This document shows, in pieces, positions 1 to 64,000 of a DNA stretch of 64,000 nucleotides. Every line of letters starts with the position of its first letter. The stretch's first letter is position 1. A program made the translations under genes and the position numbers. Source of the DNA: Runella sp. MFBS21 (GTDB lineage: Bacteria; Bacteroidota; Bacteroidia; Cytophagales; Spirosomataceae); assembly GCF_029433105.1 (NCBI RefSeq), contig NZ_JARNTW010000003.1, positions 558,001 through 622,000 on the forward strand, written 5' to 3'. Under the pieces are notes generated by a model, which worked only from the letters and a program-made list of their open reading frames with translations, ran no database searches and had not been told where the DNA came from.

Positions 1-1
1 C

Positions 2-376
2 GAAATACATTGTTTTTGGAGCAAACCCGATGCTCCCCCAGAAGAAAAAGTCAGCCCTAATTTGACCTTACATAAACTCGACGGGGTGAAGTTTTTAGAA
101 ATGATGTCACAATGTAAAGCCCTTGTGACCACAGCAGGATTTGAATCGGTATGTGAAGCCATGTATCTCGGCAAACCCGTGATGGTAGTTCCGATTCATT
201 ATGAGCAAGCTTGCAATGCGACTGATACTGAGCGCGTAGGCGGAGGAGTCGCTGCTTCGACTTTCGATCTTTCGGTTTTGATGAAATACTTACCTCATCA
301 TCAGCCTGTAGGAAGCAATTTTAGAAAATGGTGTGGAGAAGGCGAAAAGAAATGGCTAAAGCACTTTGAACTTTAA
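2..376 (+). CDS. glycosyltransferase, C-terminal part (truncated by window edge)
   Basis: The reading frame is open from the first bases and ends at 376, so only the last ~125 residues are visible. The stretch TTAGFESVCEAMYLGKPVM followed by VPIHYEQACNA resembles the C-terminal nucleotide-sugar-binding half of GT-B glycosyltransferases of the MurG/UDP-glycosyltransferase type, where G-F-E-S...E-A...G-K-P contacts the donor. TTG at 62 is internal, not a true start. Donor and acceptor cannot be deduced. A strong hairpin follows immediately. Confidence 0.75.
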   Translation, partial: EIHCFWSKPDAPPEEKVSPNLTLHKLDGVKFLEMMSQCKALVTTAGFESVCEAMYLGKPVMVVPIHYEQACNATDTERVGGGVAASTFDLSVLMKYLPHHQPVGSNFRKWCGEGEKKWLKHFEL

Positions 377-381
377 TAAAA

Positions 382-412
382 ACCACCTACCAGCCTATCG
401 CCAGTAGGTGGT
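382..412. terminator. bidirectional hairpin terminator
   Basis: A perfect 9-bp stem ACCACCTAC / GTAGGTGGT (382-390 and 404-412) with a 13-nt loop lies between two convergent genes. It has an A-rich flank on the left and a T-rich flank on the right, so it can serve both strands. Confidence 0.8.
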
Positions 413-420
413 TAGATTTT

Positions 421-819
421 TTAGCGACGGCGGCGGCGATTACCCTCTCCACGAGGACCGCGTTTTTGGCGCTCAGTGGCCTGCCATTCTTGGTATTTTT
501 TGTACTGTTCTTCACTCAAAACACTCTTCATGCTTGTCTGAAATTTTTCATTAACTCCTTTCATGCTACTGCGCATTGCCTCGCGGTCGCCAGCATTAGC
601 CTCTCTGATTTTAAGGGCTTCTTGAGTACGTGCCAATTCCAAATCATAGACTTTTTTGGTGGTAGCATCATCAAGCGTCAATGCTTGTTTCAAATCTGCC
701 AAAACGCGCTCCGCACGTTTTTCAGGATTCATCTGACCACGCTGAGCAAAGGTTGTGAATTGAGCACCAATAGCCAAAGCTACTACTAAAAGGGTGCGAA
801 TCATTTGTGTTTTTTTCAT
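421..819 (-). CDS. small secreted Spy/CpxP-like or DUF4890-like protein
   Basis: This 132-residue protein starts with a clear Sec signal peptide (MKKTQMIRTLLVVALAIGAQ, predicted cleavage after TFAQ). The mature part is helical and charged. It contains MNPEKRAERVLADLKQALTL and VLSEEQYKKYQEWQ, a repeated helix pattern seen in periplasmic LTxxQ/Spy-like and Bacteroidota DUF4890 proteins, and ends in a run of arginines. Family members are linked to envelope stress or metal sensing, but the exact role here is inference. It is convergent with the upstream glycosyltransferase. Confidence 0.7.
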   Translation of the reverse strand: MKKTQMIRTLLVVALAIGAQFTTFAQRGQMNPEKRAERVLADLKQALTLDDATTKKVYDLELARTQEALKIREANAGDREAMRSSMKGVNEKFQTSMKSVLSEEQYKKYQEWQATERQKRGPRGEGNRRRRR

Positions 820-918
820 GGTTTTCTGTTTACCGCCTTAGCGGCTGTTTTTTGTTTCGTAAGCTTTGATGTAGAAGTGATACGAAGGTTTAATGCTGCT
901 CTTATTTTTAATTAGAGC

Positions 919-1024
919 TAAGGCTTACGCAAAGTGTTGATTGTCAGTCAACCCCTTGTGAAGGTTTGAAATCTTCACAAGGTTAGTTTTTAACAAATTA
1001 GCTATTTGATTGCGTAAGCCCTTA
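919..1024. repeat. nested inverted-repeat element
   Basis: Outer arms TAAGGCTTACGCA (919-931) and its near-complement (1011-1024, one extra base) enclose a perfect 10-bp hairpin CCTTGTGAAG / CTTCACAAGG (954-963 and 973-982). The element fills the gap between two divergent genes and resembles palindromic intergenic repeats common in Cytophagales genomes. No second copy was found in this window. Confidence 0.55.
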
Positions 1025-1091
1025 ATTTTTGGCGAAACAAATTCTTTACAAAATGGTTGAATCCTACAACACCTAATTGTAAACTCAACCC

Positions 1092-1367
1092 ATGAATTTG
1101 CCCCCGCAAGACCTTGACCGCATCGTACAAATGGCGTGGGAAGACCGTACTCCCTTTGAGGCCATAGAAGCCCAATTTGGGTTGGCGGAGAAAGATGTCA
1201 TCGCGCTGATGCGTCAAGCAATGAAACGTAGTAGTTTTGAAATGTGGCGTAAACGAATGAATGGACGTAACACCAAGCACCGTTCTCTGCGAGCCCTTGA
1301 TATAGAGCGATTTCATTGCTCTCAACAGCGTAGCATCAGTGCCAACAAAATCTCTAAACGCGGATAA
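1092..1367 (+). CDS. TIGR03643/DUF2805 family protein
   Basis: A 91-residue protein with the block RIVQMAWEDRTPFEAIEAQ, then FGLAEKDVIALMRQAMK and SSFEMWRKRMNGRNTKH, which is characteristic of the TIGR03643/DUF2805 family. The helix-turn-helix-like composition suggests nucleic-acid binding, but no function is established. Family members are often found beside DUF2256 and cryptochrome/photolyase genes. DUF2256 lies two genes downstream here. The 3' end overlaps the next gene by 29 nt. Confidence 0.85.
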   Translation: MNLPPQDLDRIVQMAWEDRTPFEAIEAQFGLAEKDVIALMRQAMKRSSFEMWRKRMNGRNTKHRSLRALDIERFHCSQQRSISANKISKRG

Positions 1368-1980
1368 ATTAAGCAGCTTCAATTTGGATATACGTACTTT
1401 TGCGGGGATTGATTACGGTGCCAAAACTTCTGGCAATACTGTGATTTGTTATCATAATGGGCAAAGCCTCCTTTTTTTTGATGCTCTCAAAAAAGATGCG
1501 GATTCATTTATTTTTGAGTGGATGCACCAAAACCCCTGGGTTTCAAATCTTTTTTTGGACGCGCCCCTTTCCTTACCCGCCGTGTATTTTCAGCGTGAGG
1601 GTTTTATCAATTATCACTATCGCCACTGCGACCTTGCCTTGAAAGCCATGTCACCCCTATTTTTGGGAGGACTCACAGCCCGCGCCATGGAATTAACCCA
1701 AAAATTGCGTTCAGTTCTCAATATCCAAACCTATGAAGTTTACCCAAAAGCATTGGCTCAATTATGGCTAGGAAATAGCTATCACAAAAAACTTTCAGTT
1801 GTCGAAATGACGCAATTAGGTAAAATTTTAATCCAAAAACATCCTTCTCTACATCTAGCCCAATCCCCTCATAATCAGCACCAATTCGATGCTTTGTTGG
1901 CTTGGTTGTCGGGTTATCGCTTTATGAGTAATCAGCACCTGACTTTTGGAAAAGCCGAAGAAGGTCTCATTATTGTTTAA
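1339..1980 (+). CDS. DUF429 family predicted nuclease
   Basis: A 213-residue protein with [19 protein letters not shown] near the N-terminus (RNase H-like beta strand with a conserved Asp) and FLDAPLSLP in the middle. Together these are the signature of the DUF429 (COG2410-like) superfamily of predicted nucleases. The longest frame starts with GTG at 1339, inside the upstream gene. TTG at 1384 is an alternative that still keeps the whole domain. The stop at 1980 lies one base before the DUF2256 start, so the three genes form one unit. Substrate unknown. Confidence 0.75.
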
Positions 1981-1981
1981 T

Positions 1982-2139
1982 ATGAAAAATGTAAAAAAAG
2001 AGAATTTACCTCAAAAGGTATGTACCGTTTGTGGCAGGCCTTTTGTGTGGCGCAAAAAATGGGAAAAGTCTGGGAAGAAGTAAAATATTGTAGTGACCGC
2101 TGTCGCCAAAATCGGGCAAGTATAGGAAAATCGATTTGA
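1982..2139 (+). pseudogene. DUF2256 family zinc-ribbon-like protein, frameshifted
   Basis: Read from ATG at 1982 this gives a short peptide with [19 protein letters not shown], then stops at 2081-2083. The neighbouring frame continues from 2068 as [18 protein letters not shown] and stops at 2137-2139. Joined by a one-base shift near the AAAAG at 2064-2068, the two halves reconstruct a complete DUF2256 protein with its four cysteines (CxxC and CxxxC). The shift is a missing base, or equivalently a -1 slip. It may be a real mutation, a homopolymer sequencing error or recoding. DUF2256 function is unknown. Confidence 0.75.
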
Positions 2140-2174
2140 GCGCTGTTTATTATAAACAACGCCCAAACCGATTT
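2128..2174. terminator. long imperfect hairpin between convergent genes
   Basis: AAATCG, TTTG, GCG and TGTTTA on the left pair with TAAACA, CGC, CAAA and CGATTT on the right around the loop TTA (2150-2152). Only single-base mismatches separate the blocks. The hairpin overlaps the end of the DUF2256 gene and precedes the stop of the convergent cytochrome gene. Confidence 0.55.
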
Positions 2175-2181
2175 AATCATG

Positions 2182-5100
2182 TTAACGCATAATGAGTCTT
2201 GTTTGAGCGGGAGAAGTATCGGCCTCTTGCAACTGAATACTTAATGAATTGGCAGAGTTTGTAGCACGGTCAATCGCCAACGTAATCGTATGTACACCTT
2301 GCGGCAATTCGGTCACAATCCCGTATTGTCCTATTTTCAAAGGTTTAGTCCCTGCCCATGCGCTTACGCCATCGGTTGAGTTGAAAGAAAAATTCACATT
2401 TCCTTTGTTGAGTACTTCAATGTCAAATTTCACAAAACTGTATTTTTTTGTCGCATTGACTTCCACAATCGGCAGTTCGTTCAAGGGCAAATCTCCTGCT
2501 ACTTTGCTGTAAGCTGGCAATAAAGACAGTTTGGCATTGTCTTTAGCCACATAATTTACGCCTTCTTCTTTGAGTTTGCGTGTTAATTCTTTGGCGGCAA
2601 AGACGGTTTCCCAATGACGAACAAAGCGGGTATTGGGCACACGAAACTTACCCGATTCTCCTAGTTTTGAAAGAAAACTAATAAGGTTGATAAAATCTTG
2701 TTTGTCCAAGTCGGCAGTAAGGCCTGCGGGCATGAGCGAGCCCGGAACTTTTTCCATTAGTTCCATTTGGCTTTTGGGAATTGATACTTTTTTACCCAAC
2801 ACATCACGAATCACTACCTCCGACGTCCCTTCGCTCACTAAGTAGCCCATCATTTCACTACCGTCTTTTTTCACGACTCGCTTCAAGTCATAACCCTCTT
2901 TGATAGATTCGTTAGGAGCTAAAATCGAACGGATGATAGTCTCTACGGGCGAGCTAGTACCCAAACTGCTCAAATCAGGCCCAATAGCACCACCAGCGCC
3001 ACCAATAGCATGACAAGATTGGCAATTGGTGGAAGTTTTACGAAAGATTAATTCACCTTTTTCAGGGTCGCCCGATTCTTTGATCGTTTTGGCTAAAGAT
3101 GCCAACTCCTGCTTGTTGAGTTCTTGCGGCATACGTTCTGGAGGCAATGTACCTCCCGAAGCCTCCAACCCTTGCTTGAGAAGTACGACTTCTGCGTCTT
3201 TTTGGCGGTTAGCATTCACCTGCCGTTGTACTATTCGGCGTCCTACTTTGGCAAACTCTTCAGGAATTTTTTGATTGGATAAAGTTTCACCCAATGCTTT
3301 CATGGCTTGTTTGTTAGCCACAAAAGCCTGAAATAAATCAGACACATCAGTACCAGCAGGTAAGTTTCTCAAAACCCCTACTCCTACTTGTGCGGCTTCA
3401 TTGGCATCCGTAGAGACCAATTGCGCAGCGGCCAAGAGTCGCAACTCAGGTGTATTTTTTGCAGTGGTCATTTCAAGGAGCATCGCTTTGGCATTTGGAT
3501 TCATATTGGCTAATGAAGCCAATGCCGTCTTCTTGATATTTTTTTCACCCGTTTGTACCAAAGTCGTCAGTTGCGGTTTCAAATCTTCCAATTTCCACAA
3601 TCCAACCAGTCGAATGGCACTTAGGGCTACTGCTTCGTCGGAATGATTGATAAAGGTAGCAATGCGACTAAGGTTTTGAGTAGGTTTTATTTGCCGCTGT
3701 TTTGCCGCATCTTCAAGTCCTGCGAGTTGTGCGAGTATGGTTGAATTATTGGGGGTTTTAGTTGCTTTATCAAGCAATATTTCGATTTCTATCTCTCCTC
3801 CTCTTTTAGCTATTACTCCAATCACATCCTTTTCGTAGCTTTCTGGTACTTTGCCTTGGGCATATAGCTGTGCCAAGCGTGCGGTAGCTTCGGGGCTATT
3901 TACTGATTTGAGGGCATAAACTGTTTTTTTATCATCTCCCAAAAACGAAGGTTCTGTTTTTACGCGCTTGGCCCAAGCAGGTTCAAGTTCACGGACGGTC
4001 TGCCAAAGAGCAAAATCCAAAAATTCGTCCATTGGAGCATCCAATACCGTCAGCGCTGTACGAGCCGATTCGGCTGTGGGAAGTTTTCTTAAAGCAATTA
4101 CCGCTTCTAAGCGTACTTGTGCGTGAGGGTCAGCCACGGCTTTGGTGAGCAAAGCTTCTGGCTTCGAAATTTTATTATACCAAAATCCAAGCGCACGAAG
4201 AGCCGCTGCCCGTGCTTGATGATTTTTGGCATTGAGCAGATTCAAAAGGAGTTTTTCGTTGACCACCTCTAGTGATTGATATACCCACAGTGCTTCCAAC
4301 AACTGATGTTCATAATTAGCATCTTGCGGGTTAAGTCCAGCTACCCATTTTTCGAGAGAAGGCACTACTTTGGCAGCACCATGTCCCTTAAGTATTTGTT
4401 TGGCTTGTCCACGCGTCCAATCTTCGGGCGATTTGAGTGCGCTCAGTAGTTCGTCGATAGAAGCTTTCGATAGTTTAGGAGTTTTGACCAAGGGGCGATT
4501 TTTGGCTGTAATGCGCCAAATACGACCATGCTGTTGGTCACGGCGAGGGTCATAAAAATCCACTTCGCCATGTTGGATGATAGGGTTATACCAATCTGCC
4601 ACATAAATAGCCCCATCAGGCCCTACCGAAATATCTACGGGACGAAAGGCTACGTGGTCGGTCCAGAGTAGGTCTTCGGCTTGTTTAGATACATATCCGC
4701 TACCCTGTTCTTCTAGTCTAAATCGATTGACACGATTGGCGCGGAAGTCGTTCGTAATCAAGCTTCCTGCCCATGCTTCTGGCAAATGCCGTCCCGATAC
4801 AATATCCAAACCACAATGTTTGGGCTGACCTGGATTCAATCCCCGAATAATTCTTTCGGCTTTAGGGGCGGTTACGAAAGTGGCACCCGGAAAAGCGAAA
4901 TTGATACCTTCTCCACCCGCTCCGTCGGTAAGGAATGATTGCCCCCAACGGTCAAAAATCAGCCCCCAAGGATTGATAAGTCCCCGTGCATAAATATCCA
5001 AATCAAGAGTCTGTGGATTGAGCTGCCATACGCCTCCCCCTTCTAGTCGTTTGATACCAGCAGGCGTTTCGATGTGGCTATAGATATAAATCGATTGGTT

Positions 5101-5667
5101 GAAATAAAGTTGGCTTTCGGGTCCCCACCGAAACGTATGAATTAAATGGTGCGTATCGCCTGTCCCAAAGCCCGTCAGTACTTGTTTACGTTTGTCGGCC
5201 TTACCGTCTCCATCGGTATCAGACAAAAAAAGAATTTCGGTAGAGTTAGCCACATATACCCCGCCATCACCCGGTAAAATTCCCGTAGGCGTCAACAACC
5301 CTTCCGCAAAAATGGTTGATTTATCAGCTTTTCCGTCGCCGTCGGTATCTTCAAGAACATAGATCTTGTCGTTGGATACATCACCCGTTTTCAAATGAGG
5401 ATAGGTGGTACTACTCACTACCCACAAACGCCCGTCGGCGTCCCAATTCATCTGAATCGGCTTCACCAACATCGGTTCGGCAGCAAAAAGCGTCACTTCC
5501 AAACCTTCCGCCGTTTTGAAGGAATCAAGCTCTTTTTGCGGGTCAGGATTCTCTTTTCGATCATCAAGATTGGCCGAAGAAGTAATCAGAAACATGAGCG
5601 GAATGCTAATGACTTTGGCGCACAGTTTTAAAAATTTGGTAGATATTGTCAATGTATTTTTTCTCAT
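2182..5667 (-). CDS. PVC-type heme-binding CxxCH protein (membrane-bound dehydrogenase-like, HEAT repeats)
   Basis: A large secreted protein. ATG at 5667 is the preferred start because the longer frame begins with TTG at 5697. Numbering from the longer frame, a signal-like segment (about 22-41) is followed by a beta-propeller (about 60-410) carrying two DTDGDGKADK calcium-type loops (117-126, 160-169). Alpha-helical HEAT-like repeats (about 415-840) come next, then a cytochrome c heme site C892-QS-C895-H896 (TIGR02603-like). A C-terminal beta domain closes the protein. The family (TIGR02604) is thought to act as periplasmic dehydrogenases in carbohydrate catabolism. The SGNH hydrolase gene lies immediately upstream in the same direction. 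Confidence 0.85.
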   Translation of the reverse strand: MRKNTLTISTKFLKLCAKVISIPLMFLITSSANLDDRKENPDPQKELDSFKTAEGLEVTLFAAEPMLVKPIQMNWDADGRLWVVSSTTYPHLKTGDVSNDKIYVLEDTDGDGKADKSTIFAEGLLTPTGILPGDGGVYVANSTEILFLSDTDGDGKADKRKQVLTGFGTGDTHHLIHTFRWGPESQLYFNQSIYIYSHIETPAGIKRLEGGGVWQLNPQTLDLDIYARGLINPWGLIFDRWGQSFLTDGAGGEGINFAFPGATFVTAPKAERIIRGLNPGQPKHCGLDIVSGRHLPEAWAGSLITNDFRANRVNRFRLEEQGSGYVSKQAEDLLWTDHVAFRPVDISVGPDGAIYVADWYNPIIQHGEVDFYDPRRDQQHGRIWRITAKNRPLVKTPKLSKASIDELLSALKSPEDWTRGQAKQILKGHGAAKVVPSLEKWVAGLNPQDANYEHQLLEALWVYQSLEVVNEKLLLNLLNAKNHQARAAALRALGFWYNKISKPEALLTKAVADPHAQVRLEAVIALRKLPTAESARTALTVLDAPMDEFLDFALWQTVRELEPAWAKRVKTEPSFLGDDKKTVYALKSVNSPEATARLAQLYAQGKVPESYEKDVIGVIAKRGGEIEIEILLDKATKTPNNSTILAQLAGLEDAAKQRQIKPTQNLSRIATFINHSDEAVALSAIRLVGLWKLEDLKPQLTTLVQTGEKNIKKTALASLANMNPNAKAMLLEMTTAKNTPELRLLAAAQLVSTDANEAAQVGVGVLRNLPAGTDVSDLFQAFVANKQAMKALGETLSNQKIPEEFAKVGRRIVQRQVNANRQKDAEVVLLKQGLEASGGTLPPERMPQELNKQELASLAKTIKESGDPEKGELIFRKTSTNCQSCHAIGGAGGAIGPDLSSLGTSSPVETIIRSILAPNESIKEGYDLKRVVKKDGSEMMGYLVSEGTSEVVIRDVLGKKVSIPKSQMELMEKVPGSLMPAGLTADLDKQDFINLISFLSKLGESGKFRVPNTRFVRHWETVFAAKELTRKLKEEGVNYVAKDNAKLSLLPAYSKVAGDLPLNELPIVEVNATKKYSFVKFDIEVLNKGNVNFSFNSTDGVSAWAGTKPLKIGQYGIVTELPQGVHTITLAIDRATNSANSLSIQLQEADTSPAQTRLIMR

Positions 5668-5701
5668 TCCAGTAAAATCTTTTATCAAATCAATCAATTT
5701 T

Positions 5702-6961
5702 TCACTTCAAAAGTATCAATCCATAAGTATGCGGTTTAGGAGCGCACACCAACGAAATCTGACTTTCTATCCATCTGATAATGTGGTTTAAATCTTCTAA
5801 GCCTTGAACATGACGCCCTTGCTCGTACTTCCTAAATCCAATGATATAAGTACGATTCAAAGGGCGATATTGTTGGAAAAACAAACCGTTTTTTTGGATA
5901 ATTAACTCTCGCAATTTCTGGGCTTGTTCGAGCGAAGGTGTATGCTTAATTACTATCCCCTTTTCCCATTCCTTAGCCGAAGCAGCCATTACCTGCATAC
6001 TATCAACAGTCAACGCATAAATCCCTTTTTTTAGACCCGCTATTTTTACGGTCAATGCTTTATCATCTTTTTGCAACGTGGGAAGAGGCAAGGGCAAAAT
6101 AGGCTCTTCTACGTCAAAACTCAAGCTGCCCTGTTTGGCATCCCAACTGCCTTTTTGCACAGGTGGTGTAGTTTCAACTCCATTTTTATTCAAATTGATT
6201 TCAAGCAAATGAGGGCGTGCTGCATACCCAAGCCCTTTTTCAAGAGCCACGGCCAAGTGATAATATCCTAATTCATTGAGATGCACGTTGTTGTCAGAGA
6301 TGTGTTCTTTTTTACTAATTTCTTGGAGAGGCTTAAATACATCCACGTATTTGGCGTTTCGCTTGGCAGCAGTGGTAGCGATTGTAGAAGCATATAGTTC
6401 AAGACTTGTATTGCGTTGAGCTAGTTTTTCGGGAGAAGGCGCCCCAAACTGCGGAATGGGTGACAACAAAACAGCCTTAGCTCCCAATTCTTGAATTTTA
6501 TCCAATAATTTGTTTAAGCCTTCCGTAAATCTTGGAAGTCCTGCTTCCCCTTCTTGTGATTCAATCCCACCATAAGCCACGACCACTACGGTGGGGTTGG
6601 CTTTGGTGAGTTGTTCCATCAACAATTCATAGGGCGTAGGCGGATTGGTATAGTAGCTGCGCGCATCACCCCATACGGTATCGCCAATCCAACCGATATT
6701 TCGGAAAGTGATGTTTTTGGCAGGCCACCTACTTGTAAGCGCAAATTCTAAATACCCAAAAGGCAAATCATTCTCAAAAAGGGAGTTTCCCACAAAAACC
6801 ACTCGGTCGCCATCTTGAAGCTTCAAGGATTCATTAGTAGGGTTTTGAGAAAATAAAGGGAAACTAAAAAGAAAAAATAAAAGAGAGACAGAAGCACGAA
6901 AAGCTTTGTTTGTGCTTGAGTAGTGTTGTTTTGAAGTTATCACAACCAAAATAATTATCAA
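5702..6961 (-). CDS. SGNH/GDSL hydrolase family protein
   Basis: A secreted esterase-type protein with a hydrophobic N-terminus (KAFRASVSLLFFLFSF...SQ). Block I is VVFVGNSLFE with Ser60 in place of the usual GDS context. A Gly-containing block III (AYGGIES) follows, and SDNNVHLNELGY supplies Asp223 and His227 of block V. SGNH enzymes deacylate carbohydrates or lipids; the substrate is unknown. The longest frame begins at TTG 6961, and GTG at 6943 is another possible start. It is probably co-transcribed with the PVC-type cytochrome gene, a pairing also common in planctomycetes. Confidence 0.82.
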   Translation of the reverse strand: MIIILVVITSKQHYSSTNKAFRASVSLLFFLFSFPLFSQNPTNESLKLQDGDRVVFVGNSLFENDLPFGYLEFALTSRWPAKNITFRNIGWIGDTVWGDARSYYTNPPTPYELLMEQLTKANPTVVVVAYGGIESQEGEAGLPRFTEGLNKLLDKIQELGAKAVLLSPIPQFGAPSPEKLAQRNTSLELYASTIATTAAKRNAKYVDVFKPLQEISKKEHISDNNVHLNELGYYHLAVALEKGLGYAARPHLLEINLNKNGVETTPPVQKGSWDAKQGSLSFDVEEPILPLPLPTLQKDDKALTVKIAGLKKGIYALTVDSMQVMAASAKEWEKGIVIKHTPSLEQAQKLRELIIQKNGLFFQQYRPLNRTYIIGFRKYEQGRHVQGLEDLNHIIRWIESQISLVCAPKPHTYGLILLK

Positions 6962-7205
6962 AAATTTAAGGGATTAGCAAATAAGCCGTTTGTAATACTT
7001 TCATTAAAAGAAAAAATACCATTAATTCTCACTATACATCCGAAATATTAAGGTTATTCTCCCAAAATGGCAGGCCGCTAAAACAATCTTCTTTATTTCA
7101 TGTTTCTTCTACCAACTATTAAGTTTATCCCTCAATTTGCGTTATTATCAGAATCTTTTGAAGAGTTGTCTACTTTTTGCATCATTTTTGCGTTAACTTT
7201 ATACG

Positions 7206-7213
7206 TAACTTTG
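7206..7213 (+). promoter_or_regulatory. candidate -7 box TAACTTTG
   Basis: TAACTTTG matches the Bacteroidota -7 consensus TAnnTTTG and lies 44 nt before the DUF4175 start. TTTG at 7187-7190 could be the -33 element, but the 15-nt spacing is short. The rest of the 296-nt gap (6962-7257) shows nothing else clear. Confidence 0.4.
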
Positions 7214-7257
7214 GAAAAAGTGGGATTCCTATCTAACACCAGCCAAAACATTACTAT

Positions 7258-10200
7258 ATGAGAACCCAAACCCTTTCCGTACTGCTGGAGCGCATTGGTG
7301 AGTACAAGCGGAAATTTTATCTAAATCAACTCGTCAAAGGTGTCATTTTTGCCGTAGCTTTTGTGCTATCGGCCTATCTCTTTGTCAACACGCTTGAGTA
7401 CTTTGGGCGTTTTAGTTCCACGGTACGAGCCACGTTATTTTTCGGTTTTTTAGGCATTTTAGGTTATGCCATTGTGCGGTGGGTAGTCATTCCATTGATA
7501 CATTTATATGGCCTACGCAAATCTATCAGTGATGAAGAAGCAGCCGCTCAAATCGGCAATTTTTTCCCAGAGATTGGAGATAAACTTATCAATACCCTTC
7601 AGCTAAGAAATTTATCTGGAATACAAACAGATCTTATTGAGGCCAGCATTCAGCAAAAATCAAGCCAATTGATGATAGTACGGTTTTCGGACGCCATCAA
7701 AATCGACCAAAATCGCCGCTACCTCAAATATGCCGCTTATCCCTTAGCGGCGATTGCAATGGTGCTTTTGATCAATCCCCGCTTTTTTGCAAGCAGCTCA
7801 GACCGTATTATTCATTTTGAAAAAGAATATACCGATGCGCCATTTACATTCAAACTAGAAAATCCGAATCTGAAAGCCTTTCGTAACGAAGACTTCAAAT
7901 TAGAATTGTCGCTGGCAGGTGGAGCACTTCCAGAAGCGGTATATGTGGTGCACAACAAAGCCAAATTTAAGCTCGACCCCGAAAGCACCGATTCTTACTC
8001 GTATACTTTCAAAAATGTCCAGCGCCCTATTGAGTTTTATTTTGAAGCTGCAGGCTATAAATCAAGCACTTACAAACTCACTTTGGCCGAACGCCCCAGC
8101 CTATTGTCTTTTGATGTAACACTGCGCTACCCAGCCTATTTGGGAAAACCTGCCGAACAGCTGAGCAATGTAGGAAACTTGACGGTACCTGAAGGGACCG
8201 TTATTACTTGGGATTTTAATACCAACGCCACCAAAGAAATGGCACTGCTATTTGAAGGTGACAAAAATCTATACCCAGCCGAAAGTAAGCTTACAGGAGG
8301 ATATGAGTTCCAAAAAAGCGCCAGACGCTCGGGAAATTATGAAATAAAACTCAAAAATGAAGAATCAGGAAATCGCGAAAAAATCAGCTATTTCCTCAAC
8401 GTCATCAATGACAAATACCCAACCCTTACCCTCGAAAACTACCAAGACACTACTTTGTACAATTACTTTATGCTTGGGGGTAATATCGCCGATGACTATG
8501 GCTTTTCAAACCTAAGGGTATTCTACAACTTACGCCGCAAAGGTGATAAAACCGACGAAAAGAAGGTAGTTTATAAAGGATTCGCGATTCCTTTCAATAA
8601 ATCAACTACCAACCAGACTTTTTACTTCCAATGGTACGTCGATAGTCTTCGTCTTACCCCAGGCGACCGTATCGAGTACTATGTACAAGTATGGGACAAT
8701 GATGGTATCAACGGACCAAAATCAGCCAAATCACGCATGATAGATTTTGCGGTACCATCTAAAGAAGAAGTAAGGGCCGAAGCCGAAAAATCTGCGGAAA
8801 AAACTGCATCCCAAATCAATAAGACCCTCCAAAAAGCCAAAACTTTGCAAAAAGAATTGGAAAAACTAGACCAACGTCTCAAAACCGACCGCGACTTAGA
8901 TTTCCAAGACAAAAAACAAATAGAGGACTTGCTTAAAAAGCGCGATGAGCTCATGAACGACATGAAGAGCATGCAAGAGCAAGCTCAAGCTGCCCAAGAA
9001 AAACAAGACCGTTTTGCGGAGCAAAGCCCCGAAATGAAACAAAAAATGGAGCAATTGCAGAAATTGATGAAAGAATTGCTCGATCCCGAAACTCAAAAGC
9101 TGTATGAACAACTCGAAAAACTCCTCCAACAGCAACAGCAGGATGAGAAAATACAGGAGTTGATGAACAAACTCAAAAACAAAGAATTCAATGCCCAAAA
9201 AGAAATCGAAAAGGCATTGGAGATGTTTAAGCAACTTCAGCTTCAACAAAAAGCCGAGCAAATTCAGAAGGATTTGAAAGAAATGGCTGATAAAGAAGAA
9301 AAACTCGCCGAAAAAACCGAACAACTCGCCAAAGAACAAGAAAAAGAACAGAAAGGTAAAGACTCTGAAAATAAAGATCAGAAAAACAACCAAGATAAAA
9401 AAGGCAAAGACCAAGACAACAAAGATCAAAAAGACGGTAAAGACCAAGATAAAAAAGACCAAAAAGGAAACGAACAGCAAGACAAAAACGCTCAGCAAGA
9501 AGAACTTAAGAAAGAGCAAGAAGAGCTAAACAAAGAGTTTGAAGAAACAAAAAAAGACATTGAAGAACTCGAAAAACTCAATGAGCAGCTGGACAATAAG
9601 CAGGAAATGGATACCGGCAAAGAACAACAGCAGGAGGTTGATAAACAGCAAGAAAATAGCTCAAAACAACTAGAACAAAAGCAAAACAAAAACGCCTCTC
9701 AATCGCAGAAAAAAGCAGCAAAATCGATGCGCCAAATGGCTCAGCAAATGCAAGAGTCGATGGAAAGTGCCGAAATGGAAGAAATGAGCGAAAACATGGA
9801 CAACCTGCGCGATATCCTCGAAAACCTGATTCATTTGTCGTTTGACCAAGAACGCGTGATGAAAGACTTCAGAGGAGTTAATCTCCAAGACCCTCGCTTT
9901 GTTAAACTTGCCCAAGAGCAGCTCAAACTCCAAGATGATGCCAAGGTGATTGAAGATAGTCTATATGCACTAGCGAAGCGTGTGATGCAAATTCAAACGT
10001 TTGTAACGCGAGAATTGAACGACATGAAGTTTCACATGAATGAGAGTACTCGCTATATTCGGGAGCGCCGCCTCAACATGGCCACTAGCAAGCAGCAATT
10101 TGCGATGACTTCTATCAACAATCTATCGCTCATGCTAAGTCAAACCTTGGAACAAATGCAAGCTGCTATGATGGCAATGAGTAGCCCTGGACAAGGCAAG

Positions 10201-10752
10201 AAAAAGGGCGGTAAAAAGCAAGGTCAGAGTTTAGGAGAATTGCAACAACAACTCAATAAACGTATCAACGAAATCCAGAAAGGACAAGGTCAAAGAGGAG
10301 GTATGGGTGGCCGACAAATGTCCGAACAACTTGCCCAAATGGCGGCTGAACAAGCCCGAATCAGACAGATGCTCAAAGAACTCATGGACTCTCAAAAAGG
10401 CACCGAAGGAGGCAAAAAAGTAGGCAATGAAGTCAAAGATTTGATAGAGAAAATGGACGAAACAGAGACCGATTTGGTCAATAAGCGCGTAGACCCTAAT
10501 CTCCTCAAACGTCAACAAGACATAATCACGCGTTTGTTGGAATCCGAAAAAGCGTTGCGACAACAAGAAGAAGATACCCAACGCAAAGCCGAAACCGCCA
10601 AGCCCCAACCACGCACCCCCCCTGCTGCTTTTGAGCAGTATGTCAAAGACAAGCAGCGACAAACGGAATTGTTGCGTACAGTTCCGCCTAGTTTTGCACC
10701 TTTTTATAAGCGAGAAGCCGACAGTTATTTCAAAAAATCAAGCGAAAAATAA
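7258..10752 (+). CDS. DUF4175 family membrane protein with long coiled coil
   Basis: An 1164-residue protein. Two N-terminal membrane helices (about 27-47 and 58-85) and a third (about 160-177) precede a beta-rich region (about 200-500). A very long Q/E/K-rich coiled coil follows, with a low-complexity stretch of KDQ/KDKK repeats (about 695-765). The architecture and the N-terminal motif around ISDEEAAAQIGNFFPEIGDK match Bacteroidota DUF4175 proteins. Function is unknown; the layout suggests an envelope scaffold or mechanical role. A strong terminator follows. Confidence 0.8.
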   Translation: MRTQTLSVLLERIGEYKRKFYLNQLVKGVIFAVAFVLSAYLFVNTLEYFGRFSSTVRATLFFGFLGILGYAIVRWVVIPLIHLYGLRKSISDEEAAAQIGNFFPEIGDKLINTLQLRNLSGIQTDLIEASIQQKSSQLMIVRFSDAIKIDQNRRYLKYAAYPLAAIAMVLLINPRFFASSSDRIIHFEKEYTDAPFTFKLENPNLKAFRNEDFKLELSLAGGALPEAVYVVHNKAKFKLDPESTDSYSYTFKNVQRPIEFYFEAAGYKSSTYKLTLAERPSLLSFDVTLRYPAYLGKPAEQLSNVGNLTVPEGTVITWDFNTNATKEMALLFEGDKNLYPAESKLTGGYEFQKSARRSGNYEIKLKNEESGNREKISYFLNVINDKYPTLTLENYQDTTLYNYFMLGGNIADDYGFSNLRVFYNLRRKGDKTDEKKVVYKGFAIPFNKSTTNQTFYFQWYVDSLRLTPGDRIEYYVQVWDNDGINGPKSAKSRMIDFAVPSKEEVRAEAEKSAEKTASQINKTLQKAKTLQKELEKLDQRLKTDRDLDFQDKKQIEDLLKKRDELMNDMKSMQEQAQAAQEKQDRFAEQSPEMKQKMEQLQKLMKELLDPETQKLYEQLEKLLQQQQQDEKIQELMNKLKNKEFNAQKEIEKALEMFKQLQLQQKAEQIQKDLKEMADKEEKLAEKTEQLAKEQEKEQKGKDSENKDQKNNQDKKGKDQDNKDQKDGKDQDKKDQKGNEQQDKNAQQEELKKEQEELNKEFEETKKDIEELEKLNEQLDNKQEMDTGKEQQQEVDKQQENSSKQLEQKQNKNASQSQKKAAKSMRQMAQQMQESMESAEMEEMSENMDNLRDILENLIHLSFDQERVMKDFRGVNLQDPRFVKLAQEQLKLQDDAKVIEDSLYALAKRVMQIQTFVTRELNDMKFHMNESTRYIRERRLNMATSKQQFAMTSINNLSLMLSQTLEQMQAAMMAMSSPGQGKKKGGKKQGQSLGELQQQLNKRINEIQKGQGQRGGMGGRQMSEQLAQMAAEQARIRQMLKELMDSQKGTEGGKKVGNEVKDLIEKMDETETDLVNKRVDPNLLKRQQDIITRLLESEKALRQQEEDTQRKAETAKPQPRTPPAAFEQYVKDKQRQTELLRTVPPSFAPFYKREADSYFKKSSEK

Positions 10753-10768
10753 ACACTCAAGTTTTCTC

Positions 10769-10811
10769 AATCAGGTAGCCGACGAACCGTCAGCTACCTG
10801 ATTTTGTTTTG
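10769..10811 (+). terminator. rho-independent terminator
   Basis: A perfect 11-bp stem AATCAGGTAGC / GCTACCTGATT (10769-10779 and 10793-10803) with a 13-nt loop is followed by a T-rich run, 16 nt after the DUF4175 stop. Confidence 0.9.
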
Positions 10812-10876
10812 GTAAAATCGCCCAGCTCAAATATAAACCAACTACCCTGCTTTTGGTGAGTCAGGATATAGATACG

Positions 10877-12043
10877 ATGTTTTCAAAAGAAGAAATTGAT
10901 TTTATTCAACAGCACCTTCATACGGATACCAGCGCACTCTTCCTAAAATACGGAAAAGACAAAGAATCCTTAATCAAACAGATTGAAGCCCGCCAAAAAT
11001 CACGCACCAAATTGCCTGAATGGTATGCCAATCCTGAGGTGGTATTTCCGCCTGCGCTATCGGTTGAGCAAAGTTCTTCGGAGACAACTGCCCACTACAA
11101 AGCGTCTCTTCTCTCAGGCGACACCCTCATCGACGCAACCGGTGGTATGGGGATTGATAGTTATTTTTTCAGTAAACAATGTGAAGCTGTCATTTATATT
11201 GAACAAAACGAAACTTTGGTAGCGCGTGCTCACCATAATTTTGCCGTTTTGAAAGCCACAAATATTCGTTGCGTACATCAAAATTCTATTGATTTTTTGG
11301 AGAAATTCCCTCAAAAAGTAGACTGTATTTACCTCGACCCAGCGCGCCGCAGTGCCGACCAAAAGCGCGTCGTCAGTCTCGTAGATTGCGACCCCGACGT
11401 TACTAAGCATTTACCATTATTGTTAAACAAAACTCGGCATATATTGCTCAAGGCATCGCCGCTACTTGATCTCAAGCAGACCATCCAGACGCTGCCTTTT
11501 ATTCACACAGTACACGTAGTAGCCGTTGATAATGAATGCAAAGAACTACTATTTGAGATAAGTGATTCTGTTTCGTCGCCAAACATAATTGTAAAAAGTA
11601 TCAATCTCAAATCAGATACCGCCCATCAGTATTTTGAGTTTGATTGGGCACAAGAAACCAACAAGCCAGTATCATTGAGCCCTCCCCTTCGCTACATTTA
11701 TGAGCCCAACGCCGCCATTTTAAAAAGCGGAGCTTTTAAATCAATCGCTCATTCGCTCAATATTTCCAAAATCGCGCCTCATAGCCATTTATATACTTCT
11801 TCGGAATTAGTCCTTGATTTTCCGGGACGTAGCTTTGAGCTTGAAGCGATTTTAAAAGTTGATTCAAAGACACTTAGAGAGCATCTGCCTACTCTCAAAG
11901 CAAATCTCACTGTACGGAATTTTCCAGCTACTACCGACGAACTTCGCAAAAAACTAAAGTTAAAAGACGGGGGTGATGTATATTTGCTGGCCACAACCCT
12001 TCTCAACGGAGACAAAAGGCTTTTGAAATGCCGTAAAGTTTGA
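10877..12043 (+). CDS. class I SAM-dependent methyltransferase, PG_1098/THUMP-like
   Basis: After an N-terminal helical region, LIDATGGMGIDSYFFSKQ forms the SAM-binding glycine motif and DCIYLDPARRSADQKRVV supplies the DPA-type catalytic motif IV. C-terminal PG_1098 ferredoxin-like and THUMP-like parts follow (VRNFPATTDELRKKLKLKDG). This is the domain order of Bacteroidota THUMP-like methyltransferases, predicted RNA modifiers. ATG at 10877 is preferred over the longer TTG frame at 10853, which lies close to the terminator. A hairpin follows at 12044. Confidence 0.85.
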   Translation: MFSKEEIDFIQQHLHTDTSALFLKYGKDKESLIKQIEARQKSRTKLPEWYANPEVVFPPALSVEQSSSETTAHYKASLLSGDTLIDATGGMGIDSYFFSKQCEAVIYIEQNETLVARAHHNFAVLKATNIRCVHQNSIDFLEKFPQKVDCIYLDPARRSADQKRVVSLVDCDPDVTKHLPLLLNKTRHILLKASPLLDLKQTIQTLPFIHTVHVVAVDNECKELLFEISDSVSSPNIIVKSINLKSDTAHQYFEFDWAQETNKPVSLSPPLRYIYEPNAAILKSGAFKSIAHSLNISKIAPHSHLYTSSELVLDFPGRSFELEAILKVDSKTLREHLPTLKANLTVRNFPATTDELRKKLKLKDGGDVYLLATTLLNGDKRLLKCRKV

Positions 12044-12078
12044 GAAGAGCCATGCTTTAGTTTGGCGCATGGCTTCTT
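12044..12078 (+). terminator. hairpin terminator
   Basis: The stem GCCATGC / GCATGGC (12049-12055 and 12067-12073) is extended by AAGA/TTCTT pairing on the outside, directly after the methyltransferase stop. Confidence 0.7.
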
Positions 12079-12105
12079 ATTCATCACAATTAATCCAAAT
12101 CGATT

Positions 12106-12636
12106 ATGTTTTTTGAACGCATTCCCGACAAAGAATATCCTAAAGAGCCCGAATCACGTGTCATTATCCGATTCCAGGACTGTGACCCACTTCAGCACCT
12201 CAACAACGCCAAATACTTTGATTATTATTTCAACGCCCGTGAAGATCAAGTAGCCAAATTATACGAGTTTAACTTTGGAAGACTTTTCAGAGAACTCGGT
12301 CAAAGCTGGGTAGTATATCAGCACCAAATCGCCTACGTAAGGCCAGCAATGGTGAGCGAATGGGTCAGGATTACTTCGCGTCTTATTTTTTTTAATGAAG
12401 ATACTATCGTAACCGAATATTTCATGACCGATGATAGCCGAACTCAGTTGAAAAATGTGCTGTGGGTTACTTCCAAATACATCGATGTACGCTCAGGACA
12501 ACGCGTAGTACATCCTCCCACTGTGATGGATTATTTGGCAGCCACTTGTCTATCTGACGTAGATTTTCACCACTGGAATTTCAATGAGCGTATCCGCGAA
12601 ATCAAGCGTAGTCTCACTAGTCATGGAGGTGAATAA
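12106..12636 (+). CDS. acyl-CoA thioesterase, hotdog fold
   Basis: A 176-residue protein with RFQDCDPLQHLNNAKYFDYY, the 4HBT-type motif (D-x-D...H-x-N-N) that holds the catalytic Asp. Strands typical of YbgC/FadM-like thioesterases follow. Predicted to hydrolyse acyl-CoA thioesters in the cytoplasm. A single-gene unit with normal length. Confidence 0.85.
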   Translation: MFFERIPDKEYPKEPESRVIIRFQDCDPLQHLNNAKYFDYYFNAREDQVAKLYEFNFGRLFRELGQSWVVYQHQIAYVRPAMVSEWVRITSRLIFFNEDTIVTEYFMTDDSRTQLKNVLWVTSKYIDVRSGQRVVHPPTVMDYLAATCLSDVDFHHWNFNERIREIKRSLTSHGGE

Positions 12637-12697
12637 GTGCAAAGTGCCCTATGGTTAGTGTATCATTAAGCAATATATTGGTTCTCAACTCCTTCCT

Positions 12698-13552
12698 ATG
12701 AAGTGGTTAAAAGATTTTTTCTTCATAATTGAATATTACCTTATCCGCATTCACTGGCTAAGCTTAGATGTAGTAGCTGGTGCTATGCTTACCCACGTAA
12801 TAGCCTCTCGCCTACCCGATGGTCACGGAGAGGTTTCTTGGGCTTCCACGGTATTGGTAGGCATCAGTGTGTTTTTTATTTATGTAGCGGATCGTTTAAT
12901 TGACAATCACAAAACCAATACTCCTACTACAGCTCGGCACAAATTTCACGCTCAACACGAAGCTATTCTACTCAAAATAATGATGGGACTAGGCGTGGTC
13001 GGATTGATTTGTTTGTTCTGGCTTCCTTTCAAAGTCATCATGCTTGGAATCGGCTTGATGGTATTAGTAAGCGTGTATTTAAAAGTAATTCAGAAAATCT
13101 CTTCTACCGATACCTTTCAGTTGTTTAAAGAGCCGATGGTTGCTATAATATATACCATTGGAGTTTGGGGGTCGGCGGTTTTAGCCCAACAACACACCTC
13201 CTGGGAAGAGACTTCATTTATGGTTTTACTGGGGATTATAGCCTTCCAAAACCTGCTTTTATTTTCATGGTTCGAGTCTTTTGACATAGAGGAAGGCTAT
13301 TCTTTGGCTATTGCATGGGGCACAGATACAGTGAGCCAAATCATTAATATCCTGACTATCTTAGTAGTAATTGGAGCTTTAGTAATCTTATTTCTAACCA
13401 CTCATCGTTATAGTATTAGGACCTCAGTAGCAGTCATTTCAATGAGCCTCAGTTTGTACTTTTTAAAGAAACATTATTCTCAATTTTTAGGCCATGAGCG
13501 TTATCGTTGGTTGGGAGATGGTATCTTTTTTTACATGCTTTGGCTTCTTTAA
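12698..13552 (+). CDS. multi-pass membrane protein, UbiA prenyltransferase-like
   Basis: A 284-residue protein with about eight predicted membrane helices. After the second helix it has YVADRLIDNHKTNTP...ARHKFH, which resembles the Asp-rich first loop of UbiA-family prenyltransferases. FESFDIEEGYSLAI later could be the second polar loop. The second DxxD motif is incomplete, so enzymatic activity is uncertain. Convergent with the next gene, with only 26 nt between stops. Confidence 0.6.
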   Translation: MKWLKDFFFIIEYYLIRIHWLSLDVVAGAMLTHVIASRLPDGHGEVSWASTVLVGISVFFIYVADRLIDNHKTNTPTTARHKFHAQHEAILLKIMMGLGVVGLICLFWLPFKVIMLGIGLMVLVSVYLKVIQKISSTDTFQLFKEPMVAIIYTIGVWGSAVLAQQHTSWEETSFMVLLGIIAFQNLLLFSWFESFDIEEGYSLAIAWGTDTVSQIINILTILVVIGALVILFLTTHRYSIRTSVAVISMSLSLYFLKKHYSQFLGHERYRWLGDGIFFYMLWLL

Positions 13553-13578
13553 AATTACTACAAAATTGACCTCTTCCG

Positions 13579-13836
13579 TTATTTTTGTTTCTTTTTTATG
13601 GAAGGTTTTATGGTCGTTTTAGGCTTACTTTCTTTTTTTTCTGGTACATATTTAGAAAGTACAGGTTCGGCATTTCGCCGTTTACGAAGTAGCAGAAAGC
13701 CCAATAAACACGATAAACAAAACATCAGCAACCAATAACTCTCTTGAAACGATACACGTCGAAACTCCATCACCCAAAGGATAAAGAAGCCCAAAGACGC
13801 CCAACCTGCCATACTTTCAACAATAGGAGTTTTCAT
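13579..13836 (-). CDS. small membrane protein of unknown function
   Basis: An 85-residue protein with two hydrophobic segments (about 10-22 and 33-50) and a basic cytoplasmic tail ending KPKTTIKPSIKKKQK. Not recognised. It is convergent with the UbiA-like gene. Confidence 0.55.
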   Translation of the reverse strand: MKTPIVESMAGWASLGFFILWVMEFRRVSFQESYWLLMFCLSCLLGFLLLRKRRNAEPVLSKYVPEKKESKPKTTIKPSIKKKQK

Positions 13837-13906
13837 ATATTTGGTATGATTAAGGTATCAAAGGTACAAGGTTTATTAAATAAGAAATAATTCTCAAGCA
13901 ATATGA

Positions 13907-13937
13907 TTGAATATCGGCAAAAATTTGTATAATTTTG
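13907..13937 (+). promoter_or_regulatory. candidate promoter of the glycogen-synthase-like gene
   Basis: TTG at 13907-13909, a 20-nt spacer, then TAATTTTG at 13930-13937 fits the Bacteroidota -33/-7 layout. It is 46 nt upstream of the start codon. Confidence 0.5.
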
Positions 13938-13983
13938 CAAAATTTTTCTTCAAAACCAATCCTATCAAGCTTCACCAAAGCCT

Positions 13984-14793
13984 ATGAGTAAACTACGGAT
14001 TTTGTATGTAGCCAGCGAGATAAATCCCTTTCTCCAAATCACAGAGGTAGCCGACTACGTAAGAAAACTTCCCCAAGCTATGCAAGAGCGGGGCATGGAA
14101 ATCAGAATATTAGTACCTCGTTTTGGACTCATCAATGAGCGCAAAAACCGCCTCCATGAGGTTGTTCGTCTGTCAGGCATTAATATTTCGGTCGGTGACG
14201 ATGAAAAACCTCTGGTAATCAAGGTAGCTTCTATCCCAAGCGCCAAATTGCAAGTTTATTTTATTGACAACGAAGACTATTTTCATCGCAAGTCCGTTTT
14301 CTTAGATAAGGACAATAACTTTTTTGATGATAATGACGAACGCGCTATCTTTTTTTGCAAAGGTGTGCTCGAAACTGTCAAAAAATTAGGATGGGCTCCC
14401 GACATTGTACATTGTAATGATTGGATGACCGCCCTCATTCCTCTTTATTTGAAAACCACTTACAAAAATGATCCGATGTTTAAGGATACAAAGTGTGTTT
14501 TTACCGTCTATAACAACGCCTTCAACTTTAAGTTTGAAGAAGGGATTATGGACAAAGCCAAAGCCATGGACGTTAGTGATGAAGCCCTAGCTCATCTACG
14601 CTCGGCTGATTTTGAAGGATTTATCAAAATTGGTTGTGCCTACGCCGACGCCGTTGTAAAAGCTGATGATGATTTTAGTGAAAGTTTAAACAAAATTTTT
14701 GATGAATTGCCCGAACGCAAGTTGGAACTGGTCGAAGAAGACGCAAATTTTACAGAAGCTTATTACAACTTATACAATGAACTGGCAGGCTAA
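13984..14793 (+). CDS. glycogen/starch synthase N-terminal (GT5-type) protein, short form
   Basis: A 269-residue protein matching the N-terminal Rossmann domain of GT5 glycogen synthases. It has LYVASEINPF at the start (normally K-x-G-G follows; here QITEVADYV), DIVHCNDWMTALIPLYLK (the H-x-N/D-W motif) and VFTVYNNAFNF. The C-terminal GT-B domain that binds ADP-glucose is absent, and the usual KTGGL loop is replaced. It is therefore unlikely to be a complete synthase; a regulatory or diverged role is inferred. This short form recurs in Bacteroidota beside DUF4270 genes. It overlaps the next gene by 17 nt. Confidence 0.78.
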   Translation: MSKLRILYVASEINPFLQITEVADYVRKLPQAMQERGMEIRILVPRFGLINERKNRLHEVVRLSGINISVGDDEKPLVIKVASIPSAKLQVYFIDNEDYFHRKSVFLDKDNNFFDDNDERAIFFCKGVLETVKKLGWAPDIVHCNDWMTALIPLYLKTTYKNDPMFKDTKCVFTVYNNAFNFKFEEGIMDKAKAMDVSDEALAHLRSADFEGFIKIGCAYADAVVKADDDFSESLNKIFDELPERKLELVEEDANFTEAYYNLYNELAG

Positions 14794-16114
14794 AGCTGCC
14801 CTCTTTCTGGTCACTGTTTTCACCATTTCTTTGACCGCCTGCGAAGCTCCCAAGGAAATCGGGCTTCCGCCCGAGGTAATTGCAGAAGTGCAATTTACGG
14901 ATACACTTACAGTCAAAACAAGCACGGTTTTGCTTGATTCTGTTCGTACCAATAGCACCACGCAGTTGTTGTTAGGGAGTTATCGCGACCCTATCTTTGG
15001 CCGCGTCACGGCTCAGCCCTATTTTGAGCTTGGAAATAGAATTGACTTCAACGCCGACGGTAGTACTACGACTTATGTGTATGATTCGCTTACTTTAGAT
15101 TTGGCCTACTTTTATTACTATGGTGATACTTTGCAGCCATTTCAGATGAATCTTCATCGCCTTACCGATACGCTGATTACAGGCAAAACCTATTATAACA
15201 ATAGTACCATGCCTTATGAAGCGACTCCTTTAGCTACGCTCACCATAGATCCTACGCCTGCCACCAATAATACTTTCAAATTTAAGTTACCTGATGCATT
15301 GGGGAAACAGATTTTTGATTTAAGTGGCAAGCCCGATGCAAGCTCTGCTTCTAAGTTTGTTCAAACTTTTAAAGGCTTTACGCTCGTTCCTTCCAACAAT
15401 AGCAGCATGATTATGGGCTTGCCATCATCTTCTGGTATTTCACTCAACTTGTATGTGCATATCACTGGAGATACTGTAGGTAAAGTACAAGCTATTCCAC
15501 TCCTAAAAAGATTTAACCACGTACAGGCCAATCGCCAAGGAACCGAAGTAGCTAAACTCCAGCCTCTCAAACCTCTGAGTGCTGCCGAAATGGGAGGCCT
15601 CAATTACGTACAAGATGCTTTGGGAATTGTGACTAAGGTAGAATTTCCGCACTTATCAAAATTGTTTACCGACGGAAGAGTCGCTATTAATAGAGCTGAG
15701 CTCAATATTGTACCAGAGCAGCCTCAAGGTAGGTTTTTCTTACCTACAGGTCTTACCATGGCCGAAACCGACCAAACAAATCGTTTGTTACGGTCAGTAG
15801 GGGGTACAGAGCTATTACTTCCTGTTGATGGAAGTACATTCCAGTCTTATATTCTTCCTCAAATCTCTGTTTATAATGATAAGTTCCGAAATTATAATTT
15901 CGTTTTAACTACTTACTTACAAGCAGTATCGATTGGATTTAAGAAAAGTACGGGGCTTTTGTTGATGCCAGTTAGTTCTACCTCTTCTTTGGTATCTCTA
16001 TCTCAGCCTCTCTCGATTTACTATCCTTATCTCAACAATCGGCTAGAGAGATTAACAATTAATCCTACTCGTGAAAACGTAAAACTTTACATATTTTATA
16101 CCACTACTAAATAA
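14777..16114 (+). CDS. DUF4270 family lipoprotein
   Basis: A 445-residue protein starting at ATG 14777, inside the end of the upstream gene. The N-terminus NWQAKAALFLVTVFTISLTAC is a lipoprotein signal with lipobox LTAC (Cys22). The body is beta-rich with LLGSYRDPIFGRVTAQPYFE, typical of DUF4270. Predicted to be anchored in the envelope; function unknown. A longer frame upstream would hide the signal peptide. The overlap suggests translational coupling with the glycogen-synthase-like protein. Confidence 0.82.
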   Translation: MNWQAKAALFLVTVFTISLTACEAPKEIGLPPEVIAEVQFTDTLTVKTSTVLLDSVRTNSTTQLLLGSYRDPIFGRVTAQPYFELGNRIDFNADGSTTTYVYDSLTLDLAYFYYYGDTLQPFQMNLHRLTDTLITGKTYYNNSTMPYEATPLATLTIDPTPATNNTFKFKLPDALGKQIFDLSGKPDASSASKFVQTFKGFTLVPSNNSSMIMGLPSSSGISLNLYVHITGDTVGKVQAIPLLKRFNHVQANRQGTEVAKLQPLKPLSAAEMGGLNYVQDALGIVTKVEFPHLSKLFTDGRVAINRAELNIVPEQPQGRFFLPTGLTMAETDQTNRLLRSVGGTELLLPVDGSTFQSYILPQISVYNDKFRNYNFVLTTYLQAVSIGFKKSTGLLLMPVSSTSSLVSLSQPLSIYYPYLNNRLERLTINPTRENVKLYIFYTTTK

Positions 16115-16140
16115 GTATAATTTCGTTTTTTAAATATTTC

Positions 16141-16177
16141 AAAAGCTCGTAAGGAATTCCTTACGAGCTTTTTATTT
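16141..16177 (+). terminator. perfect palindromic terminator
   Basis: A perfect 32-bp palindrome (16141-16172) with arms around GCTCGTAAGGAA/TTCCTTACGAGC, flanked by A- and T-runs, ends the DUF4270 unit. The remainder of the 300-nt gap before glmS is AT-rich without another clear signal. Confidence 0.88.
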
Positions 16178-16414
16178 TTGTAATATTTCTGTATTTTTCG
16201 AAAAATAAAGGAATAATCATTGTACAAAACCAAGTTTTTAAAAAAGTTTAATCTCCTAAAACTGTTGGTAATATTTTTTAAAAAATGGGATTCTCTTTCA
16301 TAAAGCATTTAATAATAGAGCCGATTATTCTACTAATTCTAAATAATAAAAAGGCTTTCTAAAAAGTCACCTTATTTTTTTTCAACTATTTGACTCACCT
16401 TAAAATCTAAGAAA

Positions 16415-18253
16415 ATGTGCGGAATTGTGGCATACGTAGGGCATCAAGAGGCGTGTCCAATCATCCTTAAAGGACTCAAAAGATTAGAATATCGAGGATA
16501 TGATAGCGCAGGTATCGCATTGCTCAATCATGGCGATCTTTGTGTTTATAAGAAAAAAGGCAAAGTAAAGGCACTTGAAGCAGAACTTGCCCCAAAAGAC
16601 CTAACCGCAACTGTGGGTATGGGGCATACTCGCTGGGCTACCCACGGTGAGCCAAACGATGTCAATGCTCACCCGCATTATTCATTTCACAAAAAACTCG
16701 CCATCATTCACAATGGAATCATTGAGAATTATGCGGCACTCAAACAAAATCTCCTTAGAAAAGGCCACTACTTCAGCTCAGAAACTGACTCTGAGGTGTT
16801 GGTTCATTTCATTGAAGATATTCAGCAGGAGACCCAATGTAGCCTCGAAGAAGCTGTACGATTGGCATTGCAAGAAATCGTAGGTGCGTACGCTATCGTA
16901 GTGATGTCAGAAGATGCTCCTACACAGCTTATCGCTGCTCGTAAAAGTAGTCCTTTGGTAATTGGCGTAGGTGAGGGCGAGTTTTTTTGCGCCTCCGACG
17001 CTTCTCCTATCATCGAATACACCAAAGATGTCATTTATTTAGACGATAATCAGATTGCCCTCATCAAAAACGGAGAATTGAAGGTAGTAAATCTTGACAA
17101 TGAGAGACAAGTACCGTATATCCAAAAGCTAGAACTCGAACTCGAAGCTATCGAAAAGGGAGGTTATGAGCACTTTATGCTCAAAGAGATTTTCGAACAG
17201 CCCCGTTCAATAGCCGATAGCATGAGAGGACGCCTACAGAGTGAAGAAGGGCTTTTGCAATTAGGAGGTTTGCAGGGGTATATGGATAAGCTTGCCCAAG
17301 CCAAACGTATTGTGATAGTAGGCTGTGGGACTTCATGGCATGCAGGACTTGTGGCTGAATATATTTTTGAAGAATTGGCGCGTATTCCGGTCGAAGTCGA
17401 ATACGCTTCTGAGTTTCGATATAGAAATCCAATTATCCATGCAGATGACTTCGTAGTGGCTATTTCTCAATCAGGAGAGACGGCTGATACCTTGGCAGCA
17501 ATTCAGCTCGCTAAAAGCAAAGGAGCTACTATTTTTGGGGTATGCAATGTAGTAGGATCTTCCATTGCCCGAGAAACACACGCCGGGGCCTACACTCATG
17601 CTGGTCCCGAAATCGGCGTAGCAAGTACCAAGGCTTTTACGGCCCAAGTAACCGTCCTTACTTTGATGGCGATTGCAGTGGCTCATAGACGAGGAAGTAT
17701 TTCTGATGAGCTTTATAGAGAGCTTCTGGTAGCGTTAGAAAGCATCCCAAGCAAAGTAGAGCAAGTACTTAAAGCCGCTGATAAGGTCAAGGAAATCGCG
17801 TACATTTTTACTTATGCGCGCAATTTTATTTATTTAGGTAGAGGACTCAATTTTCCAGTGGCGTTGGAAGGAGCTCTAAAGCTCAAAGAGATTTCGTACA
17901 TCCACGCCGAGGGCTATCCTGCCGCCGAAATGAAACATGGCCCTATTGCCCTGATTGATGAAGATATGCCCGTGGTTTTTATCGCAACCAAAGACAGTTC
18001 TTATGAAAAAATCGTATCTAATATACAAGAAGTAAAAGCGCGTAAAGGGCGGGTAATAGCCATCGTTACGGAAGGCGATACCTTGATCCCAAGCATGGTA
18101 GATTTTGTAATAGAAATCCCCCAAACCCACGAAATCTTAATGCCTTTACTATCGTCGATACCACTCCAATTGTTGTCATATTATATAGCTGTCATGCGGA
18201 AACGCAATGTAGACCAACCCCGTAATCTCGCAAAATCTGTAACAGTAGAATAA
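16415..18253 (+). CDS. glmS: glutamine-fructose-6-phosphate aminotransferase (isomerizing)
   Basis: A 612-residue protein, the usual length. It begins MCGIVAYVG, placing the catalytic Cys at the mature N-terminus of the glutaminase domain. GYDSAGIAL, GHTRWATHG and HNGIIENY follow. Two SIS domains bind fructose-6-phosphate (VGCGTSWHAGL, ISQSGETADT; then GRGLNFPVALEGALKLKEISY), and the C-terminus is KSVTVE. It makes glucosamine-6-phosphate for peptidoglycan and LPS. No glmS ribozyme-like structure was recognised upstream. Confidence 0.97.
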   Translation: MCGIVAYVGHQEACPIILKGLKRLEYRGYDSAGIALLNHGDLCVYKKKGKVKALEAELAPKDLTATVGMGHTRWATHGEPNDVNAHPHYSFHKKLAIIHNGIIENYAALKQNLLRKGHYFSSETDSEVLVHFIEDIQQETQCSLEEAVRLALQEIVGAYAIVVMSEDAPTQLIAARKSSPLVIGVGEGEFFCASDASPIIEYTKDVIYLDDNQIALIKNGELKVVNLDNERQVPYIQKLELELEAIEKGGYEHFMLKEIFEQPRSIADSMRGRLQSEEGLLQLGGLQGYMDKLAQAKRIVIVGCGTSWHAGLVAEYIFEELARIPVEVEYASEFRYRNPIIHADDFVVAISQSGETADTLAAIQLAKSKGATIFGVCNVVGSSIARETHAGAYTHAGPEIGVASTKAFTAQVTVLTLMAIAVAHRRGSISDELYRELLVALESIPSKVEQVLKAADKVKEIAYIFTYARNFIYLGRGLNFPVALEGALKLKEISYIHAEGYPAAEMKHGPIALIDEDMPVVFIATKDSSYEKIVSNIQEVKARKGRVIAIVTEGDTLIPSMVDFVIEIPQTHEILMPLLSSIPLQLLSYYIAVMRKRNVDQPRNLAKSVTVE

Positions 18254-18309
18254 AATCATAGGCGCTATTTCGGGAGATTGTTCGTTATTAACAAAAAACA
18301 AAATTATTT

Positions 18310-18549
18310 ATGTGGATAGAACAAAACAATAAACTCGTTAGGGAATATGAGTTTGAAGACTTCAAAGAGGCCTTTGTTTTTATGACCAAAGTGGCCGAAA
18401 TCGCCGAGCAAATGAATCATCATCCGTGGTGGTCAAATGTATACAACAAAGTCACTTTTGAGCTTTCGACCCACGATGCGGGCAATACCGTCACCGAAAA
18501 AGATGAAGCATTGGCTGAGGCCATCGAAGCGATTTATGATGAAATGTGA
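18310..18549 (+). CDS. phhB: 4a-hydroxytetrahydrobiopterin dehydratase (PCD)
   Basis: A 79-residue protein with EQMNHHPWWSNVYNKVTFEL and THDAGNTVTEKD, the pterin-4a-carbinolamine dehydratase active-site signature (H-H-P...W...N...L-x-T-H-D). It recycles pterin cofactor after aromatic hydroxylation. It is 56 nt downstream of glmS and convergent with the ATP synthase operon. Confidence 0.92.
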   Translation: MWIEQNNKLVREYEFEDFKEAFVFMTKVAEIAEQMNHHPWWSNVYNKVTFELSTHDAGNTVTEKDEALAEAIEAIYDEM

Positions 18550-18564
18550 GGGGTATATTTAGAC

Positions 18565-18589
18565 CTGCTAAGTTTCAAAAACTTAGCAG
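18565..18589 (+). terminator. hairpin after the dehydratase gene
   Basis: A perfect 11-bp stem CTGCTAAGTTT / AAACTTAGCAG with a 3-nt loop. There is no T-run, so it may be a palindromic intergenic repeat rather than a classical terminator. Confidence 0.55.
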
Positions 18590-18602
18590 CTCAAGCTCAC
18601 GC

Positions 18603-18640
18603 AAAAATAAAAAGCCCTCACCGCAAAGCAGTGAGGGCTT
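18603..18640 (-). terminator. terminator of the ATP synthase operon
   Basis: AAGCCCTCAC / GTGAGGGCTT (18612-18621 and 18631-18640) forms a 10-bp stem. Read on the minus strand it is followed by TTTTTATTTTTG, 30 nt past the atpH stop. Confidence 0.88.
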
Positions 18641-18669
18641 CTGTCACTCTTAAGCAGATAAAAAATATC

Positions 18670-19206
18670 TTAGTTGAGCAACTGCAATTTCAAATCGTTT
18701 AGGCGTTTGCGAATCGAAACATCCACTTGGCGATCTCCTACGCGCAACACATATCCACCGATAAGTTTATCATCTACTTTTTCTTCCAACTCCACCGTCT
18801 TACCAGTAGCTTCTTCCACAATCGCCGTAAACTGCTTGCGCAGTTCGGGCGTTAATGGAGTAGACGAAGTGATAAAAGCTTTAACAATGCCTTTTTGAAC
18901 ATCATACAGCTTTACAAACTCATCGGCAATGCTATACATGATAGCTTCGCGATTTTTCTTAGTAATGATTGAAAAAATGGTGTAAGACACCGGACTTACT
19001 TTTGACTTAAAAACGCCTTCAAGAATAGCCATTTTTTTATCATGGCGTACTACAGGGCTTTTAAGAGCAAGCATCAATCCACGGTTTTGTTCAGATACTT
19101 GCTTAAACAAAAGCATATCTTGATACACAGTATCCACTACATTTTGTTCTAGTGCCAAATCAATGAGAGATTTGGCATATCTTATAGCTACGGTCGATTC
19201 TGACAT
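18670..19206 (-). CDS. atpH: F-type ATP synthase delta subunit
   Basis: A 178-residue protein with the OSCP/delta pattern: TVAIRYAKSLIDLALEQN at the N-terminus and GKTVELEEKVDDKLIGGYVL...VGDRQVDVSIRKRL at the C-terminus. It joins F1 to the peripheral stalk. It is the last gene of the operon here: a terminator follows and no atpA/atpG is present downstream, unlike the common B-E-F-H-A-G order. Confidence 0.93.
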   Translation of the reverse strand: MSESTVAIRYAKSLIDLALEQNVVDTVYQDMLLFKQVSEQNRGLMLALKSPVVRHDKKMAILEGVFKSKVSPVSYTIFSIITKKNREAIMYSIADEFVKLYDVQKGIVKAFITSSTPLTPELRKQFTAIVEEATGKTVELEEKVDDKLIGGYVLRVGDRQVDVSIRKRLNDLKLQLLN

Positions 19207-19267
19207 TTGTTTAAAGTGTAAAGTTTAGAGAGAAAAACGTAAAGCAACTCAAGCCTTACAAGCTTTC

Positions 19268-19762
19268 TTAATTGAGTCTTGCTTCTTGAGCCAAATCTGC
19301 CACCAATTTCTCTTGAGCACTTTTGTCACTCAACTCTTTGCGTAGTACTTTTTCGGCGATGTCAAGCGAAACCGTAACGATTTCTTTTTTGATCTGAGCC
19401 AATAAAGCCGCACGCTCATTGTCGATTGCTTCGCGAGCATCTTCGATAATACGTTTTCCTTCAACAGTAGCTTTTTCTTTCGATTCAGCAATGATACGAT
19501 CAGCTGCTTCTTTGGCAGATTTCAAAATACTATCACGCTCAGCACGTGCTTCTGCCAACAATTTTTCGTTGTCAGACTGCAACTTAGTCATGTCAGCGCG
19601 GGTTTTTTCGGCCAAATCCAACGCACTCTGAATCTGATGTTCACGCTCTTTCAAGCCATTCATGATAGGTTTCCAAGCGGCAACGCGTAGAATAACCACC
19701 AAGATGACAAATACCACCAACATCCAAAAAAGTAAGCCGATTGCGGGGGTCAATAATTCCAT
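19268..19762 (-). CDS. atpF: F-type ATP synthase subunit b
   Basis: A 164-residue protein with one N-terminal membrane helix (about residues 6-27, LLFWMLVVFVILVVILRVAAW) followed by a long charged coiled coil. This is the normal plan of the peripheral stalk b subunit. It lies between atpE and atpH on the same strand. Confidence 0.95.
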   Translation of the reverse strand: MELLTPAIGLLFWMLVVFVILVVILRVAAWKPIMNGLKEREHQIQSALDLAEKTRADMTKLQSDNEKLLAEARAERDSILKSAKEAADRIIAESKEKATVEGKRIIEDAREAIDNERAALLAQIKKEIVTVSLDIAEKVLRKELSDKSAQEKLVADLAQEARLN

Positions 19763-19889
19763 TTTAATACAATTTACAGATGATTAAAAGTATAAATTTT
19801 ATGATTCCTGTTGTTAAAAACTATATAATTTAAAAGGTGGGTTTCGTACTGACGCCTAATGCGAGCAGTACGAAACACCATTGTTGCGA

Positions 19890-20165
<276 letters not shown>

Positions 20166-20208
20166 TTATATAGTGAAACAAAAGAATTCAGAAAAACTAA
20201 ATAAATGC

Positions 20209-21315
20209 CTAGTGACCGTGATCAGCTTCGTGATGCTCTTCAATGGCGCTTCCGATATACATCGACGACAACAGCGTAAAGATAAAAGCCTGCAAAAATG
20301 CCACCAACAACTCAATGAGGTTCATAAACAAAGTGAAAATCAACACTAATGGACTGATAGACCAGCCAGTGCCACCTCCACCTAGGTTTTTTGCGATAAA
20401 AATCAACCCTAGCAAACTCAAAATGATGATGTGACCTGCGGTAATGTTAGCAAAAAGACGAACCATCAAGGAGAAAGGCTTCATGAATACCCCTACAATC
20501 TCAACTGGTACCATGACAGGCAACAAAGCCAAAGGTACACCTGTAGGTTTGACAAGGTGGGCAAAATAATGTTTGTTGGCGTTGAAATGTACAATTAAGA
20601 AAGTAATTACGGCCAATACTAACGTCACGGCAATATTACCAGTCAAGTTGGCACCTCCAGGAAGAAGTCCTAATAGGTTATTTATCCAGACAAAGAAAAA
20701 TAAAGTCAACAAATAAGGAAGGTACTTTTCGTATTTAGGACCGATGGCCGGTTTCACAACGTCGTCGCGAATCATCAATATGACTGGCTCTAAAAACGAC
20801 TGAATTCCTGAAGGGGCTTTGCCTTTATTTTTATTATATCCTTTGGCTACAGCTGTAAAAATAAGGAATAAAAGAACAGCACTTAACAAAAGTGAGGCGA
20901 CGTTTTTTGTAATGGAAAAATCCAAAACATGAGCTTCTTTATCAGCCTTACCGTCAGCCCCTAAACGATACACATGCTCATGCTCCAATACATAGCCTAG
21001 CTCTTTGTTTGGATAGATGTGCTTTTCGTGATCTTCGTGGGTAGCATCAGGTGAATGGTAGAACTTACTAGAAGAAAAAACCTTCAATCCATTGTCATAA
21101 ATAATCACGGGTAAAGGGATAGCAAGACCATGTGCAAACTCCCACTCATGAGCATCTGAGATGTGGTGCATAATCATCTCACCGATGTTAAATTTTTCTT
21201 CTTTATGCTCATGATTATGAGCAGGCTCTTCGGCATACGCGAAGGAAAAAGCAGACAATAAAGCGAGGGCTGCCGCAGCAAATTTATGACGTAATTGACG
21301 TAACATGTTGACCAT
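20209..21315 (-). CDS. atpB: F-type ATP synthase subunit a
   Basis: A membrane protein of about 368 residues. An N-terminal signal-like segment (AAAALALLSAFSFAYA) and a long histidine-rich periplasmic extension, typical of Bacteroidota AtpB, precede the membrane helices. The essential Arg lies in SLMVRLFANITAGH (Arg288 in the longest frame). The C-terminus is EEHHEADHGH. The longest frame starts with TTG 21321; ATG at 21315 or 21306 is preferred. Confidence 0.94.
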   Translation of the reverse strand: MVNMLRQLRHKFAAAALALLSAFSFAYAEEPAHNHEHKEEKFNIGEMIMHHISDAHEWEFAHGLAIPLPVIIYDNGLKVFSSSKFYHSPDATHEDHEKHIYPNKELGYVLEHEHVYRLGADGKADKEAHVLDFSITKNVASLLLSAVLLFLIFTAVAKGYNKNKGKAPSGIQSFLEPVILMIRDDVVKPAIGPKYEKYLPYLLTLFFFVWINNLLGLLPGGANLTGNIAVTLVLAVITFLIVHFNANKHYFAHLVKPTGVPLALLPVMVPVEIVGVFMKPFSLMVRLFANITAGHIIILSLLGLIFIAKNLGGGGTGWSISPLVLIFTLFMNLIELLVAFLQAFIFTLLSSMYIGSAIEEHHEADHGH

Positions 21316-21341
21316 TAACAAATAACGATTGACAAATACTA

Positions 21342-21746
21342 TTATTCTTCTAAATCGCGGCGCAAGTTACGATACAATCCGTATATTTCAAAACAAGTAT
21401 AAAATAAATAAAATGCAAAAAAGGTAAGAACGAAGCCATTGGGGTCTTCCACTTTCAAATATAAAAATACTCCAACGAAGATTAAACACATCACAAAACG
21501 GGCAGTAAGCGAAGAAAGGTAAAATTGAACGAATTTTTTACGATTTTCCCGAAATCCAAATTCCATTAGGCGGTGTTGAAGTAAAGCCAACGCTAAAAAA
21601 AAAGCCAAAATAGACCATTTTTTAGGGTGAATATATTGCCCCAAAGAAATGTAATCGGCTGTAAAAAGTACAATTCCTAAAAAAATGGTAAAAACAATCG
21701 AACGAAGCATTTTATATCGGTTAAGTTCAAATATACAAGACAACAT
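21342..21746 (-). CDS. small membrane protein in the AtpI position
   Basis: A 134-residue protein with four predicted membrane helices, located between atpZ and atpB on the same strand. Its position and size suggest an ATP synthase accessory (AtpI-like) protein, but sequence similarity was not recognised. ATG at 21710 is an alternative start. Confidence 0.55.
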   Translation of the reverse strand: MLSCIFELNRYKMLRSIVFTIFLGIVLFTADYISLGQYIHPKKWSILAFFLALALLQHRLMEFGFRENRKKFVQFYLSSLTARFVMCLIFVGVFLYLKVEDPNGFVLTFFAFYLFYTCFEIYGLYRNLRRDLEE

Positions 21747-21843
21747 AATCTAAACTCTTCTCTAGGCCTTTTTTGGAAAGACTTTGACAAGGAGGATATT
21801 TCACAGATTCATGTCAAGTATTGACAATCTAAGTCCTGAGTCT

Positions 21844-22074
21844 TTAGTTTTTTACTTGCTGAATAAAATTATACAAAGCTGCGCCAATTGACACCAGAGA
21901 AAGTGTAAGTGTCCATCCGGGGATTTTATTGCCCTGCCATTCATCTAGTCTATACCCCGCATAGGTCCCTAGCCCTATCGTCCCCAGCATCTGTATACCC
22001 ATACCAGAGTATTTGGCGTAGCTTTTGGTACGCTTGTTGGCCTCTTGCATTTTTTTCTCAAATTGATTATTCAT
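21844..22074 (-). CDS. AtpZ/AtpI family protein
   Basis: A 76-residue protein with two membrane helices and the motif YSGMGIQMLGTIGLGTYAGYRLDEW, characteristic of AtpZ/AtpI proteins that precede ATP synthase operons and are implicated in assembly or Mg2+ supply. It is the first gene of the leftward operon. Confidence 0.85.
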   Translation of the reverse strand: MNNQFEKKMQEANKRTKSYAKYSGMGIQMLGTIGLGTYAGYRLDEWQGNKIPGWTLTLSLVSIGAALYNFIQQVKN

Positions 22075-22180
22075 TGAAATAAACTGTTGTTTCCATAACG
22101 CTTGAATTAGCCATTAAACACCACAAATATACATTTACGTTCAGATTATTTTTATTTTCCAACAAATGACTGATACCTCT

Positions 22181-22188
22181 TAACTTTG
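22181..22188 (+). promoter_or_regulatory. candidate -7 box TAACTTTG
   Basis: TAACTTTG lies 15 nt before the preferred GTG start of the family 2 glycosyltransferase. No clear -33 TTG is visible upstream. Confidence 0.4.
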
Positions 22189-22203
22189 CAAAAAAAGTAT
22201 TGT

Positions 22204-23187
22204 GTGAAAAAAGTATCTATTCTCATTGCGGCCCGCAACGAATCTGCCAATATCGTTGCTTGTCTCACTTCGGTGGCCGCGTTGAGTTATCCCATATCCC
22301 ACTTGCAAGTACTGGTCGGAGATGATGCCTCTGACGACAATACCGCTGCTTTGACTAAGGATTTTATCAAAGACAAACCTCATTTTGAGCTGATTTCTAT
22401 CGTATCTACTCTTCCTCAATTGAAAGGCAAAACCAATGTATTGGCTCAACTTGCTCACCATGCAACGGGCGATTACTTATTTTTTACGGATGCCGATATC
22501 GAAGTACCGGTCGGATGGATTGAAAATATGTTGGCGCATTTTGAACCAGGTGTAGGAGTTGTTACAGGTATTACGACCATGAAAAAAGGAGGGATATTTG
22601 GGCTGATGCAGGGACTTGAATGGCTTTATTATTTGTCGATGATACGCCTTTTTTCCCTTTTTGGTATTCCCATTACGGCGATGGGAAACAACATGGCCGT
22701 CAGTCGGGAAGCTTATGAGGCAGTCGGGAAGTATGAAGGTATTACCTTTTCTATTACGGAAGATTACGCTCTTTTCCATGCTATTTTAGCAAAAGGTTTC
22801 TATTTTGCACAGCTATTCGATGCGCGTGTGCTTACCATTTCCCGCCCGATTGCTACTTTTGGCCAATTGCTGACTCAGCGCAAAAGATGGATGTTTGGGG
22901 CAATGTCTTTGCCGTGGCAACAGCGCTTAGGGGTTTATATCAATGCCTTTTTATTGCCTTTGTTGATCGTAATGGGATTTTGTTTTCCAAAAACCACCCT
23001 CCTTTTGGCTTTTCTCCATTATCTTTTGGTGATGGCTTGGATGGTCGGAATTATCAATTGGCTACAACTGCCTACTCTTATGATAGGGCTTCCTATTTTC
23101 TGGTTTTACCACATTTTTATGAATTTTGTAATGTTTATCAACTTTTACACGCGCCAATCCACCGTTTGGAAAGGACGCGAGTACTAA
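22204..23187 (+). CDS. glycosyltransferase family 2
   Basis: A GT-A fold protein beginning KKVSILIAARNESANIVACL, with VLVGDDASDDNT and the metal-binding FFTDADIEVP. The acceptor-side block SITEDYALFHAIL and QRKRWMFGAM (the Q/RxxRW-like motif) follow. Three C-terminal membrane helices suggest a processive or lipid-linked sugar transferase. GTG at 22204 is preferred, because the longer frame from TTG 22186 begins inside a -7-like box. Product unknown. Confidence 0.85.
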   Translation: MKKVSILIAARNESANIVACLTSVAALSYPISHLQVLVGDDASDDNTAALTKDFIKDKPHFELISIVSTLPQLKGKTNVLAQLAHHATGDYLFFTDADIEVPVGWIENMLAHFEPGVGVVTGITTMKKGGIFGLMQGLEWLYYLSMIRLFSLFGIPITAMGNNMAVSREAYEAVGKYEGITFSITEDYALFHAILAKGFYFAQLFDARVLTISRPIATFGQLLTQRKRWMFGAMSLPWQQRLGVYINAFLLPLLIVMGFCFPKTTLLLAFLHYLLVMAWMVGIINWLQLPTLMIGLPIFWFYHIFMNFVMFINFYTRQSTVWKGREY

Positions 23188-23205
23188 GAAAATTATTTAC
23201 TTCCC

Positions 23206-24048
23206 ATGCTTAAATTAAATATGATTGAGACCCACGCCCATATTTACGACGATGCTTTTGATGAAGACCGTACCCAAATGCTCGAAAGGGCTTTCGAATC
23301 AGGTATAACACAAATATGGATGCCTAATTGCGACCATACTACTATCGACGGGATGATGGCGCTGGCAACCCAATATCCTAATGTCTGCCGACCCATGATA
23401 GGGCTGCATCCTACCTATGTTAAAGCTGATTTTGAGCAAGAATTGTATATTGTTGAAAATTGGCTTCATAAAATGACTACTTCAACAAACCACCCCATTT
23501 CGATAGATGCTATCTCGACGGACGGGTCGTCCGTTCCACAGTTTGTGGCGATTGGTGAAATAGGAATGGATTTGTACTGGGACAAAACTTTTGTAGAGCA
23601 GCAAAAACAAGCTTTTTTAATCCAATGCGATTTAGCAATCAAACATCACCTTTGGATTGATATTCACTGTCGTAATGCTTTCTGGGAAGTTGTAGAACTT
23701 ATTGAAAAAGTAGGGAATTCACGTCTGACCGGAATTTTTCATTGTTTTACAGGTACACTTGAAGAAGCCCAAAAAGCTATTGACCTTGGTTTTAAGTTGG
23801 GTATTGGCGGAGTCGCAACGTTTAAAAACGGGGGTCTCGACAAAGTCTTACCTTATATTGACATGAAGCACATCGTTTTGGAAACAGACAGTCCCTACTT
23901 AGCACCGGTGCCTTACCGAGGTAAGCGCAATGAGGTAGCTTATGTACCACTCATAGCTCAACGTGTGGCTGATTTGATGCAAGTATCGGTGGAAGTACTA
24001 GCTTCGCAAACGACGGCAAACGCTCTTTCTCTTCTTTCCTATACATAG
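23206..24048 (+). CDS. TatD family metal-dependent hydrolase
   Basis: IETHAHIYDDAFDEDR supplies the first metal-binding H-x-H. GEIGMDLYWD, WIDIHCRNAF, GIFHCFTGT and VLETDSPYLAP complete the TatD DNase signature. Predicted 3'-5' exonuclease or RNA/DNA quality-control enzyme. ATG at 23221, which gives MIETHAH as in homologues, is an equally good start. About 40 residues around 72-110 look inserted relative to the compact family form. Confidence 0.9.
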   Translation: MLKLNMIETHAHIYDDAFDEDRTQMLERAFESGITQIWMPNCDHTTIDGMMALATQYPNVCRPMIGLHPTYVKADFEQELYIVENWLHKMTTSTNHPISIDAISTDGSSVPQFVAIGEIGMDLYWDKTFVEQQKQAFLIQCDLAIKHHLWIDIHCRNAFWEVVELIEKVGNSRLTGIFHCFTGTLEEAQKAIDLGFKLGIGGVATFKNGGLDKVLPYIDMKHIVLETDSPYLAPVPYRGKRNEVAYVPLIAQRVADLMQVSVEVLASQTTANALSLLSYT

Positions 24049-24129
24049 CCAATTCGGTAAAAGATTAAAAGGGTTGGGGATATTGGACTACCAATTAATA
24101 CCCAACTTTTATTTTTTAGACAATAAAGC

Positions 24130-24147
24130 AGACAGACTTGTCTATCT
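24130..24147. promoter_or_regulatory. TetR operator 1
   Basis: AGACAGAC-TT-GTCTATCT is an 18-bp palindrome with one mismatched pair. It lies 25 nt upstream of the tetR start and shares its core ACAGAC-yT-GTCTrT with operator 2. Confidence 0.7.
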
Positions 24148-24172
24148 AAAAAATAATATAGACATTTGTGAC

Positions 24173-24730
24173 ATGAAAGAATCAGCCGTAAAAGACCGCA
24201 TTCTGGAAGTAGCTTCCAGATTGTTTTTTGAACAAGGATACAACCTAACTGGAATCAACCAAATTATCGAAGAAGCCGACATTGCTCGGGCTACACTCTA
24301 TAATCATTTTGATTCTAAGACCGATTTGTTGCTGACCTATATTGACCAAACGGGTCTTCAGCGATTTGAAGAAATGAAGAAATATATCGAAAGCCTCAGC
24401 ACACCCAAAGAACAAATATTGGGCTTGTTTGATTTTCGTATCAAACGCCAACAGGATTTAGCTTTTAAGGGGTGTCAATTCATCAAAATCACTTCTGAAG
24501 TGAGCCGCGACGAAACAGCCGTATTTGATTTGGTTCAAATTCAAAAGAATCGGATTCGGGGATATATTCGCCAATTAGTAAACGCCGTTGAGCATCATTC
24601 TCCCTTGTCTGATGAGTTATTTGCAGACATGGTTTTCCTTTTATTGGAAGGGGGTACTACGAGCAGTTCTATTTATCGCGACGCTCATACGCTAGCAAGT
24701 GCAAAAAAAGTTGTGGAAAAATTCCTCTAA
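24173..24730 (+). CDS. TetR/AcrR family repressor of the efflux operon
   Basis: A 185-residue protein. N-terminal helix-turn-helix TGINQIIEEADIARATLYNHFDSKTDLL is preceded by KDRILEVASRLFFEQGY, which is classical TetR. The C-terminal ligand domain is unspecific. ATG at 24173 is preferred over a longer frame that would cover operator 1. Palindromes before this gene and before the tolC-like gene argue for autoregulation and control of the pump. Confidence 0.9.
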   Translation: MKESAVKDRILEVASRLFFEQGYNLTGINQIIEEADIARATLYNHFDSKTDLLLTYIDQTGLQRFEEMKKYIESLSTPKEQILGLFDFRIKRQQDLAFKGCQFIKITSEVSRDETAVFDLVQIQKNRIRGYIRQLVNAVEHHSPLSDELFADMVFLLLEGGTTSSSIYRDAHTLASAKKVVEKFL

Positions 24731-24747
24731 CTTTTTTTACTTTAAAG

Positions 24748-24767
24748 TAGACAGACCTGTCTGTATA
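24748..24767. promoter_or_regulatory. TetR operator 2
   Basis: TAgACAGAC-CT-GTCTGTaTA is a 20-bp palindrome with one non-pairing position per arm. It lies just before the tolC-like start and repeats the operator 1 core. Confidence 0.75.
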
Positions 24768-24785
24768 AACATAAGTAGAATAAAT

Positions 24786-26189
24786 ATGGCTATTCTCAAA
24801 AAACACCACTTATTAGTCGGTAGTTTATTAGCTACCGTGATTTCGCCACCCACTTTTTCACAAAAAAAATTAAGCATTGAAGAGGCTCTCCAAACCGCCG
24901 TATCCAATTACGGAAGTATTAAGGCCAAAGCTCGCTATGCCGATGCCTCCAAAGCTAGTGTAGAACAAGCTCGCCGCGACCAACTTCCTAATTTCAACCT
25001 TTCGGGGCAGTTGGATTATGGTACGGTCAACGGGCAAAACGGCCCGCTTTACGGCTTCGGAGGATTAGGAGCTGCGTCATCGGGTCTTCCCCTTCCTCAC
25101 ACTAACTGGAATGCAGCATTTGGGGCTATGTATCTCACCAATGTCAATTGGGACTTTTTCGCTTTTGGTCGTGCCAAAGAAAAAATAAACGTAGCTTCTT
25201 CGACAGCTTTGCGAGACGACAGAGACTTACAGCAAGAAGTTTTCCAGCATCAAATTAAGGTAGCTGCGGCTTATTTAAACTTGCTCACCGCTCAACGCCT
25301 TACCGAATCGTACCGTAAAAATCTCACACGGGCAGAGACTATCCGAAATGTAGTAGCAACGCGCGCTAAAAATGAATTGATTGCAGGAGTGGATTCGTCA
25401 CAAGCCAATGCAGAAGTTTCTAACGTCAAAATTGCTTTGATCAAAGCCGTAGATTTTCAACAAGAGCAAGCCAATCTCTTGGCACGGCTGATGGGGGTAA
25501 CACCTCAAGCATTTGTTTCGGATACAGTGTTTGTGACTAAACTTCCCGCATCATTGCCTGAAGAAGGAACAGCTAGCTTATCGCAACATCCTACTTTAGC
25601 ATTTTACAAAAGCCGTATTGCCCTAAGTGAAGGTCAAATCAAATATTTCCGTACACTCTACATGCCTACTTTTACGGTGGTGGGTATTCTTCAGACGCGT
25701 GGCTCAGGTTTTAGTAGCAACTACGCCCAAGACCAAACAGCTTTTACCCACAACTTTTTTGAGGGTATCAAACCGAGTCGGAGTAATTACTTGCTCGGTG
25801 TGGGTATGACATGGAACTTAACTCAACGCTCGCGGATTTCGCAACAAATCAAATCTCAATTGCACATCAGTCAAGGTCTGCAAGAAGAATACGACTTGAT
25901 AAATCAGCAACTTGAAGCGCAATCGCTTCTCTCAGATACCAAGCTCAAAAATGCCTTGGCGGTCTATCATGAAGTGCCTGTTCAGGTAAAAGCTGCCGAA
26001 GAAGCCTATCGCCAAAAAACGGTGCTTTACCACAATGGCCTCACCAACTTGGTAGATGTGACACAAGCTTTGTATGCGCTTATTAGAGCAGAGACCGACC
26101 GCGACATCGCTTATACCAACGTATGGCAAGCCCTGTTGCTAAAAGCTGCTGCGGAGGGCGACTTGAACTTGTTTATGAAAAATCTCTAA
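24786..26189 (+). CDS. TolC family outer membrane factor
   Basis: A protein of about 467 residues. Signal peptide AILKKHHLLVGSLLATVIS...FSQ, then KKLSIEEALQTAVSNYGSI and two halves of long helical coiled coil, the outer-membrane factor repeat. WDFFAFGRAKEKI and MTWNLTQRSRISQQI are the paired strand/helix junctions. It provides the exit duct for the RND pump encoded next. ATG at 24786 is chosen because it gives the signal peptide and follows operator 2. Confidence 0.9.
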   Translation: MAILKKHHLLVGSLLATVISPPTFSQKKLSIEEALQTAVSNYGSIKAKARYADASKASVEQARRDQLPNFNLSGQLDYGTVNGQNGPLYGFGGLGAASSGLPLPHTNWNAAFGAMYLTNVNWDFFAFGRAKEKINVASSTALRDDRDLQQEVFQHQIKVAAAYLNLLTAQRLTESYRKNLTRAETIRNVVATRAKNELIAGVDSSQANAEVSNVKIALIKAVDFQQEQANLLARLMGVTPQAFVSDTVFVTKLPASLPEEGTASLSQHPTLAFYKSRIALSEGQIKYFRTLYMPTFTVVGILQTRGSGFSSNYAQDQTAFTHNFFEGIKPSRSNYLLGVGMTWNLTQRSRISQQIKSQLHISQGLQEEYDLINQQLEAQSLLSDTKLKNALAVYHEVPVQVKAAEEAYRQKTVLYHNGLTNLVDVTQALYALIRAETDRDIAYTNVWQALLLKAAAEGDLNLFMKNL

Positions 26190-26262
26190 ATCCATACATC
26201 CTAAAATCGCTTCTGTATTTTCACTGTAGAGGCGTTTCAGTACCACATTCAATCTTTCCAGT

Positions 26263-29200
26263 ATGCAGTTAATACTTTTTGCCTTGCGAAAACCCATCAC
26301 GATTATGGTGGTGGTAGCATCACTGTTTTTTTTCGGAATCAGCGCCCTACGCACTATCAAAGTCGATATATTTCCGAAGCTCGACATGCCTGTTATTTAC
26401 ATCGCTCACCCTTATGGAGGCTTTACCCCTACCCAAATGGAGACTTTCTTTGGGAAGCAATATATCAACTTACTGTTGTACGTAAATGGGGTCAAAAACA
26501 TCGAAACCAAAAACATTCAGGGATTGACGTTGATGAAAATCAACTTTTACCCTGGTACAAACATGGCACAAGCCGCCGCCGAAGTCAGTGCTTTTAGTAA
26601 CCGTGCACAGGCGATATTCCCTAGTGGCTCCCAACCCCCCTTTATCATTCGTTTTGATGCCTCTACTCTTCCCGTAGGACAGTTGATTTTGAGCAGTAAC
26701 AAACGAAGCAATAACGAACTCCTCGACTTAGCCAACGTCTATGTTCGTTCTTCTTTTACCAATATTCCGGGTTTGGTTTCGGCCCCGCCTTTTGGTGGCA
26801 ATATTCGTACGGTAGTGATAAAAGCCGACCCTGTGCTACTCCGCTCTCACAACCTCACCCCCGACCAACTCGTAGAAGCTCTCCGTCTCAATAACCAAAC
26901 TGCTCCTTCGGGCAACGTCCGAATTGGGGACAAAAACTATATCTCCACTACCAACACCACCATCCGTACTGTTAAAGACTTTGAAAATATTCCGTTGTTT
27001 AAGGGCAGTGTCCAAAATCTCTATCTTCGCGATGTAGCCACCGTAGAAGATGGCGCAGACATCACGGCGGGTTATGGCTTGGTCAACGGCAAACGCTCGG
27101 TCTATTTGAGTATTGCCAAAAACGCAGATGCTTCTACATGGGATGTAGTACAAGAGCTCAAACGCTCCATTCCCAAAATGCAAGCGCAACTCCCCGATGA
27201 TGTACATCTGAGCTATGAATTTGACCAATCCGTTTTTGTCATGAATTCTGTCAAAAGCCTCATCAGTGAAGGCGCCATAGGCGCTATTTTGACGGGTCTA
27301 ATGGTACTTCTTTTTTTGGGTGATGTGCGGGGGGCCTTGATTGTGATTTTGACTATTCCTACGTCGGTGATTGCGGGGGTATTATTTCTAAATCTTTTTG
27401 GACAAACCATCAATATCATGACACTCAGTGGCTTGGCCTTGGCTATTGGTATTTTGGTGGATGAAAGTACCGTAACTATTGAAAATATTCACCAACACCT
27501 CGACATGGGCAAGCCGAAACGACTAGCTATTTGGGATGCTTGTAAAGAAATTGCTTTTCCAAAACTTCTGATTCTTTTCTGTATCCTAGCAGTATTTGCT
27601 CCCGCTTTCACGATGGGAGGAATTCCAGGCTCATTGTTTTTACCATTGGCATTGGCGATTGGCTTTAGTATGATTGTATCCTACTTCTTGGCACAGACCT
27701 TTGTACCCGTAATGGCCAATTGGATTATGAAAGACCACAAAAAGCCAGCAGCGGGCTTCCACTTCCCTACTGCCAATTCAGAAAGCGATACTTGGGATCA
27801 GAAAAAAATACTTGTAGAACAAGAAGACAGTAACCAAGACGGAAAAATCAGCCTTTTTGAACGTATAAGAATGCGTTTTTTACGTTTTCTCGATCGTTTG
27901 TTCCGTTTCCAAACCCCCATTATCGCAGCTTATTTTATCATTACGTGTGGCTTGGCCTATTACCTGCTGTCAAGCATTGGGAAAGATGTATTGCCCAAAA
28001 TCAATGGGCATCAGTTTCAAGTAAGAATGCGGACTTATGAAGGTACTCGCATCGAACGTACCGAAGAAAAGACCCTCAAACTTATCCAAAATATCAAAGA
28101 TGTGGTAGGCGCTGAAAACGTCGCTATTACGTCGGCATATGTGGGGCAGCACCCGGGTCTTTTTTCTGTAACGCCCATTTACTTATTCATGGCTGGGCCC
28201 CACGAAGCAGTGCTTCAAGTAGCATTGAACGAACATTATAAAACCAATTTGGATGAACTCAAAGAAAAAATTCGTCAAAAAGTATCCCAAACTTCGCCTG
28301 ATGTACAGCTTTCGTTTGAACCTATTGAATTGACCGACAAAATCCTAAGCCAAGGCTCCCCCACGCCGATTGAAGTGCGGCTGTCGGGGCGTAACAAAAA
28401 ACTCAATGAGCAATATGCCCAAAAAGTAATAGATAAACTAAAAGCCATTCCATATCTGCGTGATGTACAACTCAAACAATCGACAAAATACCCCGCTATT
28501 TCAATCGACGTTGACCGCGTAAGAGCGGCCCAATTGGGAGTTGACATTACCGATATCAACCGCTCCTTAGTGACTTCCACTTCGTCGTCACGTTATACCG
28601 AAAAAAATGTTTGGGTTGACGAAAAAGGAGGATTTAGTTATGGGGTACAAGTCCAAATTCCTGAAAGTAAAATGAACAGTATGCAAGAAATTGCGGAGGT
28701 ACCCTTATTGAAAAACACCAGTCGTCCCGTGCTAAGTGATGTTGCCACTATCTTGCCCGATACCACTTATGGCGAAAACGACAACATCGGAGCCATGCCG
28801 ATGCTTTCTGTAACGGCCAATCTCAACCAAAAAGACCTAGGAACTGCCGCCACCGATGTACAATCGGCGCTTACTTCATTGGGCGAACTCCCTCGTGGAT
28901 TAAGTGTCGATTTGATTGGAATGAGCCAAACCCTCACCGATACCTTGGACAGTTTGCAAAACGGTCTTGTGGTAGCGATTGTGGTGATTTTTTTGATGTT
29001 GGCGGCCAACTTCCAATCTTTCAAAGTATCAGGTATTGTGTTGGCTACCGTACCTGCGGTGTTGGTAGGAGCCTTAGGTTTACTCATTGGCACGGGTTCG
29101 ACGCTCAACCTACAATCGTATATGGGTATCATCATGTCGGTAGGGGTATCGATTTCAAATGCCGTGCTACTTATTACTAATGCCGAACAATTGCGCCTTC

Positions 29201-29505
29201 ATAACGGTAATGCACTGCTTGCTGCCAAAGAAGCCGCCGCGCTTCGCTTACGCCCTATTATCATGACCACCCTTGCAATGGTAGCGGGAATGATTCCGAT
29301 GGCAAGCGGCCTAGGCGAAGCAGGAGACCAATCTGCCCCACTTGGGCGGGCTGTCATCGGTGGGTTATTAGCCTCTACCATAGCTGTTTTATTCATTTTA
29401 CCATTGGTATTTGCCAAAGGTCAAGCCAAAACAAGCACCCAATCGGTATCACTTGAAGCCAACGACGAAGAAAGTATCCAGTATCTCAATGCCTTAAACG
29501 CCTGA
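26263..29505 (+). CDS. efflux RND transporter permease subunit
   Basis: A 1080-residue inner-membrane pump of the AcrB/MexB superfamily with two six-helix halves. ALAIGILVDESTVTIENIHQHL is helix 4 with its proton-relay acidic residues. IIMSVGVSISNAVLLITNAEQLRL is the counterpart in the second half. The cytoplasmic linker between the halves carries an EF-hand-like loop, DSNQDGKISLFE (522-533), unusual for this family. Substrate unknown. The adaptor gene follows after 2 nt. Confidence 0.92.
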   Translation: MQLILFALRKPITIMVVVASLFFFGISALRTIKVDIFPKLDMPVIYIAHPYGGFTPTQMETFFGKQYINLLLYVNGVKNIETKNIQGLTLMKINFYPGTNMAQAAAEVSAFSNRAQAIFPSGSQPPFIIRFDASTLPVGQLILSSNKRSNNELLDLANVYVRSSFTNIPGLVSAPPFGGNIRTVVIKADPVLLRSHNLTPDQLVEALRLNNQTAPSGNVRIGDKNYISTTNTTIRTVKDFENIPLFKGSVQNLYLRDVATVEDGADITAGYGLVNGKRSVYLSIAKNADASTWDVVQELKRSIPKMQAQLPDDVHLSYEFDQSVFVMNSVKSLISEGAIGAILTGLMVLLFLGDVRGALIVILTIPTSVIAGVLFLNLFGQTINIMTLSGLALAIGILVDESTVTIENIHQHLDMGKPKRLAIWDACKEIAFPKLLILFCILAVFAPAFTMGGIPGSLFLPLALAIGFSMIVSYFLAQTFVPVMANWIMKDHKKPAAGFHFPTANSESDTWDQKKILVEQEDSNQDGKISLFERIRMRFLRFLDRLFRFQTPIIAAYFIITCGLAYYLLSSIGKDVLPKINGHQFQVRMRTYEGTRIERTEEKTLKLIQNIKDVVGAENVAITSAYVGQHPGLFSVTPIYLFMAGPHEAVLQVALNEHYKTNLDELKEKIRQKVSQTSPDVQLSFEPIELTDKILSQGSPTPIEVRLSGRNKKLNEQYAQKVIDKLKAIPYLRDVQLKQSTKYPAISIDVDRVRAAQLGVDITDINRSLVTSTSSSRYTEKNVWVDEKGGFSYGVQVQIPESKMNSMQEIAEVPLLKNTSRPVLSDVATILPDTTYGENDNIGAMPMLSVTANLNQKDLGTAATDVQSALTSLGELPRGLSVDLIGMSQTLTDTLDSLQNGLVVAIVVIFLMLAANFQSFKVSGIVLATVPAVLVGALGLLIGTGSTLNLQSYMGIIMSVGVSISNAVLLITNAEQLRLHNGNALLAAKEAAALRLRPIIMTTLAMVAGMIPMASGLGEAGDQSAPLGRAVIGGLLASTIAVLFILPLVFAKGQAKTSTQSVSLEANDEESIQYLNALNA

Positions 29506-29507
29506 CA

Positions 29508-30611
29508 ATGAAACATAAATCACATCTCACCTTTATTATTATGTGCAGTCTCGCTGGGCTCACATTTATCTACGGTTGTACTTCTCCCGAGGCCAAAAAC
29601 GACACCCCTTCAACCGTAGTAGAAGCGCCTTCTTACGAAACTTTTGCGTTACAGCGCGAAAATATCGCTTCTAACTTGCAGCTTCCCGCCGAACTGACGG
29701 CTTATCGACAAGTAGATTTGTACGCCAAAGTCACTGGTTTTGTGAAAGAATTGAAAGCCGATATTGGTTCTGAAGTAAGGGCAGGGCAGCTATTGGTTAG
29801 CCTCGAAGCTCCCGAACTAAGCTCACAACTTGCCGCCACCGAATCACGCCTAAAATCACAAGAAGCTATTTATACCGCCGACAATGCCACCTACAATCGC
29901 TTGCTAGAAACAAGCAAAACGCCAGGTACTATTTCCAAAAACGACCTAGACATTGCTTTGGCAAAACGTACCTCATCACTGGCGCAGCTGGATGCCATCA
30001 AAGCCTCGCATAAAGAAGCAGGTATCATGGTCAGCTATCTCACGATTAGCGCTCCTTTTGACGGTGTGATTACTTCTCGTAATGTAAACTTAGGAGCTTA
30101 CGTAGGACCTTCAGGCAAAGGTTCAGAATTCCCGATTTTTACCTTACAAGAATTGCGAAAACTGCGTTTGGTATTATTCATCCCTGAGGCTTATAAAAGC
30201 TTGGTTAGACTGTCGGATGAAGTAAAATTTACTGTCAAATCTTTCCCCAACGAAGTCTTTTCGGGTAAAATAACGCGACGAGCGGGAGCACTTGACACCA
30301 AACTCCGCGCCGAACGCATCGAAGTCGATGTCCTCAATCCTACCCAAAAGCTCTCCCCTGGTATGGTAGCCGAGGCGGCGATTGCACTTTCGCGAAGCAG
30401 TAATACCTTTGTAGTCCCTAAATCAGCGTTGGTCAATTCGAGCGAAGGTTTGTTTTTGGTCAAAGTTATTAATAAAAAAACTGAACGAGTATCCGTCACC
30501 AAAGGCCAAGAAACCGAAGAAAAAGTAGAAGTATTTGGACCTATAAATGAGGGGGATACGTTTATCAAAATAGGCAGCGAAGAAATCCGCAACGGTACGC
30601 TGATTCATTAA
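29508..30611 (+). CDS. RND periplasmic adaptor (membrane fusion) lipoprotein
   Basis: A 367-residue protein with lipobox IYGC at residues 21-24. A lipoyl/barrel-sandwich half (LYAKVTGFVKELKADIGSEV), a coiled-coil hairpin and a returning half (ISAPFDGVITSRNVNLGAYV) follow, then a beta-barrel with LSPGMVAEAAI. It bridges the RND pump and the TolC-like duct. It is the last gene of the operon. Confidence 0.92.
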   Translation: MKHKSHLTFIIMCSLAGLTFIYGCTSPEAKNDTPSTVVEAPSYETFALQRENIASNLQLPAELTAYRQVDLYAKVTGFVKELKADIGSEVRAGQLLVSLEAPELSSQLAATESRLKSQEAIYTADNATYNRLLETSKTPGTISKNDLDIALAKRTSSLAQLDAIKASHKEAGIMVSYLTISAPFDGVITSRNVNLGAYVGPSGKGSEFPIFTLQELRKLRLVLFIPEAYKSLVRLSDEVKFTVKSFPNEVFSGKITRRAGALDTKLRAERIEVDVLNPTQKLSPGMVAEAAIALSRSSNTFVVPKSALVNSSEGLFLVKVINKKTERVSVTKGQETEEKVEVFGPINEGDTFIKIGSEEIRNGTLIH

Positions 30612-30630
30612 TTTTGGCGGTATGCTCTTT

Positions 30631-30668
30631 CCGCTCGATGTATTTTACAGGCAGTAAACATCGAGCGG
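30631..30668 (+). terminator. hairpin after the efflux operon
   Basis: A perfect 11-bp stem CCGCTCGATGT / ACATCGAGCGG (30631-30641 and 30658-30668), with inner TTTAC/GTAAA pairing, lies 19 nt after the adaptor stop. Only a short T-run follows. Confidence 0.65.
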
Positions 30669-30686
30669 TTTCGAGAGAAAAAAGTG

Positions 30687-30714
30687 TTGGTTTACGAGCT
30701 TTCATCTAATTTTG
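30687..30714 (+). promoter_or_regulatory. candidate promoter of the asparaginase gene
   Basis: TTG (30687-30689), a 17-nt spacer and TAATTTTG (30707-30714) match the Bacteroidota promoter layout, 25 nt before the putative TTG start. Confidence 0.5.
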
Positions 30715-30739
30715 CAGCGTCACAAAAACTTCATCAACT

Positions 30740-31807
30740 TTGCCAGCTTACAAAACAGTCAAAATCAACCCCGCCTTACCCAATCGCCCCCGTGCTTCGG
30801 TATTGGTCATTTATACAGGCGGCACTCTCGGTATGGTATTTGAGAAAGGCAATCTTGTGCCTTTTGATTTTGAACAAATCCTCGATAAACTACCCGAAAT
30901 CAAGCGTCTTGATTTCGAAATCACCTTTACGAGTTTGGAAGAAATCATGGATTCTTCCAACATGCGCCCCGAAGTATGGGCCGAAATCGCCAACTTAATA
31001 CAACGTAATTACGCCTTTTATGACAGTTTTGTAATCCTGCACGGTACGGATACGATGGCCTATACAGCCTCAGCATTGAGTTTTATGCTCCAAAATCTCC
31101 ACAAGCCCGTGATTTTGACGGGTGCGCAGCTACCTATTGGAGTAGCTCGTACAGATGCCCGCGAAAACATCATCACTGCTTTGGAGATAGCTGCCGCCCA
31201 AACCAACGGCCAACCACTCGTGCCAGAAGTGTGTATTTATTTCCAAAACTATCTGTTGCGCGGTAACCGCGCCAAAAAGAAGGAAAGTTCACAATTCAAC
31301 GCTTTTCGTTCCGAAAACTACCCTGCATTGGCAGAAGTCGGTGTCACTATTGAATACAACCTTCCTTATATCGCTTCATATCGTGCCGAAGCACCTTTTG
31401 GCATACAAACACAACTTGATGCTAACGTGGCGATTTTGAAACTTTTCCCAGGAATGACTCAAAACGTAGTACGCTCTGTGCTGAGTATCCAAGGGCTACG
31501 CGGTATAGTACTCGAAACCTTTGGAGCGGGCAACGCTCCTACCCTGCCGTGGTTTTTGCACGAACTCAAAGAAGCGACCGAACGCGGCATAATAATGCTA
31601 AACGTATCTCAATGCGACGGTGGCAGAGTAATGCAAGGGCGTTATCAAACCAGTAGTTGGTTTGATAAAATAGGCGTAGTAAGCGGCGGCGACATCACCA
31701 CCGAAGCAGCCATTACAAAAATGATGTGGATACTTGGTCAAGAAACCGACCACAACCTGATACGCCAACGCCTCAGCCAACCTCTTGCAGGCGAAATGAG
31801 CCTATAA
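30740..31807 (+). CDS. ansA: type I L-asparaginase
   Basis: A 355-residue protein with VLVIYTGGTLGMV (first catalytic Thr), VILHGTDTMAYTASALSFML (Thr-Asp pair), LTGAQLPI and VVSGGDITTEAAITKM. These are the cytoplasmic asparaginase I motifs. It hydrolyses asparagine to aspartate and ammonia. The start is probably the non-ATG codon TTG at 30740: no in-frame ATG precedes the essential YTGGT motif, and a promoter-like site lies just upstream. Confidence 0.93.
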   Translation: MPAYKTVKINPALPNRPRASVLVIYTGGTLGMVFEKGNLVPFDFEQILDKLPEIKRLDFEITFTSLEEIMDSSNMRPEVWAEIANLIQRNYAFYDSFVILHGTDTMAYTASALSFMLQNLHKPVILTGAQLPIGVARTDARENIITALEIAAAQTNGQPLVPEVCIYFQNYLLRGNRAKKKESSQFNAFRSENYPALAEVGVTIEYNLPYIASYRAEAPFGIQTQLDANVAILKLFPGMTQNVVRSVLSIQGLRGIVLETFGAGNAPTLPWFLHELKEATERGIIMLNVSQCDGGRVMQGRYQTSSWFDKIGVVSGGDITTEAAITKMMWILGQETDHNLIRQRLSQPLAGEMSL

Positions 31808-31864
31808 TAGGCGTTATAGCGGAGATTTTTGATAGGGATTATTAGAAAATGTGTTTCTATTTTC

Positions 31865-31872
31865 TATTTTTG
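31865..31872 (+). promoter_or_regulatory. candidate -7 box of the tRNA-Ser gene
   Basis: TATTTTTG fits TAnnTTTG and lies 37 nt before the tRNA. No convincing -33 element was seen. Confidence 0.4.
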
Positions 31873-31909
31873 CAACCTCAAAAATAAGGTCAAACAAAGA
31901 CCACCAAAC

Positions 31910-31996
31910 AGAGGGGTGTCCGAGTGGTTGAAGGAGCACGCCTGGAAAGTGTGTATACGGGCAACCGTATCGAGAGTTCGAATCTCTTCCCCTCTG
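31910..31996 (+). tRNA. tRNA-Ser (anticodon GGA)
   Basis: Acceptor stem AGAGGGG pairs with CCCCTCT and the discriminator is G31996. The anticodon stem CACGC/GTGTG encloses the loop CTGGAAA, anticodon GGA. A long variable arm (TATACGG...CCGTATC) is typical of serine tRNAs, and the T-arm is GAGAGTTCGAATCTCTT. CCA is not encoded. The integrase gene 217 nt downstream points to the tRNA 3' half as the prophage attachment site. Confidence 0.95.
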
Positions 31997-31997
31997 C
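31970..31997 (+). other. probable left attachment site (attL) in the tRNA-Ser 3' end
   Basis: Inferred from the tRNA-then-integrase arrangement. Tyrosine integrases commonly recombine in the T-arm and acceptor 3' half, which regenerates an intact tRNA. The matching attR repeat is not in the window, so the core limits are not defined. Confidence 0.5.
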
Positions 31998-32089
31998 TAG
32001 AAGCTTTTGATGATGAGGTAAATGCGTATCTTAACGCAATGGTTTTCTGCTGATTAGGGTCTCATCCCCAAGCCCCTGCACTACAGTTA

Positions 32090-32147
32090 AGTTTACGGTT
32101 ACGGCAAAATCTGACGGTTACGTCACTTTTTGCCGTAACCGTAAACT
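32090..32147. repeat. 20-bp perfect inverted repeat with nested hairpin
   Basis: Arms at 32090-32109 and 32128-32147 are exact reverse complements, built on TTTACGGTTACGGC. The 18-nt loop contains TGACG-GTTA-CGTCA, itself a perfect 5-bp hairpin. ACGGTTACG thus occurs twice direct and once inverted. It sits between the tRNA attachment region and the integrase gene, a plausible place for integrase arm sites or an operator. The remainder of 31997-32213 shows no gene. Confidence 0.75.
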
Positions 32148-32213
32148 GCATATTTAGCATACTTTTTGCTCTTCCCCTTCACCAATGGGTAGTGTGGCGC
32201 AAGCTCACTACTT

Positions 32214-33491
32214 ATGTACAACATTAAACAGATGTATATTTTATTTTGGTTTCGCAAGTCAGAAGCCAAGACAGAAGTAACTCGCAGAAAAGAAAACCCT
32301 GACTATGATACCCTTGGTAATATTGCTTGCCGAGTCACCATTGATGGGGAAGCAGTTGAAATTGGTAATGTCCACATCGAATGTAGGAAGTCTAACTGGG
32401 ATCCTGAAAACCAGCGACTGAAAGGTTCCAGCAATGAGGTAAAAAAACATAACAAACGAATCAATGAACTCAAGGTACAAATCGAACGAACATTCGACTT
32501 GGTACAGATTGAGTTTGAGCATGTGACGGCCATGCTCGTCAAAGAATTCGTTACCCAAAAACGACTATTTCGCTTCTCTACTCAGCAACTCATTACGGAG
32601 TATTTCAAAGACAGGGCTACTCAGGTAACAGACAAAAAAATCACTCAAGCCACCGTGGATGTCGAAGAAAATTATTCCAAAAACCTCATACGATATTTAG
32701 AAAAAGAAAAACTTACCTCACGACTTCCACGAAGCTTTGACGAAACCATTGTTTCTGGCTTTCGCACCTATTTACTTGATGTAGCGAAGTTTGCTCCCTC
32801 ACATAGTCACAAGCATATAGTGTGGCTCAAAATGTTGTTTAAACATTCGCTCAAAAAGAAGCGCCTCAAATTTAATCCAATTGAGGATTGTGAGATAGGT
32901 ACCGATAACACAAAACCTGACACCACCCACTTGACTGTAGAGCAGCTTTCTAAATTGGCAAGATTTGATTTCTTTGACCTTGCAAAACGAGGATTTATTG
33001 CCCAACAAACAGCCGAAAAATGTGACCTCGAGAGAGACGCATTTGTTTTTAATTGCTTTAGTGGTATGCACCACATCGAATACACCAATAAGTTATTTCA
33101 AATTGAAAATTGTAAAGAAGGAGTGTTTCTGAAAGGATCACGCCAAAAAACTGGTGAAGAGTTTATGGTTAAATTGCTAGAGCCAGCCTTGATGATTCTA
33201 AACAAGTATGGGGGTGAAATTCAGAATCTCCCTATCAAATCCAACCAAAAGCGAAACGACACCTTGAAACAAATCGCTGTTTTAGTGGGCATCCCCGTGG
33301 TTTTGTCAACCAAAATAGCGCGTAAAACATTTACGGACATTGCCCTCAATGAATTGATGATGGAGACAAAGGATGTAGCCACTTGCCTGGGTCTAAAAAA
33401 TGACCGCTATTTGAAGCACTATGCTAGAATTCGAGAGAAAAGGCTAGCCGCGAAAATGATGTCGTGGAATGATATCCTAAAATTTGCTTAA
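32214..33491 (+). CDS. tyrosine site-specific integrase with diverged active site
   Basis: A 425-residue phage integrase. The N-terminal arm-binding region and SAM-like core-binding domain (about 105-225) precede the catalytic domain. Lys312 lies in GSRQKTG, Lys367-xx-Arg370 in TKIARKTF and the nucleophile Tyr403 in KHYARI. The first catalytic Arg, expected in a TGLR-type motif, appears as His286 in FSGMHHIEY. The second motif has Lys instead of His. Activity may be altered, or box I may be misassigned. It is 217 nt from tRNA-Ser and followed by a strong terminator. Confidence 0.88.
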   Translation: MYNIKQMYILFWFRKSEAKTEVTRRKENPDYDTLGNIACRVTIDGEAVEIGNVHIECRKSNWDPENQRLKGSSNEVKKHNKRINELKVQIERTFDLVQIEFEHVTAMLVKEFVTQKRLFRFSTQQLITEYFKDRATQVTDKKITQATVDVEENYSKNLIRYLEKEKLTSRLPRSFDETIVSGFRTYLLDVAKFAPSHSHKHIVWLKMLFKHSLKKKRLKFNPIEDCEIGTDNTKPDTTHLTVEQLSKLARFDFFDLAKRGFIAQQTAEKCDLERDAFVFNCFSGMHHIEYTNKLFQIENCKEGVFLKGSRQKTGEEFMVKLLEPALMILNKYGGEIQNLPIKSNQKRNDTLKQIAVLVGIPVVLSTKIARKTFTDIALNELMMETKDVATCLGLKNDRYLKHYARIREKRLAAKMMSWNDILKFA

Positions 33492-33548
33492 TCCAAAAAT
33501 CAACTAATTAATCATCTGCCACACTACCCGTGGCTGCACATTTTACCT

Positions 33549-33578
33549 AGCACAGCAAAAAGTTGCTGTGCTTTTTTT
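33549..33578 (+). terminator. rho-independent terminator of the integrase gene
   Basis: A perfect 10-bp stem AGCACAGCAA / TTGCTGTGCT (33549-33558 and 33563-33572) with a 4-nt loop runs into a stretch of Ts. Confidence 0.93.
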
Positions 33579-33589
33579 GTGATACCCCT

Positions 33590-33685
33590 GGCTTTTTTAC
33601 TCCCGGTATATTCACGGTTTTTTGAAGAGGAATATGAGTATCGGTCTGGATGCCGATACTCCACAGAGGAGGCTTTTTTACTCCC
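33590..33685. repeat. 15-bp direct repeat flanking a hairpin
   Basis: GGCTTTTTTACTCCC occurs at 33590-33604 and again at 33671-33685. Between them GAGTATCGG / CCGATACTC (33636-33644 and 33653-33661) forms a perfect 9-bp stem. On the minus strand this lies just past the methylase stop and could act as its terminator. Confidence 0.6.
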
Positions 33686-33689
33686 CCCT

Positions 33690-34484
33690 TCAATAATTCC
33701 ATGTCAGGCATTCCACCTTTCTTCTGTTTTTATTGCGACGGCACTCTACTGGAAGCGATTTTTCATGCTTCTCATGTTTCCAGCCATATTTTTCAATGTA
33801 CTCAAAAAGTAAGGTTTCGGGATAGGTGCTTAGGAGAAATTTGCCCTCCAAATTTGCACAAGCTTCTAGGAGCTTACGAAAATGTGCCTCAGTATAACCT
33901 GAATAATGCCCTTGATTGGCCGAAACATAAGGCGGATCAAAATAGAAAAACGCATCGGGAGAATCATAGGCTTTGATGACTTTAAAAACATCGTTGTTTT
34001 CGATGGTGACTTTTTTGAGCCTCTCTTTATAAATCTCGGTCAGAGCTTCTTTTTTGTTGAATAACCTTAATGAACATTTTCCGTTTCGGTCATACCCAAA
34101 ACCCGCTCCTATCATACTTCCAAAACTCATGTTGGTCTGAACCCATACTGACCAAGCAACTTCAAGCGGATTTTCATCCCCTAACACATATATTTCTTTT
34201 GCTTTAGTATGTTGCGTACGGGAGAGGAAGGTTTCGTCAATTTTTTCTTTTAGCCCCTCAAAGTCGTATTTCAGCACCTTGTAAAAAGTGATGAGGCTAT
34301 GATTTAGGTCATTGATGACCTCGGCTTGTGAAGGCTCTTTTGCCCAAAATACGGCCCCTCCCCCAAAAAAGGGTTCGATATAGGTTTTATGAGGGGGGAT
34401 TTTGGGGAGGATTTGGGAGAGCATCATTTGCTTACCCCCATAATAGGTAATGGGGGTTTTTAAAAGTGGTTTCATGGCAGTCAT
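33690..34484 (-). CDS. D12 class N6-adenine DNA methyltransferase
   Basis: A 264-residue protein with ITYYGGKQMM at the N-terminus, PFFGGGAVFW (SAM-binding motif) and FYFDPPYVS (catalytic DPPY, Asp183-Tyr186), ending VECLTWNY. This is the Dam-like alpha class. No restriction partner lies beside it, so it is probably a solitary phage methylase protecting DNA or affecting regulation. One of the shared phage promoter-like elements lies just upstream. Confidence 0.92.
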   Translation of the reverse strand: MTAMKPLLKTPITYYGGKQMMLSQILPKIPPHKTYIEPFFGGGAVFWAKEPSQAEVINDLNHSLITFYKVLKYDFEGLKEKIDETFLSRTQHTKAKEIYVLGDENPLEVAWSVWVQTNMSFGSMIGAGFGYDRNGKCSLRLFNKKEALTEIYKERLKKVTIENNDVFKVIKAYDSPDAFFYFDPPYVSANQGHYSGYTEAHFRKLLEACANLEGKFLLSTYPETLLFEYIEKYGWKHEKHEKSLPVECRRNKNRRKVECLTWNY

Positions 34485-34507
34485 GGTGTGTAGTTTTATT
34501 AGGCTTG

Positions 34508-34542
34508 CAAAACTATTTCCCTACCGCTTGCATGAAAGGACG
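34508..34542 (-). promoter_or_regulatory. phage promoter-like element, copy 1
   Basis: On the minus strand CGTCCTTTC (34542-34534), an 18-nt spacer and TAGTTTTG (34515-34508). The last is a perfect TAnnTTTG box, 23 nt before the methylase ATG. It shares its layout with four other copies in the prophage. Confidence 0.65.
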
Positions 34543-34557
34543 GAATTTGTCAACTTT

Positions 34558-34581
34558 ATGACGGAATAGCGTCATTTTTTT
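34558..34581 (+). terminator. short hairpin with T-run
   Basis: ATGACG-GAATAG-CGTCAT followed by seven Ts. The TGACG...CGTCA arms recall the small hairpin at 32112-32125. It could equally be a repressor-type operator. Confidence 0.35.
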
Positions 34582-34623
34582 GGCGTAAAAAGCAGCGGCA
34601 TCAGCTGACCAAAACGGATAATT

Positions 34624-34869
34624 ATGTTAGACCAATTACAACTAGGCAAAGAACTTGGGAGAAAGCACTTTGCTCAAATCAACGCGATGAGTTCGCGTTG
34701 GAAAAACCGATTTATTCCTGCTTACATAAGGACACATTTATATGTGCCCTACTACCTAGTGGAGGTAGATGGTGAGCAGGTACTGTACGTAATCCAATAC
34801 CCCTTACATGGGGGGAGAGTCTCATTCCTCCCCTTGGTACGGGGGGCTATACCTGAAGGACCCTCATGA
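34624..34869 (+). CDS. small prophage protein of unknown function
   Basis: An 81-residue protein, not recognised. The N-terminal half is basic and helical (GRKHFAQINAMSSRWKNRF), followed by beta-like YYLVEVDGEQVLYVIQYP. It is on the plus strand, divergent from the methylase, with its stop overlapping the next start by 4 nt (ATGA). It is an accessory gene outside the minus-strand late operon. Confidence 0.6.
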   Translation: MLDQLQLGKELGRKHFAQINAMSSRWKNRFIPAYIRTHLYVPYYLVEVDGEQVLYVIQYPLHGGRVSFLPLVRGAIPEGPS

Positions 34870-35144
34870 AACCACCGAAGTTTTTAATAACGCATAACGA
34901 AGCCGCCCAACCAGGAGCGGCTTTTATTGTTCATACACAAGAACCTTCTTTTGTTGGAAGAATAATAACGTTTGAAGATGAAGAAGAACTTAATCAATTT
35001 GTAAACAATAACGATTGTATCATCATAAATGAACAAGTTGTTGTTCACATTTATAAGTACTTAACATCAAATGAGTTTAATCGTATTGAAGGATTAAATG
35101 AACGTTTAAAACATTGGATTCTTAAAAACTGGATACAGGATTAG
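34866..35144 (+). CDS. small prophage protein of unknown function
   Basis: A 92-residue acidic protein, translationally coupled to the preceding gene (ATGA overlap). It has FEDEEELNQFVNNNDCIIIN and a helical C-terminus. No family recognised. More AT-rich than the structural genes. Confidence 0.6.
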   Translation: MKPPKFLITHNEAAQPGAAFIVHTQEPSFVGRIITFEDEEELNQFVNNNDCIIINEQVVVHIYKYLTSNEFNRIEGLNERLKHWILKNWIQD

Positions 35145-35196
35145 CCTTTCAGATATTCGTAAAAATTCCAGAATTTTAGTGGCTGACGTTAAAGGG

Positions 35197-35277
35197 CGCG
35201 CAGTTCGACGTGCGCGTGGTTTATTCCATATATTATCCCCCTCAGACAACAGACAGAGGGACAGATGGTTGTCTGAG
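35197..35277. repeat. two hairpins downstream of the plus-strand pair
   Basis: CGCGCA / TGCGCG (35197-35202 and 35211-35216) and CTCAGACAAC / GTTGTCTGAG (35241-35250 and 35268-35277) are perfect stems in the gap between convergent transcription units, and may be terminators. Confidence 0.6.
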
Positions 35278-35286
35278 TAGGTCGGT

Positions 35287-35490
35287 TTAATTTTTTTGGA
35301 GGGCTTTTTGATAAGTTAGCAACAGCTTTGTGTGTTCCTTATCAAGTTTGATGATTTCACTAACTACAGAGGGATTAGGAGAAGGATAAGAAGCTACGAG
35401 CTGGTTGGAAAGTTGACCAGCTGCAAGAACTACATTCCTGATTTGTTCCCGTAACTGGTCAGCTTCACTAAGATTCGCTACTCCTCTTTT
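35287..35490 (-). CDS. start-less frame reached by -1 shift from the preceding gene
   Basis: On the minus strand an open frame begins right after a TAA beside the A9 run and encodes about 67 residues: KRGVANLSEADQLREQIRNV, a helical region, and LLLTYQKALQKN before the stop at 35287. It has no ATG, GTG or usable TTG near its 5' end. The upstream gene stops at 35478 after AAAAAAAAAG; slipping -1 on that run fuses the two proteins into about 200 residues. Alternatives are a homopolymer indel or a decayed gene. Confidence 0.5.
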   Translation of the reverse strand, partial: KRGVANLSEADQLREQIRNVVLAAGQLSNQLVASYPSPNPSVVSEIIKLDKEHTKLLLTYQKALQKN

Positions 35491-35876
35491 TTTTTAGCGT
35501 TGGCTTTGGGCTTTGTCTCCTTTTGAGGTTTAGTATTGACGGGGTTTTCCGCTTGAGTATCCGCAGGAGTGGCGGGAGCTTGAGGCGGTGGGGCTTGCTC
35601 TGTGGGTTTTGCTTCAGCAGGAGTTCCTGCTTGAGTATCCGCAGGAGTAGCAGGAGCCTGAGGCGGCTGGGCTTGCTCCGTGGGTTTTGTTTCGGCAGGA
35701 GTTTTCGCTTGAGCATCGGTAGAAGTGGCGAGGGTGGACAACTCTTCCGACTGCGTTTGTTTAGCTATTTCTGCTTTTAGAGCTTCTACTTTTGCCTTAT
35801 TTTCTTCGCTTGGGTGGCGGCGCTGGGCACGCTCAGCGAGCCACAAGTTTGCTTCGAGTTGTTCGAGTGATTGCAT
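35478..35876 (-). CDS. prophage protein with tandem Pro/Ala/Thr repeats
   Basis: A 132-residue protein. ATG at 35876 is preferred because the longer frame starts with TTG. An N-terminal coiled coil (QSLEQLEANLWLAERAQRR) precedes two copies of a 26-residue repeat like TPAETKPTEQAQPPQAPATP and a third partial copy, then a Lys-rich end beside an A9 run. The linker-like composition suggests a flexible connector. It may continue by frameshift into the next frame. Function unknown. Confidence 0.6.
   Translation of the reverse strand: MQSLEQLEANLWLAERAQRRHPSEENKAKVEALKAEIAKQTQSEELSTLATSTDAQAKTPAETKPTEQAQPPQAPATPADTQAGTPAEAKPTEQAPPPQAPATPADTQAENPVNTKPQKETKPKANAKKKEE
35525..35700. repeat. 78-bp imperfect tandem repeat
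   Basis: Two 78-bp units and part of a third, containing GCTTGAGTATCCGCAGGAGT on the plus strand, encode the 26-residue Pro/Ala/Thr repeats of the overlapping gene. Confidence 0.75.
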
Positions 35877-35897
35877 GATGGTATGGGCTTTATACAA

Positions 35898-35925
35898 AAA
35901 TGGTCGGCGTGAAAACCGACCATTT
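35898..35925 (-). terminator. terminator of the capsid transcription unit
   Basis: A perfect 9-bp stem AATGGTCGG / CCGACCATT (35899-35907 and 35916-35924) with an 8-nt loop is followed on the minus strand by a T-run, 16 nt past the stop of the 69-residue gene. Confidence 0.8.
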
Positions 35926-35940
35926 AAGAAAGAGAAAAAT

Positions 35941-36150
35941 TTATTTTGTTTTGGTCACTGGTGCTGCTGATTCAGCAGGAAGCTCAGGGAGTTTTTCGAT
36001 GGCTTTACAGCCTCCTTTGTAAAAAATCTCCGCTTCTTCGTCGGTCATTTTATCGGCGATATCGGCGATGCAGACCGTGCGGCCTTGCAGCGGGTGAAAC
36101 CACGTCTCTTTCTTCGCGGCTTCTTTATCAATTTTGTATTTGGTAAGCAT
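35941..36150 (-). CDS. small prophage structural-module protein
   Basis: A 69-residue protein, unrecognised. TWFHPLQGRTVCIADIADKM then an acidic helix and a Pro/Ala tail. It is the last gene of the protease-scaffold-capsid-tube unit and precedes a clear terminator; possibly a head or tail accessory protein. Confidence 0.55.
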   Translation of the reverse strand: MLTKYKIDKEAAKKETWFHPLQGRTVCIADIADKMTDEEAEIFYKGGCKAIEKLPELPAESAAPVTKTK

Positions 36151-36170
36151 GGTAAGTGAAAGGGTTAAAG

Positions 36171-36194
36171 AAATTGGAGACTCTGCTCCAATTT
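36171..36194 (-). terminator. hairpin between tube-like gene and 69-residue gene
   Basis: A perfect 9-bp stem AAATTGGAG / CTCCAATTT with a 6-nt loop, followed on the minus strand by TTTCTTT; possibly a partial terminator. Confidence 0.6.
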
Positions 36195-36207
36195 CTAAGT
36201 GAACAAA

Positions 36208-37041
36208 TTACGCAAGGGCGGGGAGCGGATCGATGGCAAAAGTAGCCGTCGAAGCCAACGGAATCACAGGGAACATGAAACCGTCATTTTTCGCCGTAAA
36301 GGTGATTTTTTGAGGGTCACTTCCTTTGGATCCGGAGTCGGAGTTTATCTCAAACTCAAGCGGTACGTCGAGCGAGCCCACAAAGTAGTTGGTGTTGTTG
36401 TTGCCACGGGCAATAATCACACAAGGCGTATTGAGCAAGCGAGCGACCAAAGCCACCGAGTCTTTGTCGATACCGTAAAAATCGAAGGTGATGTTTTGCT
36501 CAAAAGACTGGTTTCCTGACTTGCCTTTGGAAGCAAAACCCCATTTGGTGGTGTCGTAAGCGGCCTGTATTTCGATAAACTTCTTGGCTGAAGGTGTCGA
36601 AATCAACGGAATGGGTCCTGTAATCTCCCCTGCGACGGCATCCGCATACACGGGAAATTCAATGTCTTGAAAGTACTCCACTGGTGCAATGTACAAGCGT
36701 TTGTTACCACCGGGCTTGGGGCCACATTTTCGCCTCAGACCCGTAATGGCAAGGCAAGAATACACGAGTGCTGGCGGTGCTTCAGGAACTTCCGAGAAGG
36801 GCGTATCCGCAAAAAGGCTGCGAGCTTCCACAAAAGCGACCGCTTTTTCGGCAATTTCGGTCAAAATCATCACGGGGCTTGTCAGCTCCATGCCTTCCAA
36901 AAAAGTAGCTACTGAAGCAAGGGGATTCTCTTGGTGCTCAACGACGATTAGCTTGTGTTTTTCGAGCAAGGTGTCGGCTTGCGCCTGGACATACCCGATG
37001 CCTGCAAAACCTAGGGTGCAGGCTAAAATCAGTTTTTTCAT
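36208..37041 (-). CDS. tail-tube-like structural protein with an N-terminal signal peptide
   Basis: About 277 residues from ATG 37041. The N-terminus KKLILACTLGFAGIGYVQAQA is a Sec-type signal sequence, odd for a virion protein. The C-terminal ~170 residues are beta-rich (QNITFDFYGIDKDSVALVAR, NNTNYFVGSLDVPLEFEINS). They share a pattern, N-x-N-Y-x-V-x-G...P-L, with the 182-residue protein at 39,403. Position just downstream of the major capsid gene supports a major tail or head-tail role. It may be a fusion of a secreted N-domain and a tube-like domain. Confidence 0.55.
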   Translation of the reverse strand: MKKLILACTLGFAGIGYVQAQADTLLEKHKLIVVEHQENPLASVATFLEGMELTSPVMILTEIAEKAVAFVEARSLFADTPFSEVPEAPPALVYSCLAITGLRRKCGPKPGGNKRLYIAPVEYFQDIEFPVYADAVAGEITGPIPLISTPSAKKFIEIQAAYDTTKWGFASKGKSGNQSFEQNITFDFYGIDKDSVALVARLLNTPCVIIARGNNNTNYFVGSLDVPLEFEINSDSGSKGSDPQKITFTAKNDGFMFPVIPLASTATFAIDPLPALA

Positions 37042-37087
37042 GGGGACTAAAAAAGTTTTGGTGTGAATAAACATTCTATGAAGCAAA

Positions 37088-37111
37088 AAGCGAGGGGGGA
37101 TGGCTCCCCCT
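37088..37111 (-). terminator. hairpin after the major capsid gene
   Basis: AGGGGG / CCCCCT arms (93-98 and 106-111 of this block) with a 7-nt loop, followed on the minus strand by CGCTTTTTG. It could tune expression below the capsid gene. Confidence 0.6.
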
Positions 37112-37113
37112 TC

Positions 37114-38082
37114 TTATACTTTGTTGTTGCGAACGATGAACTTACCGTAGGCAAAATCAAAGGCCGCGCGGAAAAACAAGTTGACTTTCCAGCCTTTCAC
37201 ATCCTGAATGATTGTCAGGCGGTTTTGCCCACCGTCTGTGCCAAAGAAAAGGTTGCTTGGAGGGGTGATGATAACCGTCTCTTTCCCTGCTAAACCGACA
37301 TCGATGGTAAATACCAAGTTTTCGTAATCGTCGGCAGTAGTAGCCACATCTTTTGGCCCCACTGAATCAGGGAATTTAGTGCGACGGCCACGGTCATAAC
37401 GCTGCTTCATACGGCGCGAGAGGCGAATTTCGGCGCGGCTCTCGGCAAGGCGAGGAAGTACGTCAGCGTATTTGTCAGCCAACGCCTGAATGTGGTCATA
37501 GACCGCTACGTCGTCTGCGAACGCCCCTACTACGGTGAGGGTGTTGGCGGCGGGGATACTGTTGTCGGCTACCCCTGCAATCATTTTTAAAAGCAAACCG
37601 TCCAAGGCATACAGGGATCCTGTTTGTGCCGTGTCAGCGTCCCCTTTCCAAGACGAGTTTTCACGAAGGAAGAGACCTTGGCCTTGGATAATCTCTTTTA
37701 GGAAGAACGCCTCAAACGGATTGTCCAAAGTTTCTTGAACGCTACCCACGCGTTTGGCATTGCGTAGCCAAGACTTGGCTAAGGAAATAAGCTGAGAACG
37801 TGGGATGAAAATATCGGCATCTACATCCTGCATTTTCCACTTCCGATAGCCGAACTCAGCGGCTTTTACGGGCGTAAAATCATCGGAAGCCACGCGCAAG
37901 ATGTCCATCACCCGCATGTTGGTAATCACTTCTTCGTCATCCGCGTAGCGAACGTCAAAGTCGTTGTTGATTTGCTGAAAGCCGTCCTGAATCAAATCAG
38001 TAATGATTTCGGGATTGGCTTCGACATATCGCTGCAAGTCGGCAGGGATTGCAGTGTAGTCAAGGGATTGAATTGGCGGCAT
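37114..38082 (-). CDS. phage major capsid protein
   Basis: A 322-residue protein in the slot protease-scaffold-capsid. The N-terminal helical arm (ADLQRYVEANPEIITDLIQ) precedes a mixed core with FIPRSQLISLAKSWL, and the C-terminus FFRAAFDFAYGKFIVRNNKV is typical of HK97-fold capsids of Bacteroidota phages. Length fits an HK97-type subunit without a large delta domain; the preceding scaffold-like gene supplies that role. Confidence 0.82.
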   Translation of the reverse strand: MPPIQSLDYTAIPADLQRYVEANPEIITDLIQDGFQQINNDFDVRYADDEEVITNMRVMDILRVASDDFTPVKAAEFGYRKWKMQDVDADIFIPRSQLISLAKSWLRNAKRVGSVQETLDNPFEAFFLKEIIQGQGLFLRENSSWKGDADTAQTGSLYALDGLLLKMIAGVADNSIPAANTLTVVGAFADDVAVYDHIQALADKYADVLPRLAESRAEIRLSRRMKQRYDRGRRTKFPDSVGPKDVATTADDYENLVFTIDVGLAGKETVIITPPSNLFFGTDGGQNRLTIIQDVKGWKVNLFFRAAFDFAYGKFIVRNNKV

Positions 38083-38150
38083 AGATATAAAAAAATTAAA
38101 AGTTGGTACGATGCATGAAAAAGCCGAGGGATATTCGCGTCCCCTAGTGG

Positions 38151-38549
38151 TTACTTTTTCGGGTTCTTAGCGGCAATGGCCTCTAGTGCGGTACGCATGA
38201 GACTGCCTTCAGGGAATTTTTTGATAGGGTCTTCACCCGTCAAGTTTTGGTCGGTGCCTGGCACTACAGCTTGGGTCGTTTTGGCATGGTTTTCTTTCCA
38301 TTGACGCAGCTGTTCGGCTTCGGTTTTGAGCGTGTCTCGCTCGCTTGTCAAAGCGGTGACTTGCGCTTGTGCGCTATCGCGCTCGGCGGTAAGTGCCGTA
38401 ATTTGGCCGTTTAAGCCATCGATGTTGGCTTGAAGTTGGGCAGCTTCCGCTTCGGCGGCATTCATCACCTCTTGGGAGGCATTGCCCGCCACAAAAGCAT
38501 AAGCAGACGCTAGGAGTCGGGATAAAACGGAGGAGTCAGGACGGTTCAT
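38151..38549 (-). CDS. scaffolding-like coiled-coil protein
   Basis: A 132-residue protein. A coiled coil fills residues 30-85 (AQLQANIDGLNGQITALTAE), followed by an acidic linker and a short basic C-terminal helix (RTALEAIAAKNPKK) that could bind capsid. Placement between the prohead protease and the major capsid gene, with 8 nt to the protease stop, supports scaffolding, inferred rather than shown. Confidence 0.65.
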   Translation of the reverse strand: MNRPDSSVLSRLLASAYAFVAGNASQEVMNAAEAEAAQLQANIDGLNGQITALTAERDSAQAQVTALTSERDTLKTEAEQLRQWKENHAKTTQAVVPGTDQNLTGEDPIKKFPEGSLMRTALEAIAAKNPKK

Positions 38550-38557
38550 GGTGTGGA

Positions 38558-39325
38558 TTATTTATCGGAAAGTTGAATAACTCGTTGTAAGGCTTGGGCA
38601 TACGTCCCCTTGCGGTCGGCAAGACCTACGGCTACTGAAGCATCGGCATCGAAGGTGTCACCACTCCATACGGCATCAGACTTGATGCGCATCCCACGAC
38701 CGCGACGAACATAGGCTTTGAACTCAGCATTGGCGGCGTTGACGCGGGCTTGGAAACGATTGGCCGATTCTTGGTCGAGCGGTTCGTAAGAGTTGGGAAC
38801 TCCTTTGCGCGTAGAACCCTCCGAACGAAAAACATGGACTTTGACTCCCTGCTTTTCATAAGAGGCACTTTGGTCGTAGTGGACGTAGATGGTCCCGATA
38901 GACCCAATTTCGGTAGAGCTTTGCGGCTCGGCCATTATCTCATTGGTCTGGGAGGCTATCCAATAGCCTGCCGAGCAGCAATAGGAAGTGTGAGTGACGA
39001 TAGGCTTGGGATACTTGTAAAGAAAATCTGCAAAAGCCACTAACTGGTCAACCATGCCCCCTGCGGTCTTGATTTCAAATAACGCCCCTTTGATGTCAGG
39101 GGCTTTCTGGGCGATTTCTAAAACACGGGTGTAGTAGTTGATGGCATAAGGGGAAATGTAGCCGTCAATGGATAACTCAAGGATCGCGGGATTTTCTGGA
39201 CTCCGAAAATTGTTGAGTCGTTGCATCTCTTCACGGGAGAGAAGGGGGTAGCTAGACGCCTGCGGGACGCAAATGTGCGTCTCATCTTTGATGGCGTATA
39301 AACCAGAGGGAATTTGTACCGTCAT
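38558..39325 (-). CDS. S49 family prohead protease
   Basis: A SppA-like serine protease used for head maturation. In the numbering of the longer frame, ILELSIDGYISPYAI begins the fold, FEIKTAGGMVDQ forms the oxyanion strand, SYCCSAGYWIAS holds the Ser136 nucleophile and STRKGVPNSYEPL the Lys192 general base. ATG at 39325 is preferred because the longer frame begins at TTG 39379 and would leave almost no leader after promoter-like copy 2. It is the first gene of the protease-scaffold-capsid-tube unit. Confidence 0.88.
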   Translation of the reverse strand: MTVQIPSGLYAIKDETHICVPQASSYPLLSREEMQRLNNFRSPENPAILELSIDGYISPYAINYYTRVLEIAQKAPDIKGALFEIKTAGGMVDQLVAFADFLYKYPKPIVTHTSYCCSAGYWIASQTNEIMAEPQSSTEIGSIGTIYVHYDQSASYEKQGVKVHVFRSEGSTRKGVPNSYEPLDQESANRFQARVNAANAEFKAYVRRGRGMRIKSDAVWSGDTFDADASVAVGLADRKGTYAQALQRVIQLSDK

Positions 39326-39360
39326 GAGTGATTGATTTCGGGTGACCGAAGTGGACGGTA

Positions 39361-39396
39361 CAATGTTCGCGCTTATCAATAAAGGCAGAAAGGACG
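39361..39396 (-). promoter_or_regulatory. phage promoter-like element, copy 2
   Basis: On the minus strand CGTCCTTTC (39396-39388), 19-nt spacer, GAACATTG (39368-39361), a two-mismatch TAnnTTTG, 35 nt before the protease ATG. A 13-bp block GGCAGAAAGGACG is identical to copy 5. Confidence 0.6.
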
Positions 39397-39402
39397 TATT
39401 TA

Positions 39403-39951
39403 CTATAAAAAGGTACGCTCAAAACCACTACTAAAGTAACGATAGAGGTTGGTTGGCAGGGCATCGGTGTTGTAGGGAGCCTGCGGTGTACGACCTTGCA
39501 GAAAGACGCGGCTGGTGTTTTGGTCGGTAATCGATTGGGAATAGGTCAGCGTCAGCGGGTAGTCGGGGGTACCAGCTACGTAGTAGTTTTGGTTGTGGTC
39601 TTGAAAGAAGGCCACCCAACGTCTGTTCCTGTCTTTTTCGAGGGCTTGGGTCACGCTCTCGGCGAGTTTGGGGAGATTGCCCTGCAAACTTAGAAGATAC
39701 AGGGGGCCATCTGCCGTCATATTTTCGGTGAGGGCGTATTGGCAGCTTTTGTATTCAAAATTAAAAGCGTGCGCTTGCGCATCGGCAGCAAAGCCGATGT
39801 CTCCCATGGGGAGTAGTTGGGGCTGCGTATGACCTAACAACAAGGCGGGGTCGGGCAGGTACTCCACCTCTTGATGAGACACCAATACCAGCCTACGCAC
39901 AAAGCCCGCGTTTTGGCATACATGACGGCTTCCAATCGTTATTTTTTCCAT
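39403..39951 (-). CDS. prophage structural protein, tube-like fold suspected
   Basis: A 182-residue protein, unrecognised. It is beta-rich, with FNFEYKSCQYALTENMTADG and NQNYYVAGTPDYPLTLTYSQ. The second motif resembles NTNYFVGSLDVPLEFEI of the protein at 36,208. It ends 7 nt before promoter-like copy 2 and so closes the tape-measure unit. A minor tail or distal-tail protein is possible. Confidence 0.5.
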   Translation of the reverse strand: MEKITIGSRHVCQNAGFVRRLVLVSHQEVEYLPDPALLLGHTQPQLLPMGDIGFAADAQAHAFNFEYKSCQYALTENMTADGPLYLLSLQGNLPKLAESVTQALEKDRNRRWVAFFQDHNQNYYVAGTPDYPLTLTYSQSITDQNTSRVFLQGRTPQAPYNTDALPTNLYRYFSSGFERTFL

Positions 39952-39954
39952 TTT

Positions 39955-40077
39955 TTAAGGACGTGATTTTGAGGGGGGTGGATATACAATCTTTTTTTGG
40001 CTCGTTTGCTTGTTGCCTGATTTTGTGAGCTTTATACCAAATGACGGCTTTGACTTTCGGGGATTTTTTACCCACAT
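39955..40077 (-). CDS. possible 40-residue basic peptide
   Basis: ATG at 40077 opens MWVKNPRKSKPSFGIKLTKS, a strongly basic peptide that stops 3 nt before the next start codon, in the tight-packing style of this operon. Too short to recognise; it may be non-coding. Confidence 0.3.
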   Translation of the reverse strand: MWVKNPRKSKPSFGIKLTKSGNKQTSQKKIVYPPPSKSRP

Positions 40078-40080
40078 ATC

Positions 40081-40146
40081 GCCGTTTTTATTCCTAAAAC
40101 GTCGTTTTTATTTCCAATTTGCCGTTTTTGTGGCCGAAACGTCGCA
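40081..40146. repeat. 20-bp-period imperfect tandem repeats
   Basis: GCCGTTTTTATTCC (40081), GTCGTTTTTATTTCC (40101), GCCGTTTTTGTGGCC (40121) and a truncated GTCG (40141) recur exactly every 20 nt, about two helical turns. They span the end of the 163-residue gene and the following gap, iteron-like. Confidence 0.65.
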
Positions 40147-40599
40147 AAATTTTTCCTGCTTGAGGGCGGTTTTTTCTTCGTACAACCTGAGTTTTCGCAA
40201 GGCGGCATTCACCGTCAAATCCTCATCGTCGATGCCGTACATTTCCAAAAAAGTCACTACGTGGGGTTGATAGTTGCGGGTCATGCGGTGACCACTCAGG
40301 CAATAAAACCTGAGGGCTTCATCAAACTCGTCACTCAGGATTTTGGTCAGGTAGTGTAAACGGGGGGTAGGTACGTACAAGAGCTTGGCATCTTGGTAAA
40401 TCTTCACACTCACCACGCAGCCTTCGGGTTCAGCCACGGGGTGTGAGGTAAAATTCTTCTCCAAAAACGACTCTATGATGATGCCGAGGGTTTCGTCTCT
40501 TCGTACATAGATGCTACCTTTTTCATAACGGTAGCTCCTTTCCAGAAACTTTTTAACGTAACGGGGAACAGGGATTTTTACTTCAATTTTACGATTCAT
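40108..40599 (-). CDS. conserved-looking prophage protein of unknown function
   Basis: A 163-residue basic protein beginning RKIEVKIPVPRYVKKFLERS, with VSVKIYQDAKLLYVPTPRLH and a helical C-terminal half (MYGIDDEDLTVNAALRKLRL). The last part resembles a small DNA-binding helical domain, but no family is assigned. It lies directly downstream of the tape measure gene. Confidence 0.55.
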   Translation of the reverse strand: MNRKIEVKIPVPRYVKKFLERSYRYEKGSIYVRRDETLGIIIESFLEKNFTSHPVAEPEGCVVSVKIYQDAKLLYVPTPRLHYLTKILSDEFDEALRFYCLSGHRMTRNYQPHVVTFLEMYGIDDEDLTVNAALRKLRLYEEKTALKQEKFCDVSATKTANWK

Positions 40600-40623
40600 A
40601 CCGTTAAAAATACGAAAAATATG

Positions 40624-43600
40624 CTATTTACTTCCTAAACTCGAAATGGCTCCGATAAGCGCATCCAAACGCCCCGATTGGTTGCTATCACGCACGGCAG
40701 ATTCGACGGCTTTTACCGAATTGGCGGTTTCTCCCAGCCCCATGATGACAAACTTGGTGGCACTGGTGGTGTCTTTGGTGTTGCGGGCGATTTCCTCCAA
40801 CAACTTGAGTTGTTTTTCGCCCTGTTCCCGCGCTTTTTCGCCCTGAGCTTTGGCATCGTCGATGCCTTCTACGTTGGCTCCTCCCGTATCATAGCCGCTT
40901 ACATCAAATTCATCGCCTCCCCCACTGGCTTCCGCAGCAGCCGCTTCAGCCGCCGCCGCTTCCGCTGCTTTCTTGGCTTTTTTGCCTTTTCCGAAGAAAT
41001 TTTTCTCCCAAAAAGGTCGCTCACCTTCGGGTTTGAAAGCCCCGCCATTTTGATAGTATTTTTTACGACGAAGGGGTGCTGGGCGACCTTTTTGTGATTG
41101 GTCGATGATTTCGTCGAGTGTCTCGCGGTGGTAGTCTGTCACGGGACTACTGACAATATACGCCTCGTTGTTTTCGACCTCGGCGACCTTTTTCCCACTG
41201 CGGCTGTCAATCATGTCGATGCCTCCTTCCGAATGCTTGGAACCTCTCAGCACCCCCGCATTTTGAAAGAAACCACCACTGGCAAACTGCGGTTCGGGTT
41301 GGTTTTTGATTTTGGCTACCTGAAGCCCGGTGGCTACGGCAGTCAAGGCCGCAAACACCAAGTTTAAGGGAAACATCCCTGAGGCCAAGGCTTTGATAGT
41401 GGCCAACGCTCCCGATATTAGGGCGGCGGCGATATCGGCTTTTTTCTGGTTGCGGAAGTTCTTCAGCTTGGCCTCTTTCTCCTTGTTCATCGAATCCTTA
41501 TTGATGGCATCAATGTTGGCTTCTTGCTTCTTTTTGGCACTCAGAATAGAGGCATTGTACTTGTCATTGATGCTTTTTTTCTGGGTAGTGAGCTTGTCTT
41601 CGATGGCTTTGGCTTTGTCGGCTCCGAGCTGCTCTTGCATGATGTTGGCCTTCACGGTGGCGAGCTTTTCGTCACGTTCGGCCTTCAATCGCTCCATTTC
41701 TTCTTCGTTGCCTAAGTCACGTGCTTCTTTGATGGCGGCCTGATACTCCAGTTCCATTTTTTGCTTGGCGTTGGTAAAGGCCGTGTTCAAACGGGTAAGC
41801 TCGGCTTTTTCGAGATTGTTGGCCAACAATTCCTGTTCTACGCGGTCGAGTTCGGCGTTTTGCTGGGCTTCGATGTCGGCAAGGATCGCTTGGGTCTCGG
41901 CTTGCGAAGCGGCAATTTTCGTCGTTTTTTCTTTTTCGATATTGGCCAACTCCTTATTGAGCCGTTCTTCGGAAAGCTGCTTGAGAAATGATACCGATGC
42001 TTGAGCCAACTGACCTACGGCCTCGTATTTTTCGGTATTTTCGGCAAGGCGGGTTTGCCACGCCTGCTTTTCGCCCTGCACGATGTTGGAAGCGTGCTGG
42101 ACAAAACCGTTGAGGTCGCCTTGCAGCAAGGCTTTGATGGCGTTGGAGCCTTCTGTCCACTTGGCGGTGCGGGCTTGCTTGAGCTGCTCTTCGACTTCTT
42201 TGATTTGGGCGGCGGTGTTGGTTTCGGCGGTGAGGCGCTCGGCACGGTGCTGGTCTTCGATGGCTTTGATGGCCGCCGCTCGTTGGGTAGTATCGGTGAT
42301 TTTTCGCGCGGCTTCGGCTTTGTCGGCTACTTCTTCGGCGTCTATCTTCTCTTTTAGGAAACGAAGCTCGGTTTCGAGTCGCTCTTTTTTGATGGCGGCT
42401 AGTTTGGTGGCATTGCCTTTGGCTTGCACTTCTTTGAAGTCCAGCAGAGCCATTTCTGCGGCTTTTTCCTGCTCTTGGATAAACTTATTGGCTTCGGCTC
42501 GTTTGGTGGCGGCCTCGGCTTCCGCTTTGGCTTTCTTATCCCGATAGTCGGCTTCCTTAGCCGAAACCTCGGCTATCATTTGGCTATGAAGCAGCTTGAT
42601 TTGGCTGTTTTTGTTGGCTTCACTTGCCAACGAATTCATGACCTCTTCCTTTTTGAGGTCGTATTTTTGGGTAATTGCTACCCGCTCCCGCGTCAGCTCA
42701 TCGGTGATGGTACGAAGGTGCGCTTCAGCTTCGAGTTCGCCTATTTTCTTGATGGCATCTTCATTGGCTTTTTTGACCTCCTCCAAGTGTTTTTCTTCCG
42801 CTTTTTTGGCGGCATCTTTGGCTTTCTTATCCTCCTCACTTTTGGCCTTGGCGTACTTTTGCCCTTGGGTTTTGCCTGCAAACTCGGCGGCCACCCCTGC
42901 ACTGGGATCTTTCCACATTTGAACGACTTCATCAATCCCTTGATTGATGTTGGTCTTCATGGAAGTGATGGTTTTGGTACCGTAAGTTACCGACTCATCC
43001 AAGGCTTTTTTGGCACCTGTCAAATTGCCCTGCACGAGTTTAGCCGCTGCATCGCCCAAGGAGTACAGGGCTAGACCTGCATTTTTAACGGTATCGACCA
43101 AGCCTACCACCAAACTTTTGGCGACCAAAATCACCGAACCGATGGCTTTGCCCACAATGGTAAGCACGGGAATGGAGGCATTCAGAAGGTCAAGAATGGC
43201 GATAAAAACGGGACGGAGGCCGTCGCCGAGGGTTACCATCATCGCATCGAAGTTGTCTCCTAAATTGGAAGTCTTGCCGCCCAAGGTCTCCATCATTTTG
43301 GCGTTTTGACCCGCTACACCAGTCATAGCACCCATGGCTATCATCGCCTTGTAAATGGCCTCTTCGTTGTTTTTTACGACCTGCGTTTGCCCTTTGAAAG
43401 TAAGTGAGATGTTATCCCCCTCTTTTTTGGCTTTGATACCAAACTCTTTGAGCCGCTCAAACTCGGCACCTTGTGCATCAAGTACGGCCTCCACTAATTG
43501 GTCGAAGGTTTTGCCTTGGGAGGAGGCAAGGTCGGCAAGAGCAATCATTTCTTTCTGACTCGGTCGAAGGCCACGGTTCACCATTTTGACGTAGCCTTCC

Positions 43601-44253
43601 GTGAGTTCATCTACGCTAAATGAGGTATTAGCCGCCATGACTTTGATGGCTTCCATGCTTTGTTTGGCGAGCTTTTCGCTGCCCAAGGCCGTGGTCAATA
43701 CCTTTTCGTATTTCTCGAATTTGCCAGTGATGTCGAAAATGGCCTTGCCCACGCCGACGATGAACTGCACGATTTGGAGGGCAATAAAGGCATTGAAAGC
43801 CGCACTCACTTTGCCGACTCCTCCCGAGAAATTGTTCCACAAAGTAGGCTTGGAGGTTTCTTGCAAAGCGGTATTGGTGCCCTTGACTTGTTGCTGTACT
43901 TTTTGCAGCTGGGTTTCGGCGGTTTTGAGCCGACCCACGGCCGCATTGAACGCATTGGTACCGGGCGTCAAGCTTTTGACTTCGGCATTGAGGTGTTTGA
44001 CGTGGTTTTGGAGCTGCCCATAAGTAAGTTGGGTAATGTCCACATTCTTACGATGAGTGGCAATGGCTTTGTCGGTTTCGTCTACCTGCTTCTTTACTTT
44101 TTTCCACTCTTCCGAACCCTCACCCACGGTTTTGGCAACGTCCTTGAGCTGTTTCTGGAGGGCTTTTGATTTGGTCTCAAGCGCGGCCATTTCGGTGTTG
44201 GCCTGCTTGGTTTCGAGCCTCAAATCAATGACGGCTTGTTCTCTTAAATCCAT
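40624..44253 (-). CDS. tail tape measure protein
   Basis: A 1209-residue protein. An N-terminal coiled coil, hydrophobic segments at about 152-180 and 350-400, a very long charged coiled coil (about 460-940), another hydrophobic segment (about 945-985) and a glycine-rich C-terminal region with SEGGIDMIDSRSGKKVAEVE. This is the standard tape-measure architecture. At the usual ~0.15 nm per residue the tail would be roughly 180 nm. It is the largest prophage gene. Confidence 0.9.
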   Translation of the reverse strand: MDLREQAVIDLRLETKQANTEMAALETKSKALQKQLKDVAKTVGEGSEEWKKVKKQVDETDKAIATHRKNVDITQLTYGQLQNHVKHLNAEVKSLTPGTNAFNAAVGRLKTAETQLQKVQQQVKGTNTALQETSKPTLWNNFSGGVGKVSAAFNAFIALQIVQFIVGVGKAIFDITGKFEKYEKVLTTALGSEKLAKQSMEAIKVMAANTSFSVDELTEGYVKMVNRGLRPSQKEMIALADLASSQGKTFDQLVEAVLDAQGAEFERLKEFGIKAKKEGDNISLTFKGQTQVVKNNEEAIYKAMIAMGAMTGVAGQNAKMMETLGGKTSNLGDNFDAMMVTLGDGLRPVFIAILDLLNASIPVLTIVGKAIGSVILVAKSLVVGLVDTVKNAGLALYSLGDAAAKLVQGNLTGAKKALDESVTYGTKTITSMKTNINQGIDEVVQMWKDPSAGVAAEFAGKTQGQKYAKAKSEEDKKAKDAAKKAEEKHLEEVKKANEDAIKKIGELEAEAHLRTITDELTRERVAITQKYDLKKEEVMNSLASEANKNSQIKLLHSQMIAEVSAKEADYRDKKAKAEAEAATKRAEANKFIQEQEKAAEMALLDFKEVQAKGNATKLAAIKKERLETELRFLKEKIDAEEVADKAEAARKITDTTQRAAAIKAIEDQHRAERLTAETNTAAQIKEVEEQLKQARTAKWTEGSNAIKALLQGDLNGFVQHASNIVQGEKQAWQTRLAENTEKYEAVGQLAQASVSFLKQLSEERLNKELANIEKEKTTKIAASQAETQAILADIEAQQNAELDRVEQELLANNLEKAELTRLNTAFTNAKQKMELEYQAAIKEARDLGNEEEMERLKAERDEKLATVKANIMQEQLGADKAKAIEDKLTTQKKSINDKYNASILSAKKKQEANIDAINKDSMNKEKEAKLKNFRNQKKADIAAALISGALATIKALASGMFPLNLVFAALTAVATGLQVAKIKNQPEPQFASGGFFQNAGVLRGSKHSEGGIDMIDSRSGKKVAEVENNEAYIVSSPVTDYHRETLDEIIDQSQKGRPAPLRRKKYYQNGGAFKPEGERPFWEKNFFGKGKKAKKAAEAAAAEAAAAEASGGGDEFDVSGYDTGGANVEGIDDAKAQGEKAREQGEKQLKLLEEIARNTKDTTSATKFVIMGLGETANSVKAVESAVRDSNQSGRLDALIGAISSLGSK

Positions 44254-44265
44254 GAATCGGTGTGG

Positions 44266-44781
44266 TTATTGGGTAAGGATATTTTTGATGTATTGAATCG
44301 CAAAGCGAGCACCGGCCTGAGCCGCTTGGGACTTCAGGCCATTCATGGCTTTAGAAATAGAGCTGGAGTAAATACCTCGGTAGCCACGCGCCCGGTTGGG
44401 CTTGCGACGAAAGGACATTTTTAACGCCCACGCAATACGACGGGTGGCGATTTCGTCAGAAGAAGGCCATTTGCCGTCTTCATAACCAGGAACGTAGTTG
44501 AAGCTGTGAAGGCTGTTGGCTTCCACGAAGTATTCCATTGCATCGAGCGGCGGCGTACGCTCATAGTGCATAGAGCGCAGGTCTTTGATGCGCACGTAAT
44601 CAATCATGCTGATTTTTTTGGCGATGTAGCCATTGCCCTCTTCGGTGGCCGCAACGCGAAAAGAATTGAGCATTTCGCCCGTCATCACGAGGTCTTGGGA
44701 ACGGATACGGCGTTTCATTTCGTCAACGGCTTCGTCAACGTATTTTTCGAGCAGTACTTTGAGATGTTCGTTGGAAAACAT
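44266..44781 (-). CDS. tail-completion/neck-type protein (HK97 gp10-like suspected)
   Basis: A 171-residue protein. KYVDEAVDEMKRRIRSQDLV and a GEMLNSFRV motif (T-G-x-L-x-x-S) resemble gp10-like tail-completion proteins, in which T-G-x-L-R-x-S is common. RARGYRGIYSSSISKAMNGL near the end is basic. First gene of the tape-measure unit, 12 nt upstream of it. The family call is moderate. Confidence 0.55.
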   Translation of the reverse strand: MFSNEHLKVLLEKYVDEAVDEMKRRIRSQDLVMTGEMLNSFRVAATEEGNGYIAKKISMIDYVRIKDLRSMHYERTPPLDAMEYFVEANSLHSFNYVPGYEDGKWPSSDEIATRRIAWALKMSFRRKPNRARGYRGIYSSSISKAMNGLKSQAAQAGARFAIQYIKNILTQ

Positions 44782-44814
44782 GGTGCTTCAGCCCATTTAG
44801 AAAGTGGGATGATG

Positions 44815-44850
44815 CAAAAAAAATGAGGTAAAATCAGGGGCGAAAGGACG
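44815..44850 (-). promoter_or_regulatory. phage promoter-like element, copy 3
   Basis: On the minus strand CGTCCTTTC (44850-44842), 19-nt spacer, TTTTTTTG (44822-44815), one mismatch to TAnnTTTG, 33 nt before the tail-completion gene. Confidence 0.6.
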
Positions 44851-44873
44851 GGAAAGGGAGTAGAAAAGAGTGA

Positions 44874-44900
44874 TTGCATTTTAGATTTTCTCGTAAATTG
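44874..44900 (+). promoter_or_regulatory. candidate promoter of the plus-strand accessory gene
   Basis: TTG (44874-44876), 17-nt spacer, TAAATTG (44894-44900), 33 nt upstream of ATG 44934. The layout is the same as at the asparaginase gene, with a shortened -7 box. Confidence 0.4.
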
Positions 44901-44933
44901 CACATCACTCTTTATAACTTAATTTTCAATTCA

Positions 44934-45257
44934 ATGACGAAGCAAACCACCATCCAATTTATTGAGGATACTTTATCAAAACTAGGAGCTTTCCAGTCGG
45001 ATGAGCCAGAGCTGGCTTTATACGACTACCCATCAAACAAAGCAAACCCTCACTTCCATTTTGCCTTTGATGCTTACAATCTGCAAGAAGCTACGCAGGT
45101 AACAGTAATGCTCATGGGACGAGGCGATAACTTTAAAATAGAGGGCGGAAAACCTGTTGACGTTCACCTTACCCCCTTGGGCGTATTTTCATTAGAAGGG
45201 TTTGCTACGTTTTTAGAATGTCTTCTATCAGCAACTTCGAATAATAAACGCCCTTAA
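44934..45257 (+). CDS. plus-strand accessory (moron-like) gene in the tail module
   Basis: A 107-residue protein from ATG 44934, starting TKQTTIQFIEDTLSKLGAFQ. It has an alpha/beta composition with HFHFAFDAYNLQEATQVTVM and no recognised family. It is the only plus-strand gene inside the tail region, with its own promoter-like site, and ends 1 nt before the stop of the convergent tail gene. This layout suggests a gene expressed in the lysogen. Function unknown. Confidence 0.65.
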   Translation: MTKQTTIQFIEDTLSKLGAFQSDEPELALYDYPSNKANPHFHFAFDAYNLQEATQVTVMLMGRGDNFKIEGGKPVDVHLTPLGVFSLEGFATFLECLLSATSNNKRP

Positions 45258-45258
45258 A

Positions 45259-46671
45259 TTAAACCGACACCAACAGCACCGACGTAGCTTGGGCAATGGG
45301 GTAGCTATTGGAAAGCCTGACGGGGAGGTAATTGACCCCGTTGATGTGGACTTTTTGCTTGAAATCTAACAAAGCAAGGTCGGCTTCGGTCAATAGAAGT
45401 TGGCAATCTAGGTAGTGAATCTGACGGCGAAAAGCTTCTGTTTTTGCCCATGCCCAGTTCACAAGGCCATCGACGCCATTCCAATACAAACTTTTGCCAC
45501 TACGCGTGGGCAAGGCGGCGGGATACCCTCCTACCATGCCCTGCCAAAACAGCAACCGTGGACTAGATTTCTTTTCGAGTTGGGCAAACTGTGAGGTGGC
45601 GCCCTGCTGACGAGCCGACGCAAGCCCACTTTCTACCAATAGCGTGCTAAACTTGGTGGAAAGTTTGGCAATGGTGAGGTCATCGGCAAACGACGGCGTG
45701 AGGTAGTCGGCGACGGCAGCGGGGCGATCCTTTTGAAGGGTGTCGTTGGCATCTAACTCCATCGACAATTGTAAACGGCGGCTACGCTCCAGTACTTTTC
45801 GCGCACCAATCACCAATTTGTCTGACCAATCTACCTCACACGGCAAACCAAAAATACTGTCGGTGAAGTCAATAGTAAGCCGTTTTTGGACGGTGTTGAA
45901 CTTCAAACTTAAATTGAGGTACTTACGAAGCTCCACGATGAAGTCCACCACCGTCAGCTCAGGCAGGTGATGCCTGAGCGTGACTTCGGTAGCCCCTTCC
46001 AGCTCCCTGATATTGTACAGAACGAGTTGGCCACAGTCGGCATCGGTCATGAAACTGCCATCGATAGTGACCCCTGCCAAAGTCGCAATACGACTCAGCA
46101 AATAGCGCACAAATACAAAGGGGACTTTGGGACCCGTGGTGGTATAGGCTCCCGATCCGTAGTCGTTGACTTTGCCTGAGTAGCTTATGGAAGCCCCGTT
46201 TGTGCCGTAGTAGTCGGGATTGACCACTGTAGGGAAACACACGGCATTTTGGCCTGAATGAGTGATAGCAGCTGCCAACGGCGTAGGTAGCGGTAGGGTA
46301 CCAAAATCAATTTCGGAAAGCAGCATTTTTTGGATATCCCCAAAAAACTCTCCCACGGGCTGCACAATGGTGAGTTGGTAGCCTTTGTCCGAAAAATCAG
46401 TAAGCAAGGCCGTACCTTCCTGCACGAGGTGGCCATTGAGGTACTGCTCAAATTCAAAACGAGGCACATCCGAACCGAGGTTGGGGATGTCAATGTAGCC
46501 AAAAATGGCGCGGTTGGTAGGCGTAAAAGGCAACGCAGGTATCTTGGCCGAATCAGTCAAAAAATCTTTGGCCTCGTAAGTGAGGTAGGGATTGAGGCGT
46601 TCAAAACTGCCCTTTTGGTTGCGGTTTTGGTCAACTACGTAACCATTGATGCGGGTTTCGAGGGTCATCAT
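45259..46671 (-). CDS. tail hub/baseplate-like protein
   Basis: A 470-residue protein, mostly beta, with FEFEQYLNGHLVQEGTALLT, LTVVDFIVELRKYLNLSLKF and a C-terminal ALLDFKQKVHINGVNYLPVR. The domain progression resembles tail hub proteins (gp27/late-control D type) that follow the tape measure in siphophage tips. Start overlaps the preceding gene's stop by 4 nt. Exact family not confirmed. Confidence 0.5.
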   Translation of the reverse strand: MMTLETRINGYVVDQNRNQKGSFERLNPYLTYEAKDFLTDSAKIPALPFTPTNRAIFGYIDIPNLGSDVPRFEFEQYLNGHLVQEGTALLTDFSDKGYQLTIVQPVGEFFGDIQKMLLSEIDFGTLPLPTPLAAAITHSGQNAVCFPTVVNPDYYGTNGASISYSGKVNDYGSGAYTTTGPKVPFVFVRYLLSRIATLAGVTIDGSFMTDADCGQLVLYNIRELEGATEVTLRHHLPELTVVDFIVELRKYLNLSLKFNTVQKRLTIDFTDSIFGLPCEVDWSDKLVIGARKVLERSRRLQLSMELDANDTLQKDRPAAVADYLTPSFADDLTIAKLSTKFSTLLVESGLASARQQGATSQFAQLEKKSSPRLLFWQGMVGGYPAALPTRSGKSLYWNGVDGLVNWAWAKTEAFRRQIHYLDCQLLLTEADLALLDFKQKVHINGVNYLPVRLSNSYPIAQATSVLLVSV

Positions 46672-48734
46672 GAGATTTGAATGTAAAATTTATCGCCATC
46701 GGCGGGGGCGTACAGACCTCCGCCGACACCCGTATCATCAAACATGTAGTGATTGTCGTAGCCGCTGACACCCAAGGTGCTGGCAAGGGTCTTTTTCAAG
46801 ACGCCATTGCGGTACACCTTCAGGGTATAAGTAGTGCCATTGGTGCCATACACCCTGAAGTAGAAGCCTGCCCCACCGTCGACGGGGAAGTTGAGGGCAT
46901 TGCTCCCCACGGGGTAGATGTAGGAGCCTACCACCGATTGTAACTCAGGGGTATTGCCTTGGTCGCCCGGCCACGGAGCCGAGGGAGTCAGACGATGTAG
47001 CCCGATTTTGGTGGGTGCATTGGAACGATACTGGAAATGACCCGTCGGTACCGTAGCGGTATAATTAGCGTTGAGGGTACAGGTACCGTTGGTATTGGCG
47101 TAGGCTTGGGTATTGAGCGAGTTGTATTCGGCCTCAGCCAAGGCGTCGGCATCTCCTGGTTGTTCACCACCGTACTTTCCTGAAGCAACGGTAATGGTAG
47201 CGGGACCACCTTCTAATCCCGAAGGACAGGTGGCGGAAGAGCGCACAAAAGTAGTAGGACGGCTGATAGCGGTATTGGGATAAGGGGTAGAGCCTACCAC
47301 AATACCCGTATCAAGGTACTCCGAGACGTAATCAGGATCACCTGCGGCATTGGGCTTTTGGGTCAGGGGCGCAACGGCTGTATCATCATCCACGTAACAC
47401 TTCACGAGTTTGAGCGGCCGTACCATGCCCGTACGCTTGCCATAAGCATCCAATAGATACCTCAATCCCTCAGCTTTCCAGTAGGTAGGCCGCTCAGGAG
47501 CGGGAGGAGCAATGGGTAAACGGCTGTAGGAGTTTTGTTGGCGCACGTAGCGAAATTGAAACTGACGCGCCACGAGGTCGGGGATGTCGTCGTGGTCAAC
47601 GAGCTGCGTCGTGATGAGTTCGAGCGGTTCGTGGTTTCGGTCGGTGACCAGATACCATTCCTCTGCCATCAGCAACTCATCAAGGTAGCGGAGTTGGGCG
47701 GCTACATCACGCTCAAAGAAACCAGTGCTTATGGTCAGCTCGCGGTCGGCGTAGCGGTCAACGATGTAAAACTCCGTAAAATCGGGAGCGGCATTCAACG
47801 GCCTTTCGCGCTCGGCGGTGGTGCGTGTCACCTTGATGGCTTCGGTGGAAGCTCCCGTGAGCCGTAGGGTATCGTAGGTGTGGAAAGAGTTGTTGAAGAT
47901 GATAAACCGCTCTTGCGCTACCTTACGGTGGTCTAAGTGATAGGTACGGATTTCGCTCAAACGGTGGTCATACTCGTTGGAAAGCCATACTTGGTAAGAT
48001 TGTAACGTTTTGGTAGGGTTGGCCCCGATAACGTGCGTACCGACGGGTACGGTGACTACCTGCCCAAACTGCGCCGAGCGCAATTGTAGAGGGGTGTATG
48101 CCTCCCTTGTGCCATCGGTAAATATGGCGGAAACCCTGAGCTTGAGGATGCTCGGCAAAGGCATGAAGTTGAGCATAAAAAACAAGTATTCTTCTTGATG
48201 CTCCACGATGCGTTTGTGGTTGGGCTGCCACGTAAGGAACTGACGTTTTTCGGCCTGATAAGTGGAAAAGAAACGCTCGCCCCACTGGTCAAAATCACGC
48301 TCTGTCATGCCCATTTTGGCCACCCACTTGGGAAGTAGGAGGTTGTCTAGCACGTTGACGCCGTCGTAGTCCACGGTTTCGAGCAAACAATAGGGAGAGG
48401 TAAGCTCCGTGAGGGTTATCATCGAATTTTGCCGAAAAGTGGGCTTTTGACGCTTGAGCAAGCCATCCAAAATGTTTTCGAAGTTGAAATGTGCCCCTTC
48501 GTAGCGGCTCACGGCTCCTTCGACCACGGGTGGTTTTTCGCGGCTAGGAATGGTGATGAGATCCTGAAAGCTAGTACTGCCCGGAAAGTCGGGGATTTTG
48601 AGCGTGAGGTAATACTTGATACGGTCACGCAAGGGGTAGGTCTCGGGGTCGATGGCTACGATGTTGTGTTGCAAACGATTGAGACTGGGCTTGAAGGGCT
48701 GAAATATGAGGTAATCGGCTAGGAAGTCTATCAT
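46668..48734 (-). CDS. tail tip/receptor-binding protein with DUF5977 domain
   Basis: A 688-residue protein. The N-terminal ~490 residues are a beta-rich tail-tip-like body. About 490-550 contain ATITVASGKYGGEQPGDADA then AEAEYNSLNTQAYANTNGTC, the DUF5977 repeat pattern found in Bacteroidota surface and phage proteins. The C-terminus is a jelly-roll-like domain (YTLKVYRNGVLKKTL). Likely contacts the host surface. Preceded by a 37-bp duplicated sequence. Confidence 0.7.
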   Translation of the reverse strand: MIDFLADYLIFQPFKPSLNRLQHNIVAIDPETYPLRDRIKYYLTLKIPDFPGSTSFQDLITIPSREKPPVVEGAVSRYEGAHFNFENILDGLLKRQKPTFRQNSMITLTELTSPYCLLETVDYDGVNVLDNLLLPKWVAKMGMTERDFDQWGERFFSTYQAEKRQFLTWQPNHKRIVEHQEEYLFFMLNFMPLPSILKLRVSAIFTDGTREAYTPLQLRSAQFGQVVTVPVGTHVIGANPTKTLQSYQVWLSNEYDHRLSEIRTYHLDHRKVAQERFIIFNNSFHTYDTLRLTGASTEAIKVTRTTAERERPLNAAPDFTEFYIVDRYADRELTISTGFFERDVAAQLRYLDELLMAEEWYLVTDRNHEPLELITTQLVDHDDIPDLVARQFQFRYVRQQNSYSRLPIAPPAPERPTYWKAEGLRYLLDAYGKRTGMVRPLKLVKCYVDDDTAVAPLTQKPNAAGDPDYVSEYLDTGIVVGSTPYPNTAISRPTTFVRSSATCPSGLEGGPATITVASGKYGGEQPGDADALAEAEYNSLNTQAYANTNGTCTLNANYTATVPTGHFQYRSNAPTKIGLHRLTPSAPWPGDQGNTPELQSVVGSYIYPVGSNALNFPVDGGAGFYFRVYGTNGTTYTLKVYRNGVLKKTLASTLGVSGYDNHYMFDDTGVGGGLYAPADGDKFYIQIS

Positions 48735-48737
48735 GGA

Positions 48738-48849
48738 AGTTCACAAAAAAAGGCTTGTAATCATACATTTTTTCGCCTCAAAAAAATTTAAAGTCTTGAT
48801 TTTCAAGAACACAGTTCGTAAAAAAAGTAATGTAATCGTACATTTTTTC
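48738..48849. repeat. duplicated 37-bp sequence upstream of the tail-tip gene
   Basis: Copies at 48738-48774 and 48813-48849 (minus strand) share GAAAAAATGTAyGATTACA, then a run of Ts and GAACT, differing at only a few positions. Each contains the partial palindrome TGTA-4-TACA. The second abuts the start codon. Between them CTTGA-TTT-TCAAG can form a small hairpin. Confidence 0.75.
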
Positions 48850-48859
48850 TTACAGGGGG

Positions 48860-49351
48860 CTAGTCATCATCGTCTTCATCACACAGGTGGCCTTGCGCCC
48901 AAAACGTAACCGTAAAGCGAAACTCGTAGCCGTAGGTACGGTCAACAAAAGTGGGAAGGATGACTTCGCCGCGCACGTTGTTCATGTTGAATTCGAGCAG
49001 GATGTCTTTGTAAACCGATTCTTTTTTGAGCTTGGAAAATATCTTCTCCCATAGTTGACGGGAGGTTTTGAGGGCGAGGTATTTTCCCTCGGCCGTATCT
49101 TCCTCCGCCCGTACCAATATCACCCCTACCGAATCAAAGTGAACCATAAGCATCTCCGAACGCTCCTCAAAGCGTACTTGGGGGTATTCGAGATGAAGCA
49201 AGGGGTAGCCAAAGGCATCTTCTGACCGTGAGGCGGTGATGACGGTTTCGATGAGGTCGCAATAGTAAGATTTCAATCCCACTTCGGGGCTAACAAATTG
49301 CTCAAAATACTCACGGTAGGTATCGTAGTGTTGGTCAATCAGCTTCATCAT
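48860..49351 (-). CDS. prophage tail-region protein of unknown function
   Basis: About 163 residues from ATG 49351. The start overlaps the upstream gene by 17 nt. Content is mixed alpha/beta (SVGVILVRAEEDTAEGKYLA) with an acidic tail DEDDDD. A longer frame to 49420 would lie deep inside the upstream gene. A tail-terminator role would fit the position, but no motif supports it. Confidence 0.5.
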   Translation of the reverse strand: MMKLIDQHYDTYREYFEQFVSPEVGLKSYYCDLIETVITASRSEDAFGYPLLHLEYPQVRFEERSEMLMVHFDSVGVILVRAEEDTAEGKYLALKTSRQLWEKIFSKLKKESVYKDILLEFNMNNVRGEVILPTFVDRTYGYEFRFTVTFWAQGHLCDEDDDD

Positions 49352-50186
49352 ACGTTTGGGGATTAGAGGTGGCGGGGCGGCCACCCGTTTCTTTGTTTTT
49401 AATGCGTTCGAGGGCATCAAAGACCTCGTTGACGGGGGCTTTCATCACTTCGGGAACGGTGCCAAAAATGCGTTCTTCCGCCACCACATAGCGTAAGTTT
49501 TTCATCTCCATGAGCTGGTCGCGCCAGTCATACTCTCCCGCCGCTTCGACGGGGGTATTCCGCTTGGGAATGGGGTCATCAAATACGTCGTAGGATTCGT
49601 AGAGCCACTTGAGTTCATCGACAAAGTATTGCACAATGGCCGCCAAAATCCCCGTCGGTAGGTCGAGAAATTCTTTGGCTCGAATCTCGACCACGTGTTC
49701 GTTGAAAGGCTCGCGTTCGTCGCCTGACCATTGGGGGGCAAGCCGATTTAAGTCCGGTGGCATCGGTCGGCACAGCGTGGCGACCAGGCGCGACGCAGAA
49801 AGCTCCCTTGGGGTATCGGTGTCGTAGTAGGCTTGGAAAAGGTAAGCGACCCCCGTCAGATACTCCGCAAAGGTGGTGGTGCGGAACTGAGGCATGGGGG
49901 TGTAATACATCACTCCCCGATGCTCAAAATGGGTACAGGGACGGCCTTCCTTTTTTTTCTCCCATACCCAATCTAGCGTTTGGAGAAGCTCATTGACTTG
50001 CCAAGGCACCAGTTTCCGAAAAATGCGCGGTGGAATGGGATTGATGAGCTGAAGGGCATCCAACTTGCTACGCTCGGTCATGGGCTGCTCGTGAGCAAGT
50101 CGGAGCAGTCCCATGACACGGTCGGCAGGCACCTGTTTCCAATTGTCGGCGAGGGTGTATTCGATATCGTTGAGCCAAATTTTCAT
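49335..50186 (-). CDS. prophage protein of unknown function
   Basis: A 283-residue protein, helical and Pro-rich in the middle, with YTLADNWKQVPADRVMGLLR and WLYESYDVFDDPIPKRN. No family recognised. Position between holin-like and tail genes could fit a tail assembly chaperone, but no frameshift signal was seen at its 3' end. ATGA overlap with the upstream gene. Confidence 0.5.
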   Translation of the reverse strand: MKIWLNDIEYTLADNWKQVPADRVMGLLRLAHEQPMTERSKLDALQLINPIPPRIFRKLVPWQVNELLQTLDWVWEKKKEGRPCTHFEHRGVMYYTPMPQFRTTTFAEYLTGVAYLFQAYYDTDTPRELSASRLVATLCRPMPPDLNRLAPQWSGDEREPFNEHVVEIRAKEFLDLPTGILAAIVQYFVDELKWLYESYDVFDDPIPKRNTPVEAAGEYDWRDQLMEMKNLRYVVAEERIFGTVPEVMKAPVNEVFDALERIKNKETGGRPATSNPQTYDEAD

Positions 50187-50416
50187 TTTTTGACAGGATA
50201 GGTTTCGGTGGTTTCTACCCCGAAGAATTGACCTGCAATGGCAATCAAGGCCATGACATCCGCGTAGATTTTGAGAATGATATTTTCGAGTTCGGCGGGA
50301 TACTCAGCCTTGGCAAAGAAGGCAACCAGCGCGGCTCCCAGCGCGGCCATGAATTGGATGACCTGAAGGATAATGGTGGGGGTTTTGGCCCACAGTTGGG
50401 TGATTCCGAATTTCAT
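50183..50416 (-). CDS. holin-like small membrane protein
   Basis: A 77-residue protein with two hydrophobic segments (IILQVIQFMAALGAALVAFF and IYADVMALIAIAGQFFGV), an acidic turn between and a basic C-terminus. This topology and the endolysin two genes upstream suggest a class II-type holin. It is coupled by 4-nt overlaps on both sides. Confidence 0.6.
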   Translation of the reverse strand: MKFGITQLWAKTPTIILQVIQFMAALGAALVAFFAKAEYPAELENIILKIYADVMALIAIAGQFFGVETTETYPVKK

Positions 50417-50610
50417 TTTTGTAGGTTTAAAATGTCCTGATAAATAGATTCTGTAAACATGGCTCCTAAAACAAAGGCTTCGTGGGTGGTCATCGGAACG
50501 CCATCAAAAAACACCGTAGGGTCGGGACTTTCCTGCCCATGCACGTTTTGGAGCAACGCAGCGAAGAGGTAGTCGATGCGGGCTTGGTCAATTTTTGACG
50601 GCTGTTCCAT
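50413..50610 (-). CDS. small prophage protein of unknown function
   Basis: A 65-residue soluble helical protein (ARIDYLFAALLQNVHGQE, EAFVLGAMFTESIYQDILNL) between endolysin and holin-like genes. It overlaps the endolysin 3' end by 23 nt. Not recognised; may belong to the lysis module. Confidence 0.55.
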   Translation of the reverse strand: MEQPSKIDQARIDYLFAALLQNVHGQESPDPTVFFDGVPMTTHEAFVLGAMFTESIYQDILNLQK

Positions 50611-51217
50611 GTTGGTTTTTTAGAAATGGGGTAATGTGATTGGCTACGGCCTTGATCCACGATTTTGACCGCCAATTGAGGTGGCATCCTTGCTGTTTTT
50701 GTGAGCCGCCGGTGGTGTTCCAACCGATGAGCTGCACCAACTCTTCGTCTTCATCCTCAAAGCCCGCAGGGTCGGCGACAAACTCCACGTGGCTGCGAAA
50801 CAAACTCACCGCGTCGAAGACTTGCACCCTCTGCCCTTGCTGCCACTTGACTTGCTTTTTGGGGTCGGCAAACCAACTCCGTACGGCAGCAGGTGCGGAA
50901 AGGGGGAGACGCACACCATTGACGAGGTGACACCAATATCCGCCACTGGCACAATAGAAGGCGTTGTCGGGGACGCCAACGGCTCGGTTGTAGATGGTGA
51001 TTTGTGGGTGTCGGTTGTTGTTTGCGGCTCCTGGCTTCTCACGGAGTTTGAGTTGGGTTTTGCCCGTGTCAAGAATGGCACGACGTAATTCGGCTTCATT
51101 GGTCACAATCGGCTTGGTGGGAAATACAGCTTTCTTTAGGGCTTGGCCATGTGCGCCAAAACCGATAATAACAAGAAGCCCAAAACAGTAATGACGGAAA
51201 TAAGTGCTCTTTGCCAT
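50588..51217 (-). CDS. endolysin-like CHAP/NlpC-type peptidase (TIGR02594-like)
   Basis: A 209-residue protein. An N-terminal hydrophobic segment (YCFGLLVIIGFGAHGQ) works as signal peptide or signal anchor. The catalytic layout is Cys89 in DNAFYCASGGYWCHL, His143 in RSHVEFV and Asn167 in GWNTTGG, matching cysteine peptidases of the TIGR02594/CHAP type that cleave peptidoglycan. The Sec signal would export it without a holin. It overlaps the upstream membrane-protein gene by 82 nt. Confidence 0.75.
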   Translation of the reverse strand: MAKSTYFRHYCFGLLVIIGFGAHGQALKKAVFPTKPIVTNEAELRRAILDTGKTQLKLREKPGAANNNRHPQITIYNRAVGVPDNAFYCASGGYWCHLVNGVRLPLSAPAAVRSWFADPKKQVKWQQGQRVQVFDAVSLFRSHVEFVADPAGFEDEDEELVQLIGWNTTGGSQKQQGCHLNWRSKSWIKAVANHITPFLKNQHGTAVKN

Positions 51218-51960
51218 GGGGTGAGGTCGTGAAAGAATTCAGTCCAAAAGTCTTTTTTTGATTTGATGATGGGGACGATGTAAAGTACTACTGTTGGCAT
51301 CACCAACAGACACAGAAGGGCAGCGCGGGGCAAATCGGCAAACATCGTGAAAGTCTCATACACGTACTTTTGTACGCTCGTGAGGTCGTAGGCGGGGCGA
51401 AGGGATTGACCTCCTTCGGGCACGTTGGCGTTGGCTTGGGTGATGAGGTTACCAATGAAAAAGAAGGCATCTAAGGTCATCCAAAGGATACCAAGCAAAC
51501 CCACCACTTGGAAAGCCGCAAGGATGCGGTGGAGTTTGTTGCGGCGAATTTTGGCCGTATTTTCATCTTCGTTGGTCTCGGACTGCGCGTCTGGGGGAGC
51601 AATGATGCCTAACTCAATACCTATCTGACGGGCGTTGGAGTCGGCAGCCGCCGCCCAACGCAGGTACTTTTCGCGCTCGGCATCGGAGATATCAGGATTG
51701 CGCGATGACTGGCGATAGTTATCGGCATCGGTCATGAAAATTTCGTATTCACGATGTAGCTGCCTTTTGGCGGCTTCCTGCTTGATTTTTTCGGCTTCTT
51801 CTAGCTCTTTAGCGGCTTGCTGAGCCAACTCAGCGGCTTTTTGAGCTTGCGCTTGCAGCTCGGTAAGCTGCTCATGGGTAATGGAAGAGCCGTTGAGGGC
51901 AACTGCAGGGGCATCGTGCGGTTGAGGAGGGTTGGTACGGAGGATTCGGGAGACAGACAT
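51136..51960 (-). CDS. prophage membrane protein with coiled coil
   Basis: A 274-residue protein. An N-terminal coiled coil (QAQAQKAAELAQQAAKELEE), then three membrane helices: about 145-170 (VVGLLGILWMTLDAFFFIGN), about 210-230 (AALLCLLVMPTVVLYIVPI) and near the C-terminus. It may act in lysis or at the membrane; no family recognised. Confidence 0.55.
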   Translation of the reverse strand: MSVSRILRTNPPQPHDAPAVALNGSSITHEQLTELQAQAQKAAELAQQAAKELEEAEKIKQEAAKRQLHREYEIFMTDADNYRQSSRNPDISDAEREKYLRWAAAADSNARQIGIELGIIAPPDAQSETNEDENTAKIRRNKLHRILAAFQVVGLLGILWMTLDAFFFIGNLITQANANVPEGGQSLRPAYDLTSVQKYVYETFTMFADLPRAALLCLLVMPTVVLYIVPIIKSKKDFWTEFFHDLTPWQRALISVITVLGFLLLSVLAHMAKP

Positions 51961-51972
51961 GGGGATAGAGAG

Positions 51973-52938
51973 TTAAAAAAATCCGAGTGAACTATTGGAA
52001 AGCGTGACGACCTGTGAGGTCTTGGCTTGTTTTTTGGTGAAATAGGCCGCGAAAATGGTCTCGGTGGCCGTTTCGTCGAGGTACTTGGTGAGCGCGGTTT
52101 CGGCTTCTTTGTAGCTATTGACAAGCTCCTTGCGAAGCTCATCCACGGCGGGATAGGTGGTGGGCGTTTGGTTTTTCATCGAATCATCGATGGTTTGGAC
52201 GTAGATGCCGTCGCTATCTATCCGCAACCGTAGCCCAGGAATGGCACGGTACAGGGCATAGGGGGCAATGAGGTCAGCCAGCAGAAAAAGCAGCCGTTTT
52301 TCCGCAGGGGTGAGTTCCTGCGGGGTTTCGGTGTATTTGGTCTTGAGGGCGTCAAATACCTGAGCCGTACAAATATCACGGGCGATGCTATCCTCGGCTT
52401 TGCTGAGGTGAAAACGCAACGCCAAAAAGGTACGACGGCGGCTTTGTACCAGCGGCAAATGCTGGGTGAGCTGGGTGGCATTGCGAATGATGCGGCTACG
52501 GTTGGCTTTGAAGCCTTCGGAGTTTTTCCACGGGTCGGCGTCTAATCCTTCCAAGGCTTCGAGCAAATCTTCCAAAGCGGCATCGGCGTTTTCGGAGGTA
52601 CTCGAGACCAAATCGACGTGGGCCCACTTGGGAGCCATCGTAGTACGCGAAGGCTGGTTCATCATGACGCCCAAGTCTCCACTGACGACCCGCAGGTGTG
52701 GGAGCGCCAGTAAGTAAGCGTACCATGCGGTGGCTTTTTGGGCGAGGGCTTTCAGCTCACTGTAGGTGGTATCAGTGGTGGCACATAGAAACTCAAAGAA
52801 GTCTTTGCCAATGGCCGTCTGGATAAAACGACGCTCGGCGGTCGCTACAAATGGCTCGATGGTTTTGAAATCCATTGATTTTTGGAGGCCACCAAGGTAG
52901 CTTTTGAGCTGTTCGGCAGTTTGGATGAGGGTGGGCAT
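51973..52938 (-). CDS. head-proximal prophage protein, DUF6712-like
   Basis: A 321-residue helical protein with IEPFVATAERRFIQTAIGKD and LADLIAPYALYRAIPGLRLR. Similar proteins follow the portal in Bacteroidota phages and are labelled DUF6712. Possibly a head-tail connector. It lies directly downstream of the portal gene. Confidence 0.5.
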   Translation of the reverse strand: MPTLIQTAEQLKSYLGGLQKSMDFKTIEPFVATAERRFIQTAIGKDFFEFLCATTDTTYSELKALAQKATAWYAYLLALPHLRVVSGDLGVMMNQPSRTTMAPKWAHVDLVSSTSENADAALEDLLEALEGLDADPWKNSEGFKANRSRIIRNATQLTQHLPLVQSRRRTFLALRFHLSKAEDSIARDICTAQVFDALKTKYTETPQELTPAEKRLLFLLADLIAPYALYRAIPGLRLRIDSDGIYVQTIDDSMKNQTPTTYPAVDELRKELVNSYKEAETALTKYLDETATETIFAAYFTKKQAKTSQVVTLSNSSLGFF

Positions 52939-52944
52939 GGTTGG

Positions 52945-54252
52945 CTATTGGTTAGGGGCGATGACGTTTTGAGTACCTGTGGGGTTGACGTCGAGGGTGG
53001 TCATTTGGGCGTCGATGACTTGGAAAGTGACATCGCGCGGCAACACTCCCGAAATACGAGCCGCCGCAAGAATGGGTTTCATTTGCGCGGCGCGGTCGGT
53101 GGCCGTCATCATTTTGGCGTAATCGTAGGCCAAACGCAGCTCTGAGCCTGAACCTCCGAGCTTCGAGCCGGTGTCGATACCTGCCAAGCTCGGCAGTATT
53201 CCGTGTGAGCTGGCATGGGCGATGTCGGCGGTGGTGGCCACGCGGGTATAGGCTTCGTCGGAGAGGGGATTGTTGAGTGGCTCTATGACGATGCCGCTGA
53301 TTTGCTTGCCACTGTTGTCCATAAAATAACGGGTAAGCAGTGCCTTATTGACGTTATTGACGCCACTGAGCCAACGGTCAAACTGCGCCTGAAGCTCGCC
53401 AAAAGCGGCTTTCTGTTCGGCTTCCTCCGTAATGCCCTGCTGGATAAAATAATCCACGGGAATTTTGATGAGGTACTTGATATTGTAGCCGTTTTTCAAG
53501 CCTGATATGTGAAACTGAGGGATCAGGTTGGAAACTTCCAGCCACTTTTCTCCACCCCACCAACCCGCAAAAGCGTAGAACGGTTGCCCAGGAATAGGCT
53601 CTTTGACGTGGATGATACTTTCGGCGTAGGCCGTAGGATAGGCAGGATCGAAAGCAGGCACGACCACTTTGGGAGCTACGCGGTGATAGGGAGTGCCAAA
53701 CTTATCCGAAAGAAAAAAACGCTGTACTCGGCTCTCTCCCGCTTGGATGCGACCGAGGCGAATCGTGAACATATCTCTTACCGTAGGCTGAGCGAAGAAA
53801 CGGCCATTGCGATAGCTGATGCTGAGGTTGGCGAAGCTGTTCCAAGAAAAAGCCCATTGCCACGATAAGGCTTTGAAAAAGTCTTGAATCTCGGCGGCTT
53901 CCATCCAATCTTGAAGCTCAGGCGAATCGTAAGGCTCATAGAGGGTTTTGCGGTTTTCGGTGATTTTACGGAAAGCCCCAATCCCCCCTCCTACGATGTA
54001 CTTGGTCTGGGTGCGTAGCAACTGCGTGGCTTTGTCGTTGGCCGACATGAGCTTGTGCATCTGGTTGGGCTTATCGTCATGAAACCCCCAAGGGTAATGC
54101 TCAGGGTAGAGTGCCTCGGAGGTATCGTACCAACCAATGGCAGGGGTATGGGCTTGGTCATGGCCAACGAAGCTCAGAAAAGCGGACTGCGCGTCTGCGC
54201 CCGTTTTGCCGTTGGTGGCCAAGGTCAGATTATTAGAAAGGGCTTGAAGCAT
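52945..54252 (-). CDS. phage portal protein
   Basis: About 435 residues from ATG 54252, 5 nt after the upstream stop. Contains QLLRTQTKYIVGGGIGAFRK, WQWAFSWNSFANLSISY (stem/wing region), HVKEPIPGQPFYAFAGWWGG and the C-terminal SLAGIDTGSKLGGSGSELRL motif seen in portal proteins of Bacteroidota phages. It forms the DNA-entry ring of the capsid. Confidence 0.8.
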   Translation of the reverse strand: MLQALSNNLTLATNGKTGADAQSAFLSFVGHDQAHTPAIGWYDTSEALYPEHYPWGFHDDKPNQMHKLMSANDKATQLLRTQTKYIVGGGIGAFRKITENRKTLYEPYDSPELQDWMEAAEIQDFFKALSWQWAFSWNSFANLSISYRNGRFFAQPTVRDMFTIRLGRIQAGESRVQRFFLSDKFGTPYHRVAPKVVVPAFDPAYPTAYAESIIHVKEPIPGQPFYAFAGWWGGEKWLEVSNLIPQFHISGLKNGYNIKYLIKIPVDYFIQQGITEEAEQKAAFGELQAQFDRWLSGVNNVNKALLTRYFMDNSGKQISGIVIEPLNNPLSDEAYTRVATTADIAHASSHGILPSLAGIDTGSKLGGSGSELRLAYDYAKMMTATDRAAQMKPILAAARISGVLPRDVTFQVIDAQMTTLDVNPTGTQNVIAPNQ

Positions 54253-54257
54253 GGGGG

Positions 54258-54629
54258 CTATCGGGATGGGTGGATAATGGCAAACCAATCGGCAGAGCCT
54301 TTGGGACGGTAATGGGTCAATAACTTGATTTTGAGGTTGCGGAAATCGGTCTCTCCCGCCTCGTTTTTGAAGCGCACCCGAATCATGAAGTTGGACTTGA
54401 GATGGGGTGTCTCGCGGGTTTTGGCCGTCTTGGTTCCTCCTTTTTGAACGTCAGGTTTAGGTTGAATTATGATTTGCGTAATATCCTCAAAGGAGCGGGT
54501 GCATTGGCGTTTTTCGGAGGCAGTGCCGTTGGTTTTGTAATACCGAAAATCAGCTACTCGGGGAGTGCCGTCAGGTTCGGTACCGTTGAAAAAATCAAAG
54601 AGTACTGCTTCGCGCTTTAGAGATTGCAT
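54258..54629 (-). CDS. prophage protein of unknown function
   Basis: A 123-residue protein beginning QSLKREAVLFDFFNGTEPDG. It has beta strands and a basic patch (KTNGTASEKRQCTRS), and FRNLKIKLLTHYRPKGSADW near the end. First gene of its unit, preceded by promoter-like copy 4. Not recognised. Confidence 0.55.
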   Translation of the reverse strand: MQSLKREAVLFDFFNGTEPDGTPRVADFRYYKTNGTASEKRQCTRSFEDITQIIIQPKPDVQKGGTKTAKTRETPHLKSNFMIRVRFKNEAGETDFRNLKIKLLTHYRPKGSADWFAIIHPSR

Positions 54630-54646
54630 TTTGCCGATTTTTTTAG

Positions 54647-54682
54647 CGAAATTGGCAGGATGAAAGGATTCGTGAAAGGACG
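54647..54682 (-). promoter_or_regulatory. phage promoter-like element, copy 4
   Basis: On the minus strand CGTCCTTTC (54682-54674), 19-nt spacer, CAATTTCG (54654-54647), two mismatches to TAnnTTTG, 17 nt before the portal-unit start. A partial second motif, TCCTTTC, lies beside it. Confidence 0.55.
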
Positions 54683-54703
54683 CGAATTTTAAACAACAGA
54701 AGC

Positions 54704-55063
54704 ATGAAATTAGACAAAGCCGCCCAGCGGTGGGGTTACATTTGGCGAACGGTAGTTTTGCTCCTTATGTGGGTGCTATTGTCGCCGTTTGCTACATTAT
54801 GGAGCGCCATTAGAAGTGGCAAGATGAAGGGTGCATGGATCCGCACTAAACTGGTGTATGATTCAGTCTATAAGAAGTTTGTGGTACGACCACGGCTCAA
54901 TGACGATTTGGCTAATACCTCCAATGAAGACCTTGAAACGCTGATTTGGCTATCGCAAAACTATCCCGTCTCAATAAAGGAAGCAGCGGAAATTTGGGAA
55001 GGGAATGGACGAAGGTTAGGGGCTACTATTCATCAAATAGAGCTTATAGTACGTAAAAGATAG
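54704..55063 (+). CDS. small membrane-anchored accessory protein
   Basis: A 119-residue protein with one hydrophobic segment (IWRTVVLLLMWVLLSPFATL, about 13-32) and a mainly basic soluble part containing NEDLETLIWLSQNYPVSIKE and IHQIELIVRKR. On the plus strand, divergent from promoter-like copy 4. Higher GC than the downstream cassette, so probably a separate insertion. Function unknown. Confidence 0.55.
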   Translation: MKLDKAAQRWGYIWRTVVLLLMWVLLSPFATLWSAIRSGKMKGAWIRTKLVYDSVYKKFVVRPRLNDDLANTSNEDLETLIWLSQNYPVSIKEAAEIWEGNGRRLGATIHQIELIVRKR

Positions 55064-55583
55064 CTGTCTAGGCCCCTATGAAAAGCCAAATACTTGGTAA
55101 TCAATCTACTGTCGTTTTTATTGTTAGCCAACTGTGTGAAAAATATCGCATTTTTTGAATTTTCAAAGTTTCTTTCGACCAAAGATTGTACTATTCTAAC
55201 TGAAAAGTATTTTTCAAATTGTATTTTTTAAGTAAAAAATATGACTAAATAATTACATTATATATAATGATTAAAAATATGAATCACTATCCTTTTAGCT
55301 TTGGCAACAAAAATGAAAAATAAGAAATATGAGCATTTGAACACCGTCGCCTTTTCATTTAAAAAATCACTTCATAAGTCAATCCTACTTTTAGGCATCA
55401 ATTATTACTAAACAATTAATATTCCATTTAAATACAATATTAACGATCTTTTAAATACAAAGGCCTTTAATGCAAAAATTAAAACTACTATTACCAAAAC
55501 TCTCTTTTATCGACAATTTACTATTAAAAAACTCAAAAAAAACACAAAACTAACTTGACACTTTTACAATTCCATAACAAGCA
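55064..55583 (+). other. AT-rich leader of the three-gene cassette
   Basis: 520 nt without a convincing gene, strongly AT-rich. TAGCTTTG at 55296-55303 fits the -7 box and is followed by a possible 32-codon frame at 55313-55411 (KNKKYEHLNTVAFSFKKSLH). TAACTTG at 55551-55557 lies 26 nt before the first cassette gene and may be its -7 box. Whether the small frame is translated is unknown. Confidence 0.4.
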
Positions 55584-56807
55584 ATGAGCACTATATCAAT
55601 AATAGATAGCAATAAAAAATTCACTCCTCTAAGATTTTACACAGAATTTCTAGAGAAGCTATCAGAATTTTACAAAACACACAGGTCAAAAAAAATAATC
55701 TTTAAATTATTTGAAAATGGCGACGAAAAAATTCACGAATCCTATTACAGAATTGACCCAATCACTTTACCACTATTATTAAGCATAATAGAGCAATTAA
55801 GCAAATTCCACAAAGAACCTCTAAATGTTTTACTATACAATAACGCCGCCACTATAAATGTACTTGAATTTTTATATAAATCAGATTTTTTCAAAACCGC
55901 TGGAAATGCAAATGAACACAATACTACTGGCAAAAATATAATAAATATTGACGAAAGATATTTTGGAGATTTTAAAGGAATAAAAATCCGCAGAGACCAC
56001 CTCGTAAGGTCATATTCTATTAAAGAATTCAAAGTTAGCAGAGAGCCTAATTCATATATTGAAGAAATGAAATTAAGGGATTACATACTATCCACAACAA
56101 CATATAAAATTTACAATCATTTCAAGGAATTATTATTCGAAAACGAATCAACCTTAAACAATCACAACTTATACATTGATATTCTATCTGAATTAGTCAC
56201 TAATGGAATATTGCATTCCGGATCAACTACATATGCCATGATGTTTGTAGACAAATATAAAACAAAATTTTCTATATCTGATAACGGCATTGGATTAAAG
56301 GAATCCTTAGACAAAAAAAAAGACCTTTCATTCTATTATACTAAAAATGAATTCCAAGAGAGTATATATCAAACTCTCAAACCATCCATCTTGATTGACA
56401 GTTTCAAACCAATATTTGAAACCTTATTCTACTCCTCCCTTAAAGAACGACGGGGACTTTTTGATTTAATGCTTATTGTAGTCATTAAAAGCAACGGATA
56501 TTTTAGATTACATACTGACAATTGCCAAATAATAGCTTCTAATAGAATTTTCGATCAATTACAAAAATTACACAAATACAGAGAAGAAATATTCAACAAC
56601 CATATGTCTTTTGAATTAAAGAAAATAGAAAATGAAATTTACAGAAATACTACACTAAAATTAAAAGAAATGATAAAAGAATTATTTCTTGAACTTTTCA
56701 AAGATATAATAGAATATTATTCAGAGGACACAAGATATTCATCTTTACGATTCTTCAATGTAAGATTTCGTGGAGTACATATTGAAGTTGAAATCCCTAA
56801 CATATAG
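55584..56807 (+). CDS. GHKL-type ATPase with N-terminal STAS-like region (cassette gene 1)
   Basis: A 407-residue protein. Residues about 1-110 (PLLLSIIEQLSKFHKEPLNV) resemble a STAS-like alpha/beta region. The second half is a histidine-kinase-type ATPase: N box ILSELVTNGILHSG (Glu203, Asn207), G1 ISDNGIGL (Asp233, Gly235, Gly237) and RRGLFDLMLIVVIKSNG as the later glycine block. No phospho-accepting His box is evident, so it is more like an RsbW-type switch ATPase than a kinase. AT-rich codon use differs from the phage genes. Gap to the next gene is 10 nt. Confidence 0.75.
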   Translation: MSTISIIDSNKKFTPLRFYTEFLEKLSEFYKTHRSKKIIFKLFENGDEKIHESYYRIDPITLPLLLSIIEQLSKFHKEPLNVLLYNNAATINVLEFLYKSDFFKTAGNANEHNTTGKNIINIDERYFGDFKGIKIRRDHLVRSYSIKEFKVSREPNSYIEEMKLRDYILSTTTYKIYNHFKELLFENESTLNNHNLYIDILSELVTNGILHSGSTTYAMMFVDKYKTKFSISDNGIGLKESLDKKKDLSFYYTKNEFQESIYQTLKPSILIDSFKPIFETLFYSSLKERRGLFDLMLIVVIKSNGYFRLHTDNCQIIASNRIFDQLQKLHKYREEIFNNHMSFELKKIENEIYRNTTLKLKEMIKELFLELFKDIIEYYSEDTRYSSLRFFNVRFRGVHIEVEIPNI

Positions 56808-56817
56808 ATATATAGAC

Positions 56818-57867
56818 ATGATAATATCTAAAATCACATCACAAAACTTTATTTACTATAATTTACATAGTGAAGAGGTTGTTACATCAAATTTTATTGA
56901 AGAAAATAATAGTGGCATTTATTGTGATAGACTACAAATATCTACTATTCAACGTGTAGTAGAAGACATCGAACAACAAGAAGGTATTAAAAATATAGTA
57001 CTTGACTTCAATAACATTGAAGCAATACAATCCAACTTAGGAAACTATATTATTCCTTTAAAAAACAATGGTTTCGCAATCGTCCTAACCAATATTCTCG
57101 AAAAACTAGTTGCCGATATGGGTTTTTTTTCACTATCAAATCCTAATAATTTACAAAAAAAACAACCCTCAAACGATAGACAATTTGAAACAACAAATAC
57201 TAATCAATCAGTTTTTAAAAAATTCTATTTATTTGAAGCTAACAATAATTTTTTAAATGAAAACTTTATTCCAAATAAAATATTTAACAAACATTTTAAA
57301 AACATTTTAAAAAAATATATAGAGATTAATGAAAAGCCACACACATCCTCTTTTGTATATTTAAAATCATTTGTAAATATAAAAAAATTTATATCTCACG
57401 AAAAATCTCTATCAATTTTATCAATTTACAAACTTGCATTAAAAATCAAAAAAGAATGGGGAAAAGAAATTGAAAAAAAACCTATTTTAATTTGCCAAAG
57501 CTTAAATAGTTCTTATATAGTATCAATACTTTCCAGTTTACTAAAATTAGACATTCTAATATTGGACAAAATTGGGCCTATTAACAAACTTTACACTAGG
57601 CTTGGCAATAGTATCTCAAACGAGAGAAAGTATATAGTAGTATCAGATATGGTCTGCTTAGGTACTGAGGTTAAAATAGTTAAGAATCTTATAGAGTTCA
57701 TAGGAGGAAAGTATTTAGGTAATGTTTCTATCATAAAAGCTGAAACTTTGAAAAAATCAGATATTTCAAGAAAAGATGCAACTTTATCAGTTTTTTCGAT
57801 TGATAAAACTAATAACAAAGAATTAAACTATTACATAACTACTGAACTAGAGTTCACAAATGAATGA
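56818..57867 (+). CDS. STAS-like/phosphoribosyltransferase-like protein (cassette gene 2)
   Basis: About 349 residues from ATG 56818. The N-terminal region LQISTIQRVVEDIEQQEGIK, then FNNIEAIQSNLGNYIIPLKN, resembles a STAS (anti-sigma antagonist) fold. The C-terminal region contains KYIVVSDMVCLGTEVKIVKN, a PRPP-loop-like motif centred on Asp277, as in orotate-type phosphoribosyltransferases; the second conserved acidic residue is replaced by Met. The longer frame from 56770 is unlikely. It overlaps gene 3 by 8 nt. Catalysis is not certain. Confidence 0.7.
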   Translation: MIISKITSQNFIYYNLHSEEVVTSNFIEENNSGIYCDRLQISTIQRVVEDIEQQEGIKNIVLDFNNIEAIQSNLGNYIIPLKNNGFAIVLTNILEKLVADMGFFSLSNPNNLQKKQPSNDRQFETTNTNQSVFKKFYLFEANNNFLNENFIPNKIFNKHFKNILKKYIEINEKPHTSSFVYLKSFVNIKKFISHEKSLSILSIYKLALKIKKEWGKEIEKKPILICQSLNSSYIVSILSSLLKLDILILDKIGPINKLYTRLGNSISNERKYIVVSDMVCLGTEVKIVKNLIEFIGGKYLGNVSIIKAETLKKSDISRKDATLSVFSIDKTNNKELNYYITTELEFTNE

Positions 57868-59680
57868 CATCATAGTACACATCTCTGATTTGCACATATC
57901 AGACCATTATGGCATAGGACGTAATAATAAGAATACTTTTCTAAAAGCCGAATCAAAAAATGAAGAAAATCATGCATTTATAAACTCATTAGTGCATAAA
58001 ATCAAAGAAATACAGCACAGGCACATATATTTAATAGTAACAGGAGATATATCAGACTGTGGCGAAAGTTGCGAATTCGAAATAGCAACTGAACTTATGA
58101 ATAAGCTAATAACGGATTTAAATATCAAAGGTACACTTCAAATACCTGGCGACCACGATATACATAGAGATTCTATAAAAAACGTACTAAGGGAAACAAG
58201 AAAAAGAAGTGAGTCACCTTTCTCAGAATCTACGCTTCAAAACATCTCTCATGATATTACTAAAGCAAAGTTTAAAAATTTTAACACTTTCTATAAATCC
58301 ATCAAAAACGAAGACTTTAACTCAGATAAAATTATTTTCGACTCTCTAGTCACTGAAAATATAGTTTTTCTTGGAATAAACTCTAATCATGAAATCAATC
58401 AAGACGGGGGAAAAGGATTCATTAATACTATTCAATTTGAAAATGAGTTACAAATTATAAAAGAAACATATCCTGGCCTAGAAATTGTTTTATGTATGCA
58501 TCATAACTTGCACGGCGATTATGAGAATACCCAATCTGGACAATGGGATGTTGACAACAGAAGACTTTTGATTAGTGATTTTCAAAAACAAGGTGTTAAG
58601 TGTATATTATCTGGAAATGAGCACACACCAAACTCTAAATCCCTGTCTATATCAGAGATAATAATTAGTGATTCTGGCTCTATTTCATCGGTAAGCAACC
58701 CTCCAGGAAGTTTTAAAATTTATGAAATAATAAAAAATGAAAAAGGAATTTACTTAAAAAATAACCTATATACTTTAGTAAGTACAGGAAGTGCCAATGC
58801 ACTTAAGTTTGGCAATTGGACTACCATTAATATCAGTGAAACAAAAGGCGCAGAAAAAGATTCTTTTATTCTAAAAGACCTTCCAACTCCTGTTTCTCCG
58901 TCCTCAATACAAGATTTACCACATAGTAACGACATTATTGAAATAAATCAAGAAATTAGCAACATAGAGATTCAAAGAAAAGTATATTCAAACCCTATTA
59001 TTCAAGAAAAGTTATATCAAATTATAAAAGAAAGAAAACTTTTCCATCAAGGGCATTTTCATTGTAGTGAAACTTCAAGAACGCACAACTGGATAGACAC
59101 TGCACGATTATTAGAAAAAGAAGAGGATTTGTTTTTTATAAAAAATGCAATTATAGATATAATATCAACATTTAATCTATCCTTCAATTGCAATTTAATA
59201 ATTGGACTTGGATATGAAGGCAATATTATTGCCAGTAAAGCTGCGATAAAATACAACATTCCATATACTTTTTTACCATACGATTATAGGTACAAAGATC
59301 ACCATGAATTTGAAAATAATATAAACTTCGACAATTCAGAGTACAAATATAAAAAAGCAATGATAATAACAGATGTTGTTAACACAGGCAGTACTATTAT
59401 AAATTTAATCAAGGAAAAAGAGAGAACATTCTTTGAAAATACCGAAGAAATTACTATAATATCATTATTTTACACTGGACAAGACGAGCTAAATCATGAT
59501 ATATTAAATCATAAAATCAATGATATTACTACAATGTATCCACCTAAAAAAATTGAACTCTATTCTATCAAAGTAATTAAAATCGAAAGATGTCCTTATG
59601 GAGCAGACTATAAAAATACATGTTTTATCTACAGAGACCAATTAAATCCTGTATATAAATTTTATACTGAAGAAGAATAG
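57860..59680 (+). CDS. metallophosphoesterase-phosphoribosyltransferase fusion (cassette gene 3)
   Basis: A 606-residue protein. The N-terminal calcineurin-like phosphoesterase has HISDLHISD (Asp10, His12), VTGDISD (Asp63), GDHD (Asp98-Asp100, Asn replaced by Asp), MHHN (His214) and GNEH (252-255, first His replaced by Asn). The C-terminal orotate-type phosphoribosyltransferase has IIGLGYEGNIIASKAAIKYN and PRPP loop IITDVVNTGSTIINL (Asp505-Thr512). The fusion suggests turnover of a nucleotide or PRPP-derived compound. Last gene of the cassette. Confidence 0.8.
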   Translation: MNDIIVHISDLHISDHYGIGRNNKNTFLKAESKNEENHAFINSLVHKIKEIQHRHIYLIVTGDISDCGESCEFEIATELMNKLITDLNIKGTLQIPGDHDIHRDSIKNVLRETRKRSESPFSESTLQNISHDITKAKFKNFNTFYKSIKNEDFNSDKIIFDSLVTENIVFLGINSNHEINQDGGKGFINTIQFENELQIIKETYPGLEIVLCMHHNLHGDYENTQSGQWDVDNRRLLISDFQKQGVKCILSGNEHTPNSKSLSISEIIISDSGSISSVSNPPGSFKIYEIIKNEKGIYLKNNLYTLVSTGSANALKFGNWTTINISETKGAEKDSFILKDLPTPVSPSSIQDLPHSNDIIEINQEISNIEIQRKVYSNPIIQEKLYQIIKERKLFHQGHFHCSETSRTHNWIDTARLLEKEEDLFFIKNAIIDIISTFNLSFNCNLIIGLGYEGNIIASKAAIKYNIPYTFLPYDYRYKDHHEFENNINFDNSEYKYKKAMIITDVVNTGSTIINLIKEKERTFFENTEEITIISLFYTGQDELNHDILNHKINDITTMYPPKKIELYSIKVIKIERCPYGADYKNTCFIYRDQLNPVYKFYTEEE

Positions 59681-59995
59681 CTTTTCTGTTTCACCAGCCT
59701 AATCAACAATATCGTAGCAATACAAATTCTTCAACATACTACCTCTTGGCAAGTATTAATATATATCAGGGAGGCAGGACAAATACAATATTTAATTACA
59801 AGAAAAAAAATAGAATAATTTCAACTTTAAAAGAGAAACATATTTTATTTTCCCTGTCTCTAGTATATCTTGTATTACATGTACAAAAGCAAGTTTTACT
59901 TATACTATATTGGGCTCAAGCCCCCATCAGCATAGAAAAAATTCCGTCATTGTTTTAGGTATGCAAAATTAAAATTCGTCCGAAATAAATCTAAT
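59681..59995. other. AT-rich spacer after the cassette
   Basis: 315 nt between the cassette and the terminase stop. A short stem GGGCT/AGCCC lies at 59912-59923. A 70-codon frame here starts with TTG and has no family features. No clear terminator for the cassette was found. Confidence 0.5.
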
Positions 59996-61492
59996 TCACA
60001 ACCAACCAACCGTTGGGATTACCGAGGTAGAGGCACCAAAGCGACCGATGCGACTGCCGTATTTGCCGCAGAGGTAGTAGTCTAGGGTGTCGGATAAGTG
60101 GGTGGCAAGTTCTTGGGGGATTTTGCTTCTTTCCGAATTTTTGTTCTTCGAAAAATCATCATTGATGGGGGCTTGCTGTACGCTGTAGATGAGTGGTTTA
60201 GCTCGCTTTTCGTTGATGCGTACTTTGGGCAAACGGGGGTTTTTCTCCAATAGGATTTCATCAATGAAGAAGTGTTTGTCTTTTCCCTGCCAGTTGAAAG
60301 AATTGACACGAGAGATGACCGTCCAACCCAAATCTCGGATGGTTTCGGAAAAGACATCTAATTGGGTTTGGACAGTATGGGCAGCCTTAGAGGTGGTGTT
60401 GCGGTCACCCCAGAGGTACACTACTTTTTTGCGATGCCCCACGTACTCTTCATTGAACTTGAAGGCTAGCCGCTGTACTAGGTTGGATTTTTCGTTGTTG
60501 GGCTTTACAAACAGTGCATTGAGGCAATGCTCGGTGCCGCTTTTTTCTTGCCAGACGGTGCAGCTGGTGAAGGCGGCGTTGGCATCAATCGACACTTCGA
60601 TGGCAGCGTCGGGATTGTAGTCGTTTTGTTCTTTGTGCCATAGTCCTAGCTCATCGTCGAATTCGTAGGAATAACCGTAGGAAACGTGAAGCTCTGATTT
60701 GAAAGAGGGATAAAAGCCGTCGCCCGTGCCTTCGATGCGCTCGTTCATCATCTCTATTGCAAAGGTGATGGGGTCGAGCAGGTCGTATTGGGTTTGGACG
60801 TAGTCGGGTACTTTTTTGAGCAAGGCGTAATTGTCGTAGGCAGTAGCCGAAGCCCAGTAATATTTGTCGGGTTGGGTTTGGGCTAGCTCCTCGTACTTCC
60901 ATATCCACTGCCCGGTAGTATCGGTAGGAACGGAGGTGAAGAAATAAAAGGCCAGATTGAGAGGGGATGAGATGTCGATGGGGGCGCGGTTGCGAGGGAG
61001 AATGATTTTGTTGACCCAATCTTCTTTGAACCATGCGGCCTCATCAATGAAGTTTTGGGAGTCATTGCCACCGCGATTGGTATTGGGGCGGTCGTAGGAA
61101 CGTAGCTGCAAACAGTAACCTGACTTGAAGCTAATGACATTTTCCCATTTTTTGGGGGCAAACAGGGGACGCGGCCAATCGTCGGGGGGACGGCGGAAAA
61201 GGGTGTAATTGCCCCTACCTGTTTTTGGCTCGTATAAGTGCCAGCCGTACTGCTTCCAGATATCTTCGGACTGCTCGAGGATGATTTCGAGTGCCTGACC
61301 GAAGTGGGTACAGTTGAGCGAGGCTTTGGCACGGGGCAGCTGCCGAGCCGAAAGCCCAATGACGTGGTTGAGGGTGTTGGTCTTGGCGGAGCCACGACCG
61401 CATACGGCGGCTTTAATGCGCTGGGGAGCTTGGAGGAATTTGACCTGCCACGGGTTTAGGGGTATCGTGCCTGATGATTTCGTAGGGGACAT
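59996..61492 (-). CDS. terminase large subunit
   Basis: A 498-residue protein. The ATPase domain has Walker A CGRGSAKT (31-38) and Walker B NFIDEAAWF (Asp150, Glu151). The RNase H-like nuclease has Asp303 in VSIDANAAFT, Asp363 in LWGDRN and Asp468/Asp471 in HLSDTLDYYL. It packages DNA into the prohead with the small subunit encoded upstream. The 3' side abuts the inserted cassette, separating it from the portal unit. Confidence 0.93.
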   Translation of the reverse strand: MSPTKSSGTIPLNPWQVKFLQAPQRIKAAVCGRGSAKTNTLNHVIGLSARQLPRAKASLNCTHFGQALEIILEQSEDIWKQYGWHLYEPKTGRGNYTLFRRPPDDWPRPLFAPKKWENVISFKSGYCLQLRSYDRPNTNRGGNDSQNFIDEAAWFKEDWVNKIILPRNRAPIDISSPLNLAFYFFTSVPTDTTGQWIWKYEELAQTQPDKYYWASATAYDNYALLKKVPDYVQTQYDLLDPITFAIEMMNERIEGTGDGFYPSFKSELHVSYGYSYEFDDELGLWHKEQNDYNPDAAIEVSIDANAAFTSCTVWQEKSGTEHCLNALFVKPNNEKSNLVQRLAFKFNEEYVGHRKKVVYLWGDRNTTSKAAHTVQTQLDVFSETIRDLGWTVISRVNSFNWQGKDKHFFIDEILLEKNPRLPKVRINEKRAKPLIYSVQQAPINDDFSKNKNSERSKIPQELATHLSDTLDYYLCGKYGSRIGRFGASTSVIPTVGWL

Positions 61493-61976
61493 CTATGACT
61501 TCGTAATTTAGGGTGGGCGGAACGGAGTAGTCGGTAAGGTCTTCTTCGGTGGTTTTTTCTTCGTTGTACGTACCGAGGATTTTGTTGATTTGGTCGTTGA
61601 GACGGGCGGCGGCGATGTGGTCACCAGCAGCCACGGCGTCTTTTTCGCGACGCTCTAAGTGCTGAAGACGGAAGGCTTTGCGCGCTCGAAGGGAAAGTTG
61701 CTGCATATCGCCAAAGAGCTCCAAGGCTTCGTTGACGATACGATTGGACATTTGGATACTGACGTGGTAATTCTGTCGTACAAACTTTACAATTGCGGCA
61801 CGGGTCCAGACGGGTTCGGCTTCGTCGGGTTCGTTTTGCCCAAAGAGAAGCATGACTCGCTCGTAGCGGTCGAGGGATTTTTTTTCTTCCTCATTGAGGT
61901 CGGTAGTACCAGCGTAGTAGTCGCGGTACTTTTGTAGCTTGTCTTCGTCGGGAAGAAGGCGAACGGCACGGGTCAT
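61413..61976 (-). CDS. terminase small subunit
   Basis: About 187 residues from ATG 61976, which overlaps the upstream stop by 4 nt (ATGA). The longer frame to 62144 is Arg/Pro-rich and lies inside the previous gene. It has a helical DNA-binding region (WTRAAIVKFVRQNYHVSIQM), a coiled coil and an acidic linker. It overlaps the large subunit by 80 nt, the usual arrangement. Confidence 0.8.
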   Translation of the reverse strand: MTRAVRLLPDEDKLQKYRDYYAGTTDLNEEEKKSLDRYERVMLLFGQNEPDEAEPVWTRAAIVKFVRQNYHVSIQMSNRIVNEALELFGDMQQLSLRARKAFRLQHLERREKDAVAAGDHIAAARLNDQINKILGTYNEEKTTEEDLTDYSVPPTLNYEVIDVPYEIIRHDTPKPVAGQIPPSSPAH

Positions 61977-62374
61977 TTTAGTACAAAATAAAGGGTGAGA
62001 GCGGCACCGATGCGCCACGCCCAACGTTCGAGCTGGGCACGGCGAAAACGGCGATGCAGATGGTCGTAACTGGTATTGGCAGCGTGAAGGCGCGCGGCCA
62101 TGTCGTTGGCGTCGGTTCGGAGCTTGCTCGACTGTACTTGGCATCCGATGAGCTGCGTTTGGAAACTGGTGACTTGCGTCGTCTTGAGGTGCAAGGCGGT
62201 TTTGGCATCTTGATAGCGTAGGAGGCTGTCGTAGATGGCACGGGAATTTTGGATATAGGACTCCAACTCACTTTTTTCGGAGGTGGGCGTTGATTGCGCG
62301 TATGGCTTGAAGCTCGCTAAGGTGAGCAATGCTGTCAGAACGAATACGCTGCTGAAGGCCAAGAATGGTTTCAT
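61973..62374 (-). CDS. secreted or membrane protein with C-terminal helix, spanin-like candidate
   Basis: About 133 residues from ATG 62374 (the longer frame begins with TTG). A Sec signal (FLAFSSVFVLTALLTLASF...AQ), a coiled-coil middle (HLKTTQVTSFQTQLIGCQVQ) and a C-terminal membrane helix (WAWRIGAALTLYFVL). It lies 107 nt inside the end of the preceding membrane/coiled-coil gene, reminiscent of Rz/Rz1 overlap. No lipobox, so not a classical Rz1. Confidence 0.5.
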   Translation of the reverse strand: MKPFLAFSSVFVLTALLTLASFKPYAQSTPTSEKSELESYIQNSRAIYDSLLRYQDAKTALHLKTTQVTSFQTQLIGCQVQSSKLRTDANDMAARLHAANTSYDHLHRRFRRAQLERWAWRIGAALTLYFVLK

Positions 62375-62609
62375 CTTTGAGGGCAATGGTGTTGGCGTTT
62401 TGGGCTAATTGGGTAGCGACGTTTAGGGAGTCGCGTAGGCGTTGCTCTTGCAAGGCGGCATCCGCAGCAAGCTGCTGGACTCGGTTGAGCTGCTGTGAGT
62501 GGATGACCATGCCTAACCAAACCCCCGTGGCGAGGGTAAGGAGGTAGGTAATGGTGGGTAGGAGCCATTTGGGAAACTTGACTCCTACCAAAAAGCGCAG
62601 GATTTTCAT
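62268..62609 (-). CDS. Rz-like inner-membrane coiled-coil protein, i-spanin candidate
   Basis: A 113-residue protein with an N-terminal membrane helix (LLPTITYLLTLATGVWLGMV) and a coiled coil to the end (QQLNRVQQLAADAALQEQRL). Topology fits an inner-membrane spanin. It overlaps the next gene strongly and starts within 4 nt of the preceding stop. Located upstream of the terminase genes rather than beside the endolysin. Confidence 0.5.
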   Translation of the reverse strand: MKILRFLVGVKFPKWLLPTITYLLTLATGVWLGMVIHSQQLNRVQQLAADAALQEQRLRDSLNVATQLAQNANTIALKDETILGLQQRIRSDSIAHLSELQAIRAINAHLRKK

Positions 62610-62929
62610 GGGATAGCGTTTAAAATCATGCCTATAGCCGCCTCAAGGTCTTGGGCTTTGATGGGCATCAGCTGGGTGTCCCCTTGAGTTACGGGCATTT
62701 CGACCAGTGACGAGGAGCCGTCTGGATTGGGCAGGGTGAGGGTTTTGTTAACGACTTCTTTCAAGAAAAACTCTGAGGTAGTGACGCCTTTGGTGCGACT
62801 TCCACGGATGACAACTTCAAATTCGGTATCGACGGTGAGACCTAATTCGGCAATGGCTTCTTCTTTCTGTGCAGCAGAAAGGTTGGTATAGATTTTTTTG
62901 AAGAGTTCTTCGGTGAGATTGATTTGCAT
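62606..62929 (-). CDS. small prophage protein of unknown function
   Basis: A 107-residue protein beginning QINLTEELFKKIYTNLSAAQ, with beta strands (VDTEFEVVIRGSRTKGVTTS) and a C-terminal helix. Not recognised. Coupled by ATGA to the next gene. Confidence 0.55.
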   Translation of the reverse strand: MQINLTEELFKKIYTNLSAAQKEEAIAELGLTVDTEFEVVIRGSRTKGVTTSEFFLKEVVNKTLTLPNPDGSSSLVEMPVTQGDTQLMPIKAQDLEAAIGMILNAIP

Positions 62930-62933
62930 AGTC

Positions 62934-63740
62934 TTACCACGAAGTGGTGTTTTGAGTAAGTGATCCTTTCAGTTTAAGATTGCCAGCGTTGTCGAGGTAC
63001 ATCATGGGAGGATAGGTGGCGTAGTTGGTGGCATCAAATTCAACCGTGCCGGTGGGCGTAGTGGTGGTAGTAGCCTCTGAGGGGTAAAGGGTGGCATTTT
63101 CGCGACTGATGACATTGTACCTGACAAGATTGTAAGTAGGGTTAACTTTGATGTAAATGTCGACGGTATTGTCGGCATTGCGCATGGCTAGGAGACCAGC
63201 GACGATGTTGTCGGAGAGGGAGCCTTTGCCTCCTGTAATGTACCAACGGTATTTGTTGGCCGATGAAGTACCGCCGCGATTGGCAATGATGTAACGAGCC
63301 ACTAGGAAATGGTCGGCACTCCACAGACGTGCCATGACTAGCTCCACGACAAGGTTATCGTAATTGGCACTGTCTTCTGCATACTTTAGGCGGGCGATTT
63401 TCAGGTAAGTAGTGCTACCGAAGGCATTGCCCATGTACTTGGTCATGCTTATGCCATTCAGAATACCCGTGACCGAAAGATTGCCTGCGGCCGTGAGGTC
63501 ACTCCCTGATTCGGAAAGGATGCTATCGGCAAAACCTGTGGAGGTGCGCCGTGGCAAACGCCCTACGGTGGGATTGACAGTATCGCCCATGGAGGCGGCT
63601 GGATCCCATGCGCCGTCGTTGGTAAGGTGATTGAGCAAGGATTCGAGATAGTCGGCTACCTCCGTAGCAGTGACGGGGTCTTGGGGCGTGGCCAACCGAA
63701 TCTGGTTGATGTAAGCTAAAACTTGTGAACGTGTAGGCAT
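62934..63740 (-). CDS. tail-fibre-like structural protein
   Basis: A 268-residue protein. A short helical N-terminus (MPTRSQVLAYINQIRLATPQ) precedes a stretch of small, polar repeats (ADSILSESGSDLTAAGNLSV) like phage fibre shafts. The beta-rich distal part contains VARYIIANRGGTSSANKYRW and ends with a fibre-like tip (MYLDNAGNLKLKGSLTQNTT). First visible gene of its unit, preceded by promoter-like copy 5. A tail fibre at this position, before the terminase, is unusual. Confidence 0.55.
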   Translation of the reverse strand: MPTRSQVLAYINQIRLATPQDPVTATEVADYLESLLNHLTNDGAWDPAASMGDTVNPTVGRLPRRTSTGFADSILSESGSDLTAAGNLSVTGILNGISMTKYMGNAFGSTTYLKIARLKYAEDSANYDNLVVELVMARLWSADHFLVARYIIANRGGTSSANKYRWYITGGKGSLSDNIVAGLLAMRNADNTVDIYIKVNPTYNLVRYNVISRENATLYPSEATTTTTPTGTVEFDATNYATYPPMMYLDNAGNLKLKGSLTQNTTSW

Positions 63741-63760
63741 GGAGGCTTAACTTTTTTTGA

Positions 63761-63796
63761 CGAAGGTAAGCTCTCTCTCAAGAGGCAGAAAGGACG
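63761..63796 (-). promoter_or_regulatory. phage promoter-like element, copy 5
   Basis: On the minus strand CGTCCTTTC (63796-63788), 19-nt spacer, TACCTTCG (63768-63761), one mismatch to TAnnTTTG, 20 nt before the fibre-like gene. Confidence 0.62.
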
Positions 63797-63807
63797 GGAT
63801 TTTAATG

Positions 63808-63835
63808 AAAAAACCCGTCCCCTAGCAAGGGCGGG
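63808..63835 (-). terminator. terminator of the upstream prophage gene
   Basis: CCCGTCC / GGGCGGG arms (63814-63820 and 63829-63835), read on the minus strand and followed by six Ts. It separates the gene entering from the right edge from promoter-like copy 5. A small palindrome ATAGAG-ATAA-CTCTAT lies at 63855-63870. Confidence 0.75.
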
Positions 63836-63894
63836 CTTAGTAATAAAAACACTGATAGAGATAACTCTATTGGGCAGCGAAGGTACGGAAAATG

Positions 63895-64000
63895 TTAGGA
63901 TTCTGCGATTTCGTCAAAAGCTGTGATGACGCTTTGGCAAGTGCTGATAAGCTCATCATCTTCGGCATCGAATTTCTGGTCGCGTATTTCAGGCGTCAGA
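63895..64000 (-). CDS. prophage gene, C-terminal part only
   Basis: An open frame enters from the right edge and stops at 63895. Its last 34 residues are acidic (LTPEIRDQKFDAEDDELIST then CQSVITAFDEIAES). Too short to identify. Confidence 0.5.
   Translation of the reverse strand, partial: LTPEIRDQKFDAEDDELISTCQSVITAFDEIAES

What the first reader, a model, noticed from the sequence alone, without database searches (positions are those of the whole stretch)
55584..59680. Undescribed three-gene GHKL-ATPase / STAS-PRTase / phosphoesterase-PRTase cassette inside a prophage
Three tightly packed plus-strand genes (10-nt gap, then 8-nt overlap) interrupt the minus-strand late operon between terminase and portal-side genes. 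They are visibly more AT-rich than the phage genes. Seen directly: an N-box/G1 ATPase without a clear phospho-His box; a STAS-like region joined to a PRPP-loop motif; and a calcineurin-like phosphoesterase fused to a second PRPP-loop domain, with substitutions GDHD and GNEH in two metal motifs. Partner-switch proteins (RsbW/STAS type) are established regulators; combining them with two orotate-type PRTases and a phosphoesterase matches no named system I know. Inference: the ATPase/STAS pair senses a signal and controls a nucleotide- or PRPP-consuming effector, perhaps superinfection defence carried by the prophage.
Basis: partly seen in the sequence, partly recalled or inferred. Interest (0 to 1): 0.9.

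Follow-up and report, generated by a model that had tools for sequence, protein, structure and literature searches.

The report
Mobile three-gene switch-and-enzyme cassette in prophage
A prophage in a Bacteroidota genome carries a rare, mobile three-gene cassette, kept together in distant bacteria, that pairs a stress-switch ATPase with two enzyme-like proteins and looks like a new relative of a recently described anti-phage switch system.

Summary
Three AT-rich genes (GC 0.28; phage flanks 0.52) lie between terminase and portal-like genes of a prophage at tRNA-Ser. It is a real unit: of 10 other loci with full-length gene C, 9 hold A, B and C in the same order; the tenth starts inside B at a contig end. 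Eight are Bacteroidota, two are distant Bacillota-type MAGs. Profile comparisons suggest A = STAS-like + GHKL; B = STAS-like (weak) + orotate-PRTase-like; C = metallophosphoesterase + orotate-PRTase-like. The closest known design is VapKSC/CapKS (EMBO J 2026): a STAS-GHKL kinase frees an effector by phosphorylating a STAS partner. Gene A matches such proteins over both domains (hhalign E 1e-10). Two hallmarks differ: the acceptor-serine position is Asn in B (10 of 10), and the effector is no PIN RNase. PADLOC defence genes lie at 3 of the 5 loci where I scanned chosen flanking genes. I read it as a new variant of STAS-GHKL-controlled immunity, with B's PRTase-like domain clamping C's. Anti-phage activity, chemistry and trigger are inferred. 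Structure prediction never ran.

The parts
55584..56807 (+). gene A, 407 aa: N-terminal STAS-like region (about residues 20-105) plus GHKL ATPase domain
   Evidence: hhalign of the 10-sequence alignment against four CapK/VapK-type proteins: E 1.3e-10, score 81.8, best of 40 column-shuffled controls 18.8, profile columns 24-327; against 11 GHKL domains of other proteins E 6e-13
56190..56204 (+). gene A N-box ELVTN (E203 to N207)
   Evidence: E203 and N207 invariant in 10 of 10
56280..56294 (+). gene A G1 box DNGIG (D233 to G237)
   Evidence: D233, G235, G237 invariant in 10 of 10
56818..57867 (+). gene B, 349 aa: N-terminal STAS-like region (weak) plus C-terminal orotate-PRTase-like domain
   Evidence: PRTase part against PyrE alignment: score 32.4 over 72 columns, best of 50 shuffles 18.3, hhalign probability 38%; N-terminal part 22.4 against the kinase set (shuffle max 18.3) and 17.6 against the CapS/VapS-type set (shuffle max 14.2)
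57034..57036 (+). gene B Asn73, at the place of the acceptor Ser of CapS/VapS by ungapped reading from the LDF motif
   Evidence: Asn in 10 of 10; the four CapS/VapS-type sequences have Ser there by my reading
57637..57669 (+). gene B PRPP-type loop VVSDMVCLGTE
   Evidence: D277, C280, G282, E284 invariant in 10 of 10; first acidic residue replaced by Ser (8) or Ala (2)
57860..59680 (+). gene C, 606 aa: calcineurin-like metallophosphoesterase plus orotate-PRTase-like domain
   Evidence: PF00149 34.1 bits, over its cut-off 21.5; PF00156 24.6 bits, just under 26.3; profile hit to 2xmo (Lmo2642) 2.5e-11; PRTase part against PyrE 32.8 over 119 columns, best of 50 shuffles 19.9, hhalign probability 36%
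57860..58759 (+). gene C phosphoesterase domain (about residues 1-300): DLH, GD, GDHD, HH, GNEH
   Evidence: D10, H12, D63, H99, H214, H255 invariant in 11 of 11; D98 and N253 in 9 of 11, canonical N and H in 2 of 11
59027..59677 (+). gene C orotate-PRTase-like domain (about residues 390-606), PRPP-type loop IITDVVNTGST at 59363-59395
   Evidence: D505, V506, V507, G510 and C578, C588 invariant in 11 of 11
55070..59900 (.). AT-rich inserted block
   Evidence: 200-nt GC profile; terL and the portal-like gene only about 420-610 nt apart in 6 of 7 loci with a homologous terL
59996..61492 (-). flanking terminase large subunit gene (context)
52945..54288 (-). flanking portal-like gene (context, name inferred from order)
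31910..33491 (+). tRNA-Ser and integrase-like gene (32214-33491): left end of the prophage (context)
   Evidence: ARAGORN; 18-bp tRNA 3' end repeated 41 kb away; Arm-DNA-bind_5 5e-4, just below its cut-off

Best explanation
A mobile three-gene conflict module, most likely anti-phage, built on the STAS-GHKL switch. Shown by sequence: gene A is a STAS-like + GHKL protein of CapK/VapK architecture; gene B joins a STAS-like region (weak) to an orotate-PRTase-like domain; gene C joins a metallophosphoesterase to a second orotate-PRTase-like domain; the three recur as one unit. Inferred: A is the sensor, B the clamp, C the effector. B and C pair through their PRTase-like domains (orotate PRTases work as dimers: recalled, from no call), which keeps C's enzyme off. 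When infection or damage changes A, A takes B by its STAS region, and C is freed to act on a nucleotide or PRPP-linked substrate and stop growth or phage replication. Because the serine that CapK/VapK phosphorylate is an invariant Asn in B and A lacks a clear third glycine box, I think the hand-over is driven by ATP binding or partner swapping rather than by phosphorylation of that site.
For: Three-gene order kept in 9 of 10 other loci with full-length C, tenth cut by a contig end. Pairwise distances of A, B and C are correlated: r 0.93-0.96 over 10 loci, 0.64-0.83 over 8 Bacteroidota loci. Gene A against CapK/VapK-type proteins E 1.3e-10 over STAS and GHKL. Of the 20 genomes with non-module hits of gene A's profile I read the neighbours of two, chosen for short open frames: one is a VapKSC-type operon (L117: GHKL, STAS-like, PIN), the other a CapKS-type pair (L108). 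PRTase-like domains in B and C. Metal and loop residues invariant. PADLOC neighbours: HamA, PtuA/PDC-M01A and PDC-M01B at L031, Upx (partial) at L039, DpdF-like at L040. Recombinase genes at 5 of 10 other loci. VapKSC protects against a phage (PMC13373217, section 13 read).
Against: No phage challenge or biochemistry. The STAS call in B is weak (17.6 against shuffle maximum 14.2; 22.4 against 18.3; hhalign probability 1-3%), A's STAS part does not stand out against the CapS/VapS-type set (14.5, shuffle maximum 14.4), and A's and B's N-termini do not match each other (score 9.0, not above shuffles). PyrE matches have hhalign probabilities of only 36-38%. The GHKL part scores higher with 11 generic GHKL domains (87.4) than with the CapK/VapK-type set (71.3), so the kinship rests on the STAS part and architecture; two of the four kinase-type proteins were themselves found with A's profile, so that test is not independent. 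Pfam finds no HATPase in L108's protein. The aromatic that I equate with the ssDNA contact of CapK/VapK is aromatic in 3 of 10 A proteins, Arg in 7 (my mapping). No full-length relative of C in phages, plasmids or viral contigs. Only chosen flanking genes were scanned, with no control rate. B-C pairing is untested.
Confidence: 0.5

Rival explanations
1. A phospho-switch of the VapKSC kind: A is a true Ser/Thr kinase activated by ssDNA and phosphorylates B at another site, freeing C.
For: N-box and G1 residues invariant; architecture of A; published mechanism of VapKSC.
Against: Expected acceptor position is Asn in 10 of 10; third glycine box not recognisable; the residue equated with the ssDNA-contact aromatic is aromatic in 3 of 10 only.
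Confidence: 0.2
2. B and C form a signal-making enzyme: the two PRTase-like domains use PRPP to make an unusual nucleotide, the phosphoesterase trims or removes it, and A controls or reads it, as proposed for the Ter pathway.
For: Two PRTase-like domains with a phosphoesterase; nearest solved phosphoesterase by profile is Lmo2642; Ter precedent (PMC7824862, passage seen); a thyX gene overlaps or abuts gene C in both Bacillota-type loci.
Against: The first acidic residue of the PRPP loop is lost in B (10 of 10) and in C (11 of 11); no separate effector gene in the cassette.
Confidence: 0.2
3. A metabolic or stress regulator that senses PRPP or nucleotides (PRTase domains as sensors, as in PurR; recalled) and is merely carried by mobile elements.
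For: Degenerate PRPP loops; thyX next to the Bacillota-type loci.
Against: Rare (2 of 395 phylum genomes including its own), often with recombinase or defence genes nearby; no DNA-binding family stands out in Pfam (one C-type member has HTH_psq at 0.012).
Confidence: 0.1

Closest known systems
VapKSC (PMC13373217, EMBO J 2026; passages and section 13 read)
   Same: three-gene operon; first protein STAS + GHKL; second protein with a STAS or STAS-like region and a C-terminal part; third an enzyme; 36% of vapKSC operons near immune genes in that paper
   Different: effector is phosphoesterase-PRTase, not PIN RNase; second protein has a PRTase-like domain; acceptor Ser/Thr position is an invariant Asn
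CapK + CapS (same paper, passages read)
   Same: STAS-GHKL protein paired with a STAS protein beside immune genes; CapK carries an HTH, and in the Bacillota-type cassettes a separate HTH-type gene lies upstream of A
   Different: CapS is a DNA-binding repressor (wHTH); no HTH family found in B
DS-8 and DS-9 anti-phage phosphoesterases (DefensePredictor, PMC13092281; passages read)
   Same: calcineurin-like phosphoesterase; gene C hits NCBIfam DS9_1_antiphage at 7.3e-16
   Different: 58.1 bits against a cut-off of 420; DS-9's partner is a HAD phosphatase and DS-8 has NACHT; no PRTase is mentioned for either in the passages I read
PyrE orotate phosphoribosyltransferase
   Same: C aligns over 119 columns from the hood to the PRPP loop, B over 72 columns around the loop
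   Different: far below the TIGR00336 cut-off; first acidic loop residue lost; fused to other domains
Ter system (passage in PMC7824862)
   Same: PRTases combined with phosphoesterases in a phage-resistance setting
   Different: HAD-type phosphoesterases; TerB/TerC/TerD are not among the three genes (not searched for nearby)

Membership tests
VapKSC | first gene: STAS + GHKL protein | tested here: met
   hhalign E 1.3e-10 over profile columns 24-327, score 81.8 against a best of 18.8 in 40 shuffles; comparison set named by architecture, not from the published sequences
VapKSC | second gene: STAS protein with conserved Ser/Thr acceptor | tested here: not met
   Asn in 10 of 10 at the equated column; STAS itself weak
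VapKSC | third gene: PIN (VapC) RNase | tested here: not met
   Pfam: Metallophos and Pribosyltran, no PIN
VapKSC | ssDNA-contact aromatic in the STAS of the kinase | tested here: inconclusive
   aromatic in 3 of 10, Arg in 7 of 10; position mapped by me, not from the published sequence
VapKSC | protection against phage | not testable with these tools
   needs plaque assay
CapK-CapS | STAS-wHTH repressor partner | tested here: not met
   B-type proteins show no HTH family in Pfam; the C-terminal part matches PyrE
GHKL ATPases | N-box Glu/Asn and G1 DxGxG | tested here: met
   10 of 10; HATPase_c in 7 of 10 members at E up to 1, best 0.0037; 18 bits for gene A against a cut-off of 26.4
GHKL ATPases | G2 glycine motif of the ATP lid | tested here: inconclusive
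   RxG(L/I)F at the likely place in 8 of 10, no glycine there in the 2 Bacillota-type loci
Calcineurin-like metallophosphoesterases | Pfam cut-off and metal motifs | tested here: met
   PF00149 34.1 bits over 21.5 for gene C; PF00149 listed for 5 of 11 members at E up to 1; six ligand residues in 11 of 11, two substituted (N to D, H to N) in 9 of 11
DS9_1 anti-phage phosphoesterase (NCBIfam NF053862) | curated score cut-off 420 bits | tested here: not met
   58.1 bits
PyrE orotate PRTase | TIGR00336 cut-off 106.8 bits | tested here: not met
   gene C 19.9 bits and 22.9 bits at its locus; gene B not listed for TIGR00336
Orotate-PRTase-like fold | profile similarity over the core with the PRPP loop in register | tested here: met
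   C 32.8 (119 columns) and B 32.4 (72 columns) against best of 50 shuffles 19.9 and 18.3; three other parts of the proteins 9.8-15.2; hhalign probabilities 36% and 38%; no structure was predicted
Active PRTase | two adjacent acidic residues in the PRPP loop (recalled as the usual pattern; some PRTase families differ) | tested here: not met
   only the second is kept, B 10 of 10, C 11 of 11

The most novel reading that the evidence does not exclude
An undescribed immune system in which a STAS-GHKL sensor controls, without the usual serine phosphorylation, a heteromeric pair of orotate-PRTase-like proteins, one fused to a phosphoesterase, so that infection switches on destruction or making of a PRPP-linked nucleotide. 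It would be a nucleotide-metabolism effector under partner switching, found across two phyla and carried by a prophage as a shield against rivals.
Probability: 0.3. Interest if true: 0.87.

Novelty: new variant of a known kind. Interest (0 to 1): 0.72.

Why it matters
STAS-GHKL switches are known from sigma-factor control and, since the 2026 paper, from CapKS and VapKSC immunity (PMC13373217). This cassette would show that the same switch drives a quite different effector: two PRTase-like domains and a phosphoesterase. If the invariant Asn means that the switch no longer uses phosphorylation at that site, it would be a natural test of how partner switching works without it. PRTase domains appear in the figure key of validated systems in the DefensePredictor paper (PMC13092281, passage seen), but I saw no mechanism for them; a compact three-gene module would make one testable.

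Tried and rejected
PADLOC gave nothing for A, B or C. The first genome-contig scan, with C alone, found nothing. No relative of C in phages or plasmids (Bacillota-type C). Viral-contig scans with C, B, A and the two CapK/VapK-type proteins found none; the scan with the Bacillota-type C found two short N-terminal matches, not followed. These scans rest on short peptide patterns. First PyrE comparisons were wrong because my script read wrong frames; only one search is used for PyrE. B against C: whole profiles E 0.029, domain against domain 24.8, best of 20 shuffles 17.8. A against B: nothing. A4 found no solved structure at E up to 1. For A, the top PDB row (4xhp) has domain E-values of 5 to 9 and was set aside; 9p6i (histidine kinase, E 0.026) agrees with GHKL. 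A motif search for integrases found one; Pfam did better. Rows dropped before counts: 17 of 26 loci (whose pattern list was itself capped: 'there are more') and 21 of 23 genomes match only part of C; likewise 35 of 36 genomes (part of C) and 20 of 21 (part of A). L043 was left out of the A and B alignments and of the distance test. One plasmid hit (Streptococcus, half-length) was not used. Of the six stretches only L031 was analysed; L129 was not. Considered and rejected: artefact of ORF calling (order recurs); Ter system (no Ter gene among the three); plain two-component kinase (no other histidine-kinase domain in Pfam).


Full report
What is there. Three + strand genes at 55584-56807 (A), 56818-57867 (B) and 57860-59680 (C). 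B's homologues start at, or two residues before, the Met that aligns with ATG 56818, giving a 10-nt gap and an 8-nt overlap. The block from about 55.07 to 59.9 kb has GC near 0.28, against 0.516 in the phage flanks and 0.422 in the host part. It stands between a - strand terminase gene (matches annotated terminases at 24.7%, 2e-18) and a portal-like gene (name inferred from order; PHROGs silent).

The carrier is a prophage. An integrase-like gene (32214-33491; only an Arm-DNA-bind_5 match just below its cut-off) follows tRNA-Ser (31910-31997). The last 18 nt of the tRNA recur 41 kb away, 9013-9030 nt past the window's end. I read eight stretches from relatives. In 6 of the 7 that hold both genes, terL and the portal-like gene are about 420-610 nt apart without the cassette; in the seventh (G463, closest terL at 51%) other - strand genes fill the gap. 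In the eighth, a genus relative, a 251-bp remnant of the same terL end (91% identity) abuts a different AT-rich gene. The site looks like a cargo spot.

It is a conserved unit. Of these 10, 9 hold A, B and C in the same order and strand; the tenth (L043) begins at a contig end inside B. Organisms named in the records: Chishuiella, Sphingobacterium, Chryseobacterium, Flavivirga, Flavobacterium, Bacteroidetes bacterium UKL13-3, a Flavobacteriales MAG, and, at about 24% identity, a Lachnospiraceae MAG and a Bacilli MAG; G308 is unnamed. A full-length C was found in no other of 291 order genomes, and gene B in no other of 395 class genomes, so it is rare in these samples. Distances among loci are correlated between the genes: ten loci r 0.96 (A-B), 0.93 (A-C), 0.96 (B-C), with at most 1 of 10000 permutations as high; the eight Bacteroidota of that set (window included, L043 left out) 0.83, 0.64, 0.80, with 0, 41 and 2 of 10000.

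It travels. Site-specific recombinase genes lie in the fetched flanks of 5 of 10 other loci (L031, L038, L039, L040 tyrosine type; L044 serine type, two genes; only genes I picked were scanned). I scanned 8 picked flanking genes from 5 of the 10 loci with PADLOC: 5 genes at 3 loci matched (L031 HamA, PtuA/PDC-M01A, PDC-M01B; L039 Upx, partial; L040 DpdF-like); the second gene at L039 and the genes at L041 and L042 (the latter a tRNA-synthetase-type protein) did not; flanks of L037, L038, L043, L044 and L045 were not scanned. There is no control rate for these counts. The cassette is AT-richer than its flanks in 10 of 11 loci.

Gene A. Pfam sees GHKL weakly (0.004; 7 of 10 members). Profile comparison is clear: E 1e-13 (GHKL part) and 6e-13 (whole) against 11 other GHKL domains, and E 1.3e-10 against four STAS-GHKL-type proteins, running through the STAS region. 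The STAS region alone scores 25.6 against a best of 18.8 in 40 shuffles (probability 7%). The four come from L117 (GHKL, STAS-like, PIN: a VapKSC-type operon), L128 (Deinococcus gobiensis plasmid, HTH, ATPase, STAS-like DUF4325, PIN), L108 and L127 (GHKL-type plus a STAS-type protein with a longer C-terminus, CapKS type by my reading). I named them by architecture, not by the published sequences. L108 and L117 were found with A's own profile, picked as two of 20 genomes; so were the 11 generic GHKL domains. Pfam shows HATPase_c in L117's protein and none in L108's.

Gene B. No Pfam match for the window's protein. Its C-terminal half matches PyrE (32.4, best of 50 shuffles 18.3, 72 columns, probability 38%) with VVSDMVCLGTE over VVLEDLISTGGSS. 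Its N-terminal part resembles STAS weakly. At the place of the acceptor serine, read without gaps from the LDF motif, all ten have Asn; hhalign itself puts a gap nearby, so the equation is likely, not certain.

Gene C. Phosphoesterase plus PRTase, nearest solved relative Lmo2642 (2.5e-11). Six metal-ligand residues are invariant; D98 and N253 replace Asn and His in the nine Bacteroidota loci only. The PRTase part matches PyrE at 32.8 (best of 50 shuffles 19.9, 119 columns, probability 36%). Both PRPP loops keep the second acidic residue and have lost the first, so catalysis is open.

How it may work. VapKSC (PMC13373217, section 13 read) is the guide: the model there is that the STAS-GHKL kinase frees the toxin from the STAS antitoxin, and the operon protects against phage Bas42. 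Here A would be the sensor, B the clamp and C the effector. The new point is that B and C share an orotate-PRTase-like domain, a family that acts as dimers (recalled), so a B-C pair is the natural way to hold C. Loss of the acceptor serine and of a clear third glycine box in A suggests a switch without that phosphorylation. Steps shown by sequence: domains (STAS in B only weakly), conservation, unit, mobility. Steps inferred: sensing, clamping, release, nucleotide effect, defence.

What is known. Literature searches in the held library. Judged by titles, abstract starts and the passages I opened, none describes this combination; 'STAS domain' with GHKL and phosphoribosyltransferase gave no paper. 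The library lacks most subscription papers. The DefensePredictor paper (PMC13092281, passages read) has phosphoesterases DS-8 and DS-9 and lists PRTase in a figure key that I could not resolve further, so one of its validated systems with a PRTase could be related; this was not excluded.

Verdict. A real, rare, mobile, three-gene module; a new variant of the STAS-GHKL-controlled immune kind, with function and mechanism inferred.

Noticed in passing
L044 8266-8910, L045 4453-5103; L044 3999-4334, L045 283-633: In both Bacillota-type loci a thyX gene (Thy1, 2e-55 and 7e-53) overlaps or directly abuts the end of gene C, depending on its start codon, and a short HTH-type gene (HTH_3 5e-11 at L044; L045's looks alike, not scanned) precedes gene A, so the unit there may have five genes.
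   Followed up: partly
L087 9052-9998 (G477:C12): A remnant of the same terL 3' end (251 bp, 91%) lies beside an AT-rich 306-aa gene without a PADLOC or Pfam match: another possible cargo at the same spot.
   Followed up: partly
9013 to 16113 nt past the window's end (L130): A second integrated element with its own tyrosine integrase follows the prophage in tandem; copies of the tRNA-Ser 3' end lie at each side (18 bp and 14 bp), and a 64-bp near-repeat of window 32150-32213 lies just beyond.
   Followed up: partly
L130 6726-8920 and 9367-10221: AT-rich + strand genes (564, 163 and 284 aa) at the far end of the prophage and in the next element; Pfam gave DUF5894 for the first and nothing for the third; possible further cargo.
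   Followed up: partly
L117 1102-2886; L128 2962-4808: VapKSC-type operons in a Bacteroidota genome and on Deinococcus gobiensis plasmid P5, the latter with an HTH gene upstream.
   Followed up: partly
e.g. L003, L005, L012: The phosphoesterase domain of C has partial matches in open frames of about 1050-1600 aa in many Bacteroidota genomes of one family; their other domains were not examined.
   Followed up: no
window 41001-43000 and 8001-11000: Strong AT skew (to -0.46 and +0.52) in the composition table, the first inside the 1209-aa gene 40624-44253.
   Followed up: no
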